Shown piece after piece: positions 1 to 64,000 of a stretch of 64,000 bases of DNA (positions within the stretch are counted from its first letter, which is position 1; the number at the start of each line of letters is the position of its first letter). Made by a program: the position numbers and the translations under genes. Source of the stretch: Pseudomonas brassicacearum (GTDB lineage: Bacteria; Pseudomonadota; Gammaproteobacteria; Pseudomonadales; Pseudomonadaceae); NCBI RefSeq assembly GCF_000585995.1, contig NZ_CP007410.1, positions 1,143,430 to 1,207,429 of the forward strand. The letters run 5' to 3'. The notes below the pieces were generated by a model. The model had not been told where the DNA came from, ran no database searches, and saw only the letters and a program-made list of their open reading frames with translations.

Positions 1-141
1 GCTGCCCGTGACGATCAGGGCTACATGGTGCCGGTGGATGTCATCGAGCGCATCGAAGCCGAGCAGCACAAGCGCCTGGTAGCGGCCGGGAAAGTCCCCG
101 CCACCGCCACCCGTGTTGAAACCTCGTTGGAACAGGCTTAA
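1..141 (+). CDS. cyoB: Cytochrome bo3 ubiquinol oxidase subunit I, C-terminal end (partial)
   Basis: Open from the first base in frame 1 to a TAA at 139-141, giving the last 46 residues of a protein. The tail ([15 protein letters not shown]) and the position three bases before cyoC fit the cytoplasmic C-terminus of CyoB, the haem-copper catalytic subunit of the proton-pumping quinol oxidase in the inner membrane. The catalytic part lies outside the window, so the call rests mainly on the cyoCDE context. Confidence 0.85.
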
Positions 142-144
142 ACC

Positions 145-771
145 ATGTCGAACTTAGTGACCACTGTTGGACACGCCCATGGTCATGACCATGGGCACGA
201 TGACCATCACCACGACTCGGGCGAGATGACCGTATTCGGTTTCTGGCTCTACCTGATGACCGACTGCATTCTGTTTGCGTCGATCTTCGCGGCGTACGCG
301 GTGCTGGTTAACAACGTCGCCGGTGGCCCGTCGGGCCACGACATCTTCGAGCTGCCGTACGTGCTGGGCGAAACCGCTCTGCTGCTGTTCAGCTCGATTA
401 CCTACGGCTTCGCCATGCTGGCGTTGTTCAAGGGCAAGAAAAACCAGGTCCTGGGCTGGCTGGCCATGACCTTCCTGTTCGGTGCCGGCTTCATCGGCAT
501 GGAGATCAATGAGTTCCACGTACTGATCTCCGAGGGCTTCGGCCCTAGCCGCTCAGGCTTTCTGTCCGGGTTCTTCACCCTGGTCGGCACCCACGGCCTG
601 CACGTGACCAGCGGCCTGATCTGGATGGCGATCATGATGTACCAGGTCCAGAAAAACGGCCTGACCGCCACCAACAAGACGCGCCTGAGCTGCCTGAGCC
701 TGTTCTGGCACTTCCTGGACGTGGTGTGGATCTGCGTATTCACCGTTGTATATCTGATGGGGACTTTGTAA
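145..771 (+). CDS. cyoC: Cytochrome bo3 ubiquinol oxidase subunit III
   Basis: A 208-residue integral membrane protein of the haem-copper oxidase subunit III family. The N-terminus is unusually rich in histidine (residues 10-24). Five hydrophobic segments follow, with the family signature [19 protein letters not shown] around residues 140-158. Subunit III carries no redox centre and stabilises the CyoAB core. It starts three bases after cyoB and ends directly against cyoD, so the genes are co-transcribed and probably translationally coupled. Length is normal for CyoC. Confidence 0.96.
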
Positions 772-1107
772 ATGGCTAACGCACATTCCCATGATGGCCA
801 CGACGCCGGCCACGGCAGCGTCAAGTCCTACGCCATCGGTTTCATCCTGTCGGTGATCCTGACCGTCATTCCGTTCGGCCTGGTGATGTACCCGACACTG
901 CCGAAAAGCCTGACCCTGTGGATCATTCTGATCTTCGCCGTGGTCCAGGTACTGGTGCACCTGGTGTACTTCCTGCACCTGGACCGCTCCGCCGCCCAAC
1001 GTAACAACGTGGTCGCGTTTGTCTTTGCCGCGATCGTGATTGTCCTGCTGGTTGGCCTGTCGTTGTGGATCATGTTCAGCATCCACACCAACATGATGGC
1101 GCACTGA
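772..1107 (+). CDS. cyoD: Cytochrome bo3 ubiquinol oxidase subunit IV
   Basis: A 111-residue protein with a His/Asp-rich N-terminus (residues 3-13) and three predicted transmembrane helices, typical of CyoD, the small subunit that assists assembly of the copper site in subunit I. The ATG immediately follows the cyoC stop codon. The segment [13 protein letters not shown] is characteristic of the family. Confidence 0.95.
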
Positions 1108-1118
1108 GGAAAGTCCGG

Positions 1119-2006
1119 ATGTCCTTAAAGCACTTTATCCAAATCACCAAGCCGGGGATCATTTTCGGTAACGTGCTTTCTGTGGCAGGCGGGTTTTTCC
1201 TGGCTTCGAAAGGGCATGTCGATCTGGCCATCTTCCTGGCGGCGATGATCGGCACTTCCCTGGTGGTGGCGTCCGGTTGCGTGTTCAACAACTGCATCGA
1301 CCGCGACATCGACATCAAGATGGAGCGCACCAAGAACCGCGCGCTGGTCCAGGGGCTGATCCCGGTGCAACTGGCCCTGGCGTTCGCCACGGTGCTGGGC
1401 GTGGCCGGTGTCGCGCTGTTGTATCGGGTCGCCAACCCGTTGGCGGCGCTGTTCGCGGTGATCGGTTTTGTCATCTACGTCGGCCTCTACAGCCTGTACC
1501 TCAAGCGTAAGTCGGTGCACGGCACGCTGGTGGGCAGTCTGTCGGGGGCGATGCCGCCTGTGATCGGTTACGTCGCGGTGAGCAACAGCTTCGACATGGC
1601 TGCGCTGACGCTGCTGGTGATGTTCAGCCTGTGGCAGATGCCGCATTCCTATGCCATCGCGATCTTCCGCTTCAACGACTACCTGGCGGCCTCGATTCCG
1701 GTGCTGCCGGTCAAGCGCGGCATCCGCGTGGCCAAGAAGCACATCCTGCTCTACATCCTGGCCTTCCTCGTGGCGACCTTGATGCTGACCTTCAGCGGCT
1801 ACGCCGGCATGAGCTACCTCGCCGTCGCCGCCGCCATGGGCATGTACTGGCTGTACATGGCCTGGACCGGCTACAAGGCGGTGGATGACACGGTCTGGGC
1901 ACGCAAGCTGTTCGTGTTCTCGATCTTCACCATCACCGCCCTGAGCGTCATGATGTCCCTGGACTTCAAAGTGCCGAGTGAGCTGCTGCTGACTTACGCG
2001 CCTTAA
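1119..2006 (+). CDS. cyoE: Protohaem IX farnesyltransferase (haem O synthase)
   Basis: A 295-residue UbiA-superfamily prenyltransferase that adds a farnesyl group to haem b to make haem O for the bo3 oxidase. The Mg-prenyl-diphosphate motif N57-x3-D61-x3-D65 is visible (NNCIDRDID). Several transmembrane helices follow. The ATG at 1119 is chosen because it is preceded by GAGGAAAG and begins the family-typical [13 protein letters not shown]. An earlier in-frame ATG at 1065 lies inside cyoD. It is the last gene of the operon, followed by a strong terminator. Confidence 0.96.
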
Positions 2007-2019
2007 GCTTCAGATGCTG

Positions 2020-2060
2020 CATGAAAAAGCCCCGCCTTCGAGAGAAGCGCGGGGCTTTTT
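2020..2060 (+). terminator. Rho-independent terminator of the cyo operon (copy 1 of a 41-bp direct repeat)
   Basis: A 12-bp stem (AAAAAGCCCCGC / GCGGGGCTTTTT) with the loop CTTCGAGAGAAGC and a T run, 14 bases after cyoE. The same 41 bases recur exactly at 2820-2860. Confidence 0.9.
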
Positions 2061-2115
2061 GTCTAGGTGGGGCATGGATTGGCTGTCATTCGTCGCAATA
2101 GATTTTGGTTTGTTG

Positions 2116-2140
2116 AACTATACGCAATTTGCCTATAGTT
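2116..2140. promoter_or_regulatory. Palindromic operator and promoter of the toxin-antitoxin operon
   Basis: A 25-bp near-perfect palindrome, AACTATA-c-GCAA-t-TTGC-c-TATAGTT, with 11 of 12 base pairs matching. It overlaps a possible -10 box (TATAGT, 2134-2139). It ends six bases before the toxin ATG, leaving almost no leader. Type II antitoxins with an HTH domain commonly autorepress from such sites. Assignment to this antitoxin is inference. Confidence 0.65.
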
Positions 2141-2146
2141 TCTGCC

Positions 2147-2491
2147 ATGCGTACCCTATTTTTTGAAACGACTACGTTCACCGCCACGGTTGGCCATTAC
2201 CTGACTGACGATGAATATCGCCTGCTTCAGTCCTACATGCTGCAGCATCCAGAGGTTGGTGACGTCATGCCACGAACCGGCGGCTTTCGTAAGCTGCGCT
2301 GGTTCGATGAACGTCGTGGCAAAGGGAAGCGAGGTGGGTTGCGAGTCATTTACTATTGGCTCATGAATGATCGTCAGTTCTGGATGTTTGCGATTTATGG
2401 CAAGGACGAGTTGGAAAACCTGACCTCCGAGCAAGAGAAGACGCTCAAGCGCGCCATAGAAGCTGAGTTGAAAGTGCGAGGTACCTTATGA
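2147..2491 (+). CDS. RelE/HigB-family type II toxin
   Basis: A 114-residue basic protein resembling the HigB-2/RelE ribosome-dependent mRNA interferases. Visible features are the central GGFRKLRW...GKRGGLRVIYYW block (the RelE beta-sheet core rich in Arg/Lys) and FWMFAIYGKDELENLT near the C-terminus. It precedes and overlaps its antitoxin gene by four bases (ATGA), the toxin-first order typical of higBA-like loci. The ATG at 2147 is chosen over an upstream one at 2129 inside the operator. No good Shine-Dalgarno is visible, so the message may be leaderless. Function is inferred from family and context. Confidence 0.85.
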   Translation: MRTLFFETTTFTATVGHYLTDDEYRLLQSYMLQHPEVGDVMPRTGGFRKLRWFDERRGKGKRGGLRVIYYWLMNDRQFWMFAIYGKDELENLTSEQEKTLKRAIEAELKVRGTL

Positions 2492-2802
2492 AAAAACGTG
2501 ATCTGTTTGCCGAGATGATGCACGGCGTCGAGGAGATGGCCGCTCACCGTGAGGGCAAGATTACCCTTCGCCAGATATCGATCGAAGACAAACCGGTTCC
2601 CGAGGTGTCGGCGCAAGAAATCGTAGCGTTGCGCGACAAGCTCCATATGTCTCAGGCCGTTTTTGCCAAGAGCATCAGGACCAGTCCTGGCACCCTTAGG
2701 AACTGGGAGCAGGAGAAGTCCAAACCCAATGCCCAGGCGGCTCTTCTGATCAGGCTGGTCGAGAAGTTCCCAGACATGGTTGAGCGGCTCGGAGCGGTTT
2801 GA
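2488..2802 (+). CDS. HigA/NadS-like HTH antitoxin
   Basis: A 104-residue protein with a C-terminal XRE-type helix-turn-helix (about residues 48-95: LHMSQAVFAKSIRTSPGTLRNWEQ). This matches HigA-2/NadS antitoxins that neutralise RelE-type toxins and repress their own operon. The N-terminal 45 residues (DLFAEMMHGVEEM) are the probable toxin-binding part. It overlaps the toxin stop codon by four bases, so translation is coupled. Confidence 0.87.
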   Translation: MKKRDLFAEMMHGVEEMAAHREGKITLRQISIEDKPVPEVSAQEIVALRDKLHMSQAVFAKSIRTSPGTLRNWEQEKSKPNAQAALLIRLVEKFPDMVERLGAV

Positions 2803-2819
2803 AACGATCTCCTCATCCC

Positions 2820-2860
2820 CATGAAAAAGCCCCGCCTTCGAGAGAAGCGCGGGGCTTTTT
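2820..2860 (+). terminator. Rho-independent terminator (copy 2 of the 41-bp direct repeat)
   Basis: Identical over 41 bases to the cyo terminator at 2020-2060, including the loop. It ends the toxin-antitoxin operon, 17 bases after the antitoxin stop codon. Confidence 0.88.
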
Positions 2861-2890
2861 CATGGGCGTTGCCTGGGCTGCCGATGTTCC

Positions 2891-2980
2891 TGTGGGAGCG
2901 AGCTTGCTCGCGATAGCGGTGGATCAGCCTGCATGAATGCTGAATGTGTGGCCGCATCGCGAGCAAGCTCGCTCCCACAG
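2891..2980. repeat. Inverted pair of GTGGGAG-type REP elements
   Basis: GTGGGAGCGAGCTTGCTCGCGAT and its inverse (ATCGCGAGCAAGCTCGCTCCCAC) face each other across about 45 bases, the usual REP doublet of fluorescent pseudomonads. It lies between convergent genes. Confidence 0.9.
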
Positions 2981-2995
2981 TGGCCTCGGTGAGGC

Positions 2996-3700
2996 TTATT
3001 GCTGGGCGATGCTGTAGCCGTCGAATGCCTTCTGCTGTTGCAGGGCGGTGACGATGCTTTTACGGGTGGCCTGTTGTTCGGTGCCGTCGTTGTCCAGGAA
3101 GGTTTCGTTCTCCAGCTCGGCTTCTTCGCCTTCGCCGACAAAACTGAAACCCAGGAACTCGAAGGCCTCGCGGTCGACGTTCGGCTTGGAGCGCGGCGTG
3201 CGCAAGGGCAGGGTAACGCTGATGCCGTCCTTGCTGATGACAAACACTTCCGCTTCCTTCTTGGCCCGGGAGGCTTTGCCTTTGCTGCCGCTCGGGTTGC
3301 TGATGGCCTGGTGGGTCTGGTTCAGCACTTTCAGGGCCAGGCCATAAACCAGTTCCTGGAACGCCGGGTCGTCCTTGTAGCTGGACAGGATACGGCTGAT
3401 GGGGAAACGGCTGCTCAAGTCTTCCAACGCCGCGAAGTCGGCGGCTTCGGCGTCCTTGAGTTGCTTGAGCTGGCCCATCAGTTCGTAGGCCTTGTCGTCG
3501 TCGAACGCATCGTGGGCCTGGCGGATGGCATTGCGCAGCTCGCGGATCTGGTCGCTTTCGCGATTCGACTGGAACGCATCAAGGACCATCTCACTGATGT
3601 TTTTGGCCAGGGGCAGATGCTGTGAAAGATTGATGGAGTTTTCGTATTCCGCTTTGGACGACAGGGTGACTACGGATTCAGCGGTGTTGGAATCGGACAT
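2996..3700 (-). CDS. Conserved hypothetical protein
   Basis: A 234-residue soluble protein that I do not recognise. No signal peptide or membrane segment is seen. Residues about 45-110 are charged and predicted helical (REL..AIRQAHDAFDDDKAYELMGQLKQLKD). A basic stretch around 140-155 (GSKGKASRAKKEAEVFVISKDG) precedes a probably beta-rich C-terminal part ending in SIAQQ. The start at 3700 (MSDSNTAES) is chosen over an upstream in-frame ATG because it begins a normal hydrophilic N-terminus. It appears monocistronic, downstream of a REP doublet. Confidence 0.7.
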   Translation of the reverse strand: MSDSNTAESVVTLSSKAEYENSINLSQHLPLAKNISEMVLDAFQSNRESDQIRELRNAIRQAHDAFDDDKAYELMGQLKQLKDAEAADFAALEDLSSRFPISRILSSYKDDPAFQELVYGLALKVLNQTHQAISNPSGSKGKASRAKKEAEVFVISKDGISVTLPLRTPRSKPNVDREAFEFLGFSFVGEGEEAELENETFLDNDGTEQQATRKSIVTALQQQKAFDGYSIAQQ

Positions 3701-3839
3701 TGAAATTTCACTACTTCTGTTAGCGGGATGAGGCGAGAAAGGCATTGAGCTTTTTTCCGGTCGCCTAATCTATTGGACGCGAGCGGCGTTGTCACGGTTG
3801 AACCGGCGACAGGTCGGCATTTGTTGCCGGTCGCGAGTT

Positions 3840-4589
3840 TCAGTCGCGCATCAGGTCGTTCAAGCGCAATGCATTGGGGATCGCGGCGCCACTGGCCGTG
3901 TTGTCGAAGATGCACCAGGTCGGTGTGTCAGGCTCGGTCTTCAACTGTCGGGCGAGCTGCACCAGCCAGGCATCCTCGTAGTGGGAGTAGTAGATTCGTG
4001 GTGACCCGTGCAACCGGTAATAACGAACGCCGGGCCAGCCTGCGGGCTGATCGCAGCCGGGCAGCGGCGTCGGATCGGCGGCGACACGGCCGATGTGTTG
4101 CTCATCCAGCAGCGCCGCGACGGCTGGCGCAAGCCAACTCGGATGCCGGGGCTCAAGCACCGCAAGGCCTGGATAACGGTCACGCAAGGCTGTGAAGAAA
4201 GCTTCGGCCACCCTGGCGTCGAAGGCCAGTGACGGCGGAAGTTGGATCAACAGGCAACCCAGCTTTTGCCCGAGCTGCGAGCATTGCCCGAGAAACTCAT
4301 CCACAAGTCCTTCGCAATCGAACAGTCGTCGCTCATGAGTGATCTGCTTCGGCATCTTGACCGAGAACCGGAAGCCCGGGGTAACGCTCTCTGTCCACTT
4401 TGCGTAGGTGGCGGGGCGGTGTGGGCGGTAGAACGAACTGTTGATTTCCACGGCCGGGAATCGTGCGCTGTAGCGTTGTAGATGAGTGCCTTCAACGGGA
4501 AACGACGGCCAATGCTCCCGGGGCAATGACCAGCCGGCGCAACCCAGGTAAAGGTTGGGAGGAAAGGGGGATCGAGTCGACAAGGGCAA
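3840..4589 (-). CDS. DUF72 (YecE-like) family protein
   Basis: A 249-residue protein with hallmarks of the DUF72 family, predicted TIM-barrel-like: LGCAGWS at residues 15-21, EINSSFYR near 49-56, FRFSVKMPKQITHERRL near 73-90, and the C-terminal YYRLHGSPRIYYSHY block. The biochemical role of DUF72 proteins is not established. The gene stands alone between a hypothetical gene and a diguanylate cyclase gene, all on the minus strand. Confidence 0.9.
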   Translation of the reverse strand: MPLSTRSPFPPNLYLGCAGWSLPREHWPSFPVEGTHLQRYSARFPAVEINSSFYRPHRPATYAKWTESVTPGFRFSVKMPKQITHERRLFDCEGLVDEFLGQCSQLGQKLGCLLIQLPPSLAFDARVAEAFFTALRDRYPGLAVLEPRHPSWLAPAVAALLDEQHIGRVAADPTPLPGCDQPAGWPGVRYYRLHGSPRIYYSHYEDAWLVQLARQLKTEPDTPTWCIFDNTASGAAIPNALRLNDLMRD

Positions 4590-4675
4590 GGACCTGATTG
4601 CAAAGGTTACAACCTATGACCGCCGTAGACGCCGCAAAGATGCATTCATTTTTTTGCCGGTGCGCCGGGCCAGGC

Positions 4676-5689
4676 TCATTTGCAGATCACATTCTTGCCC
4701 GCCATCTTGGAGCGATACAGCGCCTGGTCCGCCCGGTCCAGCAGCGCCGCCTGCTGCTCATCGTCGAAGCGCTGCACCACGCCAAAACTCATGGTGATCT
4801 GGAAATCACCCACCGGCAGCAGGTCGGACAAGCCCCGGCGAATGGTTTCGGCCATCAGGCAAGCGTCGGCCAGTGAGGTGTTGGGCAAAATCATGATGAA
4901 TTCATCACCGCCCCAGCGCACCAGCAAATCGCCGTCGCGCTCGCAGCGTTTAACGGCCTGTACCACTTGCACCAGCGCCGCATCGCCGAACGCATGGCCG
5001 TAACGGTCGTTGATGTCCTTGAAGTCATCGACGTCCATGGCGATCAGTGACAAAGGCTCGCGAAAGCGCTGGGTGCGCTCGCAGGCCAGTGGCAGCGCCT
5101 GTTCAAGGCGATAGCGGTTGGCGACCAGCGTCAGGGCATCGGTCTCCGCGAGCCTGCGGTTTTCGTCGAGCTGGATCTGTAGCTGTTGGTTGACCCGGGA
5201 CAGTTCGCGGGTGCGCTCTTCGATGACGGCTTCCAGGGACTGGTTGCGCCGCTCCAGTTGTTCGAACAGGCGCTTCTTGTCGTCGATGCTGCGATGGGCG
5301 CCGATCATGCGAGCCACCGTGCCGTCAGGATTGCGGGCGATGATGTAACCGCGATCTTCGATCCAGATGTAGGAACCGTCCCGGGTGCGGCAGCGGTATT
5401 CGGCCTGGTAGCGGCGGGTTCGTTCTTCCAGGTAGTCGTCGAACAAGGTCATGACCCGTGGATAGTCTTCGGGGTGGATCACGTTTTCCCAAGTCAGCAC
5501 GGTGTTAGTCAATGAATGGGGCAAGTAGCCGAGCATCGTGTACCAGCCAGGGTTGCGGTAGACGAACCCGGTGTTGGCGTTCCAGTCCCAGATGCCGTCG
5601 CTGACCAGTTCCAGAATGGTGTGCAGTACGTCTTCATCCAGATCGGACAGATCGAACCGCGGCCTATCGATGTTCGAGGCATCTCCCAT
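4676..5689 (-). CDS. PAS-GGDEF diguanylate cyclase
   Basis: A 337-residue cytoplasmic protein. A PAS/PAC sensor domain occupies about residues 22-140 (SDGIWDWNANTGFVYRNPGW), then a short coiled coil (about 136-180), then a GGDEF domain. The active-site motif GGDEF is intact at 260-264. The inhibitory I-site RxxD (RDGD, 251-254) sits exactly five residues upstream, so it should make cyclic di-GMP with product feedback. No membrane segment or EAL domain is present. The signal sensed is unknown. Confidence 0.93.
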   Translation of the reverse strand: MGDASNIDRPRFDLSDLDEDVLHTILELVSDGIWDWNANTGFVYRNPGWYTMLGYLPHSLTNTVLTWENVIHPEDYPRVMTLFDDYLEERTRRYQAEYRCRTRDGSYIWIEDRGYIIARNPDGTVARMIGAHRSIDDKKRLFEQLERRNQSLEAVIEERTRELSRVNQQLQIQLDENRRLAETDALTLVANRYRLEQALPLACERTQRFREPLSLIAMDVDDFKDINDRYGHAFGDAALVQVVQAVKRCERDGDLLVRWGGDEFIMILPNTSLADACLMAETIRRGLSDLLPVGDFQITMSFGVVQRFDDEQQAALLDRADQALYRSKMAGKNVICK

Positions 5690-5810
5690 CGTCGTTTCCC
5701 CATCAGCCTTGACATCAAAATGCTCGTCCCAGGCGTGAAGAGTAGCCGATGCCGCGCGGGGCCACTAGCGGTGCTGGTGGCCGGTCAGAAGCCAACCCTT
5801 TGCCACAACA

Positions 5811-6728
5811 TCATTGCGCTCCAGGCTGAGGCTTCCCCCATTTGTCCAACGCAAACTCGACAAAACTGCGCAACTTCGGCAAACGGTAGCGATCCTGGGC
5901 ATACATCAGGCTCATCGGACGGTGGGGCAGCTGATAATCCTGCAGCAGCGCTACTAACGTCCCATCCTTCAGGTCCTGCTCCACCAGCGCGTCGGGAAGC
6001 ATCACCACGCCCATGCCGGCCAGGGCGGCGCGATGCAGGCCTGAAGAGCTGTTGATCAGCATTGGCCCGCTCACCGGTACTTTGATTTCGCCATCCGGGC
6101 CGTTGATGGGCCAATGATCCTGGGCGAACCGCCACTCGTCGCCCGCGGGATAGGCGAATGACAGGCAGTCATGCTGTTGGAGGTCGACGGGTTTTTCCGG
6201 TGTGCCTCGCCGGGCTAGGTAGGTCGGCGAGGCGCAGATGGTCAGGGTGTAGTCCATCAAGGGGCGGGCGATCCATTTTGGGTCGGGATGACCCAGGCGG
6301 ATGGCGACGTCGAAGCCGTGCTCGAGCAGGTCCAGGCGTTGGTTGGTCAGCACCACGTCGAGCTTGACCTGCGGATGACGCTGGCTGAATTCGGCCAGGG
6401 CCGGCGCGAGGCGCTCGGTGCCGATGGTCAGCGGCGCGGTGATGCGCAAGATGCCGGCGGGCTCGCCCTGGGTCTGTTCGGCCAGGCGTTCGGAGGCGAC
6501 CACCAGCCCCAGCACTTCTGAGCAGCGCTGATAGTAGACCGAGCCGAATTCAGTCAGGCGCTGACGTCGGGTCGTACGGTTTATCAAGCGCACGCCGAGG
6601 CGTTGCTCCAATGCACGAAGATGATTGCCCACCATGGTCGTGGACATTTCGCACGCCTGGGCCGCCGCTGTCAGGCTGCCGGTTTCTACCACCTTCACAT
6701 AAACGGTCATTGCCTGGAACAGGTCCAT
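5811..6728 (-). CDS. LysR-family transcriptional regulator
   Basis: A 305-residue LysR regulator. The N-terminal winged HTH (residues 1-60, MDLFQAMTVYVKVVETGSLTAAAQ) is of the subgroup that starts MDxFQAM. The periplasmic-binding-protein-like effector domain spans about 90-295. The ATG at 6728 is preferred to a TTG two codons upstream. It is divergent from the class III aminotransferase gene with a 98-bp gap, so regulation of that gene is plausible but not shown. Confidence 0.92.
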   Translation of the reverse strand: MDLFQAMTVYVKVVETGSLTAAAQACEMSTTMVGNHLRALEQRLGVRLINRTTRRQRLTEFGSVYYQRCSEVLGLVVASERLAEQTQGEPAGILRITAPLTIGTERLAPALAEFSQRHPQVKLDVVLTNQRLDLLEHGFDVAIRLGHPDPKWIARPLMDYTLTICASPTYLARRGTPEKPVDLQQHDCLSFAYPAGDEWRFAQDHWPINGPDGEIKVPVSGPMLINSSSGLHRAALAGMGVVMLPDALVEQDLKDGTLVALLQDYQLPHRPMSLMYAQDRYRLPKLRSFVEFALDKWGKPQPGAQ

Positions 6729-6826
6729 TATCAAGCTCAGCTTTTAAATGATTGAAGTAAAGCAGCGTTTATCCAGCATGAGTGGCTAACCATACTGGAA
6801 AAAACCACCCGATGGAGCTTGATGCC

Positions 6827-8002
6827 ATGACCGCCGCCTGCCTGATGACCACTTACCAACCCCTGGCACTGAATTTCACCCGTGGCTTGGGTACGCGCCT
6901 GTGGGACCAGGACGGTCGCGAATACCTCGATGCGGTGGCAGGCGTGGCGGTGACCAATGTCGGTCATTCCCATCCTCGGCTGGTCGCGGCCATCAGCGAA
7001 CAGGCGGGTCTGCTGCTGCATACGTCCAACCTGTACAGCATCGATTGGCAGCAGCGGCTGGCGGAAAAACTCACGCAGCTGTCCGGGCTGGAGCGGGTGT
7101 TTTTCAATAACTCTGGCGCCGAAGCCAACGAAACCGCGCTGAAACTGGCGCGTCTCTATGGCTGGCACAAGGGCATCGAGCAGCCCTTGGTGGTGGTCAT
7201 GGAGAACGCGTTTCACGGGCGCACATTGGGCACGTTGTCGGCCAGCGATGGCCCGGCGGTGCGGCTGGGTTTCAATCGGTTGCCGGGGGATTTCATCAAG
7301 GTGCCGTTCGGCGATCTCGCCGCATTGGAAGCGATCCAGCAGGCCCATGGGCAGCGCATCGTCGCGGTACTGGTGGAGCCGATCCAGGGCGAAAGCGGTG
7401 TGCAACTCGCACCGCCCGGCTATCTCAAGGCTTTACGTCAACTGTGCAGCCGGCGCGCCTGGCTGCTGATGCTCGATGAGATCCAGACCGGCATCGGCCG
7501 TACCGGCCAGTGGTTTGCGTTCCAGCACGAAGGCATCGTGCCGGACGTCATGACCCTCGCCAAAGGCCTGGGCAACGGCGTGCCCATCGGTGCGTGCCTG
7601 GCCCGGGGCAAGGCCGCCGAGCTGTTTACCCCCGGCAGCCATGGCAGCACGTTCGGCGGTAATCCGCTGGCCTGCCGGGTCGGCTGCACGGTGCTGGACA
7701 TCATCGAAGAGCAAGGCTTGCTGGACAACGCCCGGCATCAGGGCGAACAGTTGCTTACGCAGTTGCGCGCCGAACTGGCGGATAACCCGAATGTGCTGGC
7801 GATTCGCGGCCAGGGCTTGATGATCGGCATCGAACTCAAGCAACCGGTCCGCGACCTGACCCTCAGCGCCGCCCGGGATCATGGCTTGCTGATCAACGTC
7901 ACCCGGGGCAAGACCATCCGCCTGCTGCCACCGCTGACGATCGATGATCGGGAGGTGCAAATGATCGTCAGGGGCGTGAGCCGCAGCCTCGCGCGCGAAT
8001 GA
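6827..8002 (+). CDS. argD: Class III aminotransferase, acetylornithine aminotransferase type
   Basis: A 391-residue PLP-dependent fold type I enzyme of the ArgD/AruC family, which transfers the delta-amino group of (N-acetyl)ornithine to 2-oxoglutarate. Visible are NNSGAEANE (94-102), FHGRTLG (129-135), the [11 protein letters not shown] block (217-227) with the PLP-contacting Asp, and the Schiff-base lysine K246 in LAKGLGNG. The ATG at 6827 has a GGAG site nine bases upstream and begins the family-typical [13 protein letters not shown]. It overlaps the convergent MFS gene by 35 bases. Whether it serves arginine synthesis or catabolism cannot be told here. Confidence 0.87.
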
Positions 8003-9209
8003 GCTCGGTCCAGGCCCACCAGGCCAGGGCGGTCGCGCTGATCGACGCGCCCAACAGGCACACCGCGACCCAACCCCACTGCGCATAAACCTGGGTCGCG
8101 GCGCTGGCTCCCAAGGCGCTGCCAATGGAGTAGAAGCACATGTACGCGCCCACCAGGCGACTTTGCGCATCAGGGCGTGCGGCGAAAATCAGACTCTGGT
8201 TAGTGACGTGCACGGCTTGCACGGCGAAATCCAGGGCAATCACCCCGACCATCAACGCCAGTAATGAGGTCTGGGCGAACGCCGTGGGCAGCCACGACAG
8301 CGTCAACAAGGCCAGGGCGATACCCGTGGTGCGCTGCCCCCATCCTCGATCGGCCCAGCGTCCGGCCTTTGACGCGGCCAACGCACCGGCCACGCCTGCC
8401 AGGCCAAACAGGCCGATCTGGGTATGGGACAGCGACAAGGGCGGAGCACTGAGCGGTAGCACCATCGCCGTCCACAACACGCTGAACGCGGCGAAGACCA
8501 GCAAGGCCAGGACGCCCCTGACCCTCAAGGTGCGCTCCGTGACGAGCAGTTTGAACAGCGATCCGATCAACCTCGGATAAGACGTGCCGAGTCGGGGAGT
8601 GCTGGTCGAAGGCACTGTTTTGGCGAGCACCACGGCCAGGGTCAACATCAGTCCCGCCGAAACGAAGAACACCGCGCGCCAGCCAGCCAGGTCGGCGATG
8701 ATCCCCGATACCAGTCGGGCCAACAGGATACCCAGCACCACGCCACTGGTCACCGTTCCCACGGCTTGCCCCCGTTGTTGTGGTGAGGCGAGGGCGGCGG
8801 TGTAGGCGACAATGACCTGCACCAGCACTGCCATCATCCCCACCATGACCATTGCTCCCAGCAACACCGACCATTGCCCGGCGCCCCCTGCGACGGCGAG
8901 TGCCACGGCTGACAGCAGGGTCTGGCTGAGCATCAGGCGCTTGCGATCGAGCAGATCCCCCAATGCAACGATGAACACCAGGCCCACGGCATAGCCCACC
9001 TGGGTTGCCGTCACCACGACACCTGCCAGGCCGGGGGCGACGTGCAGGCTTTCAGCGATGGCGTCGAGCAGTGGTTGGACAAAATAGACGTTCGCCACGG
9101 CGAATGCGCAGGTGACGGAAAACAACAGCGTCAACGCGCGGCTGAGCCTGGGGGCATGCGTGCGGTATGAGTGTGCGACGGATTCGTCGGATTGGGTTTC
9201 TGAAATCAT
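7968..9209 (-). CDS. MFS transporter, YnfM/AraJ-like
   Basis: A 413-residue inner membrane protein with about 12 hydrophobic helices. An MFS motif-A-like segment follows helix 2 ([11 protein letters not shown] near residues 82-92). It resembles drug/sugar-efflux-type MFS proteins. An AAGGATGG ribosome site precedes the ATG. It diverges from the HxlR regulator gene across 103 bp, the usual arrangement of an efflux pump with its regulator. Its 3' end overlaps the aminotransferase gene by 35 bases tail to tail. The substrate is unknown. Confidence 0.9.
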
Positions 9210-9242
9210 GGGCCATCCTTGATCAATCAGGTTTTGTTTTGA

Positions 9243-9291
9243 AACCGGTTATTTGATTTCTAGCGTTTCCGGTTTTAATCTGCAACCAGTT
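9243..9291. promoter_or_regulatory. Divergent MFS/HxlR promoter region with CCGGTT repeats
   Basis: An AT-rich stretch carrying AACCGGTT (9243-9250), a second CCGGTT at 9269-9274 and a related CCAGTT at 9286-9291. These are candidate binding sites for the HxlR regulator. Assignment is inference. Confidence 0.35.
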
Positions 9292-9312
9292 TTTTCAACC
9301 AAGGAGAGCGGG

Positions 9313-9765
9313 ATGACACAGCAAGCATCGCCGGGCAGCCATGAGTGCCCCGTGGGCCGAGCGGTTGAGGTCATTGGTGATCGCTGGTCATTGCTGATCA
9401 TTCGCGACGCCTTTGACGATGTGCGCAGGTTCAGTGAGTTCCAAAAGAACCTCGGGTTGGCGAAGAACATCCTCGCCTCACGCCTCAAGGCGCTGGTGGA
9501 GGTGGGGGTGTTCGAGACCCGGCCCGCCTCCGATGGCAGTGCTTACAAGGAGTACGCGTTGACGCAGAAGGGCCGCGAGGTATTCCCCATCGTGGTTTCG
9601 CTGCGCCAATGGGGCGAGCGGCATTTGTTCAGTGCCGGGGAAACCCATTCGGTGTTGCTGGACAAGGCGCATGATGAGCCGATAGCGCCGCTTGAGGTTC
9701 GCTCTGCCGAGGGCAAGAAACTCGAGCCAGGTGACTGTCACCGCCGCCGGGTGATCAAACTCTGA
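9313..9765 (+). CDS. HxlR-family winged-helix regulator
   Basis: A 150-residue MarR-like regulator of the HxlR family. The signature HECPVGRAVEVIGDRWSLLIIRDAF starts near residue 10 and includes the conserved cysteine. The winged helix follows (FSEFQKNLGLAKNILASRLKALVE). An AAGGAG site seven bases before the ATG at 9313 decides the start over an upstream in-frame codon at 9253. It is divergent from the MFS transporter and is its probable repressor. Confidence 0.93.
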   Translation: MTQQASPGSHECPVGRAVEVIGDRWSLLIIRDAFDDVRRFSEFQKNLGLAKNILASRLKALVEVGVFETRPASDGSAYKEYALTQKGREVFPIVVSLRQWGERHLFSAGETHSVLLDKAHDEPIAPLEVRSAEGKKLEPGDCHRRRVIKL

Positions 9766-9906
9766 GCGGTGCGATTTTCTGATGTGTAAGTTCTAGGTAA
9801 ACGCAGCGTAGCGAGCGGAATTTTTAATCTTTGTCGCGTTCCAACGCCAGCCAGAGTCGATTGCCTACGCCCTGGCACTTCAGACTGAAAAACCAGGAGC
9901 TTTTCC

Positions 9907-10644
9907 ATGTTCACCTCGCGTCGCTTGATCGTTGTCGCTACCGCTGTGGCCCTGTTGTCCGGCTGCGCGTCGCCTAACCCTTATGACAATCAGGGCCAGG
10001 CTTCCACGGACTCTTCAGGCATGAGCAAGACCGCCAAATATGGCGGCCTCGGGGCATTGGCCGGTGCGTTGGCCGGTGCGGCCATTGGTCACGATAACCG
10101 TGGCAAGGGCGCGTTGATCGGCGCCGCCGTGGTGGGCGCTTCCGCGGCCGGCTACGGCTACTACGCCGACCAGCAGGAAAAGAAACTGCGCGCCAGCATG
10201 GCCAATACCGGCGTTGAAGTGCAGCGCCAGGGCGACCAGATCAAATTGATCATGCCGGGCAACATCACCTTTGCCACCGATTCGGCCAACATTGCGTCCA
10301 GCTTCTACCAGCCGCTGAATAACCTGGCCAACTCCCTCAAGGAGTTCAACCAGAACCAGATCGAGATCGTCGGTTACACCGACAGCACCGGCAGCCGCCA
10401 GCACAACATGGACCTGTCCCAGCGTCGTGCCCAGAGCGTGGCGACCTACCTGACGTCCCAAGGCGTGAGCGGCGCCAACCTGTCGGCCCGTGGCGCCGGC
10501 CCGGACAACCCGGTGGCCAGCAACGCCGACGTCAATGGTCGTGCGCAGAACCGTCGTGTCGAGGTCAACCTCAAGGCGATTCCCGGCCAGCAATATCAGG
10601 GGGCGCCGCAGCAGCAGGGGCAGACTTACCAGCAGTACCCTTGA
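9907..10644 (+). CDS. OmpA-family lipoprotein (YiaD-like)
   Basis: A 245-residue outer membrane lipoprotein. The signal peptide ends in the lipobox LLSGC with lipidated Cys20. A glycine-zipper segment follows (residues 47-80: GGLGALAGALAGAAIG), then an OmpA C-terminal peptidoglycan-binding domain (about 105-225: FATDSANI, VGYTDSTGS, NMDLSQRRAQSV, GRAQNRRVEV). The last 20 residues are Gln-rich. It probably tethers the outer membrane to peptidoglycan. The gene is monocistronic, with its own terminator. Confidence 0.93.
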   Translation: MFTSRRLIVVATAVALLSGCASPNPYDNQGQASTDSSGMSKTAKYGGLGALAGALAGAAIGHDNRGKGALIGAAVVGASAAGYGYYADQQEKKLRASMANTGVEVQRQGDQIKLIMPGNITFATDSANIASSFYQPLNNLANSLKEFNQNQIEIVGYTDSTGSRQHNMDLSQRRAQSVATYLTSQGVSGANLSARGAGPDNPVASNADVNGRAQNRRVEVNLKAIPGQQYQGAPQQQGQTYQQYP

Positions 10645-10661
10645 TCGCAGGAAGGTAAATG

Positions 10662-10696
10662 AAACGGGGGCCATGCAGACATGGCCCCCGTTTTTT
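10662..10696 (+). terminator. Rho-independent terminator of the OmpA-like lipoprotein gene
   Basis: Stem AAACGGGGGCCATG / CATGGCCCCCGTTT with a four-base loop and a T6 run, 17 bases after the stop codon. Confidence 0.93.
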
Positions 10697-10731
10697 ATGG
10701 CTGCCATTTCCCTTGAGTTGACACCAAACCC

Positions 10732-10862
10732 TGTGGCGAGGGAGCTTGCTCCCGCTGGGGCGCGCAGCGGCCCAAGATCATTCGCCTCGGTCTCCCAGGC
10801 CCACCGCGTTCGCTGGGTTGGGACTGCTGCGCAGTCCAGCGGGAGCAAGCTCCCTCGCCACA
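10732..10862. repeat. Inverted pair of GTGGCGAGGGAG-type REP elements
   Basis: GTGGCGAGGGAGCTTGCTCC and its inverse enclose a longer inner stem (CTGCGCAG). This second REP family differs from the GTGGGAG type. It sits between the convergent lipoprotein and ehuA genes. Confidence 0.88.
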
Positions 10863-10887
10863 AAAGTGTTCACTTAAGTGAGTGGGA

Positions 10888-11757
10888 TCAGTTGGCCTCT
10901 TTCACCGCACTCAGAAACGCGCACGTACGCTCCTGCTGCGGATGCTCGAAGATCTGCGCCGGGGTGCCCTGTTCGTGGATCTGCCCCTTGTAGAAAAAGC
11001 ACACCCTGTCAGCGAATTCCCGGGCGAAGCCCATCTGGTGGGTCACCATCAACATGGTCAGGTTGTGCTCGGCCCCCAGCTTGCGGATCACGTTGAGCAC
11101 TTCCCCGCACAACTCCGGGTCAAGCGCCGAGGTCACTTCGTCGAACAGCATCACTTTCGGCCGCATCGCCAGGGCCCGGGCGATGGCCACCCGTTGTTGC
11201 TGGCCGCCAGACAACTGCGAAGGGTAGTGGTCGAGCTTGCTGCCCAACCCCACCAGTTCCAGCAAATCGGCAGCACGCTCCCGGGCTTCTTTCGGGTTCA
11301 TGCCCAGCACTTGCACCGGGGCTTCGATCACGTTCTGCAGCGCGGTCATGTGGGGGAACAGGTTGAAACTCTGGAACACCATGCCGATCTTGCCGCGCAC
11401 CCGGCGGATGTGCCGGTCGTTGGCCGGCACCAGCACACCGTTGCGATTGAGCATGTGGGTCAGGGAGTCATCCTCGATGCGGATCTGGCCCTGGTCGATG
11501 CCTTCCAGGGTCATCAATACCCGCAGCAGCGTGGATTTGCCCGAACCGCTGGGGCCGATGATCGCGACCTTTTCTCCCGGCGCGACATCCAGGTTCAGAT
11601 GGTCGAGCACCGTGAAGCTGCCATAGCTTTTGGTCACGTCCTGGAAACTCACAATTGGCAGGGACGCTGTGGGATCTTGCATGGCCGGGGCCTCCTGCTG
11701 CGACGCCAGCGTGCTGCGCCGGGACAAATCGGTGGGCGTGGACAGAGGTAAAGTCAT
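10888..11757 (-). CDS. ehuA: Ectoine/5-hydroxyectoine ABC transporter ATP-binding protein
   Basis: A 289-residue ABC ATPase of the polar-amino-acid (HisP/GlnQ) class. Walker A GPSGSGKST lies near residues 69-77, the signature LSGGQQQR near 183-190, Walker B VMLFDEVTSALDP near 203-215. Dimers power import through EhuC/EhuD at the inner membrane. The sequence alone says polar amino acid ATPase. The ectoine assignment comes from ehuBCD and the adjacent enuR-eut-doe genes. The ATG overlaps the ehuD stop codon (TAATG). A later start at 11682 is possible, as the first 25 residues are variable. Confidence 0.88.
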   Translation of the reverse strand: MTLPLSTPTDLSRRSTLASQQEAPAMQDPTASLPIVSFQDVTKSYGSFTVLDHLNLDVAPGEKVAIIGPSGSGKSTLLRVLMTLEGIDQGQIRIEDDSLTHMLNRNGVLVPANDRHIRRVRGKIGMVFQSFNLFPHMTALQNVIEAPVQVLGMNPKEARERAADLLELVGLGSKLDHYPSQLSGGQQQRVAIARALAMRPKVMLFDEVTSALDPELCGEVLNVIRKLGAEHNLTMLMVTHQMGFAREFADRVCFFYKGQIHEQGTPAQIFEHPQQERTCAFLSAVKEAN

Positions 11758-12413
11758 TAGCGTAGCTCCATGCGCGTTTCAAGGCGCCGTACCAGATAAG
11801 CCAAGGCAAGGCTCAGGGCGAGGAAGAACAGGCCAACCATGGTGATCGGTTCCAGGTAACGGAAATTCTCCGAACCGATGTTCTTGGCCTGCTGCATGAT
11901 TTCCACCACGGTGATCGCCGACAGCACCGGCGTGTCCTTGAGCATCGCCACCAGGTAGTTGCCCAGCGGCGGCACGATGGGCCGCAGCGCCTGGGGCAGG
12001 ATGATGTTGCGGTAGGCGTTGTACGGCGCGATGTTCAACGCCGTCACCGCTTCCCATTGCGCCCGTGGCACCGCGTCGAGGCCACTGCGGTAGACCTCGG
12101 CGATGTAGCAGGCGTAGTGCAGGCCGATGCCGAGGATGCCGACCTGCATGGCCGTCAGGCTCAAGCCGTAGTTGGGTAGCACGTAGTAGAGAAAATACAC
12201 CTGGATCAGCAGCGGCGTGCTGCGGATGAACTCGATCACCGCCGTGGCCGGCCACGACAGCCAGAGTTTGCGACTGCGCCGGCCAATCGCAAGGAACAGT
12301 CCCAGGACAATCGCAATCAGGAAACCGACCAGGGTGATACCCACGGTGTTGAGGGAGGCGCGCAGCAGGTCCGGCAGGATCTGTGCGGCGTAGGACCAAT
12401 CGAACAAGGTCAT
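11757..12413 (-). CDS. ehuD: Ectoine/5-hydroxyectoine ABC transporter permease
   Basis: A 218-residue permease of the HisM/GlnP class with about five transmembrane helices. The ATPase-coupling EAA loop reads EAVTALNIAPYNAYRNIILPQALR. The ATG at 12413 overlaps the ehuC stop (ATGA), indicating coupled translation. It pairs with EhuC to form the membrane channel for ectoines. The substrate is assigned from context. Confidence 0.88.
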   Translation of the reverse strand: MTLFDWSYAAQILPDLLRASLNTVGITLVGFLIAIVLGLFLAIGRRSRKLWLSWPATAVIEFIRSTPLLIQVYFLYYVLPNYGLSLTAMQVGILGIGLHYACYIAEVYRSGLDAVPRAQWEAVTALNIAPYNAYRNIILPQALRPIVPPLGNYLVAMLKDTPVLSAITVVEIMQQAKNIGSENFRYLEPITMVGLFFLALSLALAYLVRRLETRMELR

Positions 12414-13069
12414 GACAGACCTCCACGCATCCGGCCCCGGCTCAGTCGTCGCTCGATGTGGCGCATGCCGAAGTTGATGGCTTGGGCGAGGATGAAATAC
12501 ATCACCAGCGCCAGGCTGAAGATCTCCAGGGTCTGGAAGGTTGCCTGATCCAATTGCCGAGCCCGGAAGCTCAGGTCGGACAAGGTGATCAGCGACACCA
12601 GCGAGGTATTTTTCAGCAACTCGATGAGCAGGTTGGTGCCCGGTGGAATCGCCGCCAGCAAGGCCTGCGGCAAAATGATCCGTTTGAAGCGCGTGAAACC
12701 GCTGAAATTCAGCGCCGTGCAGGCTTCGTATTGCCCCTTGGCCACCGAGCTGATGGCGCCGCGCATCACCTCGGCCCCATACGCACCGATGTGCAGGCCC
12801 AGGCCGACAATCGCCACCGCGTAGGGACTCAGCTCGATGTTGAACGGCGGCAGCGGCAATACGAAGAACAGCCAGAACAGCTGGACCAACAATGAGGTGC
12901 CTCGGAACACTTCGATGTAGGTAATGCTGAACCAGCGCAGCGTGCGCCACGGCGACAGCCGCCCGAGGGCCGCCAAGACCGCGGCGATAATCGCCAGCAG
13001 CGAGCCGAAGAAGGTCACCTGAAGCGTGACCCAGGCCCCTTGAATCAATAACGGAAGTAATTCGCCCAT
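12410..13069 (-). CDS. ehuC: Ectoine/5-hydroxyectoine ABC transporter permease
   Basis: A 219-residue permease of the polar-amino-acid family, with a first helix at about residues 12-35 and the coupling motif EACTALNFSGFTRFKRIILPQAL. It overlaps ehuD by four bases and is preceded by an 80-bp gap to ehuB. Paralogous to EhuD, it forms the other half of the heterodimeric translocation pore. The substrate is assigned from context. Confidence 0.88.
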   Translation of the reverse strand: MGELLPLLIQGAWVTLQVTFFGSLLAIIAAVLAALGRLSPWRTLRWFSITYIEVFRGTSLLVQLFWLFFVLPLPPFNIELSPYAVAIVGLGLHIGAYGAEVMRGAISSVAKGQYEACTALNFSGFTRFKRIILPQALLAAIPPGTNLLIELLKNTSLVSLITLSDLSFRARQLDQATFQTLEIFSLALVMYFILAQAINFGMRHIERRLSRGRMRGGLS

Positions 13070-13149
13070 GGTTCAACCCGATATCCGATGAAGCAGGGAA
13101 CAGGCATCACGCAGCGCGCGTCACGCCTGTTTCGGCACGTCAGTTTCGA

Positions 13150-14007
13150 CTATGGCTGAGCGCAGAGCTCGGCCGCGGTTTTACTGGTCACGTTGGACTT
13201 GTCGAACCCGAACGGCGCAACCGTCTTGAGGTGTTCTTCGGAGCCCAGCCACTTCTTCAGTTCGGCGTTGACCGCATCGCGCAGGTCTTTGTCTTCGGGG
13301 CGGAAGGCGAGGGCGCCGTAGCCGATGTGGGACGGATCGTCCTTGAACTCGGTCATCGCCTCGATCTTGTCGCCGCCCTTGCTGGCCAGGCCTTTCATGG
13401 TCAGTTGCGTGCCAACGGCAGCGTCCGCGCGACCGGCCCGCACCGCTTGCAATTGTGCGGTGGTGTCGGGGACCTGGAGGATCTGCTCGTCCTTGACCCC
13501 GGAGTCTCGAGCGTAAGCCAGGTTCACCGTGCCGGCCATGATCGCCAGCTTCACGTCCGGTTGCTTGGCGATGTCTTCATAGCTGTGGAGGTTTTTCGGG
13601 TTGCCCTTGGCCACGAGCAAGGCATCGGGCAACTGGTATTGCGGATCGGTGAACAACACTTGCTTGCAGCGCGCCGGGGTGATGTACATGCCGGCGGCAA
13701 TCACGTCGAAACGGCCGGCGCGCAGGCCGGGAATCAGCGAGCCCCATTCAGTGAGCACGCCGTTGACCTGTTGGATGCCCATCTTGGCGAAGATGATCTT
13801 GGCGATTTCTGGCGACTCACCGGTCACGGTGCCATCGGTTTCGGTGAAGGCGAACGGGGTTTCGTTGGCGTAGCCGATCCGGATGCTGCTGTTGCTTTTG
13901 ACGGTGTCCAGAGTGGCCGCCTGGACGCCGCTGGCCAGGCCGAGTACGGCGCAAGTCAGCAAGAGCCGACGCAAGGGCGCGCAGGTGCGGGGAAGAAAAT
14001 TGCTCAT
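13150..14007 (-). CDS. ehuB: Ectoine/5-hydroxyectoine-binding periplasmic protein
   Basis: A 285-residue family 3 solute-binding protein. A signal peptide of about 30 residues ends at VQA-ATL. The mature protein begins like EhuB (IRIGYANETPFAFTETDGTVTGESPEIAKIIF), with the aromatic NETPFAF segment that in characterised EhuB proteins contributes to the ligand cage. It is the first gene of ehuBCDA, transcribed away from enuR. A candidate EnuR box lies about 215 bp upstream of its start codon. Confidence 0.9.
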   Translation of the reverse strand: MSNFLPRTCAPLRRLLLTCAVLGLASGVQAATLDTVKSNSSIRIGYANETPFAFTETDGTVTGESPEIAKIIFAKMGIQQVNGVLTEWGSLIPGLRAGRFDVIAAGMYITPARCKQVLFTDPQYQLPDALLVAKGNPKNLHSYEDIAKQPDVKLAIMAGTVNLAYARDSGVKDEQILQVPDTTAQLQAVRAGRADAAVGTQLTMKGLASKGGDKIEAMTEFKDDPSHIGYGALAFRPEDKDLRDAVNAELKKWLGSEEHLKTVAPFGFDKSNVTSKTAAELCAQP

Positions 14008-14220
14008 CGATAAAATCTCCTGTTTCTTGTGGATCCGTCGTTGGACGGCTCTGTGGTAGGAGGCAGTGTGACAAGAGCAAAGCGTACTGCGGCTGATCCA
14101 GGCTGGGCCTTGGATCGGGAATGGCGCCGGTACAGGTCGAATCCGGCTTTTTGTCAGGGCCAGGAGCCCGCCTGGATGACGACCTTGGACCGAGCATACA
14201 AAAGCCCCGGCATCGATTGT

Positions 14221-14237
14221 ATTGCACTAGGACAATT
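14221..14237 (-). promoter_or_regulatory. Candidate EnuR operator in the ehuB-enuR intergenic region
   Basis: Read on the minus strand, AATTGTCCTAGTGCAAT matches 14 of 17 bases with AATTGCCCTAGTACATT upstream of eutB (15856-15872). The core has dyad symmetry, TTG-n2-CTAG-n2-CAA. It is the only sequence I noticed shared by the two promoters of this regulon. It lies in the 290-bp divergent gap, which holds no other feature I can support. Confidence 0.55.
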
Positions 14238-14297
14238 GCTTTGCCGGGATTGTCGCGGGATGCTGTGCGCACCAGAACACACGCGGGTTGCAGCCTC

Positions 14298-15692
14298 ATG
14301 GATAAGTGGAAATCAGCCTTGGACGTCGCCCGCAGCGGTGAATCCAAATACAAGATTCTGGTGCAGGCCATTGCCGACGATATCGAACAGGGCGCCCTTG
14401 CCAACGACCAGCGCCTGCCGCCGCAACGGCAAGTGGCCGACGCCATGGGCATCAGCGTGCAAACCGTCACCAATGCCTACAAGGAGCTGGAGCGCCAGGG
14501 CCTGGTGCGTTGCGAAGTGGGGCGCGGCAGTTTCGTTTCCCGGCGCATGAGCGACCGGGTGGCCACTTATATTCTCGACAGCCCCGAGCGGGCATTGGTG
14601 GATTTTTCCATCACGCGGATCATGCACACCCGTGAGCACGACCAGTTCTGGCGCGACACCTGCCTTGAGCTGAGCACCGAGGAGGACCAGCCGTGGATTC
14701 ATGCGTTCCGGCCGATTGCCGGTTTTGAGTCCCACCGTGAGGCTGCCGCCCAATGGATCGGCCGCCAGGGGCTGAAGGTCGATCGCAACGACATACTGAT
14801 CACCAACGGCGCGGCCCACGGGATTTTTCTTGCCCTGGCTTCCCTGGCCGGTCCTGACGATGTGGTGCTCTGCGAGGGCGTGACCGACCACGGGGTGATC
14901 GGCAACTCCCAGGTGCTGGGTTTCACCCTCAAGGGATTGGAGATGGACCGCTACGGCATCGATCCCGAACATTTCGAAGACATGTGCAGCAACGAGCGCA
15001 TCACCGCGCTGGTGTGCACGCCGAACCTGAACAACCCCACCACCAGCCTGATGCCCGACACTCGCCGCCGGGAAATCGCCGAGATAGCCCGACGCTTTGG
15101 TGTGCACATCATTGAAGACGACGTGTACGGCCCGCTGCTGGACGAACGCCGGGCGCCGCCCATCAGCCATTACCTGCCGGAGCTGTCGTTCTATTGCACC
15201 AGCATGACCAAGTCGGTGCTCACGGGGCTGCGCATCGGCTACCTGGTGGTGCCCAAGCGCCTGGCGTTGCGCACCGAAAGCATCCTGCGGGTCAACAGCT
15301 GGATGGCCACGCCCATGGTCTCGGAGATTGCCGCCCGCTGGATCCGCGATGGGCGCGCCGAATCGCTGGTGCATCTGCAGCGCCGCTTGCTGTCCGGGCG
15401 CCAGGCGATGGTCACCGAGTACATGGGCGAGCACGTGTTGGGCCAGCACCCTCATGCGTTGAACGCGTGGATCGGCATCCCGTCCCATTGGGAAGTGGAC
15501 AGCCTGGTGCGAGCCCTGCGGCACAAACACATCGCCGTGACCTCCCCCGACCCGTTCACCGTGCGCGGCACCCCAAAACCCCGCGCGGTGCGGGTGTGTG
15601 TCGGGGCTGAGTGCAGCGATGAGGAAATGCGCCATGCCCTGGCGGGGATGCGGGACATCTTCAACCAGTATCCGCAGATCCATGATTTCTGA
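14298..15692 (+). CDS. enuR: MocR/GntR-type regulator of ectoine import and catabolism
   Basis: A 464-residue MocR protein. An N-terminal GntR winged HTH (about residues 12-80: LPPQRQVADAMGISVQTVTNAYKELERQGLV) is fused to an aminotransferase-like effector domain. The PLP Schiff-base lysine is K305 in TSMTKS, close to the essential lysine known for EnuR. In characterised systems EnuR is a PLP-dependent repressor released by N-acetyl-diaminobutyrate or diaminobutyrate. The ATG at 14298 (MDKWKSALD) is chosen because upstream in-frame sequence is not family-like. It lies between the divergent ehu and the eut/doe genes. Confidence 0.92.
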   Translation: MDKWKSALDVARSGESKYKILVQAIADDIEQGALANDQRLPPQRQVADAMGISVQTVTNAYKELERQGLVRCEVGRGSFVSRRMSDRVATYILDSPERALVDFSITRIMHTREHDQFWRDTCLELSTEEDQPWIHAFRPIAGFESHREAAAQWIGRQGLKVDRNDILITNGAAHGIFLALASLAGPDDVVLCEGVTDHGVIGNSQVLGFTLKGLEMDRYGIDPEHFEDMCSNERITALVCTPNLNNPTTSLMPDTRRREIAEIARRFGVHIIEDDVYGPLLDERRAPPISHYLPELSFYCTSMTKSVLTGLRIGYLVVPKRLALRTESILRVNSWMATPMVSEIAARWIRDGRAESLVHLQRRLLSGRQAMVTEYMGEHVLGQHPHALNAWIGIPSHWEVDSLVRALRHKHIAVTSPDPFTVRGTPKPRAVRVCVGAECSDEEMRHALAGMRDIFNQYPQIHDF

Positions 15693-15723
15693 TGTTGCTG
15701 GATTAATGCACAACATAACCCCC

Positions 15724-15812
15724 TGTGGGAGCGGGCTTGCTCGCGAAGGCGGCGGCACATCCAGCATTGATGTGACTGGCAGACCGCTTTCGCGAGCAAG
15801 CCCGCTCCCACA
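15724..15812. repeat. Inverted pair of GTGGGAG-type REP elements
   Basis: GTGGGAGCGGGCTTGCTCGCGAA and its inverse lie between enuR and eutB, where eutA is often found in other ectoine-degradation clusters. Confidence 0.9.
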
Positions 15813-15855
15813 ATGGAATTACGCTGTTCACGGGATTTGTGTTCACCGCAAACTA

Positions 15856-15872
15856 AATTGCCCTAGTACATT
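15856..15872 (+). promoter_or_regulatory. Candidate EnuR operator upstream of eutB
   Basis: AATTGCCCTAGTACATT, 14 of 17 bases identical to the inverse of 14221-14237. It ends 58 bases before the eutB ATG, a suitable position to repress the eut-doe operon. Confidence 0.55.
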
Positions 15873-15930
15873 CATCACCACAATCCAGCCCTCTTAGACT
15901 GCGTCCAACACATCAGCTCGGGACGCGGTC

Positions 15931-16902
15931 ATGTCGGTGTTGCAGCTTCAGGATGTCTACCTCGCTCGCCAGCGCATCGAAGCGCTGGTGCGGCGCACGC
16001 CCATGGAGCCTTCCGCCAGCCTGTCGCGGCTGATGGGGGTGGCGGTTTACCTCAAGCTGGAATCCCTGCAAATCACCGGCAGTTTCAAGTTGCGCGGCGC
16101 GAGCAATGCCGTGGCCCTACTCACTCCCGAGCAGAAAGCCTTGGGTGTGGTCACTGCATCCACCGGCAATCATGGCCGGGCATTGGCCCATGCCGCCTCG
16201 CAACAAGGGGTCAAGGCGATTGTCTGCCTGTCGAGCCTGGTGCCAGCCAATAAGGTGCAGGCGATTCGCGACCTGGGTGCCGAGGTGTGCATCGTCGGCC
16301 AGTCCCAGGACGATGCCCAGCGCGAAGCCGAGTGCATCGCGAGGGAGCAGGGCGCGACCTTCCTGCCGCCCTTCGATCACCCGGCGATCATCGCCGGCCA
16401 AGGCACCCTCGGCCTGGAGATCCTCGAGCAGCAACCGGACGTGGCCCAGGTGCTGGTGCCGCTGTCCGGCGGTGGCCTGTTCGCCGGTGTGGCCTTGGCC
16501 CTCAAGCGTGCCAACCCAGCGATCCAGGTCCACGGCATCAGCATGGCCCGTGGCGCCGCGATGCACGCCAGCCTCGCCGCCGGGCACCCGGTGGACGTCG
16601 AAGAACTACCGACGCTGGCTGACTCCCTCGGCGGCGGCATCGGCCTGGACAACCGCTACACCTTCGACATGACCGGCCAATTGAGCGATGACTTGCACCT
16701 GCTTTCGGAAGCCTCCATCGGCAACGCCATCCGTCACGCCTATCACCACGAACGCCTGGTCCTCGAAGGCGCGGCGGCGGTCGGTATCGCCGCGCTGCTC
16801 GACGGCCTGATCGAACCGCGTGGGCCCATCGTGCTGGTGATCAGCGGGCGCAACGTCGACACCGAACAACATGCCCGCGTGATCGCGGGTGCCAACACCT
16901 GA
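15931..16902 (+). CDS. eutB: EutB, threonine dehydratase-like PLP enzyme of hydroxyectoine use
   Basis: A 323-residue fold type II PLP enzyme resembling serine/threonine dehydratases. The cofactor lysine is K53 in GSFKLRGASNA. The phosphate-binding loop SGGGLFAG lies near 184-191. In ectoine-degradation clusters EutB acts with EutC and EutA to convert 5-hydroxyectoine to ectoine. As a generic sequence it could be called threonine dehydratase. The call as EutB rests on position between enuR and eutC. Confidence 0.88.
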   Translation: MSVLQLQDVYLARQRIEALVRRTPMEPSASLSRLMGVAVYLKLESLQITGSFKLRGASNAVALLTPEQKALGVVTASTGNHGRALAHAASQQGVKAIVCLSSLVPANKVQAIRDLGAEVCIVGQSQDDAQREAECIAREQGATFLPPFDHPAIIAGQGTLGLEILEQQPDVAQVLVPLSGGGLFAGVALALKRANPAIQVHGISMARGAAMHASLAAGHPVDVEELPTLADSLGGGIGLDNRYTFDMTGQLSDDLHLLSEASIGNAIRHAYHHERLVLEGAAAVGIAALLDGLIEPRGPIVLVISGRNVDTEQHARVIAGANT

Positions 16903-16933
16903 TAACAACACCTGAAACGCAACGGAGCCTGTC

Positions 16934-17926
16934 ATGCGTGAAGTCATCCTATTGAGCGAAGCCGACCTGCGCAGTTGCGTGGCCCTCGACCTGCCCAGCC
17001 TCGACGCCATCGAACAGGCTTTCGTGTTGCTGGCGACGGCGGCCGTGGCGATGCCACCGATCCTGCGGCTGGACATCCCCGAACATAACGGTGAAGTGGA
17101 CGTGAAGACCGCTTACTTGCCGGGCCTGGAACGCTTCGCCATCAAGGTCAGCCCGGGCTTTTTCGATAATCCGAAACTCGGCCTGCCCAGCCTCAACGGC
17201 ATGATGATGTTGCTGTCGGCGCGCACCGGTCTGCTGGAGGCGCTGTTGCTGGACAACGGCTATCTCACCGCCGTGCGCACGGCGGCGGCGGGGGCGGTGG
17301 CGGCGCGCTGCCTGTCTCGCGGGGCCAGCCGCAGCGTGGCGCTGATCGGTGCCGGTGAGCAGGCCGCGTTGCAGCTCCAGGCGCTTCGGCTGGTGCGGCC
17401 CATCGAAGAGGTGCGGGTCTGGGCTCGCGATGCTCAAAAGGCCCGGGCTTTCAGCGCCGAACTGGCCCGCGACACGGGGCTGGCGGTCACGCCGAGCGCC
17501 TCCATCGACGAAGCCCTCGAAGGCGTGGACATCGCCATCACCTGCACCCCCAGCCGCGAGCCACTGATCCAAGCCCGGCACTTGCACCCCGGCCTGCACA
17601 TCACCGCGATGGGCTCGGACGCTGAACACAAGAACGAGATTTCCCCACAAGCCCTGGCAGCCGTCGACTGTTACGTCGCCGACCGCCTCAGCCAGACCCG
17701 CCTGCTCGGCGAACTGCACCACGCCCTGGCGGCCGGCACCATTGGCGATGAGGTCGCGTTGCGGGAGCTGGGCCAGGTACTGGCAGGGCAGCGAGCCGGG
17801 CGTACCGACGAGGCGCAGGTCACCCTGTGCGACCTCACCGGCACCGGCGCCCAGGACACCGCCATCGCCAACCTGGCGTTCGAGCGGGCACGGACGGCGG
17901 GGAAGGGTTTCCCGTTCGGTCGCTAA
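16934..17926 (+). CDS. eutC: EutC, ornithine cyclodeaminase/mu-crystallin-like enzyme
   Basis: A 330-residue NAD-binding enzyme of the ornithine cyclodeaminase/mu-crystallin family. The substrate region YLPGLERFAIKVSPGFFDNP lies near residues 61-80. A Rossmann motif VALIGAGEQA is near 134-143. With EutB it is implicated in removing the hydroxyl group of 5-hydroxyectoine to give ectoine. A GGAG site precedes the ATG, 31 bases after eutB. Confidence 0.9.
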   Translation: MREVILLSEADLRSCVALDLPSLDAIEQAFVLLATAAVAMPPILRLDIPEHNGEVDVKTAYLPGLERFAIKVSPGFFDNPKLGLPSLNGMMMLLSARTGLLEALLLDNGYLTAVRTAAAGAVAARCLSRGASRSVALIGAGEQAALQLQALRLVRPIEEVRVWARDAQKARAFSAELARDTGLAVTPSASIDEALEGVDIAITCTPSREPLIQARHLHPGLHITAMGSDAEHKNEISPQALAAVDCYVADRLSQTRLLGELHHALAAGTIGDEVALRELGQVLAGQRAGRTDEAQVTLCDLTGTGAQDTAIANLAFERARTAGKGFPFGR

Positions 17927-17966
17927 CCATTTTTCATTCGTGCGTCATTGATCAGAGGGCAGAGGG

Positions 17967-19157
17967 ATGTCAGAGAGAGTCGTCAATCTTCCGTTCCAAC
18001 GGGAGGAATACGCCCAGCGCCTGGCGAAGGTGCGCGTCGCCATGCAGGCCCAGGGCCTGGAGCTGTTGCTGGTCACCGACCCGTCGAACATGGCCTGGCT
18101 CACCGGCTACGACGGTTGGTCGTTCTATGTGCACCAGTGTGTGCTGTTGGCGCTGGACGGCGAGCCCGTGTGGTTCGGTCGCGGCCAGGATGCCAACGGC
18201 GCCAAGCGCACGGTGTTCATGCAGGCCGATAACATCGTCGGTTACCCGGACATCTACGTGCAGTCTCGCGAGCGCCACCCCATGGACTACCTGTCCCGGG
18301 AAGTGATCATCGCCCGTGGCTGGGGCGCGTTGACCATCGGCGTAGAGATGGACAATTACTACTTCAGTGCCGCCGCGTACCTGTCGCTGCAAAAACACTT
18401 GCCCCAGGCGAAACTGGTGGACGCGGTGGGCCTGGTGAACTGGCAGCGGGCGATCAAGTCGCCCCAGGAAATCGCCTACATGCGCATCGCCGCGCGCATC
18501 GTCGAGAACATGCACGGGCGGATCCTGGAGCGGATCGAGCCGGGCATGCGCAAGAACGAACTGGTGGCTGAGATCTACAGCAGCGGCATCCTCGGTGTCG
18601 ACGGTCATGGCGGTGATTACCCAGCCATCGTGCCGCTGTTGCCCACCGGTGCCGACGCCAGCGCGCCACACCTGACCTGGGACGATTCGCCGTTCGAAAA
18701 GGGCGCCGGCACCTTCTTTGAAATCGCCGGTTGCTACAAGCGTTACCACTGCCCACTGTCGCGGACCATCTACCTGGGCAAGCCGCCGCAGCATTTCCTC
18801 GACGGCGAAAAAGCCGTGGTCGAGGGCATCGCCGCCGGCTTCGACGCGGCCAAGCCCGGGAACACCACAGGTGACATCGCCGTGGCGTTTTTCAAAGTGC
18901 TGGAGAAGTTCGGTATCCACAAGGACAGCCGTTGCGGCTATCCCATCGGTATCAGCTATCCGCCGGATTGGGGCGAGCGCACCATGAGCCTGCGCCCCGG
19001 CGACACCAGCGTGTTGCAGCCGGGCATGACCTTCCACTTCATGCCGGGGCTGTGGATGGATGATTGGGGCCTGGAAATCACCGAGAGCATCCTGATCACC
19101 GAGACCGGTGTCGAGACACTGTGCAACGTGCCCCGCCAACTGTTCGTGAAGGATTGA
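17967..19157 (+). CDS. doeA: Ectoine hydrolase (DoeA/EutD)
   Basis: A 396-residue protein of the creatinase/M24 aminopeptidase fold with an N-terminal creatinase-like domain (MAWLTGYDGWSFY near residues 35-47) and a C-terminal pita-bread domain. DoeA opens the ectoine ring, giving N-alpha-acetyl-L-2,4-diaminobutyrate, the EnuR inducer in studied systems. Called from strong EutD-like content (GVDGHGGDYPAIVPLLPTG) and from direct adjacency to doeB, whose ATG follows the stop codon at once. Confidence 0.92.
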   Translation: MSERVVNLPFQREEYAQRLAKVRVAMQAQGLELLLVTDPSNMAWLTGYDGWSFYVHQCVLLALDGEPVWFGRGQDANGAKRTVFMQADNIVGYPDIYVQSRERHPMDYLSREVIIARGWGALTIGVEMDNYYFSAAAYLSLQKHLPQAKLVDAVGLVNWQRAIKSPQEIAYMRIAARIVENMHGRILERIEPGMRKNELVAEIYSSGILGVDGHGGDYPAIVPLLPTGADASAPHLTWDDSPFEKGAGTFFEIAGCYKRYHCPLSRTIYLGKPPQHFLDGEKAVVEGIAAGFDAAKPGNTTGDIAVAFFKVLEKFGIHKDSRCGYPIGISYPPDWGERTMSLRPGDTSVLQPGMTFHFMPGLWMDDWGLEITESILITETGVETLCNVPRQLFVKD

Positions 19158-20162
19158 ATGATGAGCGACTTGCCCACCAACCCCATCAGCGCCACGGTCG
19201 ATTTCAGCCGCGAGGGTGTGCAGCACGGTTTCCTTAAGTTGCCGTATTCGCGGGACGATTCGGCCTGGGGGGCGGTGATGATTCCCATCACCGTTATCCA
19301 GCGTGGCAGCGGCCCGACGGCGCTGCTCAGCGGTGGTAACCACGGTGACGAATACGAGGGGCCGGTGGCCTTGAGCAAACTGGCGCAGCAACTGACGGCT
19401 GAAGAAGTGAGCGGACGGGTGATCATCGTGCCGTTCATGAACACCCCGGCGTTCCATGCCGGACGCCGCACCTCGCCCATCGACAAGGGCAACCTGAACC
19501 GCAGTTTTCCCGGCAAGCCGGATGGCACCGTCACCGAGAAAATCGCCGACTATTTCAACCGCACATTATTGCCCCTGGCCGACATCGTCCTCGATATCCA
19601 TTCCGGCGGCCGGACCCTGGATTTCCTGCCTTTCGCCGCCTGCCATGTGTTGCCGGACAAAGAACAGCAGGCCCGCTGCGAGGCGGGAATGCTGGCGTTC
19701 AACGCGCCGTATTGCATGCGCATGCTGGAGCTGGATGCCGGGGCAATGTACGACACCGCGGCCGAATCCCAGGGCAAGGTGTTCGTCACCACCGAGCTGG
19801 GTGGCGGCGGTTCGTCGACGGCCCGCAGCGTGGCGATTGCCGAGCGTGGGGTGCGCAACCTGCTGATCCACAGCGGGATCCTGCGGGGCAGCATCGACTT
19901 GCAGCCGTCACGGGTGCTCGACATGCCGGACGCCAGTTGCTTCATCGCCAGCGAGCACGATGGCTTGCTGGAAATGTGCCGAGACCTGGGTGAGCACGTG
20001 ACCGCGGGCGAGGTGGTGGCGCGCGTCTACGACGCCACCCGCAGCGGTGTTGCCCCCGTTGAATATCGAGCCGCCCGTAGCGGCCTGCTGGCGGCCCGGC
20101 ATTTTCCCGGGCTGGTGCAGTGTGGCGATACGTTGGTGGTGATTGCGGATGTGTTGGCTTGA
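19158..20162 (+). CDS. doeB: N-alpha-acetyl-L-2,4-diaminobutyrate deacetylase (DoeB/EutE)
   Basis: A 334-residue zinc hydrolase of the succinylglutamate desuccinylase/aspartoacylase family. Metal-binding residues are visible in GGNHGDEYEGP (His and Glu, near 55-65) and DIHSGG (near 147-152). It removes the acetyl group from the DoeA product to give L-2,4-diaminobutyrate. It starts directly at the doeA stop with AAGGA upstream. A second ATG is one codon later. A REP doublet separates it from doeX. Confidence 0.92.
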   Translation: MMSDLPTNPISATVDFSREGVQHGFLKLPYSRDDSAWGAVMIPITVIQRGSGPTALLSGGNHGDEYEGPVALSKLAQQLTAEEVSGRVIIVPFMNTPAFHAGRRTSPIDKGNLNRSFPGKPDGTVTEKIADYFNRTLLPLADIVLDIHSGGRTLDFLPFAACHVLPDKEQQARCEAGMLAFNAPYCMRMLELDAGAMYDTAAESQGKVFVTTELGGGGSSTARSVAIAERGVRNLLIHSGILRGSIDLQPSRVLDMPDASCFIASEHDGLLEMCRDLGEHVTAGEVVARVYDATRSGVAPVEYRAARSGLLAARHFPGLVQCGDTLVVIADVLA

Positions 20163-20185
20163 TACACCTCTACTGACACACCCCC

Positions 20186-20306
20186 TGCGGCGAGGGAGCT
20201 TGCTCCCGCTCGGCTGCGAAGCAGTCGTCGCTTTTCGGCCTGGGGCAGGCGGAACCGAGATCGGGGCCGCTGCGCGCCCCAGCGGGAGCAAGCTCCCTCG
20301 CCACAG
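20186..20306. repeat. Inverted pair of GTGGCGAGGGAG-type REP elements (first arm GCGGCGAGG) inside the ectoine gene cluster
   Basis: GGCGAGGGAGCTTGCTCCCGCT and its inverse lie between doeB and doeX. An intra-operon REP doublet can stabilise upstream mRNA or cause partial termination, so it may separate expression of the two halves. This is inference. Confidence 0.87.
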
Positions 20307-20347
20307 TAATCGGTGTGATGTCTGAACTGACTGGAGAGCCCCGGCCC

Positions 20348-20827
20348 ATGCACAAGCTCGATCGCTACGACCTCAAGATCCTGCAGATCCTCGCCGAAGA
20401 TGGGCGGATCACCAAGTCGAGCCTGGCCGAAGCCATCAACCTCTCGGTGACGCCGGCCTGGGAGCGGGTGCGCAAGCTGGAGATGGCCGGGTTGATCACC
20501 GGCTACCGGGCGCAGATCGACTGGGGCGCGGTGTTCAAGCGTCAGCAGGTGCTGGTGGAAATCACCCTGGCCCGGCACACCGCCCAGGACATGCGCCGTT
20601 TCGAGCAACGCATGACCGACGCCCCGCAAGTGGCGTTCTGTTACGCCACCGGCGGCGGGGTGGATTACCTGGCGATGATCCAGGCGCCGGACATCGACTA
20701 TTACCAGCGTTTCGTCGATCAACTGTTGCTCGAAGACCTCGGCATCGAACGCTACTTCACCTACATCGTCACCAAGACCATCAAGACCGGCGGCGCCTTG
20801 CCGGCGGAGTTGGCCGAGCCGTCCTGA
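20348..20827 (+). CDS. doeX: AsnC/Lrp-family regulator of ectoine degradation
   Basis: A 159-residue Lrp/AsnC regulator. N-terminal HTH (residues 1-60: LDRYDLKILQILAEDGRITKSSLAEAINLSVTPAWERVRKLE) and a C-terminal RAM ligand-binding domain. The ATG at 20348 has a GGAGAG site nine bases upstream. Earlier in-frame starts at 20315 and 20318 lack one. In ectoine-degradation clusters a gene of this family (asnC/doeX) accompanies doeC and doeD and is thought to fine-tune them. Confidence 0.9.
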   Translation: MHKLDRYDLKILQILAEDGRITKSSLAEAINLSVTPAWERVRKLEMAGLITGYRAQIDWGAVFKRQQVLVEITLARHTAQDMRRFEQRMTDAPQVAFCYATGGGVDYLAMIQAPDIDYYQRFVDQLLLEDLGIERYFTYIVTKTIKTGGALPAELAEPS

Positions 20828-20957
20828 GCACCGCAGAAAATCCGTTTTTGCCGCCCACGATTCAGAAAAAACCAGGGTTTGACCCACGGCAAACAGCCGA
20901 TTACCCAAGCGCCGCTGCCCTAGCATGGTGTCACGCACACGCTCTGGAGTGAACGTC

Positions 20958-22445
20958 ATGACTTACCAACATCCGCTGCTGTTCAAGGCGCTTTGCTACA
21001 TCGACGGCCATTGGGTCCACAGCGACAGCGGCCACAGTATTGCCGTGCACAACCCGGCCACGCGCACGGTCATCGGCCATGTGCCGATGCTCGATCAGCC
21101 GCAAATTGACGCGGCCGTGGACGCGGCCCACCGCGCCTTCCCAGCGTGGCGCGAGCAGAGCCTGGACGCCCGGGGCGCGATCCTGCGGCGCTGGGCGGCG
21201 TTGATCGTCGAGCACAGCGAAGACCTGGCGCGCATCCTTAGTCTGGAGCAGGGCAAGTCGTTGGCCGAGTCCCGGGGCGAAATCGCCTATGCCGCGAGTT
21301 TCATCCCGTGGTTCGCCGAGGAAGCCCGACGCCTGTACGGGCAGAATATCCCCAGCCACATTCCCAATGCGCATCTGGGCACGGTCAAGGAACCGGTAGG
21401 CGTCTGCGCGCTGCTCACCCCGTGGAATTTCCCCTCGGCGATGATCACCCGCAAGGCCGCCGCTGCCCTGGCCGCCGGGTGCACCGTGGTGATCAAGCCG
21501 GCCCACGAAACACCCTACTCGGCCCTGGCCCTGGCGCAATTGGCCGAGGAAGCCGGGTTTCCCGCCGGGGTGTTCAACGTGGTGCTCGGCGAGCCGCAGA
21601 TGGCCATGGAAACCTTGGTCAAGGACCGTCGCGTGCGCTCGGTGAGTTTCACCGGCTCGACCCGGGTGGGCAAACTGGTGCTGCAAGCGGCGGCCCATGA
21701 CGTGAAGAAGGTTGCCCTGGAGTTGGGTGGCAACGCGCCGTTCATAGTCTGCGCCGATGCCGACCTGGCGCTGGCGGTGAAGGTCGCGGTGGAGGCGAAG
21801 TTCCAGACCTCCGGCCAGGATTGCTGCGCGGCCAACCGGATCATGGTGCAGCGTCCGGTCTACCAGGCGTTTCTCACTCGCTTTGCCGCGGCAGTGCGGG
21901 CCTTGCGGGTCGGCCCGGCCATGGTCGATCAGCAGGAGCAGGCGGTGGACGTCGGCCCGCTGATGCATCAGGCTGCGTTCGACGTGACCGCCGAGCGGGT
22001 CGCCGATGCCTTGGCACTGGGCGCACAGCGCCTGGTGGGCGGCGAGGCCCATGCCCTGGGTGGATTGTTCTATCAGCCGACGGTACTGGCCGACGTCACG
22101 CCGCAAATGCGCATCTACCGTGAAGAAAACTTCGCCCCCATCGCCGGGGTGATGCCGTTCGACACCCTGGACGAAGCCATCGAAATGGCCAACGACACCG
22201 AATACGGTTTGGCGGCCTATATTTGTTCCAACCGTCTGGACCTCATCTATCCACTGATTCGCCGTCTGGACCACGCCATGGTCGCGGTCAACGGCGTCAA
22301 GTTCACCGGCCACCCGATTCCCTTCGGTGGCATGAAAGCCTCAGGCCTCGGTCGCGAGGGTGGCAACGAGGGCTTCGAGCCCTTCGTCGAAACCAAATAC
22401 TTTTGCCTGCACCATCAAGGCCAGTTCCCAGGAGAGCCCGCATGA
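20958..22445 (+). CDS. doeC: Aldehyde dehydrogenase, aspartate-semialdehyde dehydrogenase of ectoine catabolism
   Basis: A 495-residue NAD(P)-dependent aldehyde dehydrogenase of the succinate-semialdehyde dehydrogenase (GabD) type. NAD-site TPWNFPSAM (154-162), FTGSTRVG (231-238), catalytic base E255 in ELGGN and nucleophile C289 in GQDCC. In this pathway it oxidises aspartate 4-semialdehyde to aspartate. The ATG at 20958 has GGAG nine bases upstream. Its stop overlaps the doeD start (ATGA). From sequence alone it could equally be GabD, so the call uses the operon context. Confidence 0.87.
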   Translation: MTYQHPLLFKALCYIDGHWVHSDSGHSIAVHNPATRTVIGHVPMLDQPQIDAAVDAAHRAFPAWREQSLDARGAILRRWAALIVEHSEDLARILSLEQGKSLAESRGEIAYAASFIPWFAEEARRLYGQNIPSHIPNAHLGTVKEPVGVCALLTPWNFPSAMITRKAAAALAAGCTVVIKPAHETPYSALALAQLAEEAGFPAGVFNVVLGEPQMAMETLVKDRRVRSVSFTGSTRVGKLVLQAAAHDVKKVALELGGNAPFIVCADADLALAVKVAVEAKFQTSGQDCCAANRIMVQRPVYQAFLTRFAAAVRALRVGPAMVDQQEQAVDVGPLMHQAAFDVTAERVADALALGAQRLVGGEAHALGGLFYQPTVLADVTPQMRIYREENFAPIAGVMPFDTLDEAIEMANDTEYGLAAYICSNRLDLIYPLIRRLDHAMVAVNGVKFTGHPIPFGGMKASGLGREGGNEGFEPFVETKYFCLHHQGQFPGEPA

Positions 22446-23827
22446 GCCAAGAATTCAACACGCTGTTCGAACAAGACCGTGCGCATTTCATGCACCCCTC
22501 GACCCACGCCCACGACCACGCCAGCGGTGCGCTCAAGGGCCGGATCATCAAGAGCGCATCGGGCATCCGCATCCGCGACCATGAGGGCCGTGAGTTCATC
22601 GATGCCTTCGCCGGCCTCTACTGCGTGAACATCGGCTATGGCCGCACCGAAGTGGCCGACGCCATCTACAAGCAGGCCAAGGAACTGGCCTACTACCACA
22701 CCTATGTCGGCCACTCGAGCGAGGCGATCATCGAGTTGTCCAGTCGCATCATGGACTGGGCGCCGGAGGGCATGAAAAAGGTCTATTACGGCTTGTCCGG
22801 CTCCGATGCCAACGAAACCCAGGTCAAGCTGGTGCGCTACTACAACAACGTGCTGGGCCGGCCGCTGAAGAAGAAAATCATCTCCCGCGACCGTGGCTAC
22901 CATGGCTCGGGCATCATGACCGGCAGCCTGACTGGCCTGGCGACCTTTCATCAGCACTTCGACCTGCCGGTGGAAGGGGTCAAGCACACCGTGTGCCCCC
23001 ACTGGTATCGCAAGGCCCCGGCGGGCATGGACGAAGCGACGTTCGTGCGTTACTGCGCCGATGAGCTGGAAAAAATGATCCTCGCCGAAGGGCCGGACAC
23101 CGTGGCGGCGTTCATCGGCGAACCGCTGATGGGCACCGGCGGCATCATTGTCCCGCCTGCCGGCTACTGGGATGCGATCCAGGCTGTGCTGAAAAAATAT
23201 GACGTGTTGTTGATTGCCGATGAAGTGGTCTGCGCCTTCGGCCGCCTCGGTTCGAAGATGGGCAGCCAGCGCTACGGCATGAAGCCGGACCTGATCACCA
23301 CCGCCAAAGGCCTGACCAGCGCCTATGCACCGCTGTCGGCGGTGATCATCGGCGAGAAGGTCTGGGATGTGATCGACAAGGCCTCACAGGCCGAAGGTGC
23401 CATGGGCCATGGCTGGACCTATTCGGGGCACCCGATCTGCGCGGCGGCGGCACTGGCCAACCTCGACATCCTCGAGCGGGAAAACCTCACGGCCAATGCC
23501 GAGGACGTCGGCGGCTACCTCAACCGGCGGCTGCGTGAAACCCTTGAAGGTCATCCCCTGGTGGGTGAAGTGCGTGGTGACGGCATGCTGGCGGCGGTGG
23601 AGTTCATGGCCGATCGTGAACAACGCACGGCGTTCGATCCAGGGCTGAAAGTCGGCCCCAAAGTCTCGGCCGCCTGCCTGGAACGCGGCATGATCGCCCG
23701 CGCCATGCCCCACGGCGACATCCTGGGCTTCGCCCCACCACTGATCCTGACCCGAGAAGACGCGGACCTGATCGTCGACATCACCCAAGCGGCTATCGAC
23801 CAGGTGGCGGGGGAAGTACTGGGGTGA
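22442..23827 (+). CDS. doeD: L-2,4-diaminobutyrate transaminase (class III aminotransferase)
   Basis: A 461-residue class III PLP aminotransferase. YYGLSGSDANETQVKL (115-130), IADEVVCAFGRLG (258-270) and the Schiff-base lysine K289 in TTAKGLTSAYAPL are visible. DoeD converts diaminobutyrate to aspartate 4-semialdehyde, the substrate of DoeC, whose gene overlaps it by four bases. It is the last gene of the eut-doe run. No T-tract terminator follows, but a REP tandem array starts within 65 bp. Confidence 0.88.
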   Translation: MSQEFNTLFEQDRAHFMHPSTHAHDHASGALKGRIIKSASGIRIRDHEGREFIDAFAGLYCVNIGYGRTEVADAIYKQAKELAYYHTYVGHSSEAIIELSSRIMDWAPEGMKKVYYGLSGSDANETQVKLVRYYNNVLGRPLKKKIISRDRGYHGSGIMTGSLTGLATFHQHFDLPVEGVKHTVCPHWYRKAPAGMDEATFVRYCADELEKMILAEGPDTVAAFIGEPLMGTGGIIVPPAGYWDAIQAVLKKYDVLLIADEVVCAFGRLGSKMGSQRYGMKPDLITTAKGLTSAYAPLSAVIIGEKVWDVIDKASQAEGAMGHGWTYSGHPICAAAALANLDILERENLTANAEDVGGYLNRRLRETLEGHPLVGEVRGDGMLAAVEFMADREQRTAFDPGLKVGPKVSAACLERGMIARAMPHGDILGFAPPLILTREDADLIVDITQAAIDQVAGEVLG

Positions 23828-23889
23828 ATCCAGGTGAGGTGTGCGCAGAATCTGTGAACACCACCAACCCCATGTGGGATTGGTGCCGA

Positions 23890-24212
23890 GCACAATATTT
23901 CTGCTCACTGAAGATCCAGTGTGGGAGCGGGCTTGCTCGCGAAGGCGGACTGTCTGAGACGGTGATGTTGGATATGCCGCCAACTTCGCGGGCAAGCCCG
24001 CTCCCACAGGGGATCGGTGTCGAGCACAATATTTCTGCTGACTGAAGATCCAGTGTGGGAGCGAGCTTGCTCGCGAAGGCGGACTGTCTGAGACGGTGAT
24101 GTCGAGTGTGCCGCCGTCTTCGCGGGCAAGCCCGCTCCCACAGGGGATCGGTGTCGAACACAATATTTCTGCTCACTGAAGATCCAGTGTGGGAGCGAGC
24201 TTGCTCGCGATA
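23890..24212. repeat. Tandem array of REP doublets (BIME-like), 134-bp period
   Basis: The motif starting GCACAATATTTCTGCT recurs at 23890, 24024 and 24158, exactly 134 bases apart. Two full units and a third that diverges after about 55 bases (at CGCGATAG). Each full unit holds an inverted pair of GTGGGAG-type REPs plus shared spacer. This accounts for the whole doeD-phosphatase gap (23828-24214). There is no other gene there. Confidence 0.9.
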
Positions 24213-24214
24213 GC

Positions 24215-26167
24215 TCAGGCCGGGGGCGATTTTGGCGGGAGCATCCGTGTCGGTGGCTTGCCGTTGGCGTTGTGCTGGTAGATCTGCGCGGGTTGTCCCT
24301 TGTCATTGAAGAACACCTGGCCGATTCCCGCTGAGTTCCACAGCCGTTCCCCGGCCTCGGCGTGTTCCGGGGTGTGGGGGACGATGCGCATGCTCCGGCG
24401 CTTGGTAAACCAGTTCAGGGGCGAGCGCGGTGAATAGAGCCAGCGGTTCAGGCGGTCGAACCATTCCAGCAGCGCCGGTGGGAATTCATTCTTGATGCCG
24501 CTGCTGGTGATCTGCCAGATGCGCGGGCCGCCCTTGCGGTGTGGGATCAACACCTCGTAGACGAAGGAATAATGCACATCGCCTGACAGCACCACATAAT
24601 TCCCGGGCGTACGCGAGTGTCGGAAAATGTTCAGGATCACCTGGGCCGCGCCGCGATGGGCCATCCAGTTTTCCGCGTCCACCAGCAGTGGAAAACCGCA
24701 CCAACTGAACACTCGCTGTACGGTCTCGATGAGCTTTACGCCGAAGATCGGCGCCGGTGAAACGATGATCGCCGAAGGGTGATCCAGCAGCTCTTGCTGC
24801 AACTCGCTCAGGGCTTCCCAATCCAGCAGACCGGAAGGCTGCTTGAGGTTGTTCTCGCTGCGCCAGCGCCGGGTGCGGGTGTCGAGTACCACCAGGGCCG
24901 GCGTGCTCGGCAGCACGTAATGCCATTGCTGGAAAGCCAGCAGCGTGTCGATCAGTTGGTCCTGGGGGCCGCTGTCGAGGTAGCGGTCCCGTGCAGTGTC
25001 GCTCAACGCCACGGTTTGCTCGACCACGTCGGTAAAGGCATCAGGATTGTTGCCCCAACCCTGGCAGAGCATGTAGGCGATCAAGGCATTGCCGATGATG
25101 CGCTTGGAGAACGGATGGCCGTAGGCCGTTTCTTCCCACTGCGCGGACAGATTCCAGTCATCGGTAATATCGTGATCGTCGAAAATCATCAGGCACGACA
25201 GGTGCGCGAACACCCGCGCCACGCCGCCCAGTCCGGCCTTGAAGCCCTCGATGCGTTGTTGTTCCAGGTCGTAGCGCTGGCGTCGCTCGGCGGTCAGCTC
25301 GGGTGGTTGCGGGGCGACCAGCGTCCATGGCACCGGGGACCATACCAACAAGTACATCGCCATGACCTCGGCGAAGGTCACCAGGTGATTGTCAGCGCTG
25401 CTGCTGGTGAAAATCGGCTTGCGCGCCCCGCCGAAAAATCGCTCGCGCAGGGTTTCGTTGCTCTCAAGCGCGGGTAATAAATCGGCGCGATGGTAGTAAC
25501 TGGCCGGGTGTTGGTAGAGCTTGGCGCTGTCCTCCACCACGGCGCCGTCCAGGCATTCCTCGAACAACCCCAGCCGCTCGATCAGCGCATGAATCGCCCG
25601 CAACATCGGCCCGGCGACGTCATCGGCGTAGACCTGGTCGCCGCTCATCATCAACAGCGCTGGCCGTTGCGTCGGCGCCTGGGCCAGCAATCGATCTACG
25701 CAAAGCAAGCCGTCGTTGGTCGGGTAATGGGGCTTGCGGCAGGAACCGTGGACCAACTGCTCGATGCGCGAATGCAGCACGAAGTTCGGACACCGCGCCT
25801 GGCCATACAGCAGATGCGGTGCCCACTCGGCGATGGGGACACCGTCCACCAGCAGGTCATAATCAATCGCGATGTCCTGGGGCAGCGGATTGTCGAGGCG
25901 CACATCGATCAGATGCACGAACGCCCGCTTCCCCACCGGCACCACCGTGCAGCGTGACGCATCCAGCTCAAGATCAGCCACGCCGTCCACACGCAACGTC
26001 AACGCCAACGGTCGCGTGCCCACCAGCCACATCACTAGCCGCGAGGGCTCAAGCCGCCGCAACAACGGGCCGACGAGAACGGGGGGAGGTCGGGGGTGAT
26101 GTCTGGGGTGGACGACAGCATTAGCGGAAAAAGCTCTGTTCAGGGAGAGGCGGGGATCATAACGCAA
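24215..26167 (-). CDS. PhoD-like metallophosphatase family protein
   Basis: A protein of about 650 residues with the PhoD-like phosphatase layout: MMSGDQVYADDV (metal-binding Asp), HLSCLMIFDDHDITDDWN (DDHD...DDW signature), and YVVLSGDVHYSFVYE near the C-terminus. No signal peptide is evident, so it may be cytoplasmic. The start is uncertain. The open frame extends to 26257, but that part is translated REP DNA. The TTG at 26167 is the first plausible start downstream. The conserved core begins about 26 codons later. The last codons lie at the edge of the REP array. Confidence 0.82.
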   Translation of the reverse strand: MRYDPRLSLNRAFSANAVVHPRHHPRPPPVLVGPLLRRLEPSRLVMWLVGTRPLALTLRVDGVADLELDASRCTVVPVGKRAFVHLIDVRLDNPLPQDIAIDYDLLVDGVPIAEWAPHLLYGQARCPNFVLHSRIEQLVHGSCRKPHYPTNDGLLCVDRLLAQAPTQRPALLMMSGDQVYADDVAGPMLRAIHALIERLGLFEECLDGAVVEDSAKLYQHPASYYHRADLLPALESNETLRERFFGGARKPIFTSSSADNHLVTFAEVMAMYLLVWSPVPWTLVAPQPPELTAERRQRYDLEQQRIEGFKAGLGGVARVFAHLSCLMIFDDHDITDDWNLSAQWEETAYGHPFSKRIIGNALIAYMLCQGWGNNPDAFTDVVEQTVALSDTARDRYLDSGPQDQLIDTLLAFQQWHYVLPSTPALVVLDTRTRRWRSENNLKQPSGLLDWEALSELQQELLDHPSAIIVSPAPIFGVKLIETVQRVFSWCGFPLLVDAENWMAHRGAAQVILNIFRHSRTPGNYVVLSGDVHYSFVYEVLIPHRKGGPRIWQITSSGIKNEFPPALLEWFDRLNRWLYSPRSPLNWFTKRRSMRIVPHTPEHAEAGERLWNSAGIGQVFFNDKGQPAQIYQHNANGKPPTRMLPPKSPPA

Positions 26168-26202
26168 TGTGCTGTGCAGCTGGGGATGGGGGGCGGGCAC
26201 TT

Positions 26203-26324
26203 TGTGGCGAGGGAGCTTGCTCCCGCTGGGGTGCGAAGCGCCCCCAAAACCTGACATTGCGGTGTGTCAGGTTAAACCTTGGGGCTGCTGCGCAGCCCAG
26301 CGGGAGCAAGCTCCCTCGCCACAG
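26203..26324. repeat. Inverted pair of GTGGCGAGGGAG-type REP elements
   Basis: GTGGCGAGGGAGCTTGCTCCCGC and its inverse with an inner GGGCTGCTGCGCAGCCC stem, between the phosphatase and TRAP-binding-protein genes. Confidence 0.88.
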
Positions 26325-26346
26325 GGATGTGTTGAGCCTGGCGACG

Positions 26347-27357
<1,011 letters not shown>

Positions 27358-27517
27358 TTATTTGTCTTTATCGTACGGGCTCATTCAAAACCCGGCGTAC
27401 AGCGGACAATGGCAAGTCTAGGAGAAAAAACGCCGACTGCAGGATGCCTGTCCAAGAGACCTCTGGGCATCTGCTAGGCTAGGCCGTCAGAATTGAGAAC
27501 CTAGGGACGGGAGCAGG

Positions 27518-28030
27518 ATGTTTACATTCGATAAATTATGGAGCAGCCATCCGCAGATATACGGCGACGCCGCGCCCTGCAGAGACAAAGGCAAAAAAAA
27601 CTTCAGCGACCAATGTGCGATCAACCTCGGCGTAGCCCTGCGCCGCGCCGGTGCCGATATGAGCCAGCTCAAAAGTGTGCGCCATTGTTGGCAGCATCCC
27701 AGAAGCGAAGGGCACATACTGGCCGCTGAAGAGCTTGCCAGCGCGTTGACCCGCGCCAGGATTCCTGGCTTGCAGCCTATGAAGACAGCCAAAAGTGAAG
27801 ACTTCGAAGAGGCCCTGAAAGGGCAGCAGGGCGTTATTTTTTTCAAGGACTTCTGGCGTCGAGCAAATGAAACCACTGCGGGGCGCAGTGGTGATCACAT
27901 CGACTTGTGGAATGGTCGGCGCCTGACGGATTGGATGAGCTACGTGCGCATACAAATGGGCTTTTCGATCGAAGGTACGTTCTCGGATTTCCATGACTCC
28001 AAAGACATATGGTTCTGGAGGGTCATATGA
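27518..28030 (+). CDS. Tae4-type peptidoglycan amidase (type VI secretion effector)
   Basis: A 170-residue protein resembling Tae4 effectors, NlpC/P60-like DL-endopeptidases that cleave peptidoglycan stem peptides in rival cells. The catalytic pair is visible: C33 in DQCAINLGVAL and H127 in GDHIDLWNG. The typical GVIFFKDFW segment lies at 105-113. There is no signal peptide, as expected for injection through the T6SS. It overlaps the next gene by four bases (ATGA), the arrangement of an effector and immunity pair. No hcp, vgrG or tss gene is in the window. Family call is good, delivery is inferred. Confidence 0.82.
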   Translation: MFTFDKLWSSHPQIYGDAAPCRDKGKKNFSDQCAINLGVALRRAGADMSQLKSVRHCWQHPRSEGHILAAEELASALTRARIPGLQPMKTAKSEDFEEALKGQQGVIFFKDFWRRANETTAGRSGDHIDLWNGRRLTDWMSYVRIQMGFSIEGTFSDFHDSKDIWFWRVI

Positions 28031-28254
28031 ACTTCATCAAGGGAGCGTTGTTTGTCCTCCTGATCATTGCCCTGGCGGTTGGGGCGTTCAATTTGGTTTT
28101 CGTGACGGTTGGCAACTACTTTGGACCGTTCTACGAAAGTGAGGCGGATCAGAGCCGTAACTTTGCAATCTGGTTGTTCGGTAATGCCGGGGTGGTGATC
28201 ATCGCGGCGGTGGTCGGCGTCCTCTGGAATCGCCGGCGCAACCCCCGGATTTAA
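28027..28254 (+). CDS. Small two-helix membrane protein, putative immunity partner of the Tae4-like effector
   Basis: A 75-residue protein with two hydrophobic helices (about residues 5-28 and 46-66) joined by a polar loop (GNYFGPFYESEADQSRNFA), then a basic tail (RRRNP). The start at 28027 overlaps the effector stop codon. Known Tai4 immunity proteins are soluble periplasmic proteins of about 110 residues, which this does not resemble. Immunity is inferred from gene order only. An accessory membrane protein is the alternative. Confidence 0.6.
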   Translation: MNFIKGALFVLLIIALAVGAFNLVFVTVGNYFGPFYESEADQSRNFAIWLFGNAGVVIIAAVVGVLWNRRRNPRI

Positions 28255-28312
28255 CAGCGGCCACAGCGTTGCAGAAACGTTTGGCGGGGGAGCTCTGAGG
28301 TCATCCTCCCCG

Positions 28313-28393
28313 GGCAAAGTGAAATTCGGATTCACCGGCAAGACGAACATCGGCGAAATCTCCAAGGTGATTTCCAACCACCTCCTGACCTGA
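28313..28393 (+). pseudogene. C-terminal remnant related to the 46-residue small protein at 48571-48711
   Basis: In frame, 26 codons ending in TGA read GKVKFGFTGKT..GEISKVISNHLLT. At the DNA level this is 68 of 81 bases identical to 48631-48711, with several silent changes that indicate past coding in this frame. No start codon with a ribosome site and no matching N-terminal part is found upstream, so it looks like a decayed copy. Confidence 0.5.
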
Positions 28394-28396
28394 TTT

Positions 28397-28431
28397 TTTA
28401 TAGCGGGCACAGACTCTGTGCCCGCTATAAA
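28397..28431. other. Long perfect hairpin after the effector module
   Basis: TTTATAGCGGGCACAGA and its inverse form a stem of about 17 bp with a one-base loop, starting four bases after the small-ORF remnant. There is no T run on the 3' side of either strand, so it is a hairpin of uncertain terminator function. Confidence 0.6.
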
Positions 28432-28436
28432 TCCCC

Positions 28437-28526
28437 TGTGGGAGTGAGCTTGCTCGCGATGACGGCGGTACATTCAACCTCGCCGGCCCAGGTACACCGC
28501 TATCGCGAGCAAACTCGCTCCCACAG
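28437..28526. repeat. Inverted pair of GTGGGAG-type REP elements
   Basis: GTGGGAGTGAGCTTGCTCGCGAT and its inverse (one arm with a variant AACTCGC) lie between the effector module and the sugar-acid-type cluster. Confidence 0.87.
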
Positions 28527-28609
28527 GGTTTTCTAGCCCTCAGCTCTATCTTTTATCCCTTCAAGTGATCATCCCCTCCCGTGATAAGTGGTCTCACTTT
28601 TTTGTCTCG

Positions 28610-28757
28610 TGGTATGACGACATCTGAAAATCCCTCACGCAAAAATAACCTCTTCTTTCAAGCGGATCTCATTAAAGCGCATATTTTATTGAATTTCAGG
28701 GTTGACAGTGCGCCAGGAACGTCCGAATAATCCGCTACGTTGTATGACGACATACAA
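28610..28757 (+). promoter_or_regulatory. Promoter with two GTATGACGACAT operators before the enolase-superfamily gene
   Basis: A promoter TTGACA (28702-28707) with AATAAT 18 bases later (28726-28731) is followed by the perfect palindrome TTGTATGACGACATACAA-like site at 28740-28757 near the expected +1. A second copy, TGGTATGACGACATCT, lies at 28610-28625. The shared 11-base core TATGACGACAT and dyad shape fit FadR/GntR-family operators. Two such regulators are encoded at 36223-37776. Assignment is inference. Confidence 0.6.
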
Positions 28758-28787
28758 ATAAACAATAACAACTTGGTGCTCCTCCCT

Positions 28788-29942
28788 ATGAGAATCACAG
28801 GCGTTCACGTCGAAGTCTTTTCCACCCCTTCGCGCCGCGCTCAGGACAGTGCCGGCCATGCCCATCCAGGCGATGAGGTCATGATCAAGATGGCCTTGCT
28901 GCGCATCGGCTGCGACGATGGCAGCGAGGGTTATGCCTTCGGTCCGCCTGAGTTGATTCGTCCGCACATCATCGAATCCTTCGTGCGCAAGGTGCTGATT
29001 GGCCGCGACCCGATGGATCGCGAAAGCATCTGGCAAGACCTGGCGCACTGGCAGCGCGGCAGTGCCGGGCAGTTCACCGACCGGGCGTTGGCGCTGGTGG
29101 AGCAAGCCCTGTGGGACCTGGCCGGGCGCAAGCTCCAGTTGCCCGTGCACAAGTTGATTGGCGGCTACCGGGATAAGGTCCCGGCCTACGGTTCCACAAT
29201 GTGCGGCGACGATTTGCCGGGCGGCCTGTCCACGCCGGATGAGTACGCCCAGTTCGCCGAAAAACTGGTCCAGCGCGGCTACAAGGCCATCAAGTTGCAC
29301 ACCTGGATGCCGCCGATTTCCTTCGCACCGAATCCGCAAATGGACATCCAAGCCTGCGCTGCCGTGCGTGAGGCGGTGGGGCCGGACATCGCGCTGATGC
29401 TCGACGGTTACCACTGGTACAGCCGCATGGATGCGCTGACTATTGGCAAGGCGCTGCAGACGCTGAATTTCGCCTGGTTCGAAGAGCCGATGATGGAAGA
29501 TTCGGCGGAGTCCTATGCCTGGCTGGCGGCCAACCTGGACATCCCGGTGCTGGGCCCGGAAAGCATCGCCGGCAAGTTTCACAGCCGCGCCAGTTGGGTC
29601 ACCCAGAAGTCCTGTGACATCCTGCGCGCGGGCGTGGCCGGGGTCGGTGGCATCGGGCCGTGCCTGAAGGTGGCGCACCTGGCCGAGTCGTTCGGCATGG
29701 ATTGCGAAGTGCACGGCAATGGCGCGGCGAACCTGGCGGTGGTCGGTGCCATCAGCAACTGCCGCTGGTACGAGCGCGGCCTGTTGCACCCATTCCTCGA
29801 CTATGAAGACATCCCTGCACACCTCAACAGCATCGTCGACCCGATGGATACCGACGGTTTTGTGCACTTGTCTGATCGGCCCGGGTTGGGCGAGGACATC
29901 AACTTCGCGTATATCGAGGCCAACACCGTGTCCCGACATTGA
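28788..29942 (+). CDS. Mandelate racemase/muconate-lactonising (enolase-superfamily) enzyme, probable sugar-acid dehydratase
   Basis: A 384-residue enolase-superfamily protein. An N-terminal capping domain is followed by the barrel with a KxH in YKAIKLHTW, metal ligands Asp in MLDGYHWYS, Glu in WFEEPM and Glu in LGPES, and a C-terminal His in EVHGNGAANLAV. Most relatives dehydrate or isomerise sugar acids, but the KxH variation and context do not fix the substrate. The ATG at 28788 (MRITGVHVEVF) is family-like. The frame is open upstream to 28740, through the operator. It is the first gene of a transporter-containing cluster. Confidence 0.85.
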   Translation: MRITGVHVEVFSTPSRRAQDSAGHAHPGDEVMIKMALLRIGCDDGSEGYAFGPPELIRPHIIESFVRKVLIGRDPMDRESIWQDLAHWQRGSAGQFTDRALALVEQALWDLAGRKLQLPVHKLIGGYRDKVPAYGSTMCGDDLPGGLSTPDEYAQFAEKLVQRGYKAIKLHTWMPPISFAPNPQMDIQACAAVREAVGPDIALMLDGYHWYSRMDALTIGKALQTLNFAWFEEPMMEDSAESYAWLAANLDIPVLGPESIAGKFHSRASWVTQKSCDILRAGVAGVGGIGPCLKVAHLAESFGMDCEVHGNGAANLAVVGAISNCRWYERGLLHPFLDYEDIPAHLNSIVDPMDTDGFVHLSDRPGLGEDINFAYIEANTVSRH

Positions 29943-30013
29943 TCGTGCGCCACGTCCCAGGCCCATAGCGGCCCGGGCGACAAGTCTTTATAAATATAAG
30001 AAAGGACTGAACC

Positions 30014-31635
30014 ATGAATCTCTGGCCCAAGCGCCTGACCCGGCTGCTGTGTGTCACCATGGCCCTGTGCGCAGTGCAGGTGCCCGTCAGCCTGGCCCAA
30101 GGCGAAACGCCCCCGATCAATTGGTGGTGGGCATGAGCATGATCAACCTGCTGTCCCTGGATCCCGCTGCGGCGACGGGCCTGGAGGTGGCCGAAGTCAA
30201 CGCCAACGTCTATGACATGCTCCTTGAGCAGGACGCGGCGCAGCCGGACACGCTGATTCCGGCCCTGGCGAAAACCTGGGAGATCAGCCCCGATCGCATG
30301 CGCCTGACCTTCCAGTTGCGCGATGACGTGCGTTTTCACTCCGGCACACCGCTCACCGCGCAGGACGTCGCCTGGTCGTTGCAGCGGGTGGTCACCCTCA
30401 ACCGTGCCCTGGCCTCCACTTGGAAAGCCTACGGTTTCACCGCCGACAACGTCGTCAAGCTGATGCGAGCCGAAGGGCCGCACACCTTTGTCATGGAACT
30501 GCCGCGCAGCACCGATCCGATGCTGGTGCTCAACACCCTGGCGACCTCACCCAGCGCCTTCATCATTGATCGCAGCGTCGCCTTGCAGCATCAGGTCGGC
30601 GATGACCAGGGCGCGGCCTGGCTGGCGACGCACACGGCCGGCTCCGGCGCTTTCAAGCTCGACATCTGGCGCGCCAACGACGTGATCCTGATGAGTCGCA
30701 ATGACGATTATTGGCGTGGCGCGGCGAAGTTGCGCCGGGTGATTATGCGCAACATGACCGAGTCCCAAGCGCTGCGGCTGATGGTCGAACGCGGTGACCT
30801 GGACGTCGCCCGGGGCATGGCGGCCACTGACATCAAGGCGTTGGGAGCGGTCGATGAGGTGCGCATCCAGAGCATCGCCCGGGGCACGCTGTACTACGTG
30901 GCGATGAGCATGCAACAGCCGTTGTTCCAGGACATTCGCGTGCGCCAGGCCATTCGCCTGTTGATCGACTACCAGGGCATCAACGATGTGGTGATGCCGC
31001 ACTACGGCGTGATCAATCAGCGGCCATTGCAATTGGGACTGCCGGCACGCCTGGAAGACCCGGGCTATCGCCTGGACGTGGCCGAGGCCAAGCGTCTGTT
31101 GGCGGCGGCCGGTCACGCCGATGGCTTCAAAGTGACCATCCGTTCGTTGACCGATCCACCGTTCATTAATATCGCCACCAGCCTGCAAGCGACGCTGGCC
31201 CAGGCGGGGATCCAGGCAACGATCATCACCGGCACCGGCAACCAGATCTACGGGGCGATGCGCGACCGTCAGTTTGACATCCTCGTCGGGCGCGGCGGTG
31301 GCGGGGCGGAGCGCCATCCCCATTCGAGCCTGCGCGCCCTGGTGTACAACCCGGACAACCGCACCGAAGCCAAGCTGAGCAACTTCCAGGGCTGGCGCAC
31401 TTCGTTCTTCGATCCGCAGCTCAATCAGTTGATCGAGCAGGCCGAGCGCGAGCGTGACCCTGGGCGCCAGCGCGAAATCTATGCGCAGATCCAGACCCTC
31501 TACGACCAACAGGCCGGGGCGATCATGCCGGTCTCACAGATGGTGGACGAAGTGGTGATCCATGCGGATGTGCGCAACTACATCGGCCACACCGCCGCCA
31601 CCACGCGTCTTCGGGACGTCTACAAGCAGCGCTGA
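30014..31635 (+). pseudogene. ABC transporter solute-binding protein, peptide/opine family, with a frameshift
   Basis: An ATG at 30014 with AAGGA upstream starts a signal peptide (ending near VSLA-QGETPP), but that frame stops at about 30135. The mature protein (NLLSLDPAAATGLEVAEVNANVYDMLLEQ to the end at 31635) is in another frame. One extra C in the C5 run at 30110-30114 would join them into a protein of about 540 residues. The family (SBP_bac_5) binds peptides, opines or oligosaccharides for the Dpp-like permease next door. Either a real inactivating mutation or a sequencing error. Confidence 0.75.
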
Positions 31636-31669
31636 AATCGACGGCCGCACGGCCAAGGCAGGAATGAAC

Positions 31670-32707
31670 ATGTCGACTGCATCCTTTTCAATCTGGACCA
31701 CCCGGGCCGCTTCGGCGACCCGGCGCGGCGGCTCGGTGGCGGTGACGCTGCTGGGGTTGCTGCTACTGACCTTTTTCATCGGGCGAGTGATGCCCCTGGA
31801 TCCGGTGCTGGCCATCGTCGGCCCGGACGCCGACGCCTCGGCCTACGCCCAGGTGTACAAAGAGCTGGGCCTGGACAAGCCGTTGTGGACCCAGTTCGCG
31901 ATCTACCTCGGCGACTTGCTCCACGGCGACTTCGGCATGGCCTTGTTGACCGGCAACCCGGTCATCACCGACATCGCCCGGGTCTTCCCGGCGACGTTGG
32001 AACTGGCGACCCTGGCCATTCTGTTCGGCGTGTTGGCGGGCTTGCCGCTGGGTGTCTACGCCGCGACCCACCAGGGGCGTGCCGGTGACCATGTCGCGCG
32101 GCTGATCACGCTGTTCGGTTATTCCACGCCGATTTTCTGGATCGGCATGATGGCCTTCCTGGTGTTCTACGCCTGGCTGGGTTGGGCTGGCGGCGTCGGG
32201 CGCATCGGCCTGGCCTATGACGGGCTGATCCCGAAACACACAGGATTGTTGTTGATCGATACCGCCTGGTCCGGCGACTGGGAGGCCTTTCGCAGCGCAC
32301 TGCGGCACATCCTGCTGCCGGCGGTGATCCTCAGCTTCAACTCGGTCGCCTACATCAGCCGCATGACTCGCAGCTTCATGCTCGAGCAACTGTCCCAGGA
32401 GTACATCATCACCGCCCGGGTCAAGGGCTTGTCCCAACGGCGGATCGTCTGGGGTCATGCCTTCGGCAACATTCGCGTGCAGTTGTTGACCATCGTCGCC
32501 CTGGCTTATGGCGGCCTGCTGGAAGGTGCGGTGCTGATCGAAACCGTGTTCGCCTGGCCGGGCTTCGGCCAGTACCTGACCAGCAGTTTGCTGCTCGGTG
32601 ACATGAATGCGGTGATGGCCTGCGTGCTGCTGATCGGCCTCATCTTCGTGACGCTGAACCTGATCAGCGACGCGCTGTACAAGATCTTCGACCCGAGGAC
32701 TCGCTAA
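31670..32707 (+). CDS. ABC transporter permease, DppB-like
   Basis: A 345-residue permease of the dipeptide/oligopeptide class with about six helices. Signature features are ELGLDKPLWTQFAIYLGDLLHGDFG near residues 64-88 and the coupling loop EYIITARVKGLSQRRIVWGHAFGN. The ATG at 31670 has AGGA six bases upstream. An ATG at 31664 is the alternative. The stop overlaps the next start (TAATG), so the two permeases are co-translated. Confidence 0.9.
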   Translation: MSTASFSIWTTRAASATRRGGSVAVTLLGLLLLTFFIGRVMPLDPVLAIVGPDADASAYAQVYKELGLDKPLWTQFAIYLGDLLHGDFGMALLTGNPVITDIARVFPATLELATLAILFGVLAGLPLGVYAATHQGRAGDHVARLITLFGYSTPIFWIGMMAFLVFYAWLGWAGGVGRIGLAYDGLIPKHTGLLLIDTAWSGDWEAFRSALRHILLPAVILSFNSVAYISRMTRSFMLEQLSQEYIITARVKGLSQRRIVWGHAFGNIRVQLLTIVALAYGGLLEGAVLIETVFAWPGFGQYLTSSLLLGDMNAVMACVLLIGLIFVTLNLISDALYKIFDPRTR

Positions 32708-33615
32708 TGAACCTGCCCCTTGCTTCCAGCGCCGCCGGCAGTGCCGCGCTGCCCGCTTCGAGTACGGCAGCGCTGGTCGCCAGCACCGTGCGCCTGCTGC
32801 GATTCTTGCTGCGCAACCCGATGACTTTCGCCGGCCTGATCGTCGTTTCGACGCTGATCCTGGTTGCGGTCTTCGCGCCGTGGATTGCCGGCCACGACCC
32901 ATTGCTGCAAAACCTCGCCGGGGCGTTGCAGGCCCCCAGCGGCGCGCACTGGTTCGGCACGGACGAATACGGCCGTGATGTCTTCGCCCGGTTGGTGTAC
33001 GGCTCACGCATCACCCTGTACATCGTCTTGCTGGTGACGGTGATCGTCGGCCCCATCGGCCTGTTGGTCGGCACGGTTTCCGGCTACTTCGGCGGTTGGG
33101 TCGACAGCCTGTTCATGCGCATCACCGACATCTTCATCTCGTTCCCCAGCCTGGTGTTGGCGCTGGCGTTCATCGCCGCCCTCGGCCCGGGATTGGAGCA
33201 TGCGGTAATCGCCATCGCACTGACGGCCTGGCCGCCGATTGCGCGTCTGGCGCGGGCCGAAACACTGCCGCTGCGCAACGCGGACTTCGTCGTCGCGGTG
33301 CAGCTGCAGGGCGCGTCGAGTACCCGCGTGATCCTGCGCCACATCATCCCGATGTGCCTGTCGTCGGTGATCATCCGCCTGACCATGAACATGGCGAGCA
33401 TCATCCTCACCGCCGCCGCCCTGGGCTTTCTCGGCTTGGGCGCCCAGGCACCGCTGCCGGAGTGGGGCGCGATGATCTCCACCGGGCGGCGCTACATGCT
33501 CGAAAGCTGGTGGCTGGTGGCGGCGCCCGGTGCGGCGATCATGCTGGTCAGCCTGGCCTTCAACCTGTTGGGCGACGGCTTGCGCGACGTCCTCGACCCA
33601 CGCAGCCAATCCTGA
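32707..33615 (+). CDS. ABC transporter permease, DppC-like
   Basis: A 302-residue permease with an N-terminal helix (LRNPMTFAGLIVVSTLILVAVFAPW), the typical HWFGTDEYGRDVFARLVYGSRITL segment near residues 80-103, and the EAA-type loop near LQGASSTRVILRHIIPM. It forms the translocation channel with the preceding DppB-like protein. It overlaps that gene by one base and lies 10 bases before the ATPase gene. Confidence 0.92.
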   Translation: MNLPLASSAAGSAALPASSTAALVASTVRLLRFLLRNPMTFAGLIVVSTLILVAVFAPWIAGHDPLLQNLAGALQAPSGAHWFGTDEYGRDVFARLVYGSRITLYIVLLVTVIVGPIGLLVGTVSGYFGGWVDSLFMRITDIFISFPSLVLALAFIAALGPGLEHAVIAIALTAWPPIARLARAETLPLRNADFVVAVQLQGASSTRVILRHIIPMCLSSVIIRLTMNMASIILTAAALGFLGLGAQAPLPEWGAMISTGRRYMLESWWLVAAPGAAIMLVSLAFNLLGDGLRDVLDPRSQS

Positions 33616-33625
33616 GGAACAGCCC

Positions 33626-34465
33626 ATGACTGAGATAAAACTTGCCGTGCAGGACTTGTGTGTGGAGTTCCGCAACGCCGGCAAAACCTCGTTGGCGGTG
33701 CGTGACGTGTCGTTCACCCTGGGCCGGGAAAAGCTCGCCATCGTCGGTGAGTCCGGTTCGGGCAAATCCACCGTTGGCCGCAGTCTTCTGCGCCTGCATC
33801 CGCCGACGGCGCGGGTCACCGCCAAGACCTTGCGCTTCGCCGATATCGACCTGCTGGCCGCCAGCGAAAAGCAGATCCAGGCGATTCGCGGTGCGCGCAT
33901 GTCGATGATCATGCAAGACCCCAAGTACTCGTTGAACCCGGTGGTGCGGGTCGGCGAACAAATCGCCGAGGCGTACCTGGCCCACCACAAGGTGCCCCAT
34001 CGCGAAGCCCGTGAGCGGGCCTTGGACATGCTCGCCAAGGTGCATATCCGCGACCCACGGCGGGTCTACGATTTGTACCCGCATGAGGTCTCCGGCGGCA
34101 TGGGCCAGCGGATCATGATCGCCATGATGGTGATCACCGATCCCCAGGTGATCATCGCCGACGAGCCCACTTCGGCGCTGGACGTGTCGGTGCGCCGCCA
34201 GGTGCTCAATGTGCTGGAGGAGTTGGTCAGCGAACGTGACCTGGGGCTGATTTTCATCAGCCACGACCTGAACCTGGTGCGGAGTTTCTGCGACCGCGTG
34301 CTGGTGATGTACGCCGGCCGCGTGGTCGAGTCGATTGCCGCCGCCGACCTCGACCAAGCCACCCATCCGTACACCCGTGGCCTGCTGGCCGCACTGCCCA
34401 GCCTGGACCATCCACGCGCCACGCTGCCGGTGTTGCAGCGTGACCCACTCTGGTTGAACGCTTGA
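33626..34465 (+). CDS. ABC transporter ATP-binding protein, DppD-like
   Basis: A 279-residue ATPase. Walker A GESGSGKST near residues 43-51, signature VSGGMGQR, Walker B VIIADEPTSALD, and the switch His in IFISHDLN. It is shorter than usual DppD because the C-terminal oligopeptide-type extension with its cysteine cluster is nearly absent (it ends at LQRDPLWLNA). The ATG at 33626 follows TGAGGA. The downstream ATPase gene starts 10 bases later. Confidence 0.9.
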   Translation: MTEIKLAVQDLCVEFRNAGKTSLAVRDVSFTLGREKLAIVGESGSGKSTVGRSLLRLHPPTARVTAKTLRFADIDLLAASEKQIQAIRGARMSMIMQDPKYSLNPVVRVGEQIAEAYLAHHKVPHREARERALDMLAKVHIRDPRRVYDLYPHEVSGGMGQRIMIAMMVITDPQVIIADEPTSALDVSVRRQVLNVLEELVSERDLGLIFISHDLNLVRSFCDRVLVMYAGRVVESIAAADLDQATHPYTRGLLAALPSLDHPRATLPVLQRDPLWLNA

Positions 34466-34475
34466 GGAGCCTGTC

Positions 34476-35243
34476 ATGAGCATGATTGAAATCGCCGGCC
34501 TGAACCTCAGTTTTGGCACCGGCGCATCACTGAACGCGGTACTGCACGATGTCGATTTGAGCGTGGCCGAAGGCGAGGCCTTTGGCTTGGTGGGGGAGTC
34601 CGGCTCGGGCAAGACCACCGTGCTGCGTTGCCTGGCCGGGCAGTACCAGCATTGGAGCGGACAACTGCAAGTCGCCGGCCAGGCCGTGACGCGCAACCTG
34701 CCGCTGAACCACTACCGCACGGTGCAGATGGTGTTCCAGGACCCGTATGCGTCGTTGCATCCGCGCTACACCGTCGATGCCGCGCTGCAAGAACCGTTGC
34801 GCATCCACGGCATCGACGGACGCGCGCAGAAGGTCAGCGAGATCCTGCGCAAGGTCGGCTTGAACGACAGCTTTCGTTTTCGTTATCCGCACCAGTTGTC
34901 CGGTGGCCAGCGCCAACGGGTGGCGATTGCCCGCGCGCTGATCCTGCGGCCCCGAGTGCTGTTGCTGGACGAGCCGACCTCGGCGCTGGATGTCTCGGTG
35001 CAGGCGGAAATCCTCAATCTGCTGGCCGACCTGCGCCGGCAGGAAGGACTGACCTACCTGATGGTCACCCATGATCTGGCGGTGGTGGCGCATTTGTGCG
35101 GTCGGTTGGCGGTGATGCAACAGGGCAGGGTGGTGGAGACGCTCGACAGTCAGCTTCTGGCGAACGACGGTGCCACTCACGCGTATACCCGTTTGTTGGT
35201 GCAAGCCAGCCGCGACATACAGCGCGTGCCCATCGCTGTTTGA
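34476..35243 (+). CDS. ABC transporter ATP-binding protein, DppF-like
   Basis: A 255-residue ATPase. Walker A GESGSGKTT near residues 39-47, Q-loop VQMVFQDPYASLHPR, signature LSGGQRQR, Walker B VLLLDEPTSALD. It is the second ATPase of the five-component importer. GAGGAG precedes the ATG at 34476. A second ATG is two codons later. The following 132-bp gap before the porin gene shows no clear terminator. Confidence 0.92.
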   Translation: MSMIEIAGLNLSFGTGASLNAVLHDVDLSVAEGEAFGLVGESGSGKTTVLRCLAGQYQHWSGQLQVAGQAVTRNLPLNHYRTVQMVFQDPYASLHPRYTVDAALQEPLRIHGIDGRAQKVSEILRKVGLNDSFRFRYPHQLSGGQRQRVAIARALILRPRVLLLDEPTSALDVSVQAEILNLLADLRRQEGLTYLMVTHDLAVVAHLCGRLAVMQQGRVVETLDSQLLANDGATHAYTRLLVQASRDIQRVPIAV

Positions 35244-35375
35244 GTTTCTATTAATCAGTTGTACTTGTTTTAACCCGTAAAAAGCGTTGAAGCCCAGGTA
35301 TCAATGCCGCGCACGCGCTCGCCTGTGATTTAGCGTCTGCCCTAACTAACCTTTCAACCAACAAGAATAAAAAAC

Positions 35376-36098
35376 ATGAAAAAGACACTCGCAGTACTTT
35401 CGTTTGCTTCGCTGTTCACTTCGCTTATTGCACAAGCCGATACCGGTTATATCAACGTGCGCCACCAATATGCGGAACAATCGCGCATGCACGCCGACCG
35501 CGCCAAGTTCGGCATGCGCCTGGACAACGGCATAGGCCTGGAAGGTGAACTCAAATACAAGACCGCCGGGGATCGTGAAGACGTCGCCTTCGACAACACC
35601 GTCGGCAGCGGCCATGAATTTACCGTCAACTACCAGCACAAGATCGATGACCGCTGGACGCTGACACCGTCGTTCGCCATGGAAAGCGACGAGGAGTCCA
35701 CCACCTACAAACTGGGCATGCGCCTGGGCTACAAGATCACCAAGGAGCTGAGCATCGCCGGTCGCTACCGTTACGATTCATCCAAGCTGGATCGCGACCA
35801 GATCGACCGTGACGTGCCGGACAACGGCCAGGACGATCAGAAGATCAATCGCTACGACGTCTACGTCAACTACGCGAACCAGGGGCCGTGGGCCTATGAG
35901 TATCAACTGACCTACTTCGATGCCAATTACATTCGTTATAACGGCGGCACCGACGACTATGAACAGAATGCCGTGGTCAAGTACAAGTGGGACAAGCGCT
36001 GGGCGCCGTTCTTTGAAGTAGGGGATATCAAAGTCAATTCCGTCGACAATGATCGCCAACTGCGCCTGCGGGTCGGTATTCAATACAACTTTTTCTAA
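35376..36098 (+). CDS. KdgM-family oligogalacturonate-type outer membrane porin
   Basis: A 240-residue beta-barrel protein. Signal peptide of about 21 residues (SLIAQA-DTGYINV). The mature start GYINVRHQYAEQSRMHADRAKFGMRL and the final Phe (QYNFF) are typical of KdgM/NanC-type small porins. These 12-stranded porins admit acidic oligosaccharides such as oligogalacturonides. Placed after the ABC genes, it suggests the cluster takes up an acidic plant- or bacterium-derived oligosaccharide. Specificity is inferred. Confidence 0.88.
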   Translation: MKKTLAVLSFASLFTSLIAQADTGYINVRHQYAEQSRMHADRAKFGMRLDNGIGLEGELKYKTAGDREDVAFDNTVGSGHEFTVNYQHKIDDRWTLTPSFAMESDEESTTYKLGMRLGYKITKELSIAGRYRYDSSKLDRDQIDRDVPDNGQDDQKINRYDVYVNYANQGPWAYEYQLTYFDANYIRYNGGTDDYEQNAVVKYKWDKRWAPFFEVGDIKVNSVDNDRQLRLRVGIQYNFF

Positions 36099-36123
36099 GT
36101 TGTTGAAGCACCGGGATCAACTT

Positions 36124-36212
36124 GTGGGAGCGAGCTTGCTCGCGATAGCGGCGGATCAGTCAACATTAATGCGGCTGATACACCGCCATCGCGAGCAAGC
36201 TCGCTCCCACAG
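36124..36212. repeat. Inverted pair of GTGGGAG-type REP elements
   Basis: GTGGGAGCGAGCTTGCTCGCGAT and its inverse, between the convergent porin and GntR-type regulator genes. Confidence 0.9.
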
Positions 36213-36222
36213 GGGGTAGGGA

Positions 36223-36966
36223 TTACTCGTTGTAGAACGCCTGGCGCTGTTGCGTTTCACGCAGGCGCATGCGGCTATTGCTCAAATGCAGGTACATGGC
36301 CGCCCGCGCCGCATCGACATTGCCGCTGGCGATGGCGTCGAAGATCTGCTGGTGTTCGGCGTTGATCCCTTGCAGGTAAGCACTGCGATCACTTTGCCCG
36401 GAGTAGGCGGAGTTCATGCGGGTACGCGGGATCAGCTTCGTGCCCAGGTGCTTCATGATGTCGATCAGGTAGTAATTACCGGCCGCCTTGGCGATTTTCA
36501 GATGGAACTGGAAATCGGCATTGATGGTGGTGCCGGACTTTTCCGGCCCTTGCAGCAACGCCTCCAACGCCTGGGCCAGTTCGGCCAGGGCTTCGGGCGT
36601 TGCACGTTCGGCGGCCATGCCAGCGGCCTGGACTTCCAGGCTCAAGCGAAACTCCAGCAGGCTGAGCACATCCGACAACGTGGCAATCGTCGCCGGCCCG
36701 AGGGTAAAGCCCTCGGGGGCCGGCATGTCCAAAACAAAGGTGCCGACGCCATGCCGCGTCTCCACCAGCCCCGCCGCCTGCAAGCGCGACAGCGCCTCAC
36801 GCACCACCGACCGACTGACGCCTTCGGCCTCCATGATGTGCACTTCGGTGGGGAGCTTTTCGCCGCGCTTGAGAATGCCTTCGCGCATGCGCTGGGCAAA
36901 GCGGTCGACCAATGTTTCGGCGAGACGGCGCGGCTTGTTCAGTGGAGATAACGCTTGATCCGTCAT
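36223..36966 (-). CDS. FadR-subfamily GntR transcriptional regulator
   Basis: A 247-residue regulator. N-terminal winged HTH (about residues 14-78: LPTEVHIMEAEGVSRSVVREALSRLQAAGLVETRHGVGTFV) and a C-terminal all-helical FCD domain. The metal/ligand residues of FCD are visible as D and H in NADFQFHLKIA, H in AEHQQIFDAI and H in YLHLSNS. FCD regulators usually sense organic or sugar acids. It is divergent from a second FadR-type gene with 96 bp between. Likely regulates the neighbouring cluster. Confidence 0.9.
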   Translation of the reverse strand: MTDQALSPLNKPRRLAETLVDRFAQRMREGILKRGEKLPTEVHIMEAEGVSRSVVREALSRLQAAGLVETRHGVGTFVLDMPAPEGFTLGPATIATLSDVLSLLEFRLSLEVQAAGMAAERATPEALAELAQALEALLQGPEKSGTTINADFQFHLKIAKAAGNYYLIDIMKHLGTKLIPRTRMNSAYSGQSDRSAYLQGINAEHQQIFDAIASGNVDAARAAMYLHLSNSRMRLRETQQRQAFYNE

Positions 36967-36991
36967 CGGCTTGCTCTTGGGTGATCAGCGG

Positions 36992-37032
36992 GCATTATAG
37001 TGCGTTTCGCCGCGAGGTCGCGGCTATAATGC
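36992..37032. promoter_or_regulatory. Divergent promoters of the two FadR-type regulator genes
   Basis: The inverted repeat GCATTATAG (36992-37000) / CTATAATGC (37024-37032) places a perfect -10 box TATAAT on each strand, pointing at each gene. The -35 regions are weak. The dyad could also be an operator. Confidence 0.55.
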
Positions 37033-37062
37033 GCGATCGTCTGGCTTTTATGGATAGGTGCA

Positions 37063-37776
37063 ATGGACCGTGTCACACCCGATCGACGCCTGAGCATGAC
37101 CCAGCAACTGGTGGTCGACCTGACGCAGCAGATACTGGCCGGCGAACTGCCCGCGGGCAGCAAGTTACCCACCGAACAGGTCATCATCAAGGACCGTGGC
37201 GTCAGTCGGACGGTGGTTCGCGAAGCCATGTCGCGGCTCCAGGCCGAAGGGCTGGTGGAGACCCGCCACGGCATCGGCACCTTCGTCGTCGACACCGCCC
37301 GTCCCGGTGATTTCCAGGGCAGCAAACATGTCAAGGGTGGCGCCTACGACGCGCTGGCCGTCATCGAACTGCGCTTGAGCCTGGAAGTGGAAGCCGCCGG
37401 CATCGCGGCACAACGGGCCACGCCGGAACAGTTGCAGGCGATGCGAGAAGCGCTCGACGCGGCGAATGCGCTTGAGGCAACGGATGACGAAAGCGCCCGG
37501 GTCGATTTCGAATTCCATTTGCAGATCGCCCGGTGCACCGGCAACAGCTTCTTTATCGATGCCATGGCCCATGTGGGCAACACGCTGATCGCGGTGGTGC
37601 AGCAGGTCGGACCTGTGGTGACGGACGAGAACCGGGCGTTGCTGGTTCGAGAGCGCGAGCAGATTTATGCGGCGCTGGCGCGGCGGGATGCGGAAGCGGC
37701 GCGGGCTTCGATGCGCCTGCATTTGATCAATATGCTGCAGCGGGTCAGGGGTGTGGTTGAGTCAGCGGCGCAATAA
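37063..37776 (+). CDS. FadR-subfamily GntR transcriptional regulator (second)
   Basis: A 237-residue FadR-type regulator. The HTH (GVSRTVVREAMSRLQAEGLVETRHGIGTFVVD) is nearly identical to that of the divergent neighbour. The FCD domain has D and H in RVDFEFHLQIA and H in RLHLINML, but the middle histidine is replaced (VREREQIYAAL). This suggests altered or absent metal binding. The two regulators probably arose by duplication and may recognise similar operators. Confidence 0.9.
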   Translation: MDRVTPDRRLSMTQQLVVDLTQQILAGELPAGSKLPTEQVIIKDRGVSRTVVREAMSRLQAEGLVETRHGIGTFVVDTARPGDFQGSKHVKGGAYDALAVIELRLSLEVEAAGIAAQRATPEQLQAMREALDAANALEATDDESARVDFEFHLQIARCTGNSFFIDAMAHVGNTLIAVVQQVGPVVTDENRALLVREREQIYAALARRDAEAARASMRLHLINMLQRVRGVVESAAQ

Positions 37777-37788
37777 CACGTCCAACGG

Positions 37789-37820
37789 TTGCAGCGGCGC
37801 CCCGAGGGGCGCCGCTGCAA
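37789..37820 (+). terminator. Hairpin between convergent FadR-type and E1 genes
   Basis: TTGCAGCGGCGCCCC and its exact inverse form a 15-bp GC-rich stem with a two-base loop. No T run follows, so terminator function is probable but not certain. It lies 12 bases after the regulator stop. Confidence 0.55.
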
Positions 37821-37829
37821 GGCTCAGGC

Positions 37830-40499
37830 TCAAACCTTTGCAGGGTTCTGCTTTTGCGGATCGATGCCGTAGAGCCTGATCGCCTCGGCTACTTTTTCCC
37901 GAGGCATTTTTCCGTCGTCGGCCAGGGCCTTCAACGCCGCGAGGGCGATGAAGTGCCGATCCACTTCGAAGAACCTGCGCAGCGACTCGCGGGTATCCGA
38001 TTGGCCGAAACCGTCGGTGCCGAGGGCCACGAAGCGGCGATTGGCTACGAACGGGCGAATCTGGTCGGCGAATATCTTCATGTAGTCAGTCGCGACCACC
38101 ACCGGACCCTGTTTGTCCTGCAGGCAACTTTCCACATAGCCGACACGCGGCGCATGCTCGGGATGCAGCAGGTTCCAGCGTTCGGCTTCCTGCCCGTCGC
38201 GACGCAGTTCGGTCAGGCTGGTCACGCTCCAGACTTCGCTGCTGACGCCGAAGTCCTGTTCCAGCAACTGAGCTGCCGCGACCACTTCTTGAAGAATCGA
38301 ACCACAGCCCATCAGCTGGACGTGCTTGCCTTCGACAGTTTTTTCAGGCGCCGAGAGCCGGTACATGCCCTTGAGGATGCCTTGCTCGACGCCTTCGGGC
38401 ATCGCTGGATGGGCGTAGTTTTCGTTCAGTACGGTGATGTAATAAAAGATGTCTTCGTTTTCGGCATACATCCGTCGCATGCCGTCCTGAATGATCACGG
38501 CCAGTTCATACGCGTAGGTCGGGTCATAGGACACGCAGCATGGGATGGTCGACGACAGCACATGGCTGTGACCGTCGTCATGTTGCAGGCCTTCGCCCAT
38601 CAGTGTGGTCCTGCCGGAGGTGGCGCCGAGCAGGAAGCCGCGTGCGCGTGCGTCACCGGCGGCCCAGGCGAGGTCGCCGACGCGCTGGAAGCCGAACATC
38701 GAATAAAAGATGTAGAAGGGCACCGTCATCACACCGTGGGTGCTGTAGGACGTACTGGCGGCGATCCACGAAGAAATCCCGCCGGATTCGTTCAGCCCCT
38801 CCTGCATGATCTGGCCATCCCGGGCTTCTTTGTAGTAGCTCAACTGGCCGGCGTCCTGGGGCGTATACAGCTGGCCGACGTGGGAATGGATACCGATCTG
38901 GCGGAACAGGCTTTCCATGCCGAAGGTACGTGATTCGTCCGGGACGATGGGCACGATCAGCTTGCCGATGTTCGGGTCCTTGAGCAGCGTGCCGAGAATG
39001 CGCACGAACGCCATGGTCGTGGAGATGGCCCGTTCGCCGGTGCCTTTGAGCTGTGTGTCCAAGGCCGACAAGGGTGGAACCTGCAAGGGCGCCGCGGCCT
39101 GGAAACGGGCCGGGATGTAGCCACCCAATTGGTTGCGCCTGGCTTGCAGGTAAAGGGCCTCGACGCTGTCCGCAGCCGGCTTGAGGTAAGGCATGTCGCC
39201 CAACTGGTCATCGCTGAGTTCCAGTCCGAACCGATCACGGAACGCCTTGACCGCGTCGTCGCCCATTTTCTTCAGTTGGTGGTTGATATTCTGGCCCTCA
39301 CCGGCTTCGCCCATGCCGAAACCCTTCACGGTCTTGGCCAGGATGACGGTCGGCCCGCCGGTATGGCGCATGGCGGCGGCATAGGCGTTGTGGACCTTCT
39401 CAGGGTCGTGGCCGCCGCGAGACAGCTTCCAGATCTCGTCATCGCTGAGGTCGCTGACCAGCTCCAACAGCTCGGGATACTTTCCAAAGAAGTGCTCGCG
39501 CACATAGGCGCCGTTCTGGGATTTGTAGTTCTGATAGTCGCCGTCCACGCACTCCATCATCCGCTGGCGCAGCAGGCCGCTCTTGTCCTTTTCCAGCAGG
39601 GCATCCCAGCCGCTGCCCCAGATCACCTTGATCACATTCCAGCCGGCCGCCCGGTACAGGCTTTCGAATTCCTGGATCACCTTGCTGTTGCCACGCACCG
39701 GGCCGTCCAGGCGTTGCAGGTTGCAGTTGACGACAAAGATGATGTTGTCGAGCTTCTCCCGACCCGCCAGGGAAATCGCCGCCAGCGATTCCGGCTGGTC
39801 CATTTCACCGTCACCGAGGAACGCCCAGACTTTGCGGCCCTGGTGTTCCTTCAGGCCGCGATCTTCCAGGTAGCGCATGAATCGCGCCTGGTACGCGGCC
39901 GTGATGGGGCCGAGCCCCATGGACACCGTCGGGAACTGCCAGAAGTCCGGCATCAGTCGTGGATGCGGATAGGACGAGACGCCATCGCGGTCGGTCTCGC
40001 GACGAAAGTTATCCAGCTGATCCTCGCTCAGGCGTCCTTCCAGGTAGGCGCGTGCGTAGATGCCAGGAGAGGAGTGGCCCTGGATGTACACCATGTCACC
40101 GGCGAACTGCTCGGTGCGGCCACGGAAAAAATGCTCGAAGCCGACGTCATACAAAATCGCCGCTGATGCGTAGGACGCAATGTGCCCACCCACGTTCGAA
40201 TGTTTGCCGGCGCGCAGCACCATGGCCAGTGCGTTCCAGCGAATATAGGCGTTGATCCGGCGCTCCACGGCCAGGTCGCCGGGGTAGGGCTGCTGGCGGT
40301 CGACTGGGATCGTATTGACGTAGGGCGTCGTCACGCGACCGTAGAAATCGCCGTGGCGGTTGGCGTCGAAATCAAGCATCTGGTCGATCAGGTAGTGGGC
40401 GCGAGGACGCCCTTCGACACTCGCCACCGATTCAATGGATTCGAGCCATTCGCGAGTCTCTTGTGGATCCTCGTCGAGAAACATGGATTGTTGTGCCAT
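37830..40499 (-). CDS. Pyruvate dehydrogenase E1 component, homodimeric (AceE type)
   Basis: An 889-residue thiamine-diphosphate enzyme of the AceE family. The TPP/Mg motif GDGEMDQPESLAAISLAGREKLDNIIFVVNCN is near residues 230-261, followed by a transketolase-like central domain and C-terminal domain. It decarboxylates 2-oxo acids and passes the acyl group to a dihydrolipoyl acyltransferase. No aceF or lpd gene is adjacent, so this is probably an extra E1 with a specialised 2-oxo acid (relatives include MdeB-type oxobutyrate enzymes). An AGGAG site precedes the ATG. It diverges from a MarR-type gene. Confidence 0.9.
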   Translation of the reverse strand: MAQQSMFLDEDPQETREWLESIESVASVEGRPRAHYLIDQMLDFDANRHGDFYGRVTTPYVNTIPVDRQQPYPGDLAVERRINAYIRWNALAMVLRAGKHSNVGGHIASYASAAILYDVGFEHFFRGRTEQFAGDMVYIQGHSSPGIYARAYLEGRLSEDQLDNFRRETDRDGVSSYPHPRLMPDFWQFPTVSMGLGPITAAYQARFMRYLEDRGLKEHQGRKVWAFLGDGEMDQPESLAAISLAGREKLDNIIFVVNCNLQRLDGPVRGNSKVIQEFESLYRAAGWNVIKVIWGSGWDALLEKDKSGLLRQRMMECVDGDYQNYKSQNGAYVREHFFGKYPELLELVSDLSDDEIWKLSRGGHDPEKVHNAYAAAMRHTGGPTVILAKTVKGFGMGEAGEGQNINHQLKKMGDDAVKAFRDRFGLELSDDQLGDMPYLKPAADSVEALYLQARRNQLGGYIPARFQAAAPLQVPPLSALDTQLKGTGERAISTTMAFVRILGTLLKDPNIGKLIVPIVPDESRTFGMESLFRQIGIHSHVGQLYTPQDAGQLSYYKEARDGQIMQEGLNESGGISSWIAASTSYSTHGVMTVPFYIFYSMFGFQRVGDLAWAAGDARARGFLLGATSGRTTLMGEGLQHDDGHSHVLSSTIPCCVSYDPTYAYELAVIIQDGMRRMYAENEDIFYYITVLNENYAHPAMPEGVEQGILKGMYRLSAPEKTVEGKHVQLMGCGSILQEVVAAAQLLEQDFGVSSEVWSVTSLTELRRDGQEAERWNLLHPEHAPRVGYVESCLQDKQGPVVVATDYMKIFADQIRPFVANRRFVALGTDGFGQSDTRESLRRFFEVDRHFIALAALKALADDGKMPREKVAEAIRLYGIDPQKQNPAKV

Positions 40500-40587
40500 C
40501 GTTGTCGTCTCCTGGACAGTGCTGCAGCACCGAGTCGTTTGGTGCCTGACTAAGGGGCGTGGGTCGACGCCAACCTTCGAGAATTTT

Positions 40588-40607
40588 GTAGTTGCAGATG
40601 CAACTAC
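40588..40607. promoter_or_regulatory. MarR-type operator upstream of the E1 and marR-like genes
   Basis: A perfect palindrome GTAGTTGCA-ga-TGCAACTAC in the 173-bp divergent gap, plus a further half-site TTGCAACTA at about 40639. The core TTGCAnATGCAA recurs at 42292-42305. MarR proteins typically bind such dyads. Confidence 0.65.
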
Positions 40608-40672
40608 GTGCGAGAACTTAGCCTGCCGCGCGCTACAATTGCAACTAAATCGATTTCCAAGAAAGGTGCTGC

Positions 40673-41125
40673 ATGTCTTCCAGCGAGCCGGATACCTGGT
40701 TCAGATTCGTCAGGGCCCACCGTTGCCTGATCCGCGAAATCGAGCGCCGGCTGGCGGCCGCCGGGCTGCCTGCCTACGCCTGGTACGACGCGTTATGGGG
40801 CCTGGAAAGCGGCCCGAACGGTGCACGCCGCATGAGCGAGCTGGCCGACGTCATGGCCATCGAGCGCTACAACCTCACCCGCCTGGTGGACCGCCTGGAG
40901 GCGGAAGGCCTGGTCACCCGTAGCCGCGCCAGTGATGACGGTCGAGGTGCGTATGCCGCCATCACCGAGAGCGGAAAAGCGCTGCGCAAGAAGATGTGGA
41001 AAATCTATGAAGGCGCGGTGGACGAATTGTTCCTGTCACAATTCGATGACGACCAGCAGCGGGTCTTCAGCCAAGCGCTGGAGCGCGCGGCCAATGCCGC
41101 GCGCGGCAGCGGTCGAGCGAAGTGA
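40673..41125 (+). CDS. MarR-family transcriptional regulator
   Basis: A 150-residue winged-helix protein. The central HTH and wing read RRMSELADVMAIERYNLTRLVDRLEAEGLVTRSRASDDGRGAYAAITESGKALR (about residues 52-106), with the MarR-typical DDGR wing. It is divergent from the E1 gene, with the palindrome at 40588-40607 between. GAAAGGTG precedes the ATG. A likely local repressor of the E1, truncated-E1 and GST genes. Confidence 0.9.
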   Translation: MSSSEPDTWFRFVRAHRCLIREIERRLAAAGLPAYAWYDALWGLESGPNGARRMSELADVMAIERYNLTRLVDRLEAEGLVTRSRASDDGRGAYAAITESGKALRKKMWKIYEGAVDELFLSQFDDDQQRVFSQALERAANAARGSGRAK

Positions 41126-41135
41126 ACGCTACGTT

Positions 41136-42236
41136 TCATTGCAACAGATACCGACTCATCGCCTGCTTGACGCGCGCCTGTTCGATGGCTCCTTCCTGAG
41201 CCAGCGCTTGCAGCGCCAGCACCACGATCCAGTGTTTATCCACGGCTTGCGAAGAGGTCCCGGTCGAATCGGCGCCGAGCGCTACGAACCGTGACGTGAC
41301 ATGTGCGCCGATCTGATCGGCGACGTGCTGCGCGTAGCCCGTCACGGCGACGACCGGGCCGCTCCCCGCGCCCAGGCAATCGAGCAAATGCGCGGACCGC
41401 TTCGGCCTCTCGGGGTGCAGGCGGTTCCAGCGTTGGGCTTTGTCCGCGTCACGGGCCAGGCGGGTGTAGCTGGGGCAGCTCCACAATTCACTCGCGATGC
41501 CCCAGTGTTCACCCAGCATCCGTGCTGCGCTCACCACCGACTGCAACGCCAACCCGGCGCCCAGCAAGCGAACCTGGGGCGCTCCCGCATCAGTCTCGAT
41601 CTCGGTGAGCTTGTACATTCCCTTGAGTGCCTGGCTCGCACTGATGTTGCCGACGGGACCGAGGAAATCGTTGGGCTCATCGTGAAGCGCCATGTAATAA
41701 AAACCGTCGTTTCCCTCCACGTACAGGCTCTGCAAAGCGGCCAGGGCAATGGCGTGCGCTTCGGCACCGCTGGCCGGGTCGAAGGGCAGGCATTGTGGGT
41801 TGGCCACCAGCCAGAGCGGCATCCAAGGGTGAACGCCTTTAGCCCATCGCGAAGGCAAGGTTTCGATGTCGTTGCACAAAATGCCCCGGTTGGCGGACTC
41901 GTTCGACAGCGCGCAAAGTTCCGCCGATGTCGCCGAGCTGGTCAGGTACAGCATCGGTTTTTCGCTGGCGCGTGCGGCAGGACTCAAACGCAGGGGCCAG
42001 GCGCTGATGCGGGTGTGACAGTTCTCGACTTCAGGTTGCTTGTTGGCGCGGATCACCCAGACATGCCGGGCGGTTCCCGGGTCTCTCTCGAGGCGATTGG
42101 CGATATCGATCATGGTGTAGAGCGGCGAGGAAAAACCACTGGCGTGCAGCGCTGAAAGCGTTCGGATCTTGTTGATACAGGCCTGGGCGGCCAGGCGGGT
42201 CTCTGGTGTTTTGCTGAAGCTGGCAAAGCCGATCAT
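41136..42236 (-). CDS. Truncated AceE-like protein lacking the thiamine-binding domain
   Basis: A 366-residue protein aligning by eye with the C-terminal half of the neighbouring 889-residue E1: FYYMALHDEPN, ALKGMYKLTEIE, LLGAGLALQSVVSAARMLGEHWGIASELWSCPSYTRLARDADKAQRWNRLHPE, VAVTGYAQHVADQI, RFVALGADSTGTS. The GDGE...N thiamine motif and N-terminal half are absent. It is intact and in frame over its length, so it may be a regulatory or partner subunit or a decaying duplicate. The ATG at 42236 is the family-side start. Upstream in-frame codons cross the operator. Confidence 0.75.
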   Translation of the reverse strand: MIGFASFSKTPETRLAAQACINKIRTLSALHASGFSSPLYTMIDIANRLERDPGTARHVWVIRANKQPEVENCHTRISAWPLRLSPAARASEKPMLYLTSSATSAELCALSNESANRGILCNDIETLPSRWAKGVHPWMPLWLVANPQCLPFDPASGAEAHAIALAALQSLYVEGNDGFYYMALHDEPNDFLGPVGNISASQALKGMYKLTEIETDAGAPQVRLLGAGLALQSVVSAARMLGEHWGIASELWSCPSYTRLARDADKAQRWNRLHPERPKRSAHLLDCLGAGSGPVVAVTGYAQHVADQIGAHVTSRFVALGADSTGTSSQAVDKHWIVVLALQALAQEGAIEQARVKQAMSRYLLQ

Positions 42237-42291
42237 TCCACAATCTCCGTGCGTTCCGTCGTGCTTGCACCATACGGCACGGCTCAATATG

Positions 42292-42305
42292 ATTGCAAAT
42301 GCAAT
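42292..42305. promoter_or_regulatory. MarR-type operator between the truncated-E1 and GST genes
   Basis: ATTGCA-aa-TGCAAT, a perfect 14-bp palindrome sharing TTGCAnATGCAA with 40588-40607. It lies in the 95-bp divergent gap between the two genes. Confidence 0.6.
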
Positions 42306-42331
42306 GAAATCCACCTGAAATGGAGTTCCTC

Positions 42332-42970
42332 ATGACCACGGCTTGCGCCATCACGCTCTATACGGCTGATACGCCCAACGGGCAGAAAATCAGTATTTTC
42401 TTGAAAGAGGCAGGCATCGATTACGACGTGGTGAGGCTCAACCTGTCTGAAGGGCGACAGCATTCACCGCAATTCCTCGCCATAAACCCGAACGGGAAAA
42501 TCCCTGCCATCGTGGATCACCAGGCCGGGGTCTCGGTGTTCGAATCCGGCGCCATCCTGGGTTACCTGTCGCAGAAATACGCATGCCTGCGGCCTGATAC
42601 ATCTGCCGAACAGCTTGCGGTTCAACAGTGGCTGTTCTTCCAAGTGGGCGCCATCGGCCCGATGCTGGGCCAGCTTTGGTGGTTCCTGCATGGCAGCACT
42701 ACGCAGAATGAGGAAGCGATCGCTCGTTATCGCAAAGAGGCCCTGCGCCTGTATGGCGTGGTGGACAAGCAACTGGCCGAGCGCAGTTACCTGGCGTGCA
42801 ATCAGTATTCCATCGCGGATATCGCAGCGTTTCCATGGCTGCGCACCTTTGAGGAGTTGGATTTGGATATCACTTCTTTCACTCATGTGCGGCGCTGGCT
42901 GGAAACGATCGAGGCGCGTCCTGCCGTGCAGGCTGGGCTTGCCCAGTCTCGAGATACGCCTTTCGGTTGA
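42332..42970 (+). CDS. Glutathione S-transferase, Nu-class (YfcG/YghU-like)
   Basis: A 212-residue protein. N-terminal thioredoxin-like domain with LYTADTPNGQKISIFLKEAG (residues 9-28), INPNGKIPAIVDH and the glutathione-contacting ESGAILGYL. The C-terminal helical domain carries SIADIAAFPW. The TPNGQK loop is typical of Nu-class GSTs with disulfide reductase activity. The ATG at 42332 has GGAG eight bases upstream. Divergent from the truncated E1 gene and probably co-regulated with it. Confidence 0.92.
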   Translation: MTTACAITLYTADTPNGQKISIFLKEAGIDYDVVRLNLSEGRQHSPQFLAINPNGKIPAIVDHQAGVSVFESGAILGYLSQKYACLRPDTSAEQLAVQQWLFFQVGAIGPMLGQLWWFLHGSTTQNEEAIARYRKEALRLYGVVDKQLAERSYLACNQYSIADIAAFPWLRTFEELDLDITSFTHVRRWLETIEARPAVQAGLAQSRDTPFG

Positions 42971-43167
42971 TGCCTTCCTGCTCCGGAACGAGCCGCCTGA
43001 TTGCAAGAAAAGGGCGGCTGCGCCAGAGAGTTGAGTTCCACAAGTCTCGCTTCATTCTGGTCATCGGGTGTGTAGTGGTTATTTGGCTTTACTACGAGTT
43101 GATACTTGGGTTGAATGCTTCCGATAACGCGACAACAGGAAAACCAATACAAAAAGTAAATCCATAA
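42970..43167 (+). CDS. Possible small single-helix membrane protein before luxR
   Basis: An open frame of 65 codons whose ATG overlaps the GST stop (TGATG). Basic N-terminal half, then one strongly hydrophobic segment (FILVIGCVVVIWLYYELILGL) and a polar tail. No ribosome site is visible and no homologue is recognised. It ends 14 bases before luxR. It may be real and co-transcribed with luxR or a chance frame. Confidence 0.3.
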   Translation: MPSCSGTSRLIARKGRLRQRVEFHKSRFILVIGCVVVIWLYYELILGLNASDNATTGKPIQKVNP

Positions 43168-43181
43168 AAAAGGGAGTTTTT

Positions 43182-43910
43182 ATGAACGGTCAAGCTGTGA
43201 AAGGCAGGCGAGTCATAAATACAGGGTCTGAATTGGATGAAAGACTCAAGAGTACATTTGAAAAATACCTGCGGCCGCTGGTGGGTTGCCATTATGCTTA
43301 CTTCGTCATGTATAAAGGGCGAGAGGTAAAGCCGAGGATCTTTTCCAACTATCCCAAACGTTGGCTCGATGTGTATAAGGCCGAGAACTATCACCTTATC
43401 GATCCGGTCATCAAGCACGGCCTGAAATGCATAGCCCCTTTCTTCTGGCATGAAGCGCTTGAGTCCAAGGCATCAGATCAAGGGCAGGCGGTTTTTGCCT
43501 CTTCGGAAAAATTTCAAATATCGGACGGGTTTACGTTCAACTTGCATGATGCCAATGGCTTGTTCGCTGCACTGAGTATCAGCAATACCGAGCGCCGCAA
43601 GGACTTCCAGCAAACCATGATGCGCAGGGCGGCAGAGATCCAGATGACGCTCATTCAATTCCAAGACAGATTGACTGATTGTTTTTCCTTGAGCGAATTG
43701 TTTCCGGAGTTGACTGAGGCCGGACTGTCGGACAGGGAGCTTGGTGTATTGAAATGGGTGGTCATGGGCAAGGCCTACAGCGAAATTGCCGTCATTCACG
43801 CCATCTCCGTGCGCACCGTGAAATTTCATATGGCGAACATTGTAGACAAACTGTGCGTCTGCAACGCCAAGCAAGCCGTCTACAAGGCTGTCAGCCTGGG
43901 ATTGGTCTGA
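43182..43910 (+). CDS. LuxR-family acyl-homoserine-lactone receptor and activator
   Basis: A 242-residue LuxR protein. The autoinducer-binding domain has the invariant ligand residues W61, Y65, D74, P75, W89 and G116 (YPKRWLDVYKAENYHLIDPV). The C-terminal GerE-type HTH reads LSDRELGVLKWVVMGKAYSEIAVIHAISVRTVKFHMANIVDKL. A GGGAG site precedes the ATG. It is convergent with luxI, and the last 31 bases overlap it. It is the expected receptor for the LuxI product and the activator at the two lux boxes (44643-44694). Confidence 0.93.
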   Translation: MNGQAVKGRRVINTGSELDERLKSTFEKYLRPLVGCHYAYFVMYKGREVKPRIFSNYPKRWLDVYKAENYHLIDPVIKHGLKCIAPFFWHEALESKASDQGQAVFASSEKFQISDGFTFNLHDANGLFAALSISNTERRKDFQQTMMRRAAEIQMTLIQFQDRLTDCFSLSELFPELTEAGLSDRELGVLKWVVMGKAYSEIAVIHAISVRTVKFHMANIVDKLCVCNAKQAVYKAVSLGLV

Positions 43911-44563
43911 AACTGCCCGTGGCCATGCTGGCCTGGCAGCTCAACCGTTGCGGTCCCAGGCACGCCACGCCGCTGCTTTGATTCTATCGTTTGTTTAAGG
44001 CTCCAGTCGTTTTCAGGGCGCACCGGCATATTGAGCAGCAGGACCTTTTCACCGGGTGAAGCTTCTCCGGTATCCAGGACCTCATAGTGCCAACCAGCCC
44101 TGAGGACGATGCGCGACATGGCTTGGCTGACCACTGTGATGATCGAATCCAGGTTCTGTCGAGCGGCATGGCCGTGCATGGCCAGAAGCAGCATCTCGGT
44201 CAACGGTGCGTGGCTCAATCCCATGGCTCGGGAACGGGTCTTATCAACAAAAAAACGACTGGATTCGGCAATCGACTGGTCTTTAGGAAGTTTGCACTTG
44301 AAGAAGTTTCGAAACGGACCTTCGACCATATAAGGGTTCAGTGTATTGATCAGGCGTAAACTACTCAGTGGACGCCCTGCATAAAGACCTACCAGATAAG
44401 TTGCACAGGCGTTGTCATATTCATCAATCTCTCTTCCATGCTGCGTCGTGACGCGCCAGTCAAGTCGGTCGGAAAAAACTTCTTTCCTCAATCCATACAG
44501 GTCACCCAATAACTCTTCTGAGGCGTCTGAATAATTGATGGCATGAAAGCTGACCTTGTCCAT
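43880..44563 (-). CDS. LuxI-family acyl-homoserine-lactone synthase
   Basis: A 227-residue autoinducer synthase that makes an acyl-homoserine lactone from S-adenosylmethionine and an acyl donor. All classic invariant residues are present: R26, F30, W36, E45, D47, D50, R70, F84, E100 and R103 (LRKEVF, LDW, ESSRFFVD). The C-terminus is about 15-20 residues longer than usual and is the part overlapping luxR. The acyl chain cannot be predicted. A lux box lies 79 bp upstream of its ATG, so positive autoregulation is expected. Confidence 0.94.
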   Translation of the reverse strand: MDKVSFHAINYSDASEELLGDLYGLRKEVFSDRLDWRVTTQHGREIDEYDNACATYLVGLYAGRPLSSLRLINTLNPYMVEGPFRNFFKCKLPKDQSIAESSRFFVDKTRSRAMGLSHAPLTEMLLLAMHGHAARQNLDSIITVVSQAMSRIVLRAGWHYEVLDTGEASPGEKVLLLNMPVRPENDWSLKQTIESKQRRGVPGTATVELPGQHGHGQFQTNPRLTAL

Positions 44564-44642
44564 ATGTCCTGCAATGTCCTTGGGTATTTGAATACTGAAT
44601 CGTTAGCGCGCGCCGAGCATGGCGATATGAATCAAGGAAAGC

Positions 44643-44662
44643 AACTGTACCTAGATACAGAG
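44643..44662 (-). promoter_or_regulatory. lux box 1, facing luxI
   Basis: AACTGTACCTAGATACAGAG has the CTG-N10-CAG architecture of LuxR-type operators. It is 79 bp upstream of the luxI start codon. Its left half matches the inverse of lux box 2. Confidence 0.72.
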
Positions 44663-44674
44663 CCCAAATAAAAG

Positions 44675-44694
44675 GGCTGCACCCAGGTACAGTT
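44675..44694 (+). promoter_or_regulatory. lux box 2, facing rohP, with adjacent -10
   Basis: GGCTGCACCCAGGTACAGTT has CTG-N10-CAG. Its inverse, AACTGTACCTGGGTGCAG, shares AACTGTACCTrGrTrCAG with box 1. A TATAGA -10 candidate at 44719-44724 puts the box near -46, suitable for LuxR activation of the roh operon. The two boxes plus AGCCC/GGGCT between them form a long inverted repeat (44641-44697). Confidence 0.72.
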
Positions 44695-44796
44695 GTTAGA
44701 CAATAAAACAATGTTAACTATAGATCAGGATTTATCCACGGCGCCGTCAGCCCGCCCAGTGGGATAAATATCTTTAGCACCTATAGGAATAACAAT

Positions 44797-45972
44797 ATGA
44801 GTGTCATGACCCGTCTGGATGATAAAGAAGATATCACCCAACATGAAATTTCTGCCTTGAAGACGCGCTTCAATCTCGCTGACGCCCATACCCATCAGGA
44901 CCAAAGTGTCACCCAGCGAGAGATAGTCAACCGTCTCCCCGAACTGTGGTATCGCGCTCAAGGCCAAAGCCAGTATCAGAGCGAGCAGGAATTCATCCAG
45001 GCGTTTTTCACCTTCCATGGACAAGAGCATGCGCTCAAGCGCCATGATGAGATTTACCTGGTTTACGCGGCCTCCATTGCGATGCACATCACCGCGACCT
45101 ACCTGCGCAAACGCAACATGAGCGTAGGGTTGATCGAGCCTTGCTTCGACAATCTGCATGATCTGCTCAAGCACATGGAAGTGCCGTTGACGCCGCTGGA
45201 CGAGGCCCTTCTGCAATCTTCGACGGACGTCTATGCCAAGCTTCAGTCGGCGGCGGCGAATGTCGATGCGATTTTCCTGGTAGACCCGAACAACCCGACC
45301 GGTACCAGCATGTTCGCCGAGGGCGCCGACACCTTTGTGGAAGTGGCTCGTTATTGCAGGGACCACGGCAAGCTGCTCATCCTGGACTTTTGCTTCGCCG
45401 CGTTTTTCAAAGCAGCCGGGGGCAGTCGCGTTGATGCCTATGCCATCCTGGATGACATCGGTACCCAGTACATCATCATGGAGGACACGGGAAAAACCTG
45501 GCCGCTGCAGGACACAAAATGCGCCACGATCATGTCCAGCCGCGCCCTTAACGCTGACATCTATAGCATCGTGACAAGCGTATTGCTGAACGTCTCGCCC
45601 TTCATCCTGAATGTCGTGACTCAATACATCCGCGATAGCAGCGAGGACGATTTCGAGTCGGTGCGTTCGATACTTGATGTTAACCGTGCCGCCGCTCGAC
45701 GCCATCTGCAGGGCAGTTTTCTGAGTTATCTGACGCCCATGGTCGAGACCAGTGTCGCCTGGTTTGAAATCCTCCGTGAAGACGTCTCTGCCGATGATTT
45801 ACAGGCGTACCTGATGGCGTACGAAGTCTATGTCCTGCCGGGTAAGTACTTTTATTGGAGCCAACCGCAGGCGGGGCAGAAATTCATCCGCCTGGCATTG
45901 GCCCGCAAACCCGAGGAGTTCGAACAGGCGGTCGAAACCATTGCCCTGGCATTGGAGAACTATCATGGCTGA
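44797..45972 (+). CDS. rohP: PLP-dependent L-arginine oxidase/hydroxylase, RohP-like
   Basis: A 391-residue fold type I PLP enzyme resembling RohP/MppP, aminotransferase-like enzymes that use O2 to oxidise L-arginine to 4-hydroxy-2-ketoarginine. Visible are the N-terminal NLADAHTHQDQS segment (26-37) that in this group closes over the active site, DPNNPTG (163-169), the PLP-N1 Asp D197 in ILDFCF, and the Schiff-base lysine K233 in EDTGKTWP. AGGA lies eight bases before the ATG. It is the first gene of a five-gene overlapping operon behind a lux box. The call rests on family resemblance plus operon content. Confidence 0.82.
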   Translation: MSVMTRLDDKEDITQHEISALKTRFNLADAHTHQDQSVTQREIVNRLPELWYRAQGQSQYQSEQEFIQAFFTFHGQEHALKRHDEIYLVYAASIAMHITATYLRKRNMSVGLIEPCFDNLHDLLKHMEVPLTPLDEALLQSSTDVYAKLQSAAANVDAIFLVDPNNPTGTSMFAEGADTFVEVARYCRDHGKLLILDFCFAAFFKAAGGSRVDAYAILDDIGTQYIIMEDTGKTWPLQDTKCATIMSSRALNADIYSIVTSVLLNVSPFILNVVTQYIRDSSEDDFESVRSILDVNRAAARRHLQGSFLSYLTPMVETSVAWFEILREDVSADDLQAYLMAYEVYVLPGKYFYWSQPQAGQKFIRLALARKPEEFEQAVETIALALENYHG

Positions 45973-46483
45973 GGCTTCCATTGCGGTTATCGACGCCACC
46001 GTTTTCATGGGCATGCACCACAGCGACCCAGAGGTACGGGCCCAGTCCCTGGGCTTTTTCGGTGCGTTCTATTCGCGTCAGGTAATGATGAGCTTCGGTC
46101 AGATTGGTATTTGCGATGCCATTATCTGGAAAAAGAGCCGGCACTTGCAGGACGTCTACTACCCATTCATGGATGTCCTTCACACGGACATGGATATCCA
46201 GCGCCAGGGTTATTGCAACAAGGTCCTGAAACGCGCCTGCCTGGAGCCGGACTGGGCACGCCTGAGCGTGGAAAAGCGATTGTTGGTTGCTCATGTAGTT
46301 GAGCACCAACTGCCTTTTTACACTCATGACGACTCGCTGCGTGAGCTGGGTCTACTCAAGCCATTCTTGAAAACGTTTCCTGCGTCGGCTTCGTCATCCG
46401 TATTTCCTGAAAACCTTCAGCGTTTGTACGAGCAATCCATGGAAATGACCATTGGAAAGGAGGACTTCCAGCATGTCGGGTAA
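45965..46483 (+). CDS. rohQ: DUF6190-like protein of the azomycin-type operon
   Basis: A 172-residue soluble protein of a family found in biosynthetic clusters (DUF6190-like). It opens with SIAVIDATVFMGMHHSDPEVR, recalling the Asp-containing first strand of PIN-like folds, followed by CDAIIWKKSRHLQDVYYPFMDVLH. In the azomycin pathway the corresponding step is cyclisation of guanidinoacetaldehyde to 2-aminoimidazole. Equating this gene with rohQ comes from its place between rohP and rohR. The ATG at 45965 has GGAG upstream and overlaps rohP by eight bases. Function is inferred. Confidence 0.65.
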   Translation: MAEASIAVIDATVFMGMHHSDPEVRAQSLGFFGAFYSRQVMMSFGQIGICDAIIWKKSRHLQDVYYPFMDVLHTDMDIQRQGYCNKVLKRACLEPDWARLSVEKRLLVAHVVEHQLPFYTHDDSLRELGLLKPFLKTFPASASSSVFPENLQRLYEQSMEMTIGKEDFQHVG

Positions 46484-47276
46484 GCATATCTATGTACCGT
46501 TGATCACGCCCCTCGATGATCAGGCGCGCGTCTGCGAAGCCAGCGTGCACCGGTTGCTGCATAGCTCGCGGCCGTTTGTCGATGGTTACATTCCGTGCCT
46601 GACTTCCGGTGAAGGTTGGCGACTAGGAAAGCGGGACTGGCAACGCATGTTGGAGCTGACGTTGGCGCACGCCCAGGATAAGACCGTCATCGCCGGTATT
46701 GAACGCGCGACGACGGCCGAGGTAATCGAATATGCACGGTTGGCGCAAGACCTTGGGGCCCAGGCGGTAATGTTCACGTCGCCTTTCGCTCCAGGCACAA
46801 GCCAGCAAGACATGATCGATCATTACCGGGCGGTCCACGACGCCACGTCGCTGGACATCTTCGTCTACAACGAGTCTGCACTGTCCGGCAATGAGAAAAG
46901 TTTCGACACCTTGATGGCCATCGCCCAGTTACCGAGGGTTATCGGCATCAAGGACTCACCTTCCCAGCCGCGTGTCCAAAGTGAAATCGAGCGCCTGCGC
47001 AACGAGGGGCTGGATTACTTCATCGGTTGGGAAATGCTGCTGGCCAGGGAGTTGGAGTCCGACGGTAATGTCGTGTCGTTGGCCAACTTGGAGCCAGCGC
47101 TTTGCCGGCTGGCAATCGGTGCTCGACAAACAATGGTCGGCGGACTGGTGGAGGCGCTCAATGACCGTTTTGAACTGGCCGCAGATGATTGGTACGCCCA
47201 CGTCAAAAAGGAACTCAAGGCGCGTGGCATCATCAGCACCGACCGTGTCTTCGCAGAGCAGGAGGTCATGGCATGA
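46473..47276 (+). CDS. rohR: Dihydrodipicolinate-synthase-like aldolase, RohR-like
   Basis: A 267-residue class I aldolase of the DapA superfamily. Schiff-base lysine K160 in VIGIKDSP and the conserved Tyr Y132 in FVYNESALSGN are present, with LTSGEGWRL replacing the usual GTTGE loop. In the azomycin pathway RohR performs a retro-aldol cleavage of 4-hydroxy-2-ketoarginine to guanidinoacetaldehyde and pyruvate. A GGAGG-type site precedes the ATG at 46473, which overlaps rohQ by 11 bases. It differs clearly from the DapA-like protein at 61947. Confidence 0.8.
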   Translation: MSGKHIYVPLITPLDDQARVCEASVHRLLHSSRPFVDGYIPCLTSGEGWRLGKRDWQRMLELTLAHAQDKTVIAGIERATTAEVIEYARLAQDLGAQAVMFTSPFAPGTSQQDMIDHYRAVHDATSLDIFVYNESALSGNEKSFDTLMAIAQLPRVIGIKDSPSQPRVQSEIERLRNEGLDYFIGWEMLLARELESDGNVVSLANLEPALCRLAIGARQTMVGGLVEALNDRFELAADDWYAHVKKELKARGIISTDRVFAEQEVMA

Positions 47277-48130
47277 GTGACTTGCAGAAAGCACTGTTCC
47301 TGGCGAATCGCGCTTGCATCAAGCAGCTCAAGCCATTGGAAAGCCATATCCTGGCCTTCGAGCGTGATTGGATCGAATCGACCATCCTCAAGACGCGGAC
47401 CGCCAATCCGCCGACTGATCTCGCCGCGTTACGCAAGCAACTGGCTGAACTGGTGGAGATGGACCGCAGCGACGTCCCCCCCAGTGCTGCATACGTGAGC
47501 GAACACATGGGCCTCGACGAATTCAAGATCCTGGTACAGGAGTTCGCCCTGGATGGTTTGACCGAGGCGCAGGTTTTTTATCACCTCATGCCCCGGCTCA
47601 GCCTGGCCGCGCAAATGCCGATGCTGCGCATGATGATCGACGAGTTCGGTTCCGGTAACCTCAAGCGATCCCACACCACGCTGTACATCGACCTGCTCAA
47701 CGAGTTGCAAATGCCCACCGACCTGGCCTTCTACATCGACGTTAACGCGCCGGCCGGGTTTTCGTTTCCCAACATGTTCTGCTGGTTGACGATGAGGGCG
47801 GATGACCCGTCGTATTTCGCGGGTGTCATCACTTACTTCGAAACCGTCGTGCCATTCTTTTTTGAATGCTACACGTCGATCTGCTCGCGTTTACAGATCC
47901 AAGCCCACACTTACTATTCCGAGCATGTCCACATTGATGTCTTTCATGCAATTGAGGGCCAGCGCCTGCTCAAAGCAATGGACATGGCGGGGGACCTTGA
48001 CCCAGTCAAGGCGTGGGAGGGGATCTGCATGGGGCGCGATATTACCAACGCCGCGTTTGATGCGGCCGTCGATAAAGCGAGGCGCCAGCAGTACTTCAAT
48101 AAGGAGCGAATGATTGAACGAGCCATCTGA
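47273..48130 (+). CDS. rohS: Haem-oxygenase-like diiron N-oxygenase, RohS-like
   Basis: A 285-residue protein of the haem-oxygenase-like diiron oxidase (iron-containing redox enzyme) family. Candidate iron ligands follow the family pattern: E90 in VQEF, E124 in IDEFG, H134 in RSHTTLY, then H218, D222 and H225 in EHVHIDVFHA. RohS oxidises the amino group of 2-aminoimidazole to a nitro group, giving azomycin. GGAGG lies upstream, and the ATG overlaps the rohR stop (ATGA). Family call is firm. The substrate is taken from the operon. Confidence 0.83.
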   Translation: MSDLQKALFLANRACIKQLKPLESHILAFERDWIESTILKTRTANPPTDLAALRKQLAELVEMDRSDVPPSAAYVSEHMGLDEFKILVQEFALDGLTEAQVFYHLMPRLSLAAQMPMLRMMIDEFGSGNLKRSHTTLYIDLLNELQMPTDLAFYIDVNAPAGFSFPNMFCWLTMRADDPSYFAGVITYFETVVPFFFECYTSICSRLQIQAHTYYSEHVHIDVFHAIEGQRLLKAMDMAGDLDPVKAWEGICMGRDITNAAFDAAVDKARRQQYFNKERMIERAI

Positions 48131-48350
48131 ATTCTATCGCCCAGGCACGTTCGCTGTCGTCATCGACGACCAACACTTTGAAGTGCCGCATGCCTGCCCA
48201 CACCGCGCAGGATGGTTGGAGCACGGGGTGATCAATCAGCAGCGCAAAAGCATCACCTGTCCCTTGCACTTTTCGGTGTTCAGCCTGGAAACGGGCGAGC
48301 AACTCAGTGGGCCGCCTTGTGGGCGTCTTGAGGTAAAGCGCCTGAGTTAA
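48114..48350 (+). CDS. rohT: Rieske [2Fe-2S] ferredoxin, probable electron donor to RohS
   Basis: A 78-residue minimal Rieske protein. The cluster ligands are C28 and H30 (CPH) and C49 and H52 (CPLH). The start is a TTG at 48114, with AAGGAG seven bases upstream and 17 bases of overlap with rohS. An ATG at 48110 is out of frame. It probably reduces the diiron centre of the N-oxygenase. Last gene of the operon. Shorter than typical Rieske ferredoxins of about 100 residues. The symbol is assigned by gene order. Confidence 0.75.
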   Translation: MNEPSEFYRPGTFAVVIDDQHFEVPHACPHRAGWLEHGVINQQRKSITCPLHFSVFSLETGEQLSGPPCGRLEVKRLS

Positions 48351-48367
48351 CGGCGCGGTATGACTGT

Positions 48368-48397
48368 CGGCAGGCTCGGGCGCGCCCGGGCCTGCCG
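48368..48397 (+). terminator. GC-rich hairpin after the roh operon
   Basis: CGGCAGGC and GCCTGCCG arms with an inner CGGGCG/CGCCCG stem, 18 bases after the rohT stop. No T run follows, so it is a terminator-like hairpin of moderate confidence. Confidence 0.5.
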
Positions 48398-48515
48398 AAT
48401 TGACCAATATCCTCGCTTGGAATATCCCGGGTAAAGTGTTCCTGCCAGTTGCGCTTCCAGTCTTCTCGGACTTGAAGGTCACCTCGTATTCCGCATGGGC
48501 TTCGTGGGTAAGGTT

Positions 48516-48597
48516 GAAGCCCTTGCTGTTGAGCCGCAGGCACTCCATTATCTTCCTTAAGGACTTGCCGATGATCGACTTCAACAACAAAGGCTTC
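48516..48597. repeat. Imperfect inverted repeat marking two divergent small ORFs
   Basis: TCAACAACAAAGGCTTC on the plus strand (48581-48597) and TCAACAGCAAGGGCTTC on the minus strand (48516-48532) match in 15 of 17 bases. Each lies just after an ATG. The plus ORF is the 46-residue gene at 48571. The minus ATG at 48548 opens a frame with a similar NSKGF N-terminus whose end is unclear. A CCTTAAGG palindrome (48555-48562) between them supplies an AAGGA site to each. Confidence 0.4.
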
Positions 48598-48711
48598 TTA
48601 AACTCAAGCAAAACGACGAATACGCCGAACGGCAAAGTGAAGTTCGAGTTCACCGGCAAGACCGCAATTGTGGAAGTCTCCAAGGTGATCTCCAAACACC
48701 TCCTGACCTGA
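48571..48711 (+). CDS. Small protein of unknown function, 46 residues
   Basis: ATG at 48571 with AAGGA nine bases upstream. The protein reads MIDFNNKGFLNSSK... and ends VSKVISKHLLT. It is polar and basic with no signal or membrane segment. Its C-terminal 26 codons are conserved at 28313-28393, with silent substitutions that support real coding. Both copies lie just downstream of accessory modules (roh operon, Tae4 pair). I do not recognise the family. Confidence 0.5.
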   Translation: MIDFNNKGFLNSSKTTNTPNGKVKFEFTGKTAIVEVSKVISKHLLT

Positions 48712-48750
48712 TCGGCAACTCAATGCCCATCGCCAATCCGCTGTGGGCAC

Positions 48751-49167
48751 TCAGGGCTCCAACGCCGGGCCCTTCAACTCGATCTGGTTGCCGTCCGGAT
48801 CGAAGCAATAGATCGACCAGCCTTTTCCTTCCGCGCCATAGCGCATCTGGGCTTTCTCAACGCTCAGGCCGGCGGAAGTCAAATGAGCGAGAAGGGCTTG
48901 TTCATCGAACGGTTCGATACGCAGGCAGAGGTGATCGACGTTGTGCCCTTGCTTCCCGGGCGCCGGCCCACCCTCGAGACCGAGGGGGCCGTCGACAGCA
49001 ACCAGATCGATCATCGACACACCGGTGCTCAGATGAAGCATGCCTAGATCGTCCCGGCGCTTCTTGAGCTCGCAACCGAGCACCGATGTGTAGAAAGCGA
49101 GGCTACGTTCAAGGTCTTTTACACGCAGGACGATGTGGTCGATACGTTGGATCGTGAAGTTCCGCAT
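48751..49167 (-). CDS. VOC-family (glyoxalase/dioxygenase fold) protein
   Basis: A 138-residue vicinal-oxygen-chelate protein. Paired beta-alpha-beta-beta-beta modules start IQRIDHIVLRVKDLERSLAFYTSVLGCE and VDHLCLRIEPFDEQALLAHL. Candidate metal ligands are H11 in IDHIVL, the His in VDHLCL and the Glu in GNQIELKGP. The family includes glyoxalase I, fosfomycin-resistance and extradiol enzymes. This sequence does not decide which. Monocistronic. An AGGAGG-like site (CCAGGAGGCC) precedes the start. Confidence 0.92.
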   Translation of the reverse strand: MRNFTIQRIDHIVLRVKDLERSLAFYTSVLGCELKKRRDDLGMLHLSTGVSMIDLVAVDGPLGLEGGPAPGKQGHNVDHLCLRIEPFDEQALLAHLTSAGLSVEKAQMRYGAEGKGWSIYCFDPDGNQIELKGPALEP

Positions 49168-49398
49168 ACAGGCCTCCTGGTTCGGGGGTGGGAGCTATGG
49201 GTGACTTCACCTTAGCTATTCATGCGGGAATGTCATAGCGACAAAAAGCTCTGTAGCAGGAGGCGCAGCGGTAGCTGGGGTCGAGTCGCTTTGAACAGGA
49301 ATTTCGCACGCTATCAAAGGGGCTGATACCGTGCGGAAAACTTGACTCAAACGAGACCCCAGGTTCCTTGAATGAGTCCGATCTCGCGCCACTGGTAC

Positions 49399-49911
49399 TT
49401 AGCCGATGAACCTTTCCATCAAACGCAAACGCAGTTCTGGCTTGTCTGGCCTGGGCCCGATATCGGTCCAACCATGATGACTGTAAAACTGTGCCGCCCT
49501 TGGGTTCGTCTCGCTCACCGACAATCTCATCCGGTCGCACCCCAGACTGGCAAGAAAATGGGTCGCATAAGCCAGCAGCAACTTCCCGGCACCGCGTGAT
49601 CGCCACTCGGGAACGAGATAGAAAAAGTGTATGTAGCCCACCAAGGGGGCTTTCTTTAGCAGTGACATCTCTATCTGACCCACAATCCGTGTTTCATCCC
49701 AGACATGGACAATGCTGCCAGGAATCACGGCTGCCTTTTCTCGAAGCGACTCAAGGTAATGCCGCTCCCCATCGGGACCACCCAACTGTTGTGCAGAACC
49801 GAACGCACAAAGCAGCATGTCGTTGAAGAAACGAACGCAGACGTCGCTGTCCTGATCAAGATTTATGGGATGAAAGCTCAATAGAGCGTCTGACGTGCTT
49901 CCCCTGACCAT
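49399..49911 (-). CDS. GNAT-family N-acetyltransferase
   Basis: A 170-residue acetyltransferase. The acetyl-CoA loop reads LVPEWRSRGAGKLLLAYATHFL (motif A, about residues 98-119), preceded by IVGQIEMSL...GYIHFFYL and followed by LSVSETNPRAAQFYSHHGW, typical of GNAT motif B. The substrate is unknown. The 231-bp gap to the VOC gene (49168-49398) holds no gene or clear signal. Confidence 0.9.
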   Translation of the reverse strand: MVRGSTSDALLSFHPINLDQDSDVCVRFFNDMLLCAFGSAQQLGGPDGERHYLESLREKAAVIPGSIVHVWDETRIVGQIEMSLLKKAPLVGYIHFFYLVPEWRSRGAGKLLLAYATHFLASLGCDRMRLSVSETNPRAAQFYSHHGWTDIGPRPDKPELRLRLMERFIG

Positions 49912-50002
49912 CGGTGTTATTCCTGAACTCGCAACCTAGCCCTGAAGACCGTAGATAGACCGCCAATGCTGCTTCAACGCTTAGCTGAAGGAATAACTAT
50001 CA

Positions 50003-50581
50003 TTGAACAACCGATCAGCAGCGGACGCCACCCTCATGCAAAAACAAGAGCAGGACAAACTCCTCCAAGCCCTAAAAAGCCGATTCGAACAAAACACTCA
50101 TCGCCATCCAGACATTCCGTGGGCTGATGTCCAGTGCAGGCTGGAGAGCAACCCCAACGCCTTGAAATCCCTTCAGGCTATGGAAGCCACCGGCGGCGAG
50201 CCAGACGTGATCGGTCTCGACCCGAAGACCGGCGTTGTCACCTTCTGCGATTGCGCCAAAGAAAGCCCAACCGGCCGCCGCAGCCTCTGCTACGACCGCG
50301 CGGCCCTGGACGCTCGCAAGGAAAACAAGCCAACAGGCAGCGCAGTTGAAATGGCCGAAGCGATGGGCATCGCCCTGTTGACGGAAGACCAGTACCGAGC
50401 ATTGCAGGAACTGGGTGAGTTCGATGCCAAGACTTCCAGCTGGCTGGCAACGTCCCCTGAGCTTCGCGCCCTCGGCGGGGCGATTTTCGGTGACTTTCGT
50501 TATGGCCGGGTGTTCGTTTACCACAATGGTGTGCAGTCGTATTACGCGGCGCGAGGGTTTCGCGGGTTGCTGCGGGTTTGA
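50003..50581 (+). CDS. DUF4256 family protein
   Basis: A 192-residue protein matching the DUF4256 family: EATGGEPDVIGLDPKTGVVTFCDCAKESPTGRRSLCYDRAALDARKENKP, GIALLTEDQYRALQ and FGDFRYGRVFVYHNGVQSYYAARGFRG. Function unknown. The start is probably the TTG at 50003 with AAGGA ten bases upstream. The ATG at 50036 lacks a ribosome site but would still keep the whole conserved part. Monocistronic. Confidence 0.87.
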   Translation: MNNRSAADATLMQKQEQDKLLQALKSRFEQNTHRHPDIPWADVQCRLESNPNALKSLQAMEATGGEPDVIGLDPKTGVVTFCDCAKESPTGRRSLCYDRAALDARKENKPTGSAVEMAEAMGIALLTEDQYRALQELGEFDAKTSSWLATSPELRALGGAIFGDFRYGRVFVYHNGVQSYYAARGFRGLLRV

Positions 50582-50605
50582 GCCCTCAAAAACACCGCTA
50601 ACCCC

Positions 50606-50737
50606 GTGGCGAGGGAGCTTGCTCCCGCTGGGCTGCGCAGCAGCCCCAAAGCCATCCACCACGGTGTGCCAGGAAGAGCGGCATCAGCAGGTTTTACGAC
50701 TGCTGCGCAGCCGAGCGGGAGCAAGCTCCCTCGCAAC
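50606..50737. repeat. Inverted pair of GTGGCGAGGGAG-type REP elements
   Basis: GTGGCGAGGGAGCTTGCTCCCGC and its inverse with inner CTGCGCAGC stems, between convergent genes. Confidence 0.88.
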
Positions 50738-50777
50738 GGTGATAGCGTACGGTCGAAGGAAATGCGGCAGAAGCCCC

Positions 50778-52286
50778 TCACTCAAAAACCAAAACCTCAC
50801 CCCCCTTGGCCTCAACCATCTCGCTAAATTCCGGCAGCCGCGCGACAAACTCCGTCTCGAACGCCAGATACCGATCCTGCGCCGCCAAGTAACGAATCTC
50901 CGGCTTTACCCGCGCAATATCCTTGGAAGACAGCTTCACCACCTCATGGCTGCGCTGATTCCAGAACCAGGCCAGGGTGTGTGTGCCAAACGTATTGCTG
51001 CTGTAATTCCACACCCACCAATCCCCATGCCCCCGGGCAACATGAAGCTGCCCATGAAACGTGCGCAACGTGATGACCTGCTTGGGCTGCGTGACCAGCA
51101 GGCGCGTGTCCTGGCGTAGTTCACTGCCGAAGCCGTCCAATGTCGCCTTCGTCGCAGTGCCAGTCATGAAGTTGAAGCGCCACGCCAACAACACCGTTTC
51201 CTGATAACCCGAATGCTCAACGTTCTGCCGCGCGCCTTCGCTGAACAGTAAAACCTCGTCACCCCCCAGGTACGCGGTTGAGGCCCGCAGCTTATAGGCC
51301 TCAGCGGGCATCGGTTTGGCGACGAAGGCCTGGTGCGGCGATTCTTGATTCCAAGTCCAGCAGCGCGGGCCATTGTGCTGCATGAACAGCAAGCGACCAG
51401 GGCCGACGGGCAGGATCGTCAGTTCATCCGCGTGCTCGAAAATCACCTCGCTGCTGTCCGCCGTGATCCGCCAGATCCGCGTCACATGCTCGGGTTCGTA
51501 AATACGCTGGCGTTCGAATATCGCCGGGCCTACCACCACGCAGGGCTGTTCAAACTCCGGCCACTGCACCCCGGCAGGCCCGAACGCCGCGATCTCATCG
51601 CCTTGCCGAATCTCGTATTGGTAACGGTCATCCGCACTGTAATCGCCGCGCATCACCCGACGTTTCCACAGGCTGCGCTGGGCATCGGCATCGATGAGCT
51701 GCAAATCCGCGCCGTCCACGCCGTCGGTGCGGTGTTCGAGCATGTCCTGCTCGGCGGGCGGCCATTGGTTGTAATCAATCAGAAAGCACAACCACTGGTC
51801 TTCGTCCTGCTCGGTGATGGCGGCCCAACCGTTGCGGTAGTTGTATTCGTGCACATAGGTGGAGCCGGGGTAGTCATGGACTTCTTGCAGCCACTTCACC
51901 TTGCCGCGTTTGGGTTTGGCCGGTTTGCGTTCAGCGGCGGCAGGCTTGGGCGGCTCGATCAACCCCGGCGTGAACCTCGGCTCAGCGCGCTGTTTTTCCC
52001 AATACTTGGCAAACGCCTCGCGCTGATCGGTGGGGACAATGACCGGCCGGTAATCATCGCCACCGGCGTCCAGGTTCCACAAGTCATAACCCTGACCCGC
52101 CAACACCGGCGCCAGCGCCTCGAAGCAGACCTCGGGCATCTCATTGGACAACTCATCCAACAACGCCTCGAATTCCGGCCCGGCAAACACGCCGATGTCG
52201 GGATAGTAGTGCTGAAACAGCGCAAGCAACTCGCCGCCCGGTGTTTTCCAATCGATATGAACCAACGGATCAAATTGCGATTGCAT
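50778..52286 (-). CDS. Hypothetical protein with a DUF6630-like N-terminal region
   Basis: A 502-residue soluble protein. Residues about 30-90 (FEALLDELSNEMPEVCFEALAPVLAGQGYDLWNLDAGGDDYRPVIVP) resemble the DUF6630 family. A basic linker follows (PKPAAAERKPAKPKRGKVKW, near 115-135). The rest has repeated Trp-rich beta-type segments (WRITADSSEVIFEHADELTILPVGPGRLLFM) that may form a propeller. No signal or membrane segment. The ATG at 52286 is chosen over an upstream frame opening. Function unknown. Confidence 0.72.
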   Translation of the reverse strand: MQSQFDPLVHIDWKTPGGELLALFQHYYPDIGVFAGPEFEALLDELSNEMPEVCFEALAPVLAGQGYDLWNLDAGGDDYRPVIVPTDQREAFAKYWEKQRAEPRFTPGLIEPPKPAAAERKPAKPKRGKVKWLQEVHDYPGSTYVHEYNYRNGWAAITEQDEDQWLCFLIDYNQWPPAEQDMLEHRTDGVDGADLQLIDADAQRSLWKRRVMRGDYSADDRYQYEIRQGDEIAAFGPAGVQWPEFEQPCVVVGPAIFERQRIYEPEHVTRIWRITADSSEVIFEHADELTILPVGPGRLLFMQHNGPRCWTWNQESPHQAFVAKPMPAEAYKLRASTAYLGGDEVLLFSEGARQNVEHSGYQETVLLAWRFNFMTGTATKATLDGFGSELRQDTRLLVTQPKQVITLRTFHGQLHVARGHGDWWVWNYSSNTFGTHTLAWFWNQRSHEVVKLSSKDIARVKPEIRYLAAQDRYLAFETEFVARLPEFSEMVEAKGGEVLVFE

Positions 52287-52435
52287 CACGCCTGTCTTCC
52301 CTGTGATTTCCCTGGGCGCCATCTTAGCCGCACCCCTACCGAAAAGGACAATCACACCCCCCACCATCTGATCGTTCCCACGCGGAGCGTGAGGAACGAT
52401 CGAACGCTGCCGAACTTAAGTAAACGAATAATCCC

Positions 52436-52588
52436 GTGGCGAGGGAGCTTGCTCCCGCTGGGCTGCGCAGCAGCCCCAAAGCGATGGGCACAGTCCACTG
52501 TGGGAGCGAGCTTGCTCGCGATAGGGGCAGGTCAGGCACAGCGATGGCGGCTGGTATATCGCTATCGCGAGCAAGCTCGCTCACACAG
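52436..52588. repeat. Mosaic REP cluster: one GTGGCGAGG element plus a GTGGGAG doublet
   Basis: A half-element of the GTGGCGAGGGAG family (52436-52490, with its inner CTGCGCAGC stem but no closing arm) directly abuts a complete inverted GTGGGAG doublet (about 52499-52588). Confidence 0.85.
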
Positions 52589-52725
52589 GTATTCTCGGCG
52601 CCTTCAAGTCTTCGCCGGACCTGCCGCTATCGGTATAACGATTTTTACCGATCCATCGATTGGCTTTGCAATACCGTTGCTTTCCGGCAATTAATTGGCA
52701 AACGCACGATAAGAGAACGTAGCGC

Positions 52726-53562
52726 ATGGACGACGGACGATACGAAAGGCGGGCGGCGATGGCTGGAGGCGCGGCGGTGTCATCCGAGCCGCCGCATATT
52801 CTGCTGATCGACGATGTCCCGGAGGATATCCGCGCAACGCTCGTCCTGCTCAAGGCGCAACCCTGGCGCATTTCCCTGGCCAGCGATGCCCACCAGGGTT
52901 ATCAACGGGCCCTGGCCTTGCGTCCGGACCTGATCGTGCTGGACGTGCACATGCCGCACATGAACGGTTTCAGCCTGTGCAGGCTGTTGCGCGAGGCACC
53001 GGCGACCCGGCACACGCCGATTCTATTCCTGTCGTCGGCCAACAGCTCCATCGAGCGTCTGGAAGGGCTGACCGTGGGCGGGGTGGATTACATCCCCAAA
53101 TCCTGCGCGCCCGAGGAAGTGCTGGCGCGTATCAAGATCCACCTGCAATTGACCTGGCGCGCGCCGCCCACCGGTCAAGCCAGCCCGGCCCATCCGGAGC
53201 CGGAGGGCGATGAGATCGTCCTGCGCGCCGCGATGCGATTGATCGAAGAACACCTCGATGACATGCCTTCCCTGGTGCAACTGGCGCAAAAAGTCGGCAC
53301 TCACGAGAAGCGCCTCTCGCGGATCTTTCGTGAGCACCTGGGACTGACCGTGTTCGCCTACATTCGCGATGCACGGCTGCGTCGCGGCCAGGCGTTGCTG
53401 TCCGAAAGCGCCATGAGCGTGCAGGACGTCGCCGACCTGGTGGGCTTTCGCAATGCGTGCAACTTCACCACGGCCTTCCGCCAACGAATCGGCATGACGC
53501 CCAGCCAGTTTCGCCAGCAAACCCTGGGCATTGCCGATACAGAGTCGGCCGGGCGCGCCTGA
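52726..53562 (+). CDS. Response regulator with AraC-type DNA-binding domain
   Basis: A 278-residue regulator. Receiver domain (about residues 23-140) with acidic residues D29/D30, phospho-acceptor D73 in LIVLDVHMP and the conserved Lys in YIPKS. Two AraC helix-turn-helix motifs follow (about 175-268: LVQLAQKVGTHEKRLSRIFREHLGLTVFAYIRDARL...VADLVGFRNACNFTTAFRQRIGMTPSQFR). Its stop overlaps the hybrid kinase start (TGATG), so they form a pair. It probably regulates the TonB receptor gene downstream. Confidence 0.92.
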   Translation: MDDGRYERRAAMAGGAAVSSEPPHILLIDDVPEDIRATLVLLKAQPWRISLASDAHQGYQRALALRPDLIVLDVHMPHMNGFSLCRLLREAPATRHTPILFLSSANSSIERLEGLTVGGVDYIPKSCAPEEVLARIKIHLQLTWRAPPTGQASPAHPEPEGDEIVLRAAMRLIEEHLDDMPSLVQLAQKVGTHEKRLSRIFREHLGLTVFAYIRDARLRRGQALLSESAMSVQDVADLVGFRNACNFTTAFRQRIGMTPSQFRQQTLGIADTESAGRA

Positions 53563-55949
53563 TGCGGCTCCTACAGTTTTTATTGCTGGCGATAGCGTTG
53601 TTATCCACAGGCTTGCTGCACGCCGCGCCTGTGGATATCTGCCGGGCGGACCACCTGGACCTGATGCCCGCGATACAGATTTTCGAAGACACTCAAGCCA
53701 GCTTGAGCCTGGAAGACGTCGCCCGACTGCCCGAAACGCGTTTCAACGCCGCAACCCCTGGCTGGCCGACCCAAGGCTATAGCCGCTCCGCCTTCTGGTT
53801 GAAAGTGCAGCTCACCAACTCAAGCGCCGTGGCGTGTTCGCGCCTGCTGGTGATCGGGGCGCCGCGCCTGGAAGACATCCGTGTGTACCAGTCGGGACAT
53901 GACGCCCACGCCGGAGCCGCCTATCCCTTGGCCGAATGGCCCCAACCGGCGGCGCGTCAGCCGGCGTTCCCGGTCGCGTTGGCGGCGGGGCAGAGCGTCA
54001 CGGTGTTCGTCCGGGTGGCGAGCCATTTTCAGATGTTGCTGGAGCCGGAACTGTGGTCCGAACCGGCGCTGCTGCGCAGTCAGCAGCAGACCTACCTGAG
54101 CGACGGACTCACCCTCGGCATTGTCTTGCTGGTCGTGCCATTCGGCTTCATCGTCGGCTGGATCCTGCGCTCCCGGTTGCTGAGCGTGAATGCGGGTGCG
54201 GTCCTGAGCTACATCCTGCTGACCTGCATCCTCAACGGCTACCTGATCTATTGGCCCGCCGCGCTGGGTTGGACACGGGAGCTGCTGACGTTCGCCAGCG
54301 CAGTCTCGTTCGTCCTGTTCCTCGCCTACTTCCGCGTGCTGTTGCAGGTGTCCGTACTGCCCAAAGTCATTGGCTGGAGCTATTGGCTGCCGCTGTCGGG
54401 TTGTGTGCTCGGCCGACTCTGGTGGTTAAAAGTCGATCCCGTCCAGGGCGCGCAGATAGTCCAGATATCCCTCCTGAGTTTCTACGGGGTGCTGCTCGTC
54501 ACGCTGTTCATGGCCTGGCGCAGACGACTGAGCTACAGCTGGCTGGCCTGGCTGGTGTCGGGGCTCTTGCTTGCACAATTGCTGATGCGGATGCTTTTCC
54601 CCCAGGAACAATTGCCCTGGCAGTCGCCCCAAAGCAAATACAGCTTATCGTCCACACTACCGGGCGTGATGTTGCTGGTGTGCACGTTGATCATGGAAGT
54701 GGCCCGCAGCCGTAACCGCGAAAAAAACGCCCTGTCCACGCTCGAACAACAACGCCAAGCCGAGCACGAACGCCTGGAAAGCACCGTGGCCCTGCGCACG
54801 GCGCAGTTGCGCGAATCCCTGGCGGCCCGCAGCGCGTTGATGGCGCGGATCAGCCACGACCTGCGTTCGCCGCTGGTGCGCATCATCGACTACGCGCGCC
54901 TGCTGCACGCCGGGCCAAACCGCGATTATCAAGCCACCATCGAGCGCAACGCCCGCCAGCAACTGGAGCTGATCGACGAGATGCTCGAGTTTTCCCGTGG
55001 CGAGTTGGAGCAGATGCAACTGACCCTTGCGCCGGGCTACCTGTACGGCTTCCTCAAAGAGGTCGTAGACGAAGCGGGCTTTCTCGCCGCGCGCCAGGGC
55101 AACACCTTCGAAGCTGTGCTGGCGGATGACTTGCCGCCACTGGTGGAGGCCGACTTCAAACGCCTTCGGCAGGTCCTCATGAACCTCCTGGCGAACGCGG
55201 CGAAATTCACCCGCAACGGCCAGATCCGTTTTGCAGTGAGTGCGGCCCCAGGCGCCGCCGCCGACACCGTGGAGCTGCGCTTCAGTGTGATCGACAGCGG
55301 CATCGGCATCGATCCACAGGAGTTCGAACAACTGCTGCAACCGTTCCACCGCGGCCGCAATGCGCAACGCTACGAAGGCAGCGGGCTCGGCTTGTCCATC
55401 GTCACGCAACTGCTGGAGCGCATGGACAGCCGGCTCGAGCCGCAGGCCACCGAGCAGGGCAGTCACTTCAGTTTTCGCCTTCAGCTTAAATGCGCCGAGG
55501 AACACGACCTCGAAAACGGCATTGTCGACAACAACGCCACGCCGTTTGACGGCACGGGCCAGCACGTCCTGCTGGTGGACGACATCGAACAGAACAGCGA
55601 ATGGCTCTATGACCTGCTGGCCGGCTACGGATTTGACGTGAGCATGGCGGCGAACGGCGAAGACGCCTTGGCCTGCCTGGCGCAACAGCCGGTCGACCTG
55701 TTGATCAGCGACCAGATGATGCCCGGCATGGATGGCTGGGAACTGCTGCTACAGGTGCGCGAGCGCTGGCGCGACCTCCCGGTGATGCTTTATTCGGCGG
55801 TGCCGGCGCGCCGGCCGAAGGGCTATCCGCAGGACCTGGCATTCGATGCGGTCCTGCTCAAGCCCGCCGACAGCAGCGAATTGCTGGCGAGGGTCAAGAC
55901 ACTGGTTTGCTCGGACACGGTGCCACGCGCGATGGCGTGGGAGCGATAG
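53562..55949 (+). CDS. Hybrid sensor histidine kinase with 7TMR-DISM sensor
   Basis: A 795-residue membrane kinase. Signal peptide (1-21), periplasmic 7TMR-DISMED2-like domain (about 30-175), seven transmembrane helices (about 185-380), a short coiled coil, HisKA with H432 in RISHDLRSPL, HATPase with N-box N541, G1 DSGIGI (578-583) and G2 GSGLGLSI (606-613), and a C-terminal receiver with D717 in LISDQMMPG. DISM sensors often bind carbohydrates or similar ligands. One base overlaps the regulator gene. The TonB receptor ATG follows the stop by one base. Confidence 0.93.
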   Translation: MRLLQFLLLAIALLSTGLLHAAPVDICRADHLDLMPAIQIFEDTQASLSLEDVARLPETRFNAATPGWPTQGYSRSAFWLKVQLTNSSAVACSRLLVIGAPRLEDIRVYQSGHDAHAGAAYPLAEWPQPAARQPAFPVALAAGQSVTVFVRVASHFQMLLEPELWSEPALLRSQQQTYLSDGLTLGIVLLVVPFGFIVGWILRSRLLSVNAGAVLSYILLTCILNGYLIYWPAALGWTRELLTFASAVSFVLFLAYFRVLLQVSVLPKVIGWSYWLPLSGCVLGRLWWLKVDPVQGAQIVQISLLSFYGVLLVTLFMAWRRRLSYSWLAWLVSGLLLAQLLMRMLFPQEQLPWQSPQSKYSLSSTLPGVMLLVCTLIMEVARSRNREKNALSTLEQQRQAEHERLESTVALRTAQLRESLAARSALMARISHDLRSPLVRIIDYARLLHAGPNRDYQATIERNARQQLELIDEMLEFSRGELEQMQLTLAPGYLYGFLKEVVDEAGFLAARQGNTFEAVLADDLPPLVEADFKRLRQVLMNLLANAAKFTRNGQIRFAVSAAPGAAADTVELRFSVIDSGIGIDPQEFEQLLQPFHRGRNAQRYEGSGLGLSIVTQLLERMDSRLEPQATEQGSHFSFRLQLKCAEEHDLENGIVDNNATPFDGTGQHVLLVDDIEQNSEWLYDLLAGYGFDVSMAANGEDALACLAQQPVDLLISDQMMPGMDGWELLLQVRERWRDLPVMLYSAVPARRPKGYPQDLAFDAVLLKPADSSELLARVKTLVCSDTVPRAMAWER

Positions 55950-55950
55950 C

Positions 55951-58302
55951 ATGCTGGGTTTGGGTTATCGGCTGTTCTTGCTCGGCAGCCTTTCAGCTTT
56001 GCCCTGGGCGTGGGTTCATGCCGGACAAGAGGCCCCCGGCGCCCTCACGCTCGACGAAACCACCGTGACCGCTCGCCGTCGCGAGGAAAACCCGCAGGAC
56101 GTGCCAATCCCGATCAACGTCCTCTACGGCGAGCAACTGGACGCAGCCGGCCTGCACAATGTTCAAGACATTCAACAGCGCGTGCCCGGCTTGATCGTGT
56201 CCGGGCATGACGCCCGCTATGCCGGCTTCGGTCTGCGCGGGTTCGGCGCGACCGCCTACAACGATGGCCTGGAAGGCAGCGTTGGCACCTACGTCGATGG
56301 GGTCTACCAGGCGCGCCAGGGCATGGCCTTCACCGAGTTGATAGACATCGAGCGCATCGAAGTGCTGCGCGGGCCCCAGGGTACCTTGTTCGGCAAGAAC
56401 ACCACCGCCGGCGCGCTGAACATCATCACCCGGCAACCGACGTTCCAGCCCGAAGCCAACCTCGAAGCCAGCTATGGCGAGCGCGGTCTGCGCGAATATC
56501 GCGGAACGATTTCCGGGCCGCTGCGGGACGATGTGCTGGCCGGGCGACTTAACGTTTTCGATAGCGCCACCGACGGCAGCGTGGAAAACCTGCAAGACGG
56601 TGCCCGCCTCGGTGACGCCGACAGCCAAGGCCTGCGCGGCCAATTGCTGTGGACGCCGACGGCGGACTTCAGCGCCCGCCTGATCGCCGACTATGCCGAG
56701 CAAAACGAGGCCGGCAACGTCCTGCTGGTCAATCACTACAGCCAGCAGACACGCAAGCGCGCCCAGTTCGTCGGCTATCCGCTGGCGGAGCCCGCCCCTT
56801 ACCAACGCGAGAGCCGCATCGACGCACCGGGGCGCCCGCAAACCCTGCAGAACGGCGTGTCACTGGAATTGAACTGGGATCTGGACGAGGCGATGCGCTT
56901 CACCAGCATCACCGCCTACCGCGACTGGGACTACCGCGCCACCCGCGACAGCGATAGCTCCGCGCTGTCGGTCGCGCAGTCCGAGACCGAACTGGGGCAC
57001 CGGCAATTCAGCCAGGAGTGGCGCCTGTCCGGCACGGCCGGCTCGTCCATCGATTATGTCGCCGGGCTCTACTATCTGCGCCAGCAGCTCGACCGCGAGA
57101 TCGACACCGAATTCGGCAAGGACGCCGCGCCCTGGTTCGTCGGCGACCAATTGGAGCAATTGCAAAAGCTCTATGGCATCACTTTCACCGATCCGAGCCA
57201 GGTGCCGGCCCAGTTGCTGGAAGGCGCCCGACAACATTACGACGGCGAGCAGAAGGGCGACAGCCGGGCGATTTTTGGTCAGGTTTCCTGGCGCCCCATC
57301 GACCCCCTCGAACTGACCGGCGGCCTGCGCTACAGCCAGGAACGCAAGGACGGCTGGGTCTCCCGCGACGTCAGCAACCTCGCCCCGCTGACGGGCTTGC
57401 CGCCGGTTTTCCAAGCGGGTGGCCAGTTGTTGCGCGACATCGCCCTTGGCCGTGCCTATTACCGCGAGGACTCGATTGAAGAAGACAACGTCTCCGGCCT
57501 GCTCAGCGCCAGCTATCGTTTCAGCGACGCGGTGATGGGCTACGTCAGTTGGTCGCGCGGCTACAAGGCCGGCGGCATCAACTTCGATGTGGTCGGCCCG
57601 TTCACCGCGCCCACCTTCGAGCCGGAACGTGCCACGTCGCTGGAACTGGGCATGAAGACGCGCTTCTGGGATGAGCGTGCGCTGCTCGACCTCGCCGTCT
57701 ACCAGACCGACGTCGCCGACTACCAGGCGCTCACCTACAGCCCGCCAACGTCCGTGTTCGCGCCGCCGCTGCGGGACAACCTGATCAATGTCGGCAAGGT
57801 CCGCTTGCGCGGTATCGAACTGGATTCCGCCTGGCAACTCACTCCGCAACTCACCGGACGCCTCGGCCTGGCCTGGAGCGATGCGCGCTATCGCAGCTTC
57901 CCCAACGCCCCGTGTCCGCCAGCCTCGGGCCAATGGACCTGCGACCTCAGCGGCGACCGTGTCTACAACGCGCCGGAATGGAACCTCAGCAGCGGCCTCG
58001 ACCACACCCATCCGCTGCCCTACGGGCTGGAAGCCTTCAGCGGCATCGACTACAGCTTCCGGACCGGCTACTACGGCACCCTCGAAGGAGGCGAAGGCAG
58101 CTATCAACCCAGCTACGGCCTCACCAATGTGCGCCTGGGGCTGCGCAGCCAGGACCGTACGTGGGAAGTGGAAGGCTGGGTGCGCAACCTGTTCGACCGA
58201 AACTACATCACCGCCGTCTATTCACTGCTCGGCGCCGGTGACTACGGCGTCATGACCGGCAGCGAAAGAACCCTCGGCACCACCGTCAGGCTCCGCTATT
58301 GA
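55951..58302 (+). CDS. TonB-dependent outer membrane receptor
   Basis: A 783-residue receptor. Signal peptide of about 25 residues (AWVHA-GQEAP), TonB box-like LDETTVTARRR, plug domain (about 45-165: NVQDIQQRVPGLIVSG, RIEVLRGPQGTLFGKNTTAGALNI) and a 22-strand barrel ending in the C-terminal RLRY. The plug signature RGPQGTLFGKN is typical of the CirA/FecA superfamily. No FecR-like signalling extension is present. It follows the hybrid kinase with one base between, so uptake and sensing may share a ligand. The ligand is unknown. Confidence 0.92.
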   Translation: MLGLGYRLFLLGSLSALPWAWVHAGQEAPGALTLDETTVTARRREENPQDVPIPINVLYGEQLDAAGLHNVQDIQQRVPGLIVSGHDARYAGFGLRGFGATAYNDGLEGSVGTYVDGVYQARQGMAFTELIDIERIEVLRGPQGTLFGKNTTAGALNIITRQPTFQPEANLEASYGERGLREYRGTISGPLRDDVLAGRLNVFDSATDGSVENLQDGARLGDADSQGLRGQLLWTPTADFSARLIADYAEQNEAGNVLLVNHYSQQTRKRAQFVGYPLAEPAPYQRESRIDAPGRPQTLQNGVSLELNWDLDEAMRFTSITAYRDWDYRATRDSDSSALSVAQSETELGHRQFSQEWRLSGTAGSSIDYVAGLYYLRQQLDREIDTEFGKDAAPWFVGDQLEQLQKLYGITFTDPSQVPAQLLEGARQHYDGEQKGDSRAIFGQVSWRPIDPLELTGGLRYSQERKDGWVSRDVSNLAPLTGLPPVFQAGGQLLRDIALGRAYYREDSIEEDNVSGLLSASYRFSDAVMGYVSWSRGYKAGGINFDVVGPFTAPTFEPERATSLELGMKTRFWDERALLDLAVYQTDVADYQALTYSPPTSVFAPPLRDNLINVGKVRLRGIELDSAWQLTPQLTGRLGLAWSDARYRSFPNAPCPPASGQWTCDLSGDRVYNAPEWNLSSGLDHTHPLPYGLEAFSGIDYSFRTGYYGTLEGGEGSYQPSYGLTNVRLGLRSQDRTWEVEGWVRNLFDRNYITAVYSLLGAGDYGVMTGSERTLGTTVRLRY

Positions 58303-59371
58303 GCGAAATAAACCGGGTCGGACAAAACGCCAAACGATTACCGCCAGCCTTTTTCGACAGGTACATCGCCTGGTCCGCCTTGCTGATCAGCGCATCGACC
58401 TCCTGCCCATGCTCAGGAAAAAACGCCACCCCGATACTCGCGGCAATCTCCACCGTTTGCGCGCCGATCAAGATGGGCGCATTGGCCGCCGCCAGCATCC
58501 GCTTGAGCAAAGGCTCGCAGTCTTGCACGTCCTGCAGCCCCACCAACCCAGCGACAAACTCATCGCCACCGAGCCGCGCGAGCGTGTCGCTCTCCCGCAG
58601 CGTCGCGTTGATCCGCGCCGCGACAATCTGCAACACCCGATCACCCCAGTCATGCCCGTAACTGTCGTTCAGCGCCTTGAAGCCATCCAGATCAATGAAC
58701 GCGATGGCGACCTTATGCTGGTGAATACGTGCCTTGCCCAACGCCTGACGCATCCGCTCGGCCAACAGCAACCGATTAGGCAATTGCGTCAGCGCGTCAT
58801 AACGGGCGTCGCGCTCCAGCAACTGAAGGCGCTGCTTCACCTGCGTCATGTCGCTGAGCAGCGCCACGTAGTGCCGAACATTCCCGTGACGGTCATGCAC
58901 GGCGCTGATGCTGATGCGCGACGTCATCTCGCGGCCATCCTTGTGGTTGCTTTGAATCTCCCCGGACCAATGCCCGTGGAAATCCAACGCATTCTTCATC
59001 GGCGCATAAAACGCCGCGAGCCGACGCACCATGCGATGGGAATTCAACTCGCGGCCCTTCACCTCGTCTTGTCCGTAACCGGTCAGGCGCGTGAACGCCT
59101 CGTTCACACCGATGACTCGCCCGAAAGGGTCGACCAGCATCGCCCCTTCCCGCGCGTGGCTGAACACGGTCGCGGCCAGCTCCGAACAAACACCGGTACC
59201 GCGCCGCTCCAGCAAGTCCGAGTCACGGATGGCCGGCCGCGTCCGCGAATCGAAGCCCTGCTGCGCCAGATAACCGGCCAGGAACGAAAACGCCCGGTGC
59301 AGCCGGGTCAGCGCGTTCGTTACGAGCCTGGAATCGAAGCAATAGCTACGGATGAAGGTGCGTAGGTTCAT
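58286..59371 (-). CDS. PAS-GGDEF diguanylate cyclase
   Basis: A 361-residue cytoplasmic protein. A PAS domain occupies about residues 65-180 (REGAMLVDPFGRVIGVNEAFTRLTGY), then a GGDEF domain (about 190-350). The active site GGDEF is intact at 268-272. The I-site RESD (259-262) is five residues upstream, so activity with feedback control is expected. No EAL domain. It converges on the TonB receptor gene with a 17-base tail overlap. Confidence 0.92.
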   Translation of the reverse strand: MNLRTFIRSYCFDSRLVTNALTRLHRAFSFLAGYLAQQGFDSRTRPAIRDSDLLERRGTGVCSELAATVFSHAREGAMLVDPFGRVIGVNEAFTRLTGYGQDEVKGRELNSHRMVRRLAAFYAPMKNALDFHGHWSGEIQSNHKDGREMTSRISISAVHDRHGNVRHYVALLSDMTQVKQRLQLLERDARYDALTQLPNRLLLAERMRQALGKARIHQHKVAIAFIDLDGFKALNDSYGHDWGDRVLQIVAARINATLRESDTLARLGGDEFVAGLVGLQDVQDCEPLLKRMLAAANAPILIGAQTVEIAASIGVAFFPEHGQEVDALISKADQAMYLSKKAGGNRLAFCPTRFISLNSGA

Positions 59372-59900
59372 TTGGGTCTATGTGGGGCTGGCGGGTAAGG
59401 GGGGCGAGCGAAGGGGGATTATCGTGGGGTGAATTTGCCGGCGACTTTGCTGGAGCGGATGAGAGCTTTGCGGGAGGGGACGAAGGAAAAAGATTTCTGC
59501 TGGGGGAAAGAGCGCGCTAGCCAGGGCTACCTAGACCTAAAGGAAAAACACTACCCCCGTGGCGAGGGGATTTATCCCCGCTGGGCTACGCAGCAGCCCC
59601 AAACCGCCGGACGCAGTCGGCTGGGACGGTTGGCGCCTCGGACGAAGCGGCCCCAAATACTGATTGGCTACCCATTGATGCTGCTTTGCACCTGCCGATG
59701 TTTTCAAGCTTCATGTGACTGAGCCGTAATTGGGCTGCCCTAGGCTCATCGTTTTGCTGTAAATCAGGTATGCCTTGGTTCGCCGCAAGGCACTTTTACG
59801 GCAGAACTCAGTTCAACGGCTGAGCGAATATCATCTTGGTGGTGGCATATCGCCAACAAACGGATATGATGTTGTTGTCCTCTAACTTCCGCCGGTAAGA
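59372..59900. other. Non-coding stretch with a REP half-element
   Basis: The left part (to about 59620) is GC-rich and holds a single GTGGCGAGGGGATTTATCCCC element (59558-59602) with an inner CTACGCAGCAGCCCC stem. The right part becomes AT-rich towards the next gene. A 97-codon open frame at 59429-59722 runs through the REP and lacks any recognisable protein features. A short hairpin TGCCTTG/CAAGGCA lies near 59770. No gene is supported. Confidence 0.6.
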
Positions 59901-61400
59901 ATGCTAATGAAAATAAAGCTGTTGCTATTGTTTCTGCTGATCCTGAATGGATGTACACAAGTTCAATACCGTTCAGCAAGAATTGAAAATTCAACTGATG
60001 GAGCAATGGTTCTACGTGTTTTTCCCAATATAACTGGTGCGAGCCAGTTCTTCGGAAATTGGCAAAGCATTACACTCGAACGTATACCTCTCAATGGTGG
60101 CGAACGGGCTACTCAGTATGTAATTACCCCTAGACTGGAAGCTACATCCAGAACAGCAATTTATGCCGGCGCGTTACCACCGGGGACTTACCGCTTCGTT
60201 CAGTTCTCCGCTCAGCAATGTATCTATACATGTGTCAGTTCATGGGTAGATGTTCCCTCTAAATTCAGTCGCTTCGAGGTGCAAAGCGGCCGGCTCACAG
60301 ATCTTGGTGAGCTAATTCAAGCGTGGCAAGGGAAGAAAGTTATATTTTCTCACAGTATTAAGCCAGACCACGCTAGAGCGGAAGAGGTGGTGAAAGGAGT
60401 ATTGCCGGATCTTAAACAGCTGCTATCACAGCCTCTACTGTCGTGGAACTCCGAATCGGTTCCTGAGTATATGGAAAGTCTCTTCGAACTTTCTAAAGAG
60501 GTTAGCTATGGCGTTGTATCGGTTAAGAATACCAACCAAGACAGCTTTATCTATGGAAGCTCTAACGGTGTAGTCTACAGCTGGATACCCGGTCAGGCTC
60601 CAGTACCGCATGATATTGATCGTAGGGCCTCAATCGAATCTATCTTGGTCACTCCATCCGGGAGCTGGTTGGCCGGTGGCGAGTTGGGTGTGCTGCAGCA
60701 ATCGGATGATGATGGCAGACACTGGCGATCAATCAGAGGGAACCTGCCATTTGGCGTCGTGGTTGATCTCCACCACTGGCACGACAAAGTGATTGCAACA
60801 TCATTACGTGGTAATCAGGTTTACGTGCACTCCTCGGCAGAAGGGGATAATGAGTGGAAACTACTAGCCCACTACGACACAGACATTTCACAGCTTTGGG
60901 ATATCCCAGATGTCCGCCCGCAATCTTTTTTAATTGATAATCAGCTCATCACCACAGTTCCGGGTCGCAAGGTTGCAGTTATGGACTTGAATAGCGGAGT
61001 GTCGGATATTCGAGATCTTCCGGGAGCAATGCAAATGTTTTCGGTGTCGCGAGACAAGGTATTGAGGTGCAGATGTGCTGCGGTCGTAGTAAATCCCTAT
61101 GAAAGTCATGATTTTGGAAAAACTTGGCGAGACTCTACCAGCTCTCGCATTATGCAGATGCCAATATTTCGAGATGAAAATAACGGGGTTGCATTTAATG
61201 ATGGTTTTTTTGCGCCAAGCCGAATGACATACACCTCAGATGGTGGCAATACATGGGTTGAAACTACTAAAACTCCTATGTTCTTCAAACAGCTTTTTTA
61301 TAGTCGCGATGGGAGAAGCGTATACGCAGGGACTCCCAATGGTGACTTTTGGATTTCAACAGATGATGGTCGCCACTGGCGACCTGTAACGAAGGAGTAA
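59901..61400 (+). CDS. Putative lipoprotein with BNR (sialidase-type) repeats, low GC
   Basis: A 499-residue protein. Lipoprotein signal peptide with lipobox LILNGC (Cys18). The C-terminal two-thirds carry several Asp-box/BNR repeats of the S-x-D-x-G-x-x-W type: SDDDGRHW, SHDFGKTW, TSDGGNTW and STDDGRHW, predicting a beta-propeller. The base composition is clearly more AT-rich than its neighbours, with many ATA, TTA and AGA codons, which points to horizontal acquisition. A second ATG is two codons in. No partner gene is adjacent. Function unknown. BNR motifs do not by themselves mean sialidase activity. Confidence 0.75.
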   Translation: MLMKIKLLLLFLLILNGCTQVQYRSARIENSTDGAMVLRVFPNITGASQFFGNWQSITLERIPLNGGERATQYVITPRLEATSRTAIYAGALPPGTYRFVQFSAQQCIYTCVSSWVDVPSKFSRFEVQSGRLTDLGELIQAWQGKKVIFSHSIKPDHARAEEVVKGVLPDLKQLLSQPLLSWNSESVPEYMESLFELSKEVSYGVVSVKNTNQDSFIYGSSNGVVYSWIPGQAPVPHDIDRRASIESILVTPSGSWLAGGELGVLQQSDDDGRHWRSIRGNLPFGVVVDLHHWHDKVIATSLRGNQVYVHSSAEGDNEWKLLAHYDTDISQLWDIPDVRPQSFLIDNQLITTVPGRKVAVMDLNSGVSDIRDLPGAMQMFSVSRDKVLRCRCAAVVVNPYESHDFGKTWRDSTSSRIMQMPIFRDENNGVAFNDGFFAPSRMTYTSDGGNTWVETTKTPMFFKQLFYSRDGRSVYAGTPNGDFWISTDDGRHWRPVTKE

Positions 61401-61584
61401 AACACGAACCTTTGTCCTTTAGCTCTATCCGATCCCTAAGCAAACCACCCCCCAGACCACCCAGCGCAGTTCATCGCAAGAGGATCATGACCACTGCTGT
61501 CAATAAATGACTACTAGTCAGGAAAAGCAACAAATTACGAGGTAACTCTATGGAGTCCACTTCCCAGGGGCGCGTCTGAATGGA

Positions 61585-61851
61585 TTACCCACTCGCCAGC
61601 ACAACCCGGCCAAACCGGGCGTTTTGCTCCTGCGGCGTAATCGCCAATAACTGATCGAGACGAATCTCCAGGCGACCTTCCGCAGTTTTCACATCGAGAA
61701 ACTCCTCCCACGTGCGAGCGGTACGCGTGGTGATCGCACGGGCTGTTAGGCGTTGGCCGTCAGTCAGTTCGATGTCCAGCGTGTAGCCGTACAGGCAGGC
61801 GATCTCCAGATAGTCATGCAAGTCGCAGTTCAAGGTGCGATAGGTGTTCAT
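61585..61851 (-). CDS. rof: Rho-binding antiterminator, Rof (YaeO) family
   Basis: An 88-residue protein opening NTYRTLNCDLHDYLEIACLYGYTLDIELTDGQRLTARAITTRT, the Rof/YaeO signature. Family members bind the Rho hexamer at its RNA-binding surface and reduce Rho-dependent termination. The ATG at 61851 has AGAGG upstream. The in-frame extension to 61932 is not family-like. The 184 bp before it (61401-61584) show no feature. Confidence 0.88.
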   Translation of the reverse strand: MNTYRTLNCDLHDYLEIACLYGYTLDIELTDGQRLTARAITTRTARTWEEFLDVKTAEGRLEIRLDQLLAITPQEQNARFGRVVLASG

Positions 61852-61946
61852 CTCATTGCCTCTACGGTCATGGCGGTGCTCACCCATTAGGACAACAGCG
61901 ACCGAACAGGATGGCCCACCTGTCGGTCGCAAGGGAGCAGCGCGAT

Positions 61947-62834
61947 TTAGCGCAGTTGTTTCAGCATCGTTTGCAGTTGGCTGACGCGCGCCGCATCAAG
62001 GGGAAACACCGGCAAGCGCGGATCACCCACCTCCAGGCCCAGGCTGCATAGACCAGCCTTGATGGTGGCGGGCAAACCGCCCTTGAGGATGAAGTCCAGC
62101 AGCGGCAATTGACGATAGAACAACGCCCGGGCCTGGCTCAGGTCGTTGGCCAGGACGGCGGCGTACAGGTCGAGGTTGAGCTGCGGGATCAGGTTCGGCG
62201 CGGCGGTGCACCAACCCTTGGCCCCGGCGGAGAAGGCTTCCAGCGCCAGGGGGTTGCAACCGTTGTAGAACGGCACCTGGCCTTCGCCCAGCAATTGCAG
62301 CTTGTGCATGCGCTGAATGTCGCCGGTGCTTTCCTTGACCATGGTGACGTTATCCACCGCGTTGAAAATCCGCAGGATCAGCTCCACCGACATGTCGATG
62401 CCACTGGTGGCGGGGTTGTTGTAGAGCATGATGGGCAGGTCGATGCTGGCGCCGATGGCCTGGTAGTGCGCGAGGATTTCCGCCTCGCTCAATTTCCAGT
62501 ACGAGGCCGGCAACACCATCACCACATCGGCGCCCTTCGCTTGGGCAAAGCGTGCGCGGCGCACCGCCTTGGCGGTGGTCAGGTCAGACACGCTGACCAC
62601 GGTCGGCACCCGGCCGGCGACGCGGGCAATGCTGAACTCGCTGACCTGGTCCCACTCGGCGTCGCTCAGGTAGGCGCCTTCGCCGGTGCTGCCCAGGGGC
62701 GCGATGGCATGCACGCCGCTGTCGATCAGACGGTCGATGGACCGGCCCAGCGCGTCCAGGTCCAAGCCCTGGCCGTCGGTGGAGAAGGGCGTGATGGTGT
62801 AGCCGATGATGCCGTGGATATTGGGGGTAGACAT
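61947..62834 (-). CDS. DapA-superfamily aldolase/dehydratase (dihydrodipicolinate synthase-like)
   Basis: A 295-residue class I aldolase-type barrel. PLGSTGEGAYL loop (46-56), Tyr Y138 in MLYNNP and Schiff-base lysine K167 in MVKEST. It has the fold of DapA, but the position beside a class II aldolase and away from lysine genes suggests degradation of a sugar acid or hydroxy-keto acid rather than lysine synthesis. It lies 19 bases after the aldolase gene, on the same strand. The two form an operon divergent from an XRE regulator. Confidence 0.88.
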   Translation of the reverse strand: MSTPNIHGIIGYTITPFSTDGQGLDLDALGRSIDRLIDSGVHAIAPLGSTGEGAYLSDAEWDQVSEFSIARVAGRVPTVVSVSDLTTAKAVRRARFAQAKGADVVMVLPASYWKLSEAEILAHYQAIGASIDLPIMLYNNPATSGIDMSVELILRIFNAVDNVTMVKESTGDIQRMHKLQLLGEGQVPFYNGCNPLALEAFSAGAKGWCTAAPNLIPQLNLDLYAAVLANDLSQARALFYRQLPLLDFILKGGLPATIKAGLCSLGLEVGDPRLPVFPLDAARVSQLQTMLKQLR

Positions 62835-62853
62835 GGCTTCGCTCCTGGTGGGG

Positions 62854-63636
62854 TCAGTTCAGGCAATCGGCGTGTTGACGCAGGGTCTGCCGGGCGTAGT
62901 AGTTGAAGGCGGCCGCGTGGCGCTTGGGGCGGGCGATCCAGTCGTGGGCTTCGCGGCCCAAGTGAGGCAGGATCGGTTTCACCTCGCCAGCGGCCATGGC
63001 CAGCAATTGCAACTTCGCGGCGCGTTCGATCAGTTGGGCGATGTTGCAGGCTTCTTCCACGGTGGCACCGGTGGACAACTGGCCGTGGTGGGAAAGCAGG
63101 ATGGCGCGCTTGTCACCCAGGGCACCGGCGATCAATTCGCCTTCCTCGTTACCCACCGGCACCCCCGGCCAGCCCTCCAGGAAGGCGCAGTCTTCGTACA
63201 GCGGGCAGAGGTCCATGTGGGAAATCTGCAGCGGCACTTCCAGCATCGACAGCGCGGCGATGTGGGTCGGGTGGGTGTGAATGATGCAATTCACATCCGG
63301 CCGGGCGCGGTAGACCCAGGTATGAAAGCGGTTGGCCGGGTTGGGCATGCCATGGCCCTCCAGCACCTCGAGGTCTTCATTGACCAGCAGCAGGTTACCG
63401 GCGGTGATTTCATCGAAGCCCAGGCCCAGTTGCTGGGTGTAATAGGTGCCCGGTTGCGGCCCGCGCGCGGTAATCTGCCCCGCCAGCCCTGAGTCGTGAC
63501 CATTCTCGAACAGGATGCGGCAGGTCAGGGCCAGCTTTTGTCGTACAGTCCACGTATTATCCGGCAGTGTTTTCTGCATCTGGTTAACAGCATGCTGGAC
63601 CAACTGGTCCTTGGGCGTCGCCAGTGTCTTGCTCAT
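62854..63636 (-). CDS. Class II aldolase/adducin family protein
   Basis: A 260-residue member of the FucA/AraD family. Zinc-binding histidines appear in CIIHTHPTHIAAL and LSHHGQLS. The N-terminal substrate loop GHDSGLAGQITAR is present. The family includes sugar-phosphate aldolases, epimerases and decarboxylases. This non-phosphosugar-like subgroup is common in proteobacteria and not well defined. First gene of a two-gene operon with the DapA-like gene. Confidence 0.9.
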   Translation of the reverse strand: MSKTLATPKDQLVQHAVNQMQKTLPDNTWTVRQKLALTCRILFENGHDSGLAGQITARGPQPGTYYTQQLGLGFDEITAGNLLLVNEDLEVLEGHGMPNPANRFHTWVYRARPDVNCIIHTHPTHIAALSMLEVPLQISHMDLCPLYEDCAFLEGWPGVPVGNEEGELIAGALGDKRAILLSHHGQLSTGATVEEACNIAQLIERAAKLQLLAMAAGEVKPILPHLGREAHDWIARPKRHAAAFNYYARQTLRQHADCLN

Positions 63637-63706
63637 ACCCGTTCTCCTGATTCGTTCTTTGACCGTTCTTGATCCGCGTCATGGAAGCTGTGAAAGGAAG
63701 GTGCTA

Positions 63707-63742
63707 ATGACACTAAATAGACTATATGACACAAAGTGTCAT
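63707..63742. promoter_or_regulatory. Operator region between the aldolase and XRE genes
   Basis: A perfect palindrome ATGACAC-AAA-GTGTCAT (63726-63742) preceded by another half-site ATGACAC (63707-63713), 19 bases in phase. It lies in the 150-bp divergent gap and is a good candidate for binding of the XRE-type regulator. Assignment is inference. Confidence 0.6.
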
Positions 63743-63786
63743 TTGCAATCGCAGATTGTCCGTTTCTCTGGAAATGTTGGTTACCT

Positions 63787-64000
63787 ATGTCCATTCGCTT
63801 GAAATTGCTCAGGAAAAAACTCGGCATGACACTGGACGTCCTGGCCGAAAAAACCGGGATGACCAAGAGCTACCTGTCCAAGGTGGAGCGGGGCTTGAGC
63901 ACGCCCTCCATCGCCACGGCGCTCAAGCTCGCCAAGGCCCTGAGCGTGAAAGTCGAGGAGCTGTTCTCTGAAGAAAGCGTCTCCCTCGACAGCTACAGCC
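63787..64000 (+). CDS. XRE-family transcriptional regulator (partial, runs off the window)
   Basis: The first 71 codons of a regulator with an N-terminal XRE helix-turn-helix: LKLLRKKLGMTLDVLAEKTGMTKSYLSKVERGLSTPSIATALKLAKALSVKVEELFSEE. Proteins with this layout often carry a C-terminal cupin sensor domain, which would lie beyond the window. Divergent from the aldolase operon and its likely regulator. Confidence 0.9.
   Translation, partial: MSIRLKLLRKKLGMTLDVLAEKTGMTKSYLSKVERGLSTPSIATALKLAKALSVKVEELFSEESVSLDSYS

Follow-up and report, generated by a model that had tools for sequence, protein, structure and literature searches.

Does Pseudomonas brassicacearum make azomycin in answer to an acyl-homoserine lactone (AHL) signal, and how does an aerobic producer tolerate its own nitroimidazole? 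The present analysis sharpens these two questions for a window of 64 kb, the whole stretch of DNA that was analyzed, whose source strain is almost certainly P. brassicacearum DF41.

The azomycin operon of DF41 and its luxRI neighbors

Profile and structure searches confirmed the positions that an earlier note on this DNA had given to luxR, luxI, and rohPQRST (Table 1). All seven reading frames are intact, and comparison with two relatives revealed purifying selection on each of the seven genes (dN/dS, 0.02 to 0.14). The assignment to azomycin also proved correct, since deletion of rohPQRST in DF41 abolished azomycin, as determined by LC-HR-MS (PMC12713392). The same paper describes luxRI beside rohPQRST in DF41 and suggests quorum signaling as its regulation, and its cluster agrees with that of the window in the five genes, the luxRI neighbor, and the strain. 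Thus, the azomycin cluster of DF41 and its luxRI neighbor are already known, although the earlier note was aware of no description of this coupling, and the original claim adds little. The note had further credited the definition of the cluster to Streptomyces cattleya; the sources credit S. eurocidicus, with in vitro work by Hedges and Ryan (2019). Rfam and tRNA scans of the 64-kb window gave no matches.

Table 1. Features of the lux-roh locus and of the adjoining aceE block (positions in the window)
Feature	Position	Strand	Description
aceE2	37830-40499	-	Extra full-length pyruvate dehydrogenase E1; 889 aa; PDB 1l8a over 9-887
Palindrome TTGCAGATGCAA	40592-40603		Putative MarR operator; aceE2/marR gap
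marR	40673-41125	+	marR-family regulator; 150 aa; PF12802 4e-12
aceEC	41136-42236	-	AceE-like, middle and C-terminal domains only; 366 aa; GTG-start ORF reaches 42314
Palindrome TTGCAAATGCAA	42293-42304		Putative MarR operator; aceEC/GST gap
GST	42320-42970	+	Glutathione S-transferase; 216 aa; GST_N/GST_C
luxR	43182-43910	+	AHL-binding regulator; 242 aa; PF03472 7.8e-30, PF00196/GerE 8.4e-14
luxI	43880-44563	-	AHL synthase; 227 aa; PF00765 5.8e-43
lux box 1, CTGTACCTAGATACAG	44645-44660		luxI side; 15/16 to CTGTACCTAGGTACAG
lux box 2, CTGCACCCAGGTACAG	44677-44692		rohP side; center 112 bp before rohP ATG
rohP	44797-45972	+	O2/PLP-dependent arginine oxidase; 391 aa; PF00155
rohQ	45965-46483	+	Cyclodehydratase; 172 aa; DUF6190 (8e-60)
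rohR	46473-47276	+	DapA-like retro-aldolase; 267 aa; PF00701, DHDPS family
rohS	47273-48130	+	Haem-oxygenase-like diiron N-oxygenase; 285 aa; Haem_oxygenas_2
rohT	48114-48350	+	Rieske ferredoxin; 78 aa; TTG start; PF00355

The PLP and diiron enzymes did not fall into unrelated families. The best PDB match of RohP was 6c3a (1e-121; the entry is labeled uncharacterized), which we take to be RohP of S. cattleya, followed by MppP 5dj1 (1e-60); its best NCBIfam family was MppP, with 165 bits, under the family cutoff of 450, and the catalytic Lys233 was invariant in 17/17 sequences. RohS is identical to PDB 9pfx (PbrRohS) from the native Met1 on, and RohQ to PDB 9c5w and 9oq8 (RohQ) at 171/171 aligned residues, all differences being confined to residues before the native start. 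RohR matched DapA/NanA structures and has the Schiff-base Lys160 in a GIKD motif, while RohT has the Rieske [2Fe-2S] motif C-x-H...C-x2-H. According to the literature, L-arginine is oxidized by RohP, the product is split by RohR in a retro-aldol reaction, cyclization by RohQ gives 2-aminoimidazole, and the amine is converted by RohS to the nitro group of azomycin (2-nitroimidazole); electrons would reach RohS from RohT. The Streptomyces clusters (S. eurocidicus; L035 and L067) likewise comprise five genes in conserved order but differ by an identity of 35 to 52% and by the absence of luxR, luxI, and the box.

Among 398 Pseudomonas species, 20 carry roh: luxRI is present in 10, luxR alone in 8, and neither in 2, and six of the eight luxR-only species lack any luxI. 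The statement that the cluster is adjacent to luxRI "in all cases" (PMC12713392) therefore does not hold across the genus.

lux boxes and the control of roh

Six AHL-pocket residues of LuxR (W61, Y65, D74, P75, W89, and G116), which presumably correspond to TraR W57, Y61, D70, P71, W85, and G113, were invariant in 18/18 aligned LuxR proteins. LuxI would make an AHL: the R, F, W, E-D-D, R, and E-R positions, which we take to be the conserved residue set of AHL synthases, were retained in 12/12 aligned LuxI proteins. Between luxI and rohP, the sequence contains two lux-box dyads, and none of 200 shuffles scored as well as box 1. LuxR-AHL bound to box 1 would activate luxI, and bound to box 2 it would activate rohP. 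A -10-like stretch would begin approximately 20 bp downstream of box 2, which would place this box near -40 from the putative start, approximately the position of a class II activator; GTTAAC, the DF41 hexamer at the expected -10 place, is a poor match.

Box counts were based on the best 16-mer score within 400 bp upstream of the RohP anchor. A score of at least 12 was reached by 11/11 luxRI loci, with two boxes each, and 9/9 luxR-only loci, with one each, but by 0/11 lux-less proteobacterial loci and none of the 8 actinobacterial loci selected for trees and box counts. Of the 12 lux-less proteobacterial loci, L018 was left out because its contig begins at rohP, and the sequence available upstream is short in L016, L018, and L019. 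Since the consensus was drawn from the same lux-linked loci, genuine controls are provided by the lux-less loci and by the genome scan. Scanning of the genome of the window (G000) with an 18-mer (up to 3 mismatches) gave four matches, three on the two boxes and one before the second luxI (pdfI); the reversed 18-mer gave one. Each of the 20 roh-bearing genomes had at least one match at this threshold, even G287 and G171, in which roh has no lux neighbor, and controls gave 0 to 2 per strand.

In summary, the lux boxes make AHL control of roh likely, and the adjacent luxR/luxI pair most likely switches on the azomycin operon of DF41. High density alone does not switch on the operon, since the cluster is present in P. 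syringae DC3000 and B728a, yet neither made azomycin in LB (PMC12713392). A literature search found azomycin, 2-nitroimidazole, and quorum sensing together in no paper, and azomycin together with LuxR in two, one of which is PMC12713392.

We consider it improbable that LuxR is instead of the EsaR/ExpR type, with roh repressed without AHL and relieved by the signal. The luxR and luxI genes are convergent, with a tail-to-tail overlap of 31 bp, and thus resemble EsaR/EsaI pairs, whose genes are convergent and overlapping; dyad boxes also suit repressors, and three close database relatives of LuxR (71 to 81% identity) carry the automatic name ExpR. However, box 2 would lie upstream of the putative -10 stretch rather than overlap it, relatives at 52 to 53% are named PsyR, and the top solved structure for LuxR, 5l07, is titled quorum-sensing activator. 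Moreover, AhlR (Psyr_1622), the B728a positional counterpart of the DF41 roh-linked LuxR, acts as an activator in the presence of AHL according to PMC7691447. In a LuxR tree that included 19 background LuxR proteins and 10 of 39 database relatives, an exclusive clade of roh-linked LuxR was rejected by the AU test (P = 8e-5); this test was ill-posed, PsyR rows of unknown context being intermixed.

The P. syringae-related locus L006 has the gene order of DF41 but lacks GST, and its LuxR and LuxI show 53% and 54% identity, respectively. Scott and Lindow (Molecular Microbiology, 2016) reportedly described the AhlR regulon of P. syringae B728a as small, probably with Psyr_1616-1620 and Psyr_1625 among its members; judging by how the genes are ordered in L006, Psyr_1625 would be aceE2. 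In P. syringae, the corresponding genes are ahlI/ahlR and Psyr_1616-1620; the stretch Psyr_1622-1614 is the one depicted for B728a in PMC12713392. Searches of the literature on Psyr locus tags and the AhlR regulon retrieved nothing on this operon, nor did term look-ups in PMC5458577 and PMC3658600.

Equally improbable in our estimate is cross-talk, that is, control of roh by the other quorum system of DF41, PdfRI with RfiA (compare PcoRI and JesRI). PdfRI is also an AHL LuxR/LuxI pair, so that one cell has two AHL systems, and a similar box lies approximately 60 bp before pdfI. It differs in its location at 3.57 Mb, adjoining RfiA-like, RhtB-like, and RND pump genes, in agreement with the four-gene layout of PMC10928948. 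PdfR belongs to a separate LuxR lineage, falling outside the group that contains the roh-linked LuxR in the tree, and the roh boxes are closer to the searched consensus (1 and 2 mismatches) than the pdfI box (3 mismatches), a consensus that was built from roh loci.

That the luxRI neighborhood reflects chance or hitchhiking and roh obeys another regulator is very unlikely: roh clusters without lux exist and azomycin was detected in planta only with an oomycete present (PMC12713392), but the box number tracks the regulator type over 20 lux-linked loci, and RohP from 18 lux-linked rows forms one clade with 100/100 support in a tree without L128 and L129, in which rohP is broken.

The aceE2-marR-aceEC-GST block

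Activation by the adjacent LuxR thus being the preferred reading for roh, we turn to the genes on the other side of luxR. AceE2 is the third full-length AceE in the genome (the other copies are 61% and 54% identical) and carries GDG...NCN, which we take to be the ThDP motif. AceEC lacks the ThDP (PP) domain and spans just residues 462 to 877 of E. coli E1. The GST was detected at E ≤ 1e-60 in 2/29 genomes searched, that of the window and G010, both roh-bearing. Palindromes like those in Table 1 were found upstream of marR in 29/31 loci and upstream of aceEC in 30/31, two of the latter with one mismatch. Locus L184 was counted as roh-less both here and in the aceEC tree, from which L185 was omitted; the genome of L184, G171, has an unlinked, lux-less roh. 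The aceE2/marR gap is the sole place in the genome that matches the extended 15-mer without mismatch, and a genome-wide MarR-site signal was absent at up to 2 mismatches (51 + 51 matches versus 57 + 67 in the control).

Near roh, marR and aceEC were present in 19/19 lux-linked loci with usable flanks (L008 was left out, its contig ending at luxR), but in 0/12 lux-less proteobacterial loci. Full-length aceE2 accompanied them in 17 of the 19, usually together with GST. From sequence, marR-aceE2-aceEC-GST is a possible candidate for a protection module of the producer. Glyoxalase (48751-49167) and GNAT (49399-49911) genes were rejected as cluster members, being absent near roh from the fetched flanks of the other 18 lux-linked loci; in G205, G039, and G280, which have no linked roh, the glyoxalase is kept beside aceEC.

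We lean slightly toward aceE2-marR-aceEC being an older neighbor or landing site unrelated to azomycin. AceEC (at least 300 bits) is present in 65/398 genomes, 18 of the 20 with roh and 47 of the 378 without, which refutes its exclusivity to roh. Furthermore, aceEC lies approximately 2 Mb from the lux-less roh in G171, the GC content of the aceE block is above that of lux-roh in DF41, and in G039 only 57 bp stand where the window has approximately 42307 to 48748. Against a mere landing site, the linkage is kept in all the lux-roh loci with usable flanks, even where rearrangement has put the block on the other side (L009 and L133), and the aceEC gap with its palindrome is also common to GST. 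The block is kept in G205, where a rohT scar shows that it can outlast the loss of roh.

More tentatively, the locus may form a two-switch unit, in which LuxR-AHL would turn on rohPQRST, and MarR, sensing azomycin or a reactive intermediate, would turn on protective aceE2, aceEC, and often GST. In the literature, we found neither a reported protection role for the MarR-aceE2-aceEC-GST block nor a self-protection gene of an azomycin-making Pseudomonas, and the main text of PMC12713392 does not mention pyruvate, aceE, glutathione, self-resistance, immunity, or MarR. Among the matches listed, the only azomycin resistance enzyme was NnhA of a Mycobacterium. The conserved block would thus be a new candidate for self-protection. 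If the two-switch unit holds, pyruvate dehydrogenase would become a candidate for the target of azomycin, or for the site of its activation, in aerobes. Relatives without roh would have retained the protective half as a defense against neighbors that make azomycin, and lineages with luxR alone would produce azomycin on sensing AHL from other species.

The roh operon and its quorum-sensing genes

The earlier note had proposed an azomycin (2-nitroimidazole) operon, rohPQRST, beside an acyl-homoserine lactone (AHL) regulator and synthase pair, luxR and luxI. All seven genes were found intact, with every roh gene overlapping its successor, and a protein search against characterised Roh proteins agreed with the assignments: RohQ and RohS were the same as solved structures and RohP was similar to 6c3a. 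Comparison with two relatives (L130 and L131) revealed purifying selection on all seven genes (dN/dS 0.02-0.14).

Features of the roh region in the window
Feature	Position	Strand	Remarks
luxR	43182-43910	+	intact
luxI	43880-44563	-	intact
putative lux box dyad 1	44645-44660		luxI-rohP gap
putative lux box dyad 2	44677-44692		luxI-rohP gap
rohP	44797-45972	+	intact; best matches PDB 6c3a (1e-121) and MppP (1e-60); PLP lysine Lys233
rohQ	45965-46483	+	intact; identical to solved RohQ structures 9c5w and 9oq8
rohR	46473-47276	+	intact; DapA-type lysine
rohS	47273-48130	+	intact; identical to 9pfx, structure named PbrRohS
rohT	48114-48350	+	intact; Rieske motif
recurring peptide strings	50415-52600	both	in short ORF translations; REP-type-like by eye

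We infer that the strain is P. brassicacearum DF41. According to PMC12713392 (J Bacteriol 2025), the azomycin cluster with luxRI had already been reported in DF41, and AHL control of roh was suggested there. Thus, what the earlier note described was already known in this strain, the coupling to AHL control as a suggestion.

The DF41 genome contains two luxI genes. The other one, at 3.57 Mb, has as neighbors a LuxR gene, an RhtB-like gene, an RfiA-like LuxR gene and an RND pump gene. This is the layout of pdfR/rhtB/pdfI/rfiA as described in PMC10928948, and therefore the roh-linked luxRI represents a separate quorum system.

Three kinds of roh locus and their lux boxes

Of the 398 Pseudomonas species genomes searched, 20 had a RohP match at 1e-80 or better. 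Ten of these carry luxR and luxI near roh and two carry neither; the other eight have only luxR, which precedes rohP in the same orientation. Six of the eight luxR-only genomes lack any luxI, and two (G080 and G394) have a distant one. Among the named loci (80 kept of 109), with which ten of the 20 genomes were paired, seven have both genes, 69 neither, and four luxR alone: P. graminis DSM 11363 (L010), P. entomophila 4A7 (L013), Pseudomonas sp. MWU15-20650 (L011) and Pseudomonas sp. URIL14HWK12:I12 (L012). The luxR-only and lux-less loci do not fit the statement in PMC12713392 that luxRI adjoins roh in all cases.

In the RohP tree, the lux-linked loci form one clade (18 rows, 100/100), inside which the luxR-only rows form another (7 rows, 100/100). 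The luxR-only group of the LuxR tree joins LuxR from two luxRI loci (93/88). A luxR(+) luxI(-) rohP(+) locus stripped of luxI has the same arrangement as the luxR-only loci, which makes luxI loss the more parsimonious and probable origin of the latter. The AHL-pocket residues are kept in 8/8 aligned luxR-only LuxR proteins, which could therefore respond to AHL of other cells. In two luxR-only species, rohP is interrupted (L101/L128, genome G117; L102/L103/L129, genome G080), while the other roh genes are single frames.

In both dyads of the luxI-rohP gap, the stronger half points to the gene it would serve. A DF41 genome scan with AACTGTACCTAGGTACAG (≤3 mismatches) gave four matches, against one for the reversed control: three fall on the two roh boxes and the fourth lies ~60 bp upstream of pdfI. 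With a consensus derived from the same roh loci in which the boxes were counted, 16-mers scoring ≥12 occurred in two copies in 11/11 luxRI loci and in a single copy in 9/9 luxR-only loci, and in 0/11 lux-less proteobacterial and 0/8 actinobacterial loci scanned. When up to 3 mismatches were allowed, every one of the 20 genomes with roh, including the lux-less G287 and G171, had at least one match (controls, 0-2 per strand). By eye, 8/9 luxR-only loci (L127 excepted) have an xxxAAT hexamer beyond the box, at spacing 20; the DF41 hexamer at this spacing, GTTAAC, is a poorer match. The spacing would place the box centre near -40, a position that fits an activator.

Elsewhere, four Streptomyces genomes each contain a pair of distinct RohP-type loci, both accompanied by corresponding roh genes: S. 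eurocidicus (L035 and L067), S. albireticuli (L033/L068), S. olivoreticuli (L052/L080) and Streptomyces sp. Root431 (L040/L057). MAG contigs labelled Candidatus Doudnabacteria and Peribacteria (L066, L075) contain RohP and a RohR-like ORF and no other roh genes, the L075 contig stopping shortly beyond them. A truncated locus, misbinning or another pathway could each explain this. In P. amygdali ICMP 3918 (L008, 3463-5136), a single open frame of 558 codons spans RohR and RohS.

A linked block upstream of lux-roh

BLAST collinearity with five other roh loci starts at ~37,800 and not at 43,182. The additional stretch contains genes for an extra full-length pyruvate dehydrogenase E1 (aceE2), a MarR-family regulator (marR), an AceE-like protein with only the middle and C-terminal domains (aceEC) and a glutathione S-transferase (GST). 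In lux-linked loci whose flanks were usable, the sequence up to 7 kb from rohP contains marR and aceEC (19/19), aceE2 (17/19) and GST (13/19). At the same score limits, none of the four was found in 12 lux-less proteobacterial loci, three of which (L016, L018 and L019) have little upstream sequence; weak GST matches occur in lux-less L132 (38 bits, upstream of rohP) and L051. In L009 and L133, aceE2-marR-aceEC is found at the opposite end of roh, a rearrangement that did not break the linkage. By eye, the gene just upstream of rohP ends like a multicopper oxidase in L014, L015, L016 and L020 and like a GST in L021 and L132, with no GST match listed for L021.

The palindrome TTGCAnnTGCAA is present 5' of marR in 29/31 loci and 5' of aceEC in 30/31, two with one mismatch. 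In DF41, the palindromes occupy the divergent gaps aceE2/marR and aceEC/GST. Because both gaps hold this putative operator, a single MarR may control all four genes. Genome-wide in DF41, looser matches to the extended site were no commoner than the control.

History and possible roles of the block

At ≥300 bits, aceEC was present in 65/398 genomes, 18/20 with roh and 47/378 without, which counts against the block being specific to roh. In two of the 18 it is unlinked (G171, ~2 Mb from roh; G212, on another contig). Genome G039 retains the block, with 57 bp replacing GST-lux-roh, and in G205, whose AceEC is 97% identical to that of DF41, the GST start and ~156 bp of rohT (L174, 8716-8871) remain as a deletion scar, marking removal of the azomycin genes in a close DF41 relative. 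In the aceEC tree, 11 rows without linked roh fall among or beside roh-linked rows, with 5 changes, at least 4 of them forced. This pattern is consistent with a larger ancestral unit that lost GST-lux-roh more than once; repeated gain at one site is also conceivable. In DF41, the block has a higher GC content than lux-roh, which would fit a later arrival of lux-roh there.

Among the literature matches listed (titles and abstract openings), none linked pyruvate dehydrogenase or aceE to azomycin. Glutathione adducts arise from reduced 2-nitroimidazoles, and pyruvate is released in the RohR step; either kind of enzyme, GST or pyruvate-using, could therefore make sense here. In summary, the best-supported reading is an azomycin operon, already described, that is switched on by its own AHL system. 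In a bolder reading, the locus also has a protection half under MarR control with an alternative pyruvate dehydrogenase E1; the basis for this is linkage, the operator-like sites in common and plausibility.
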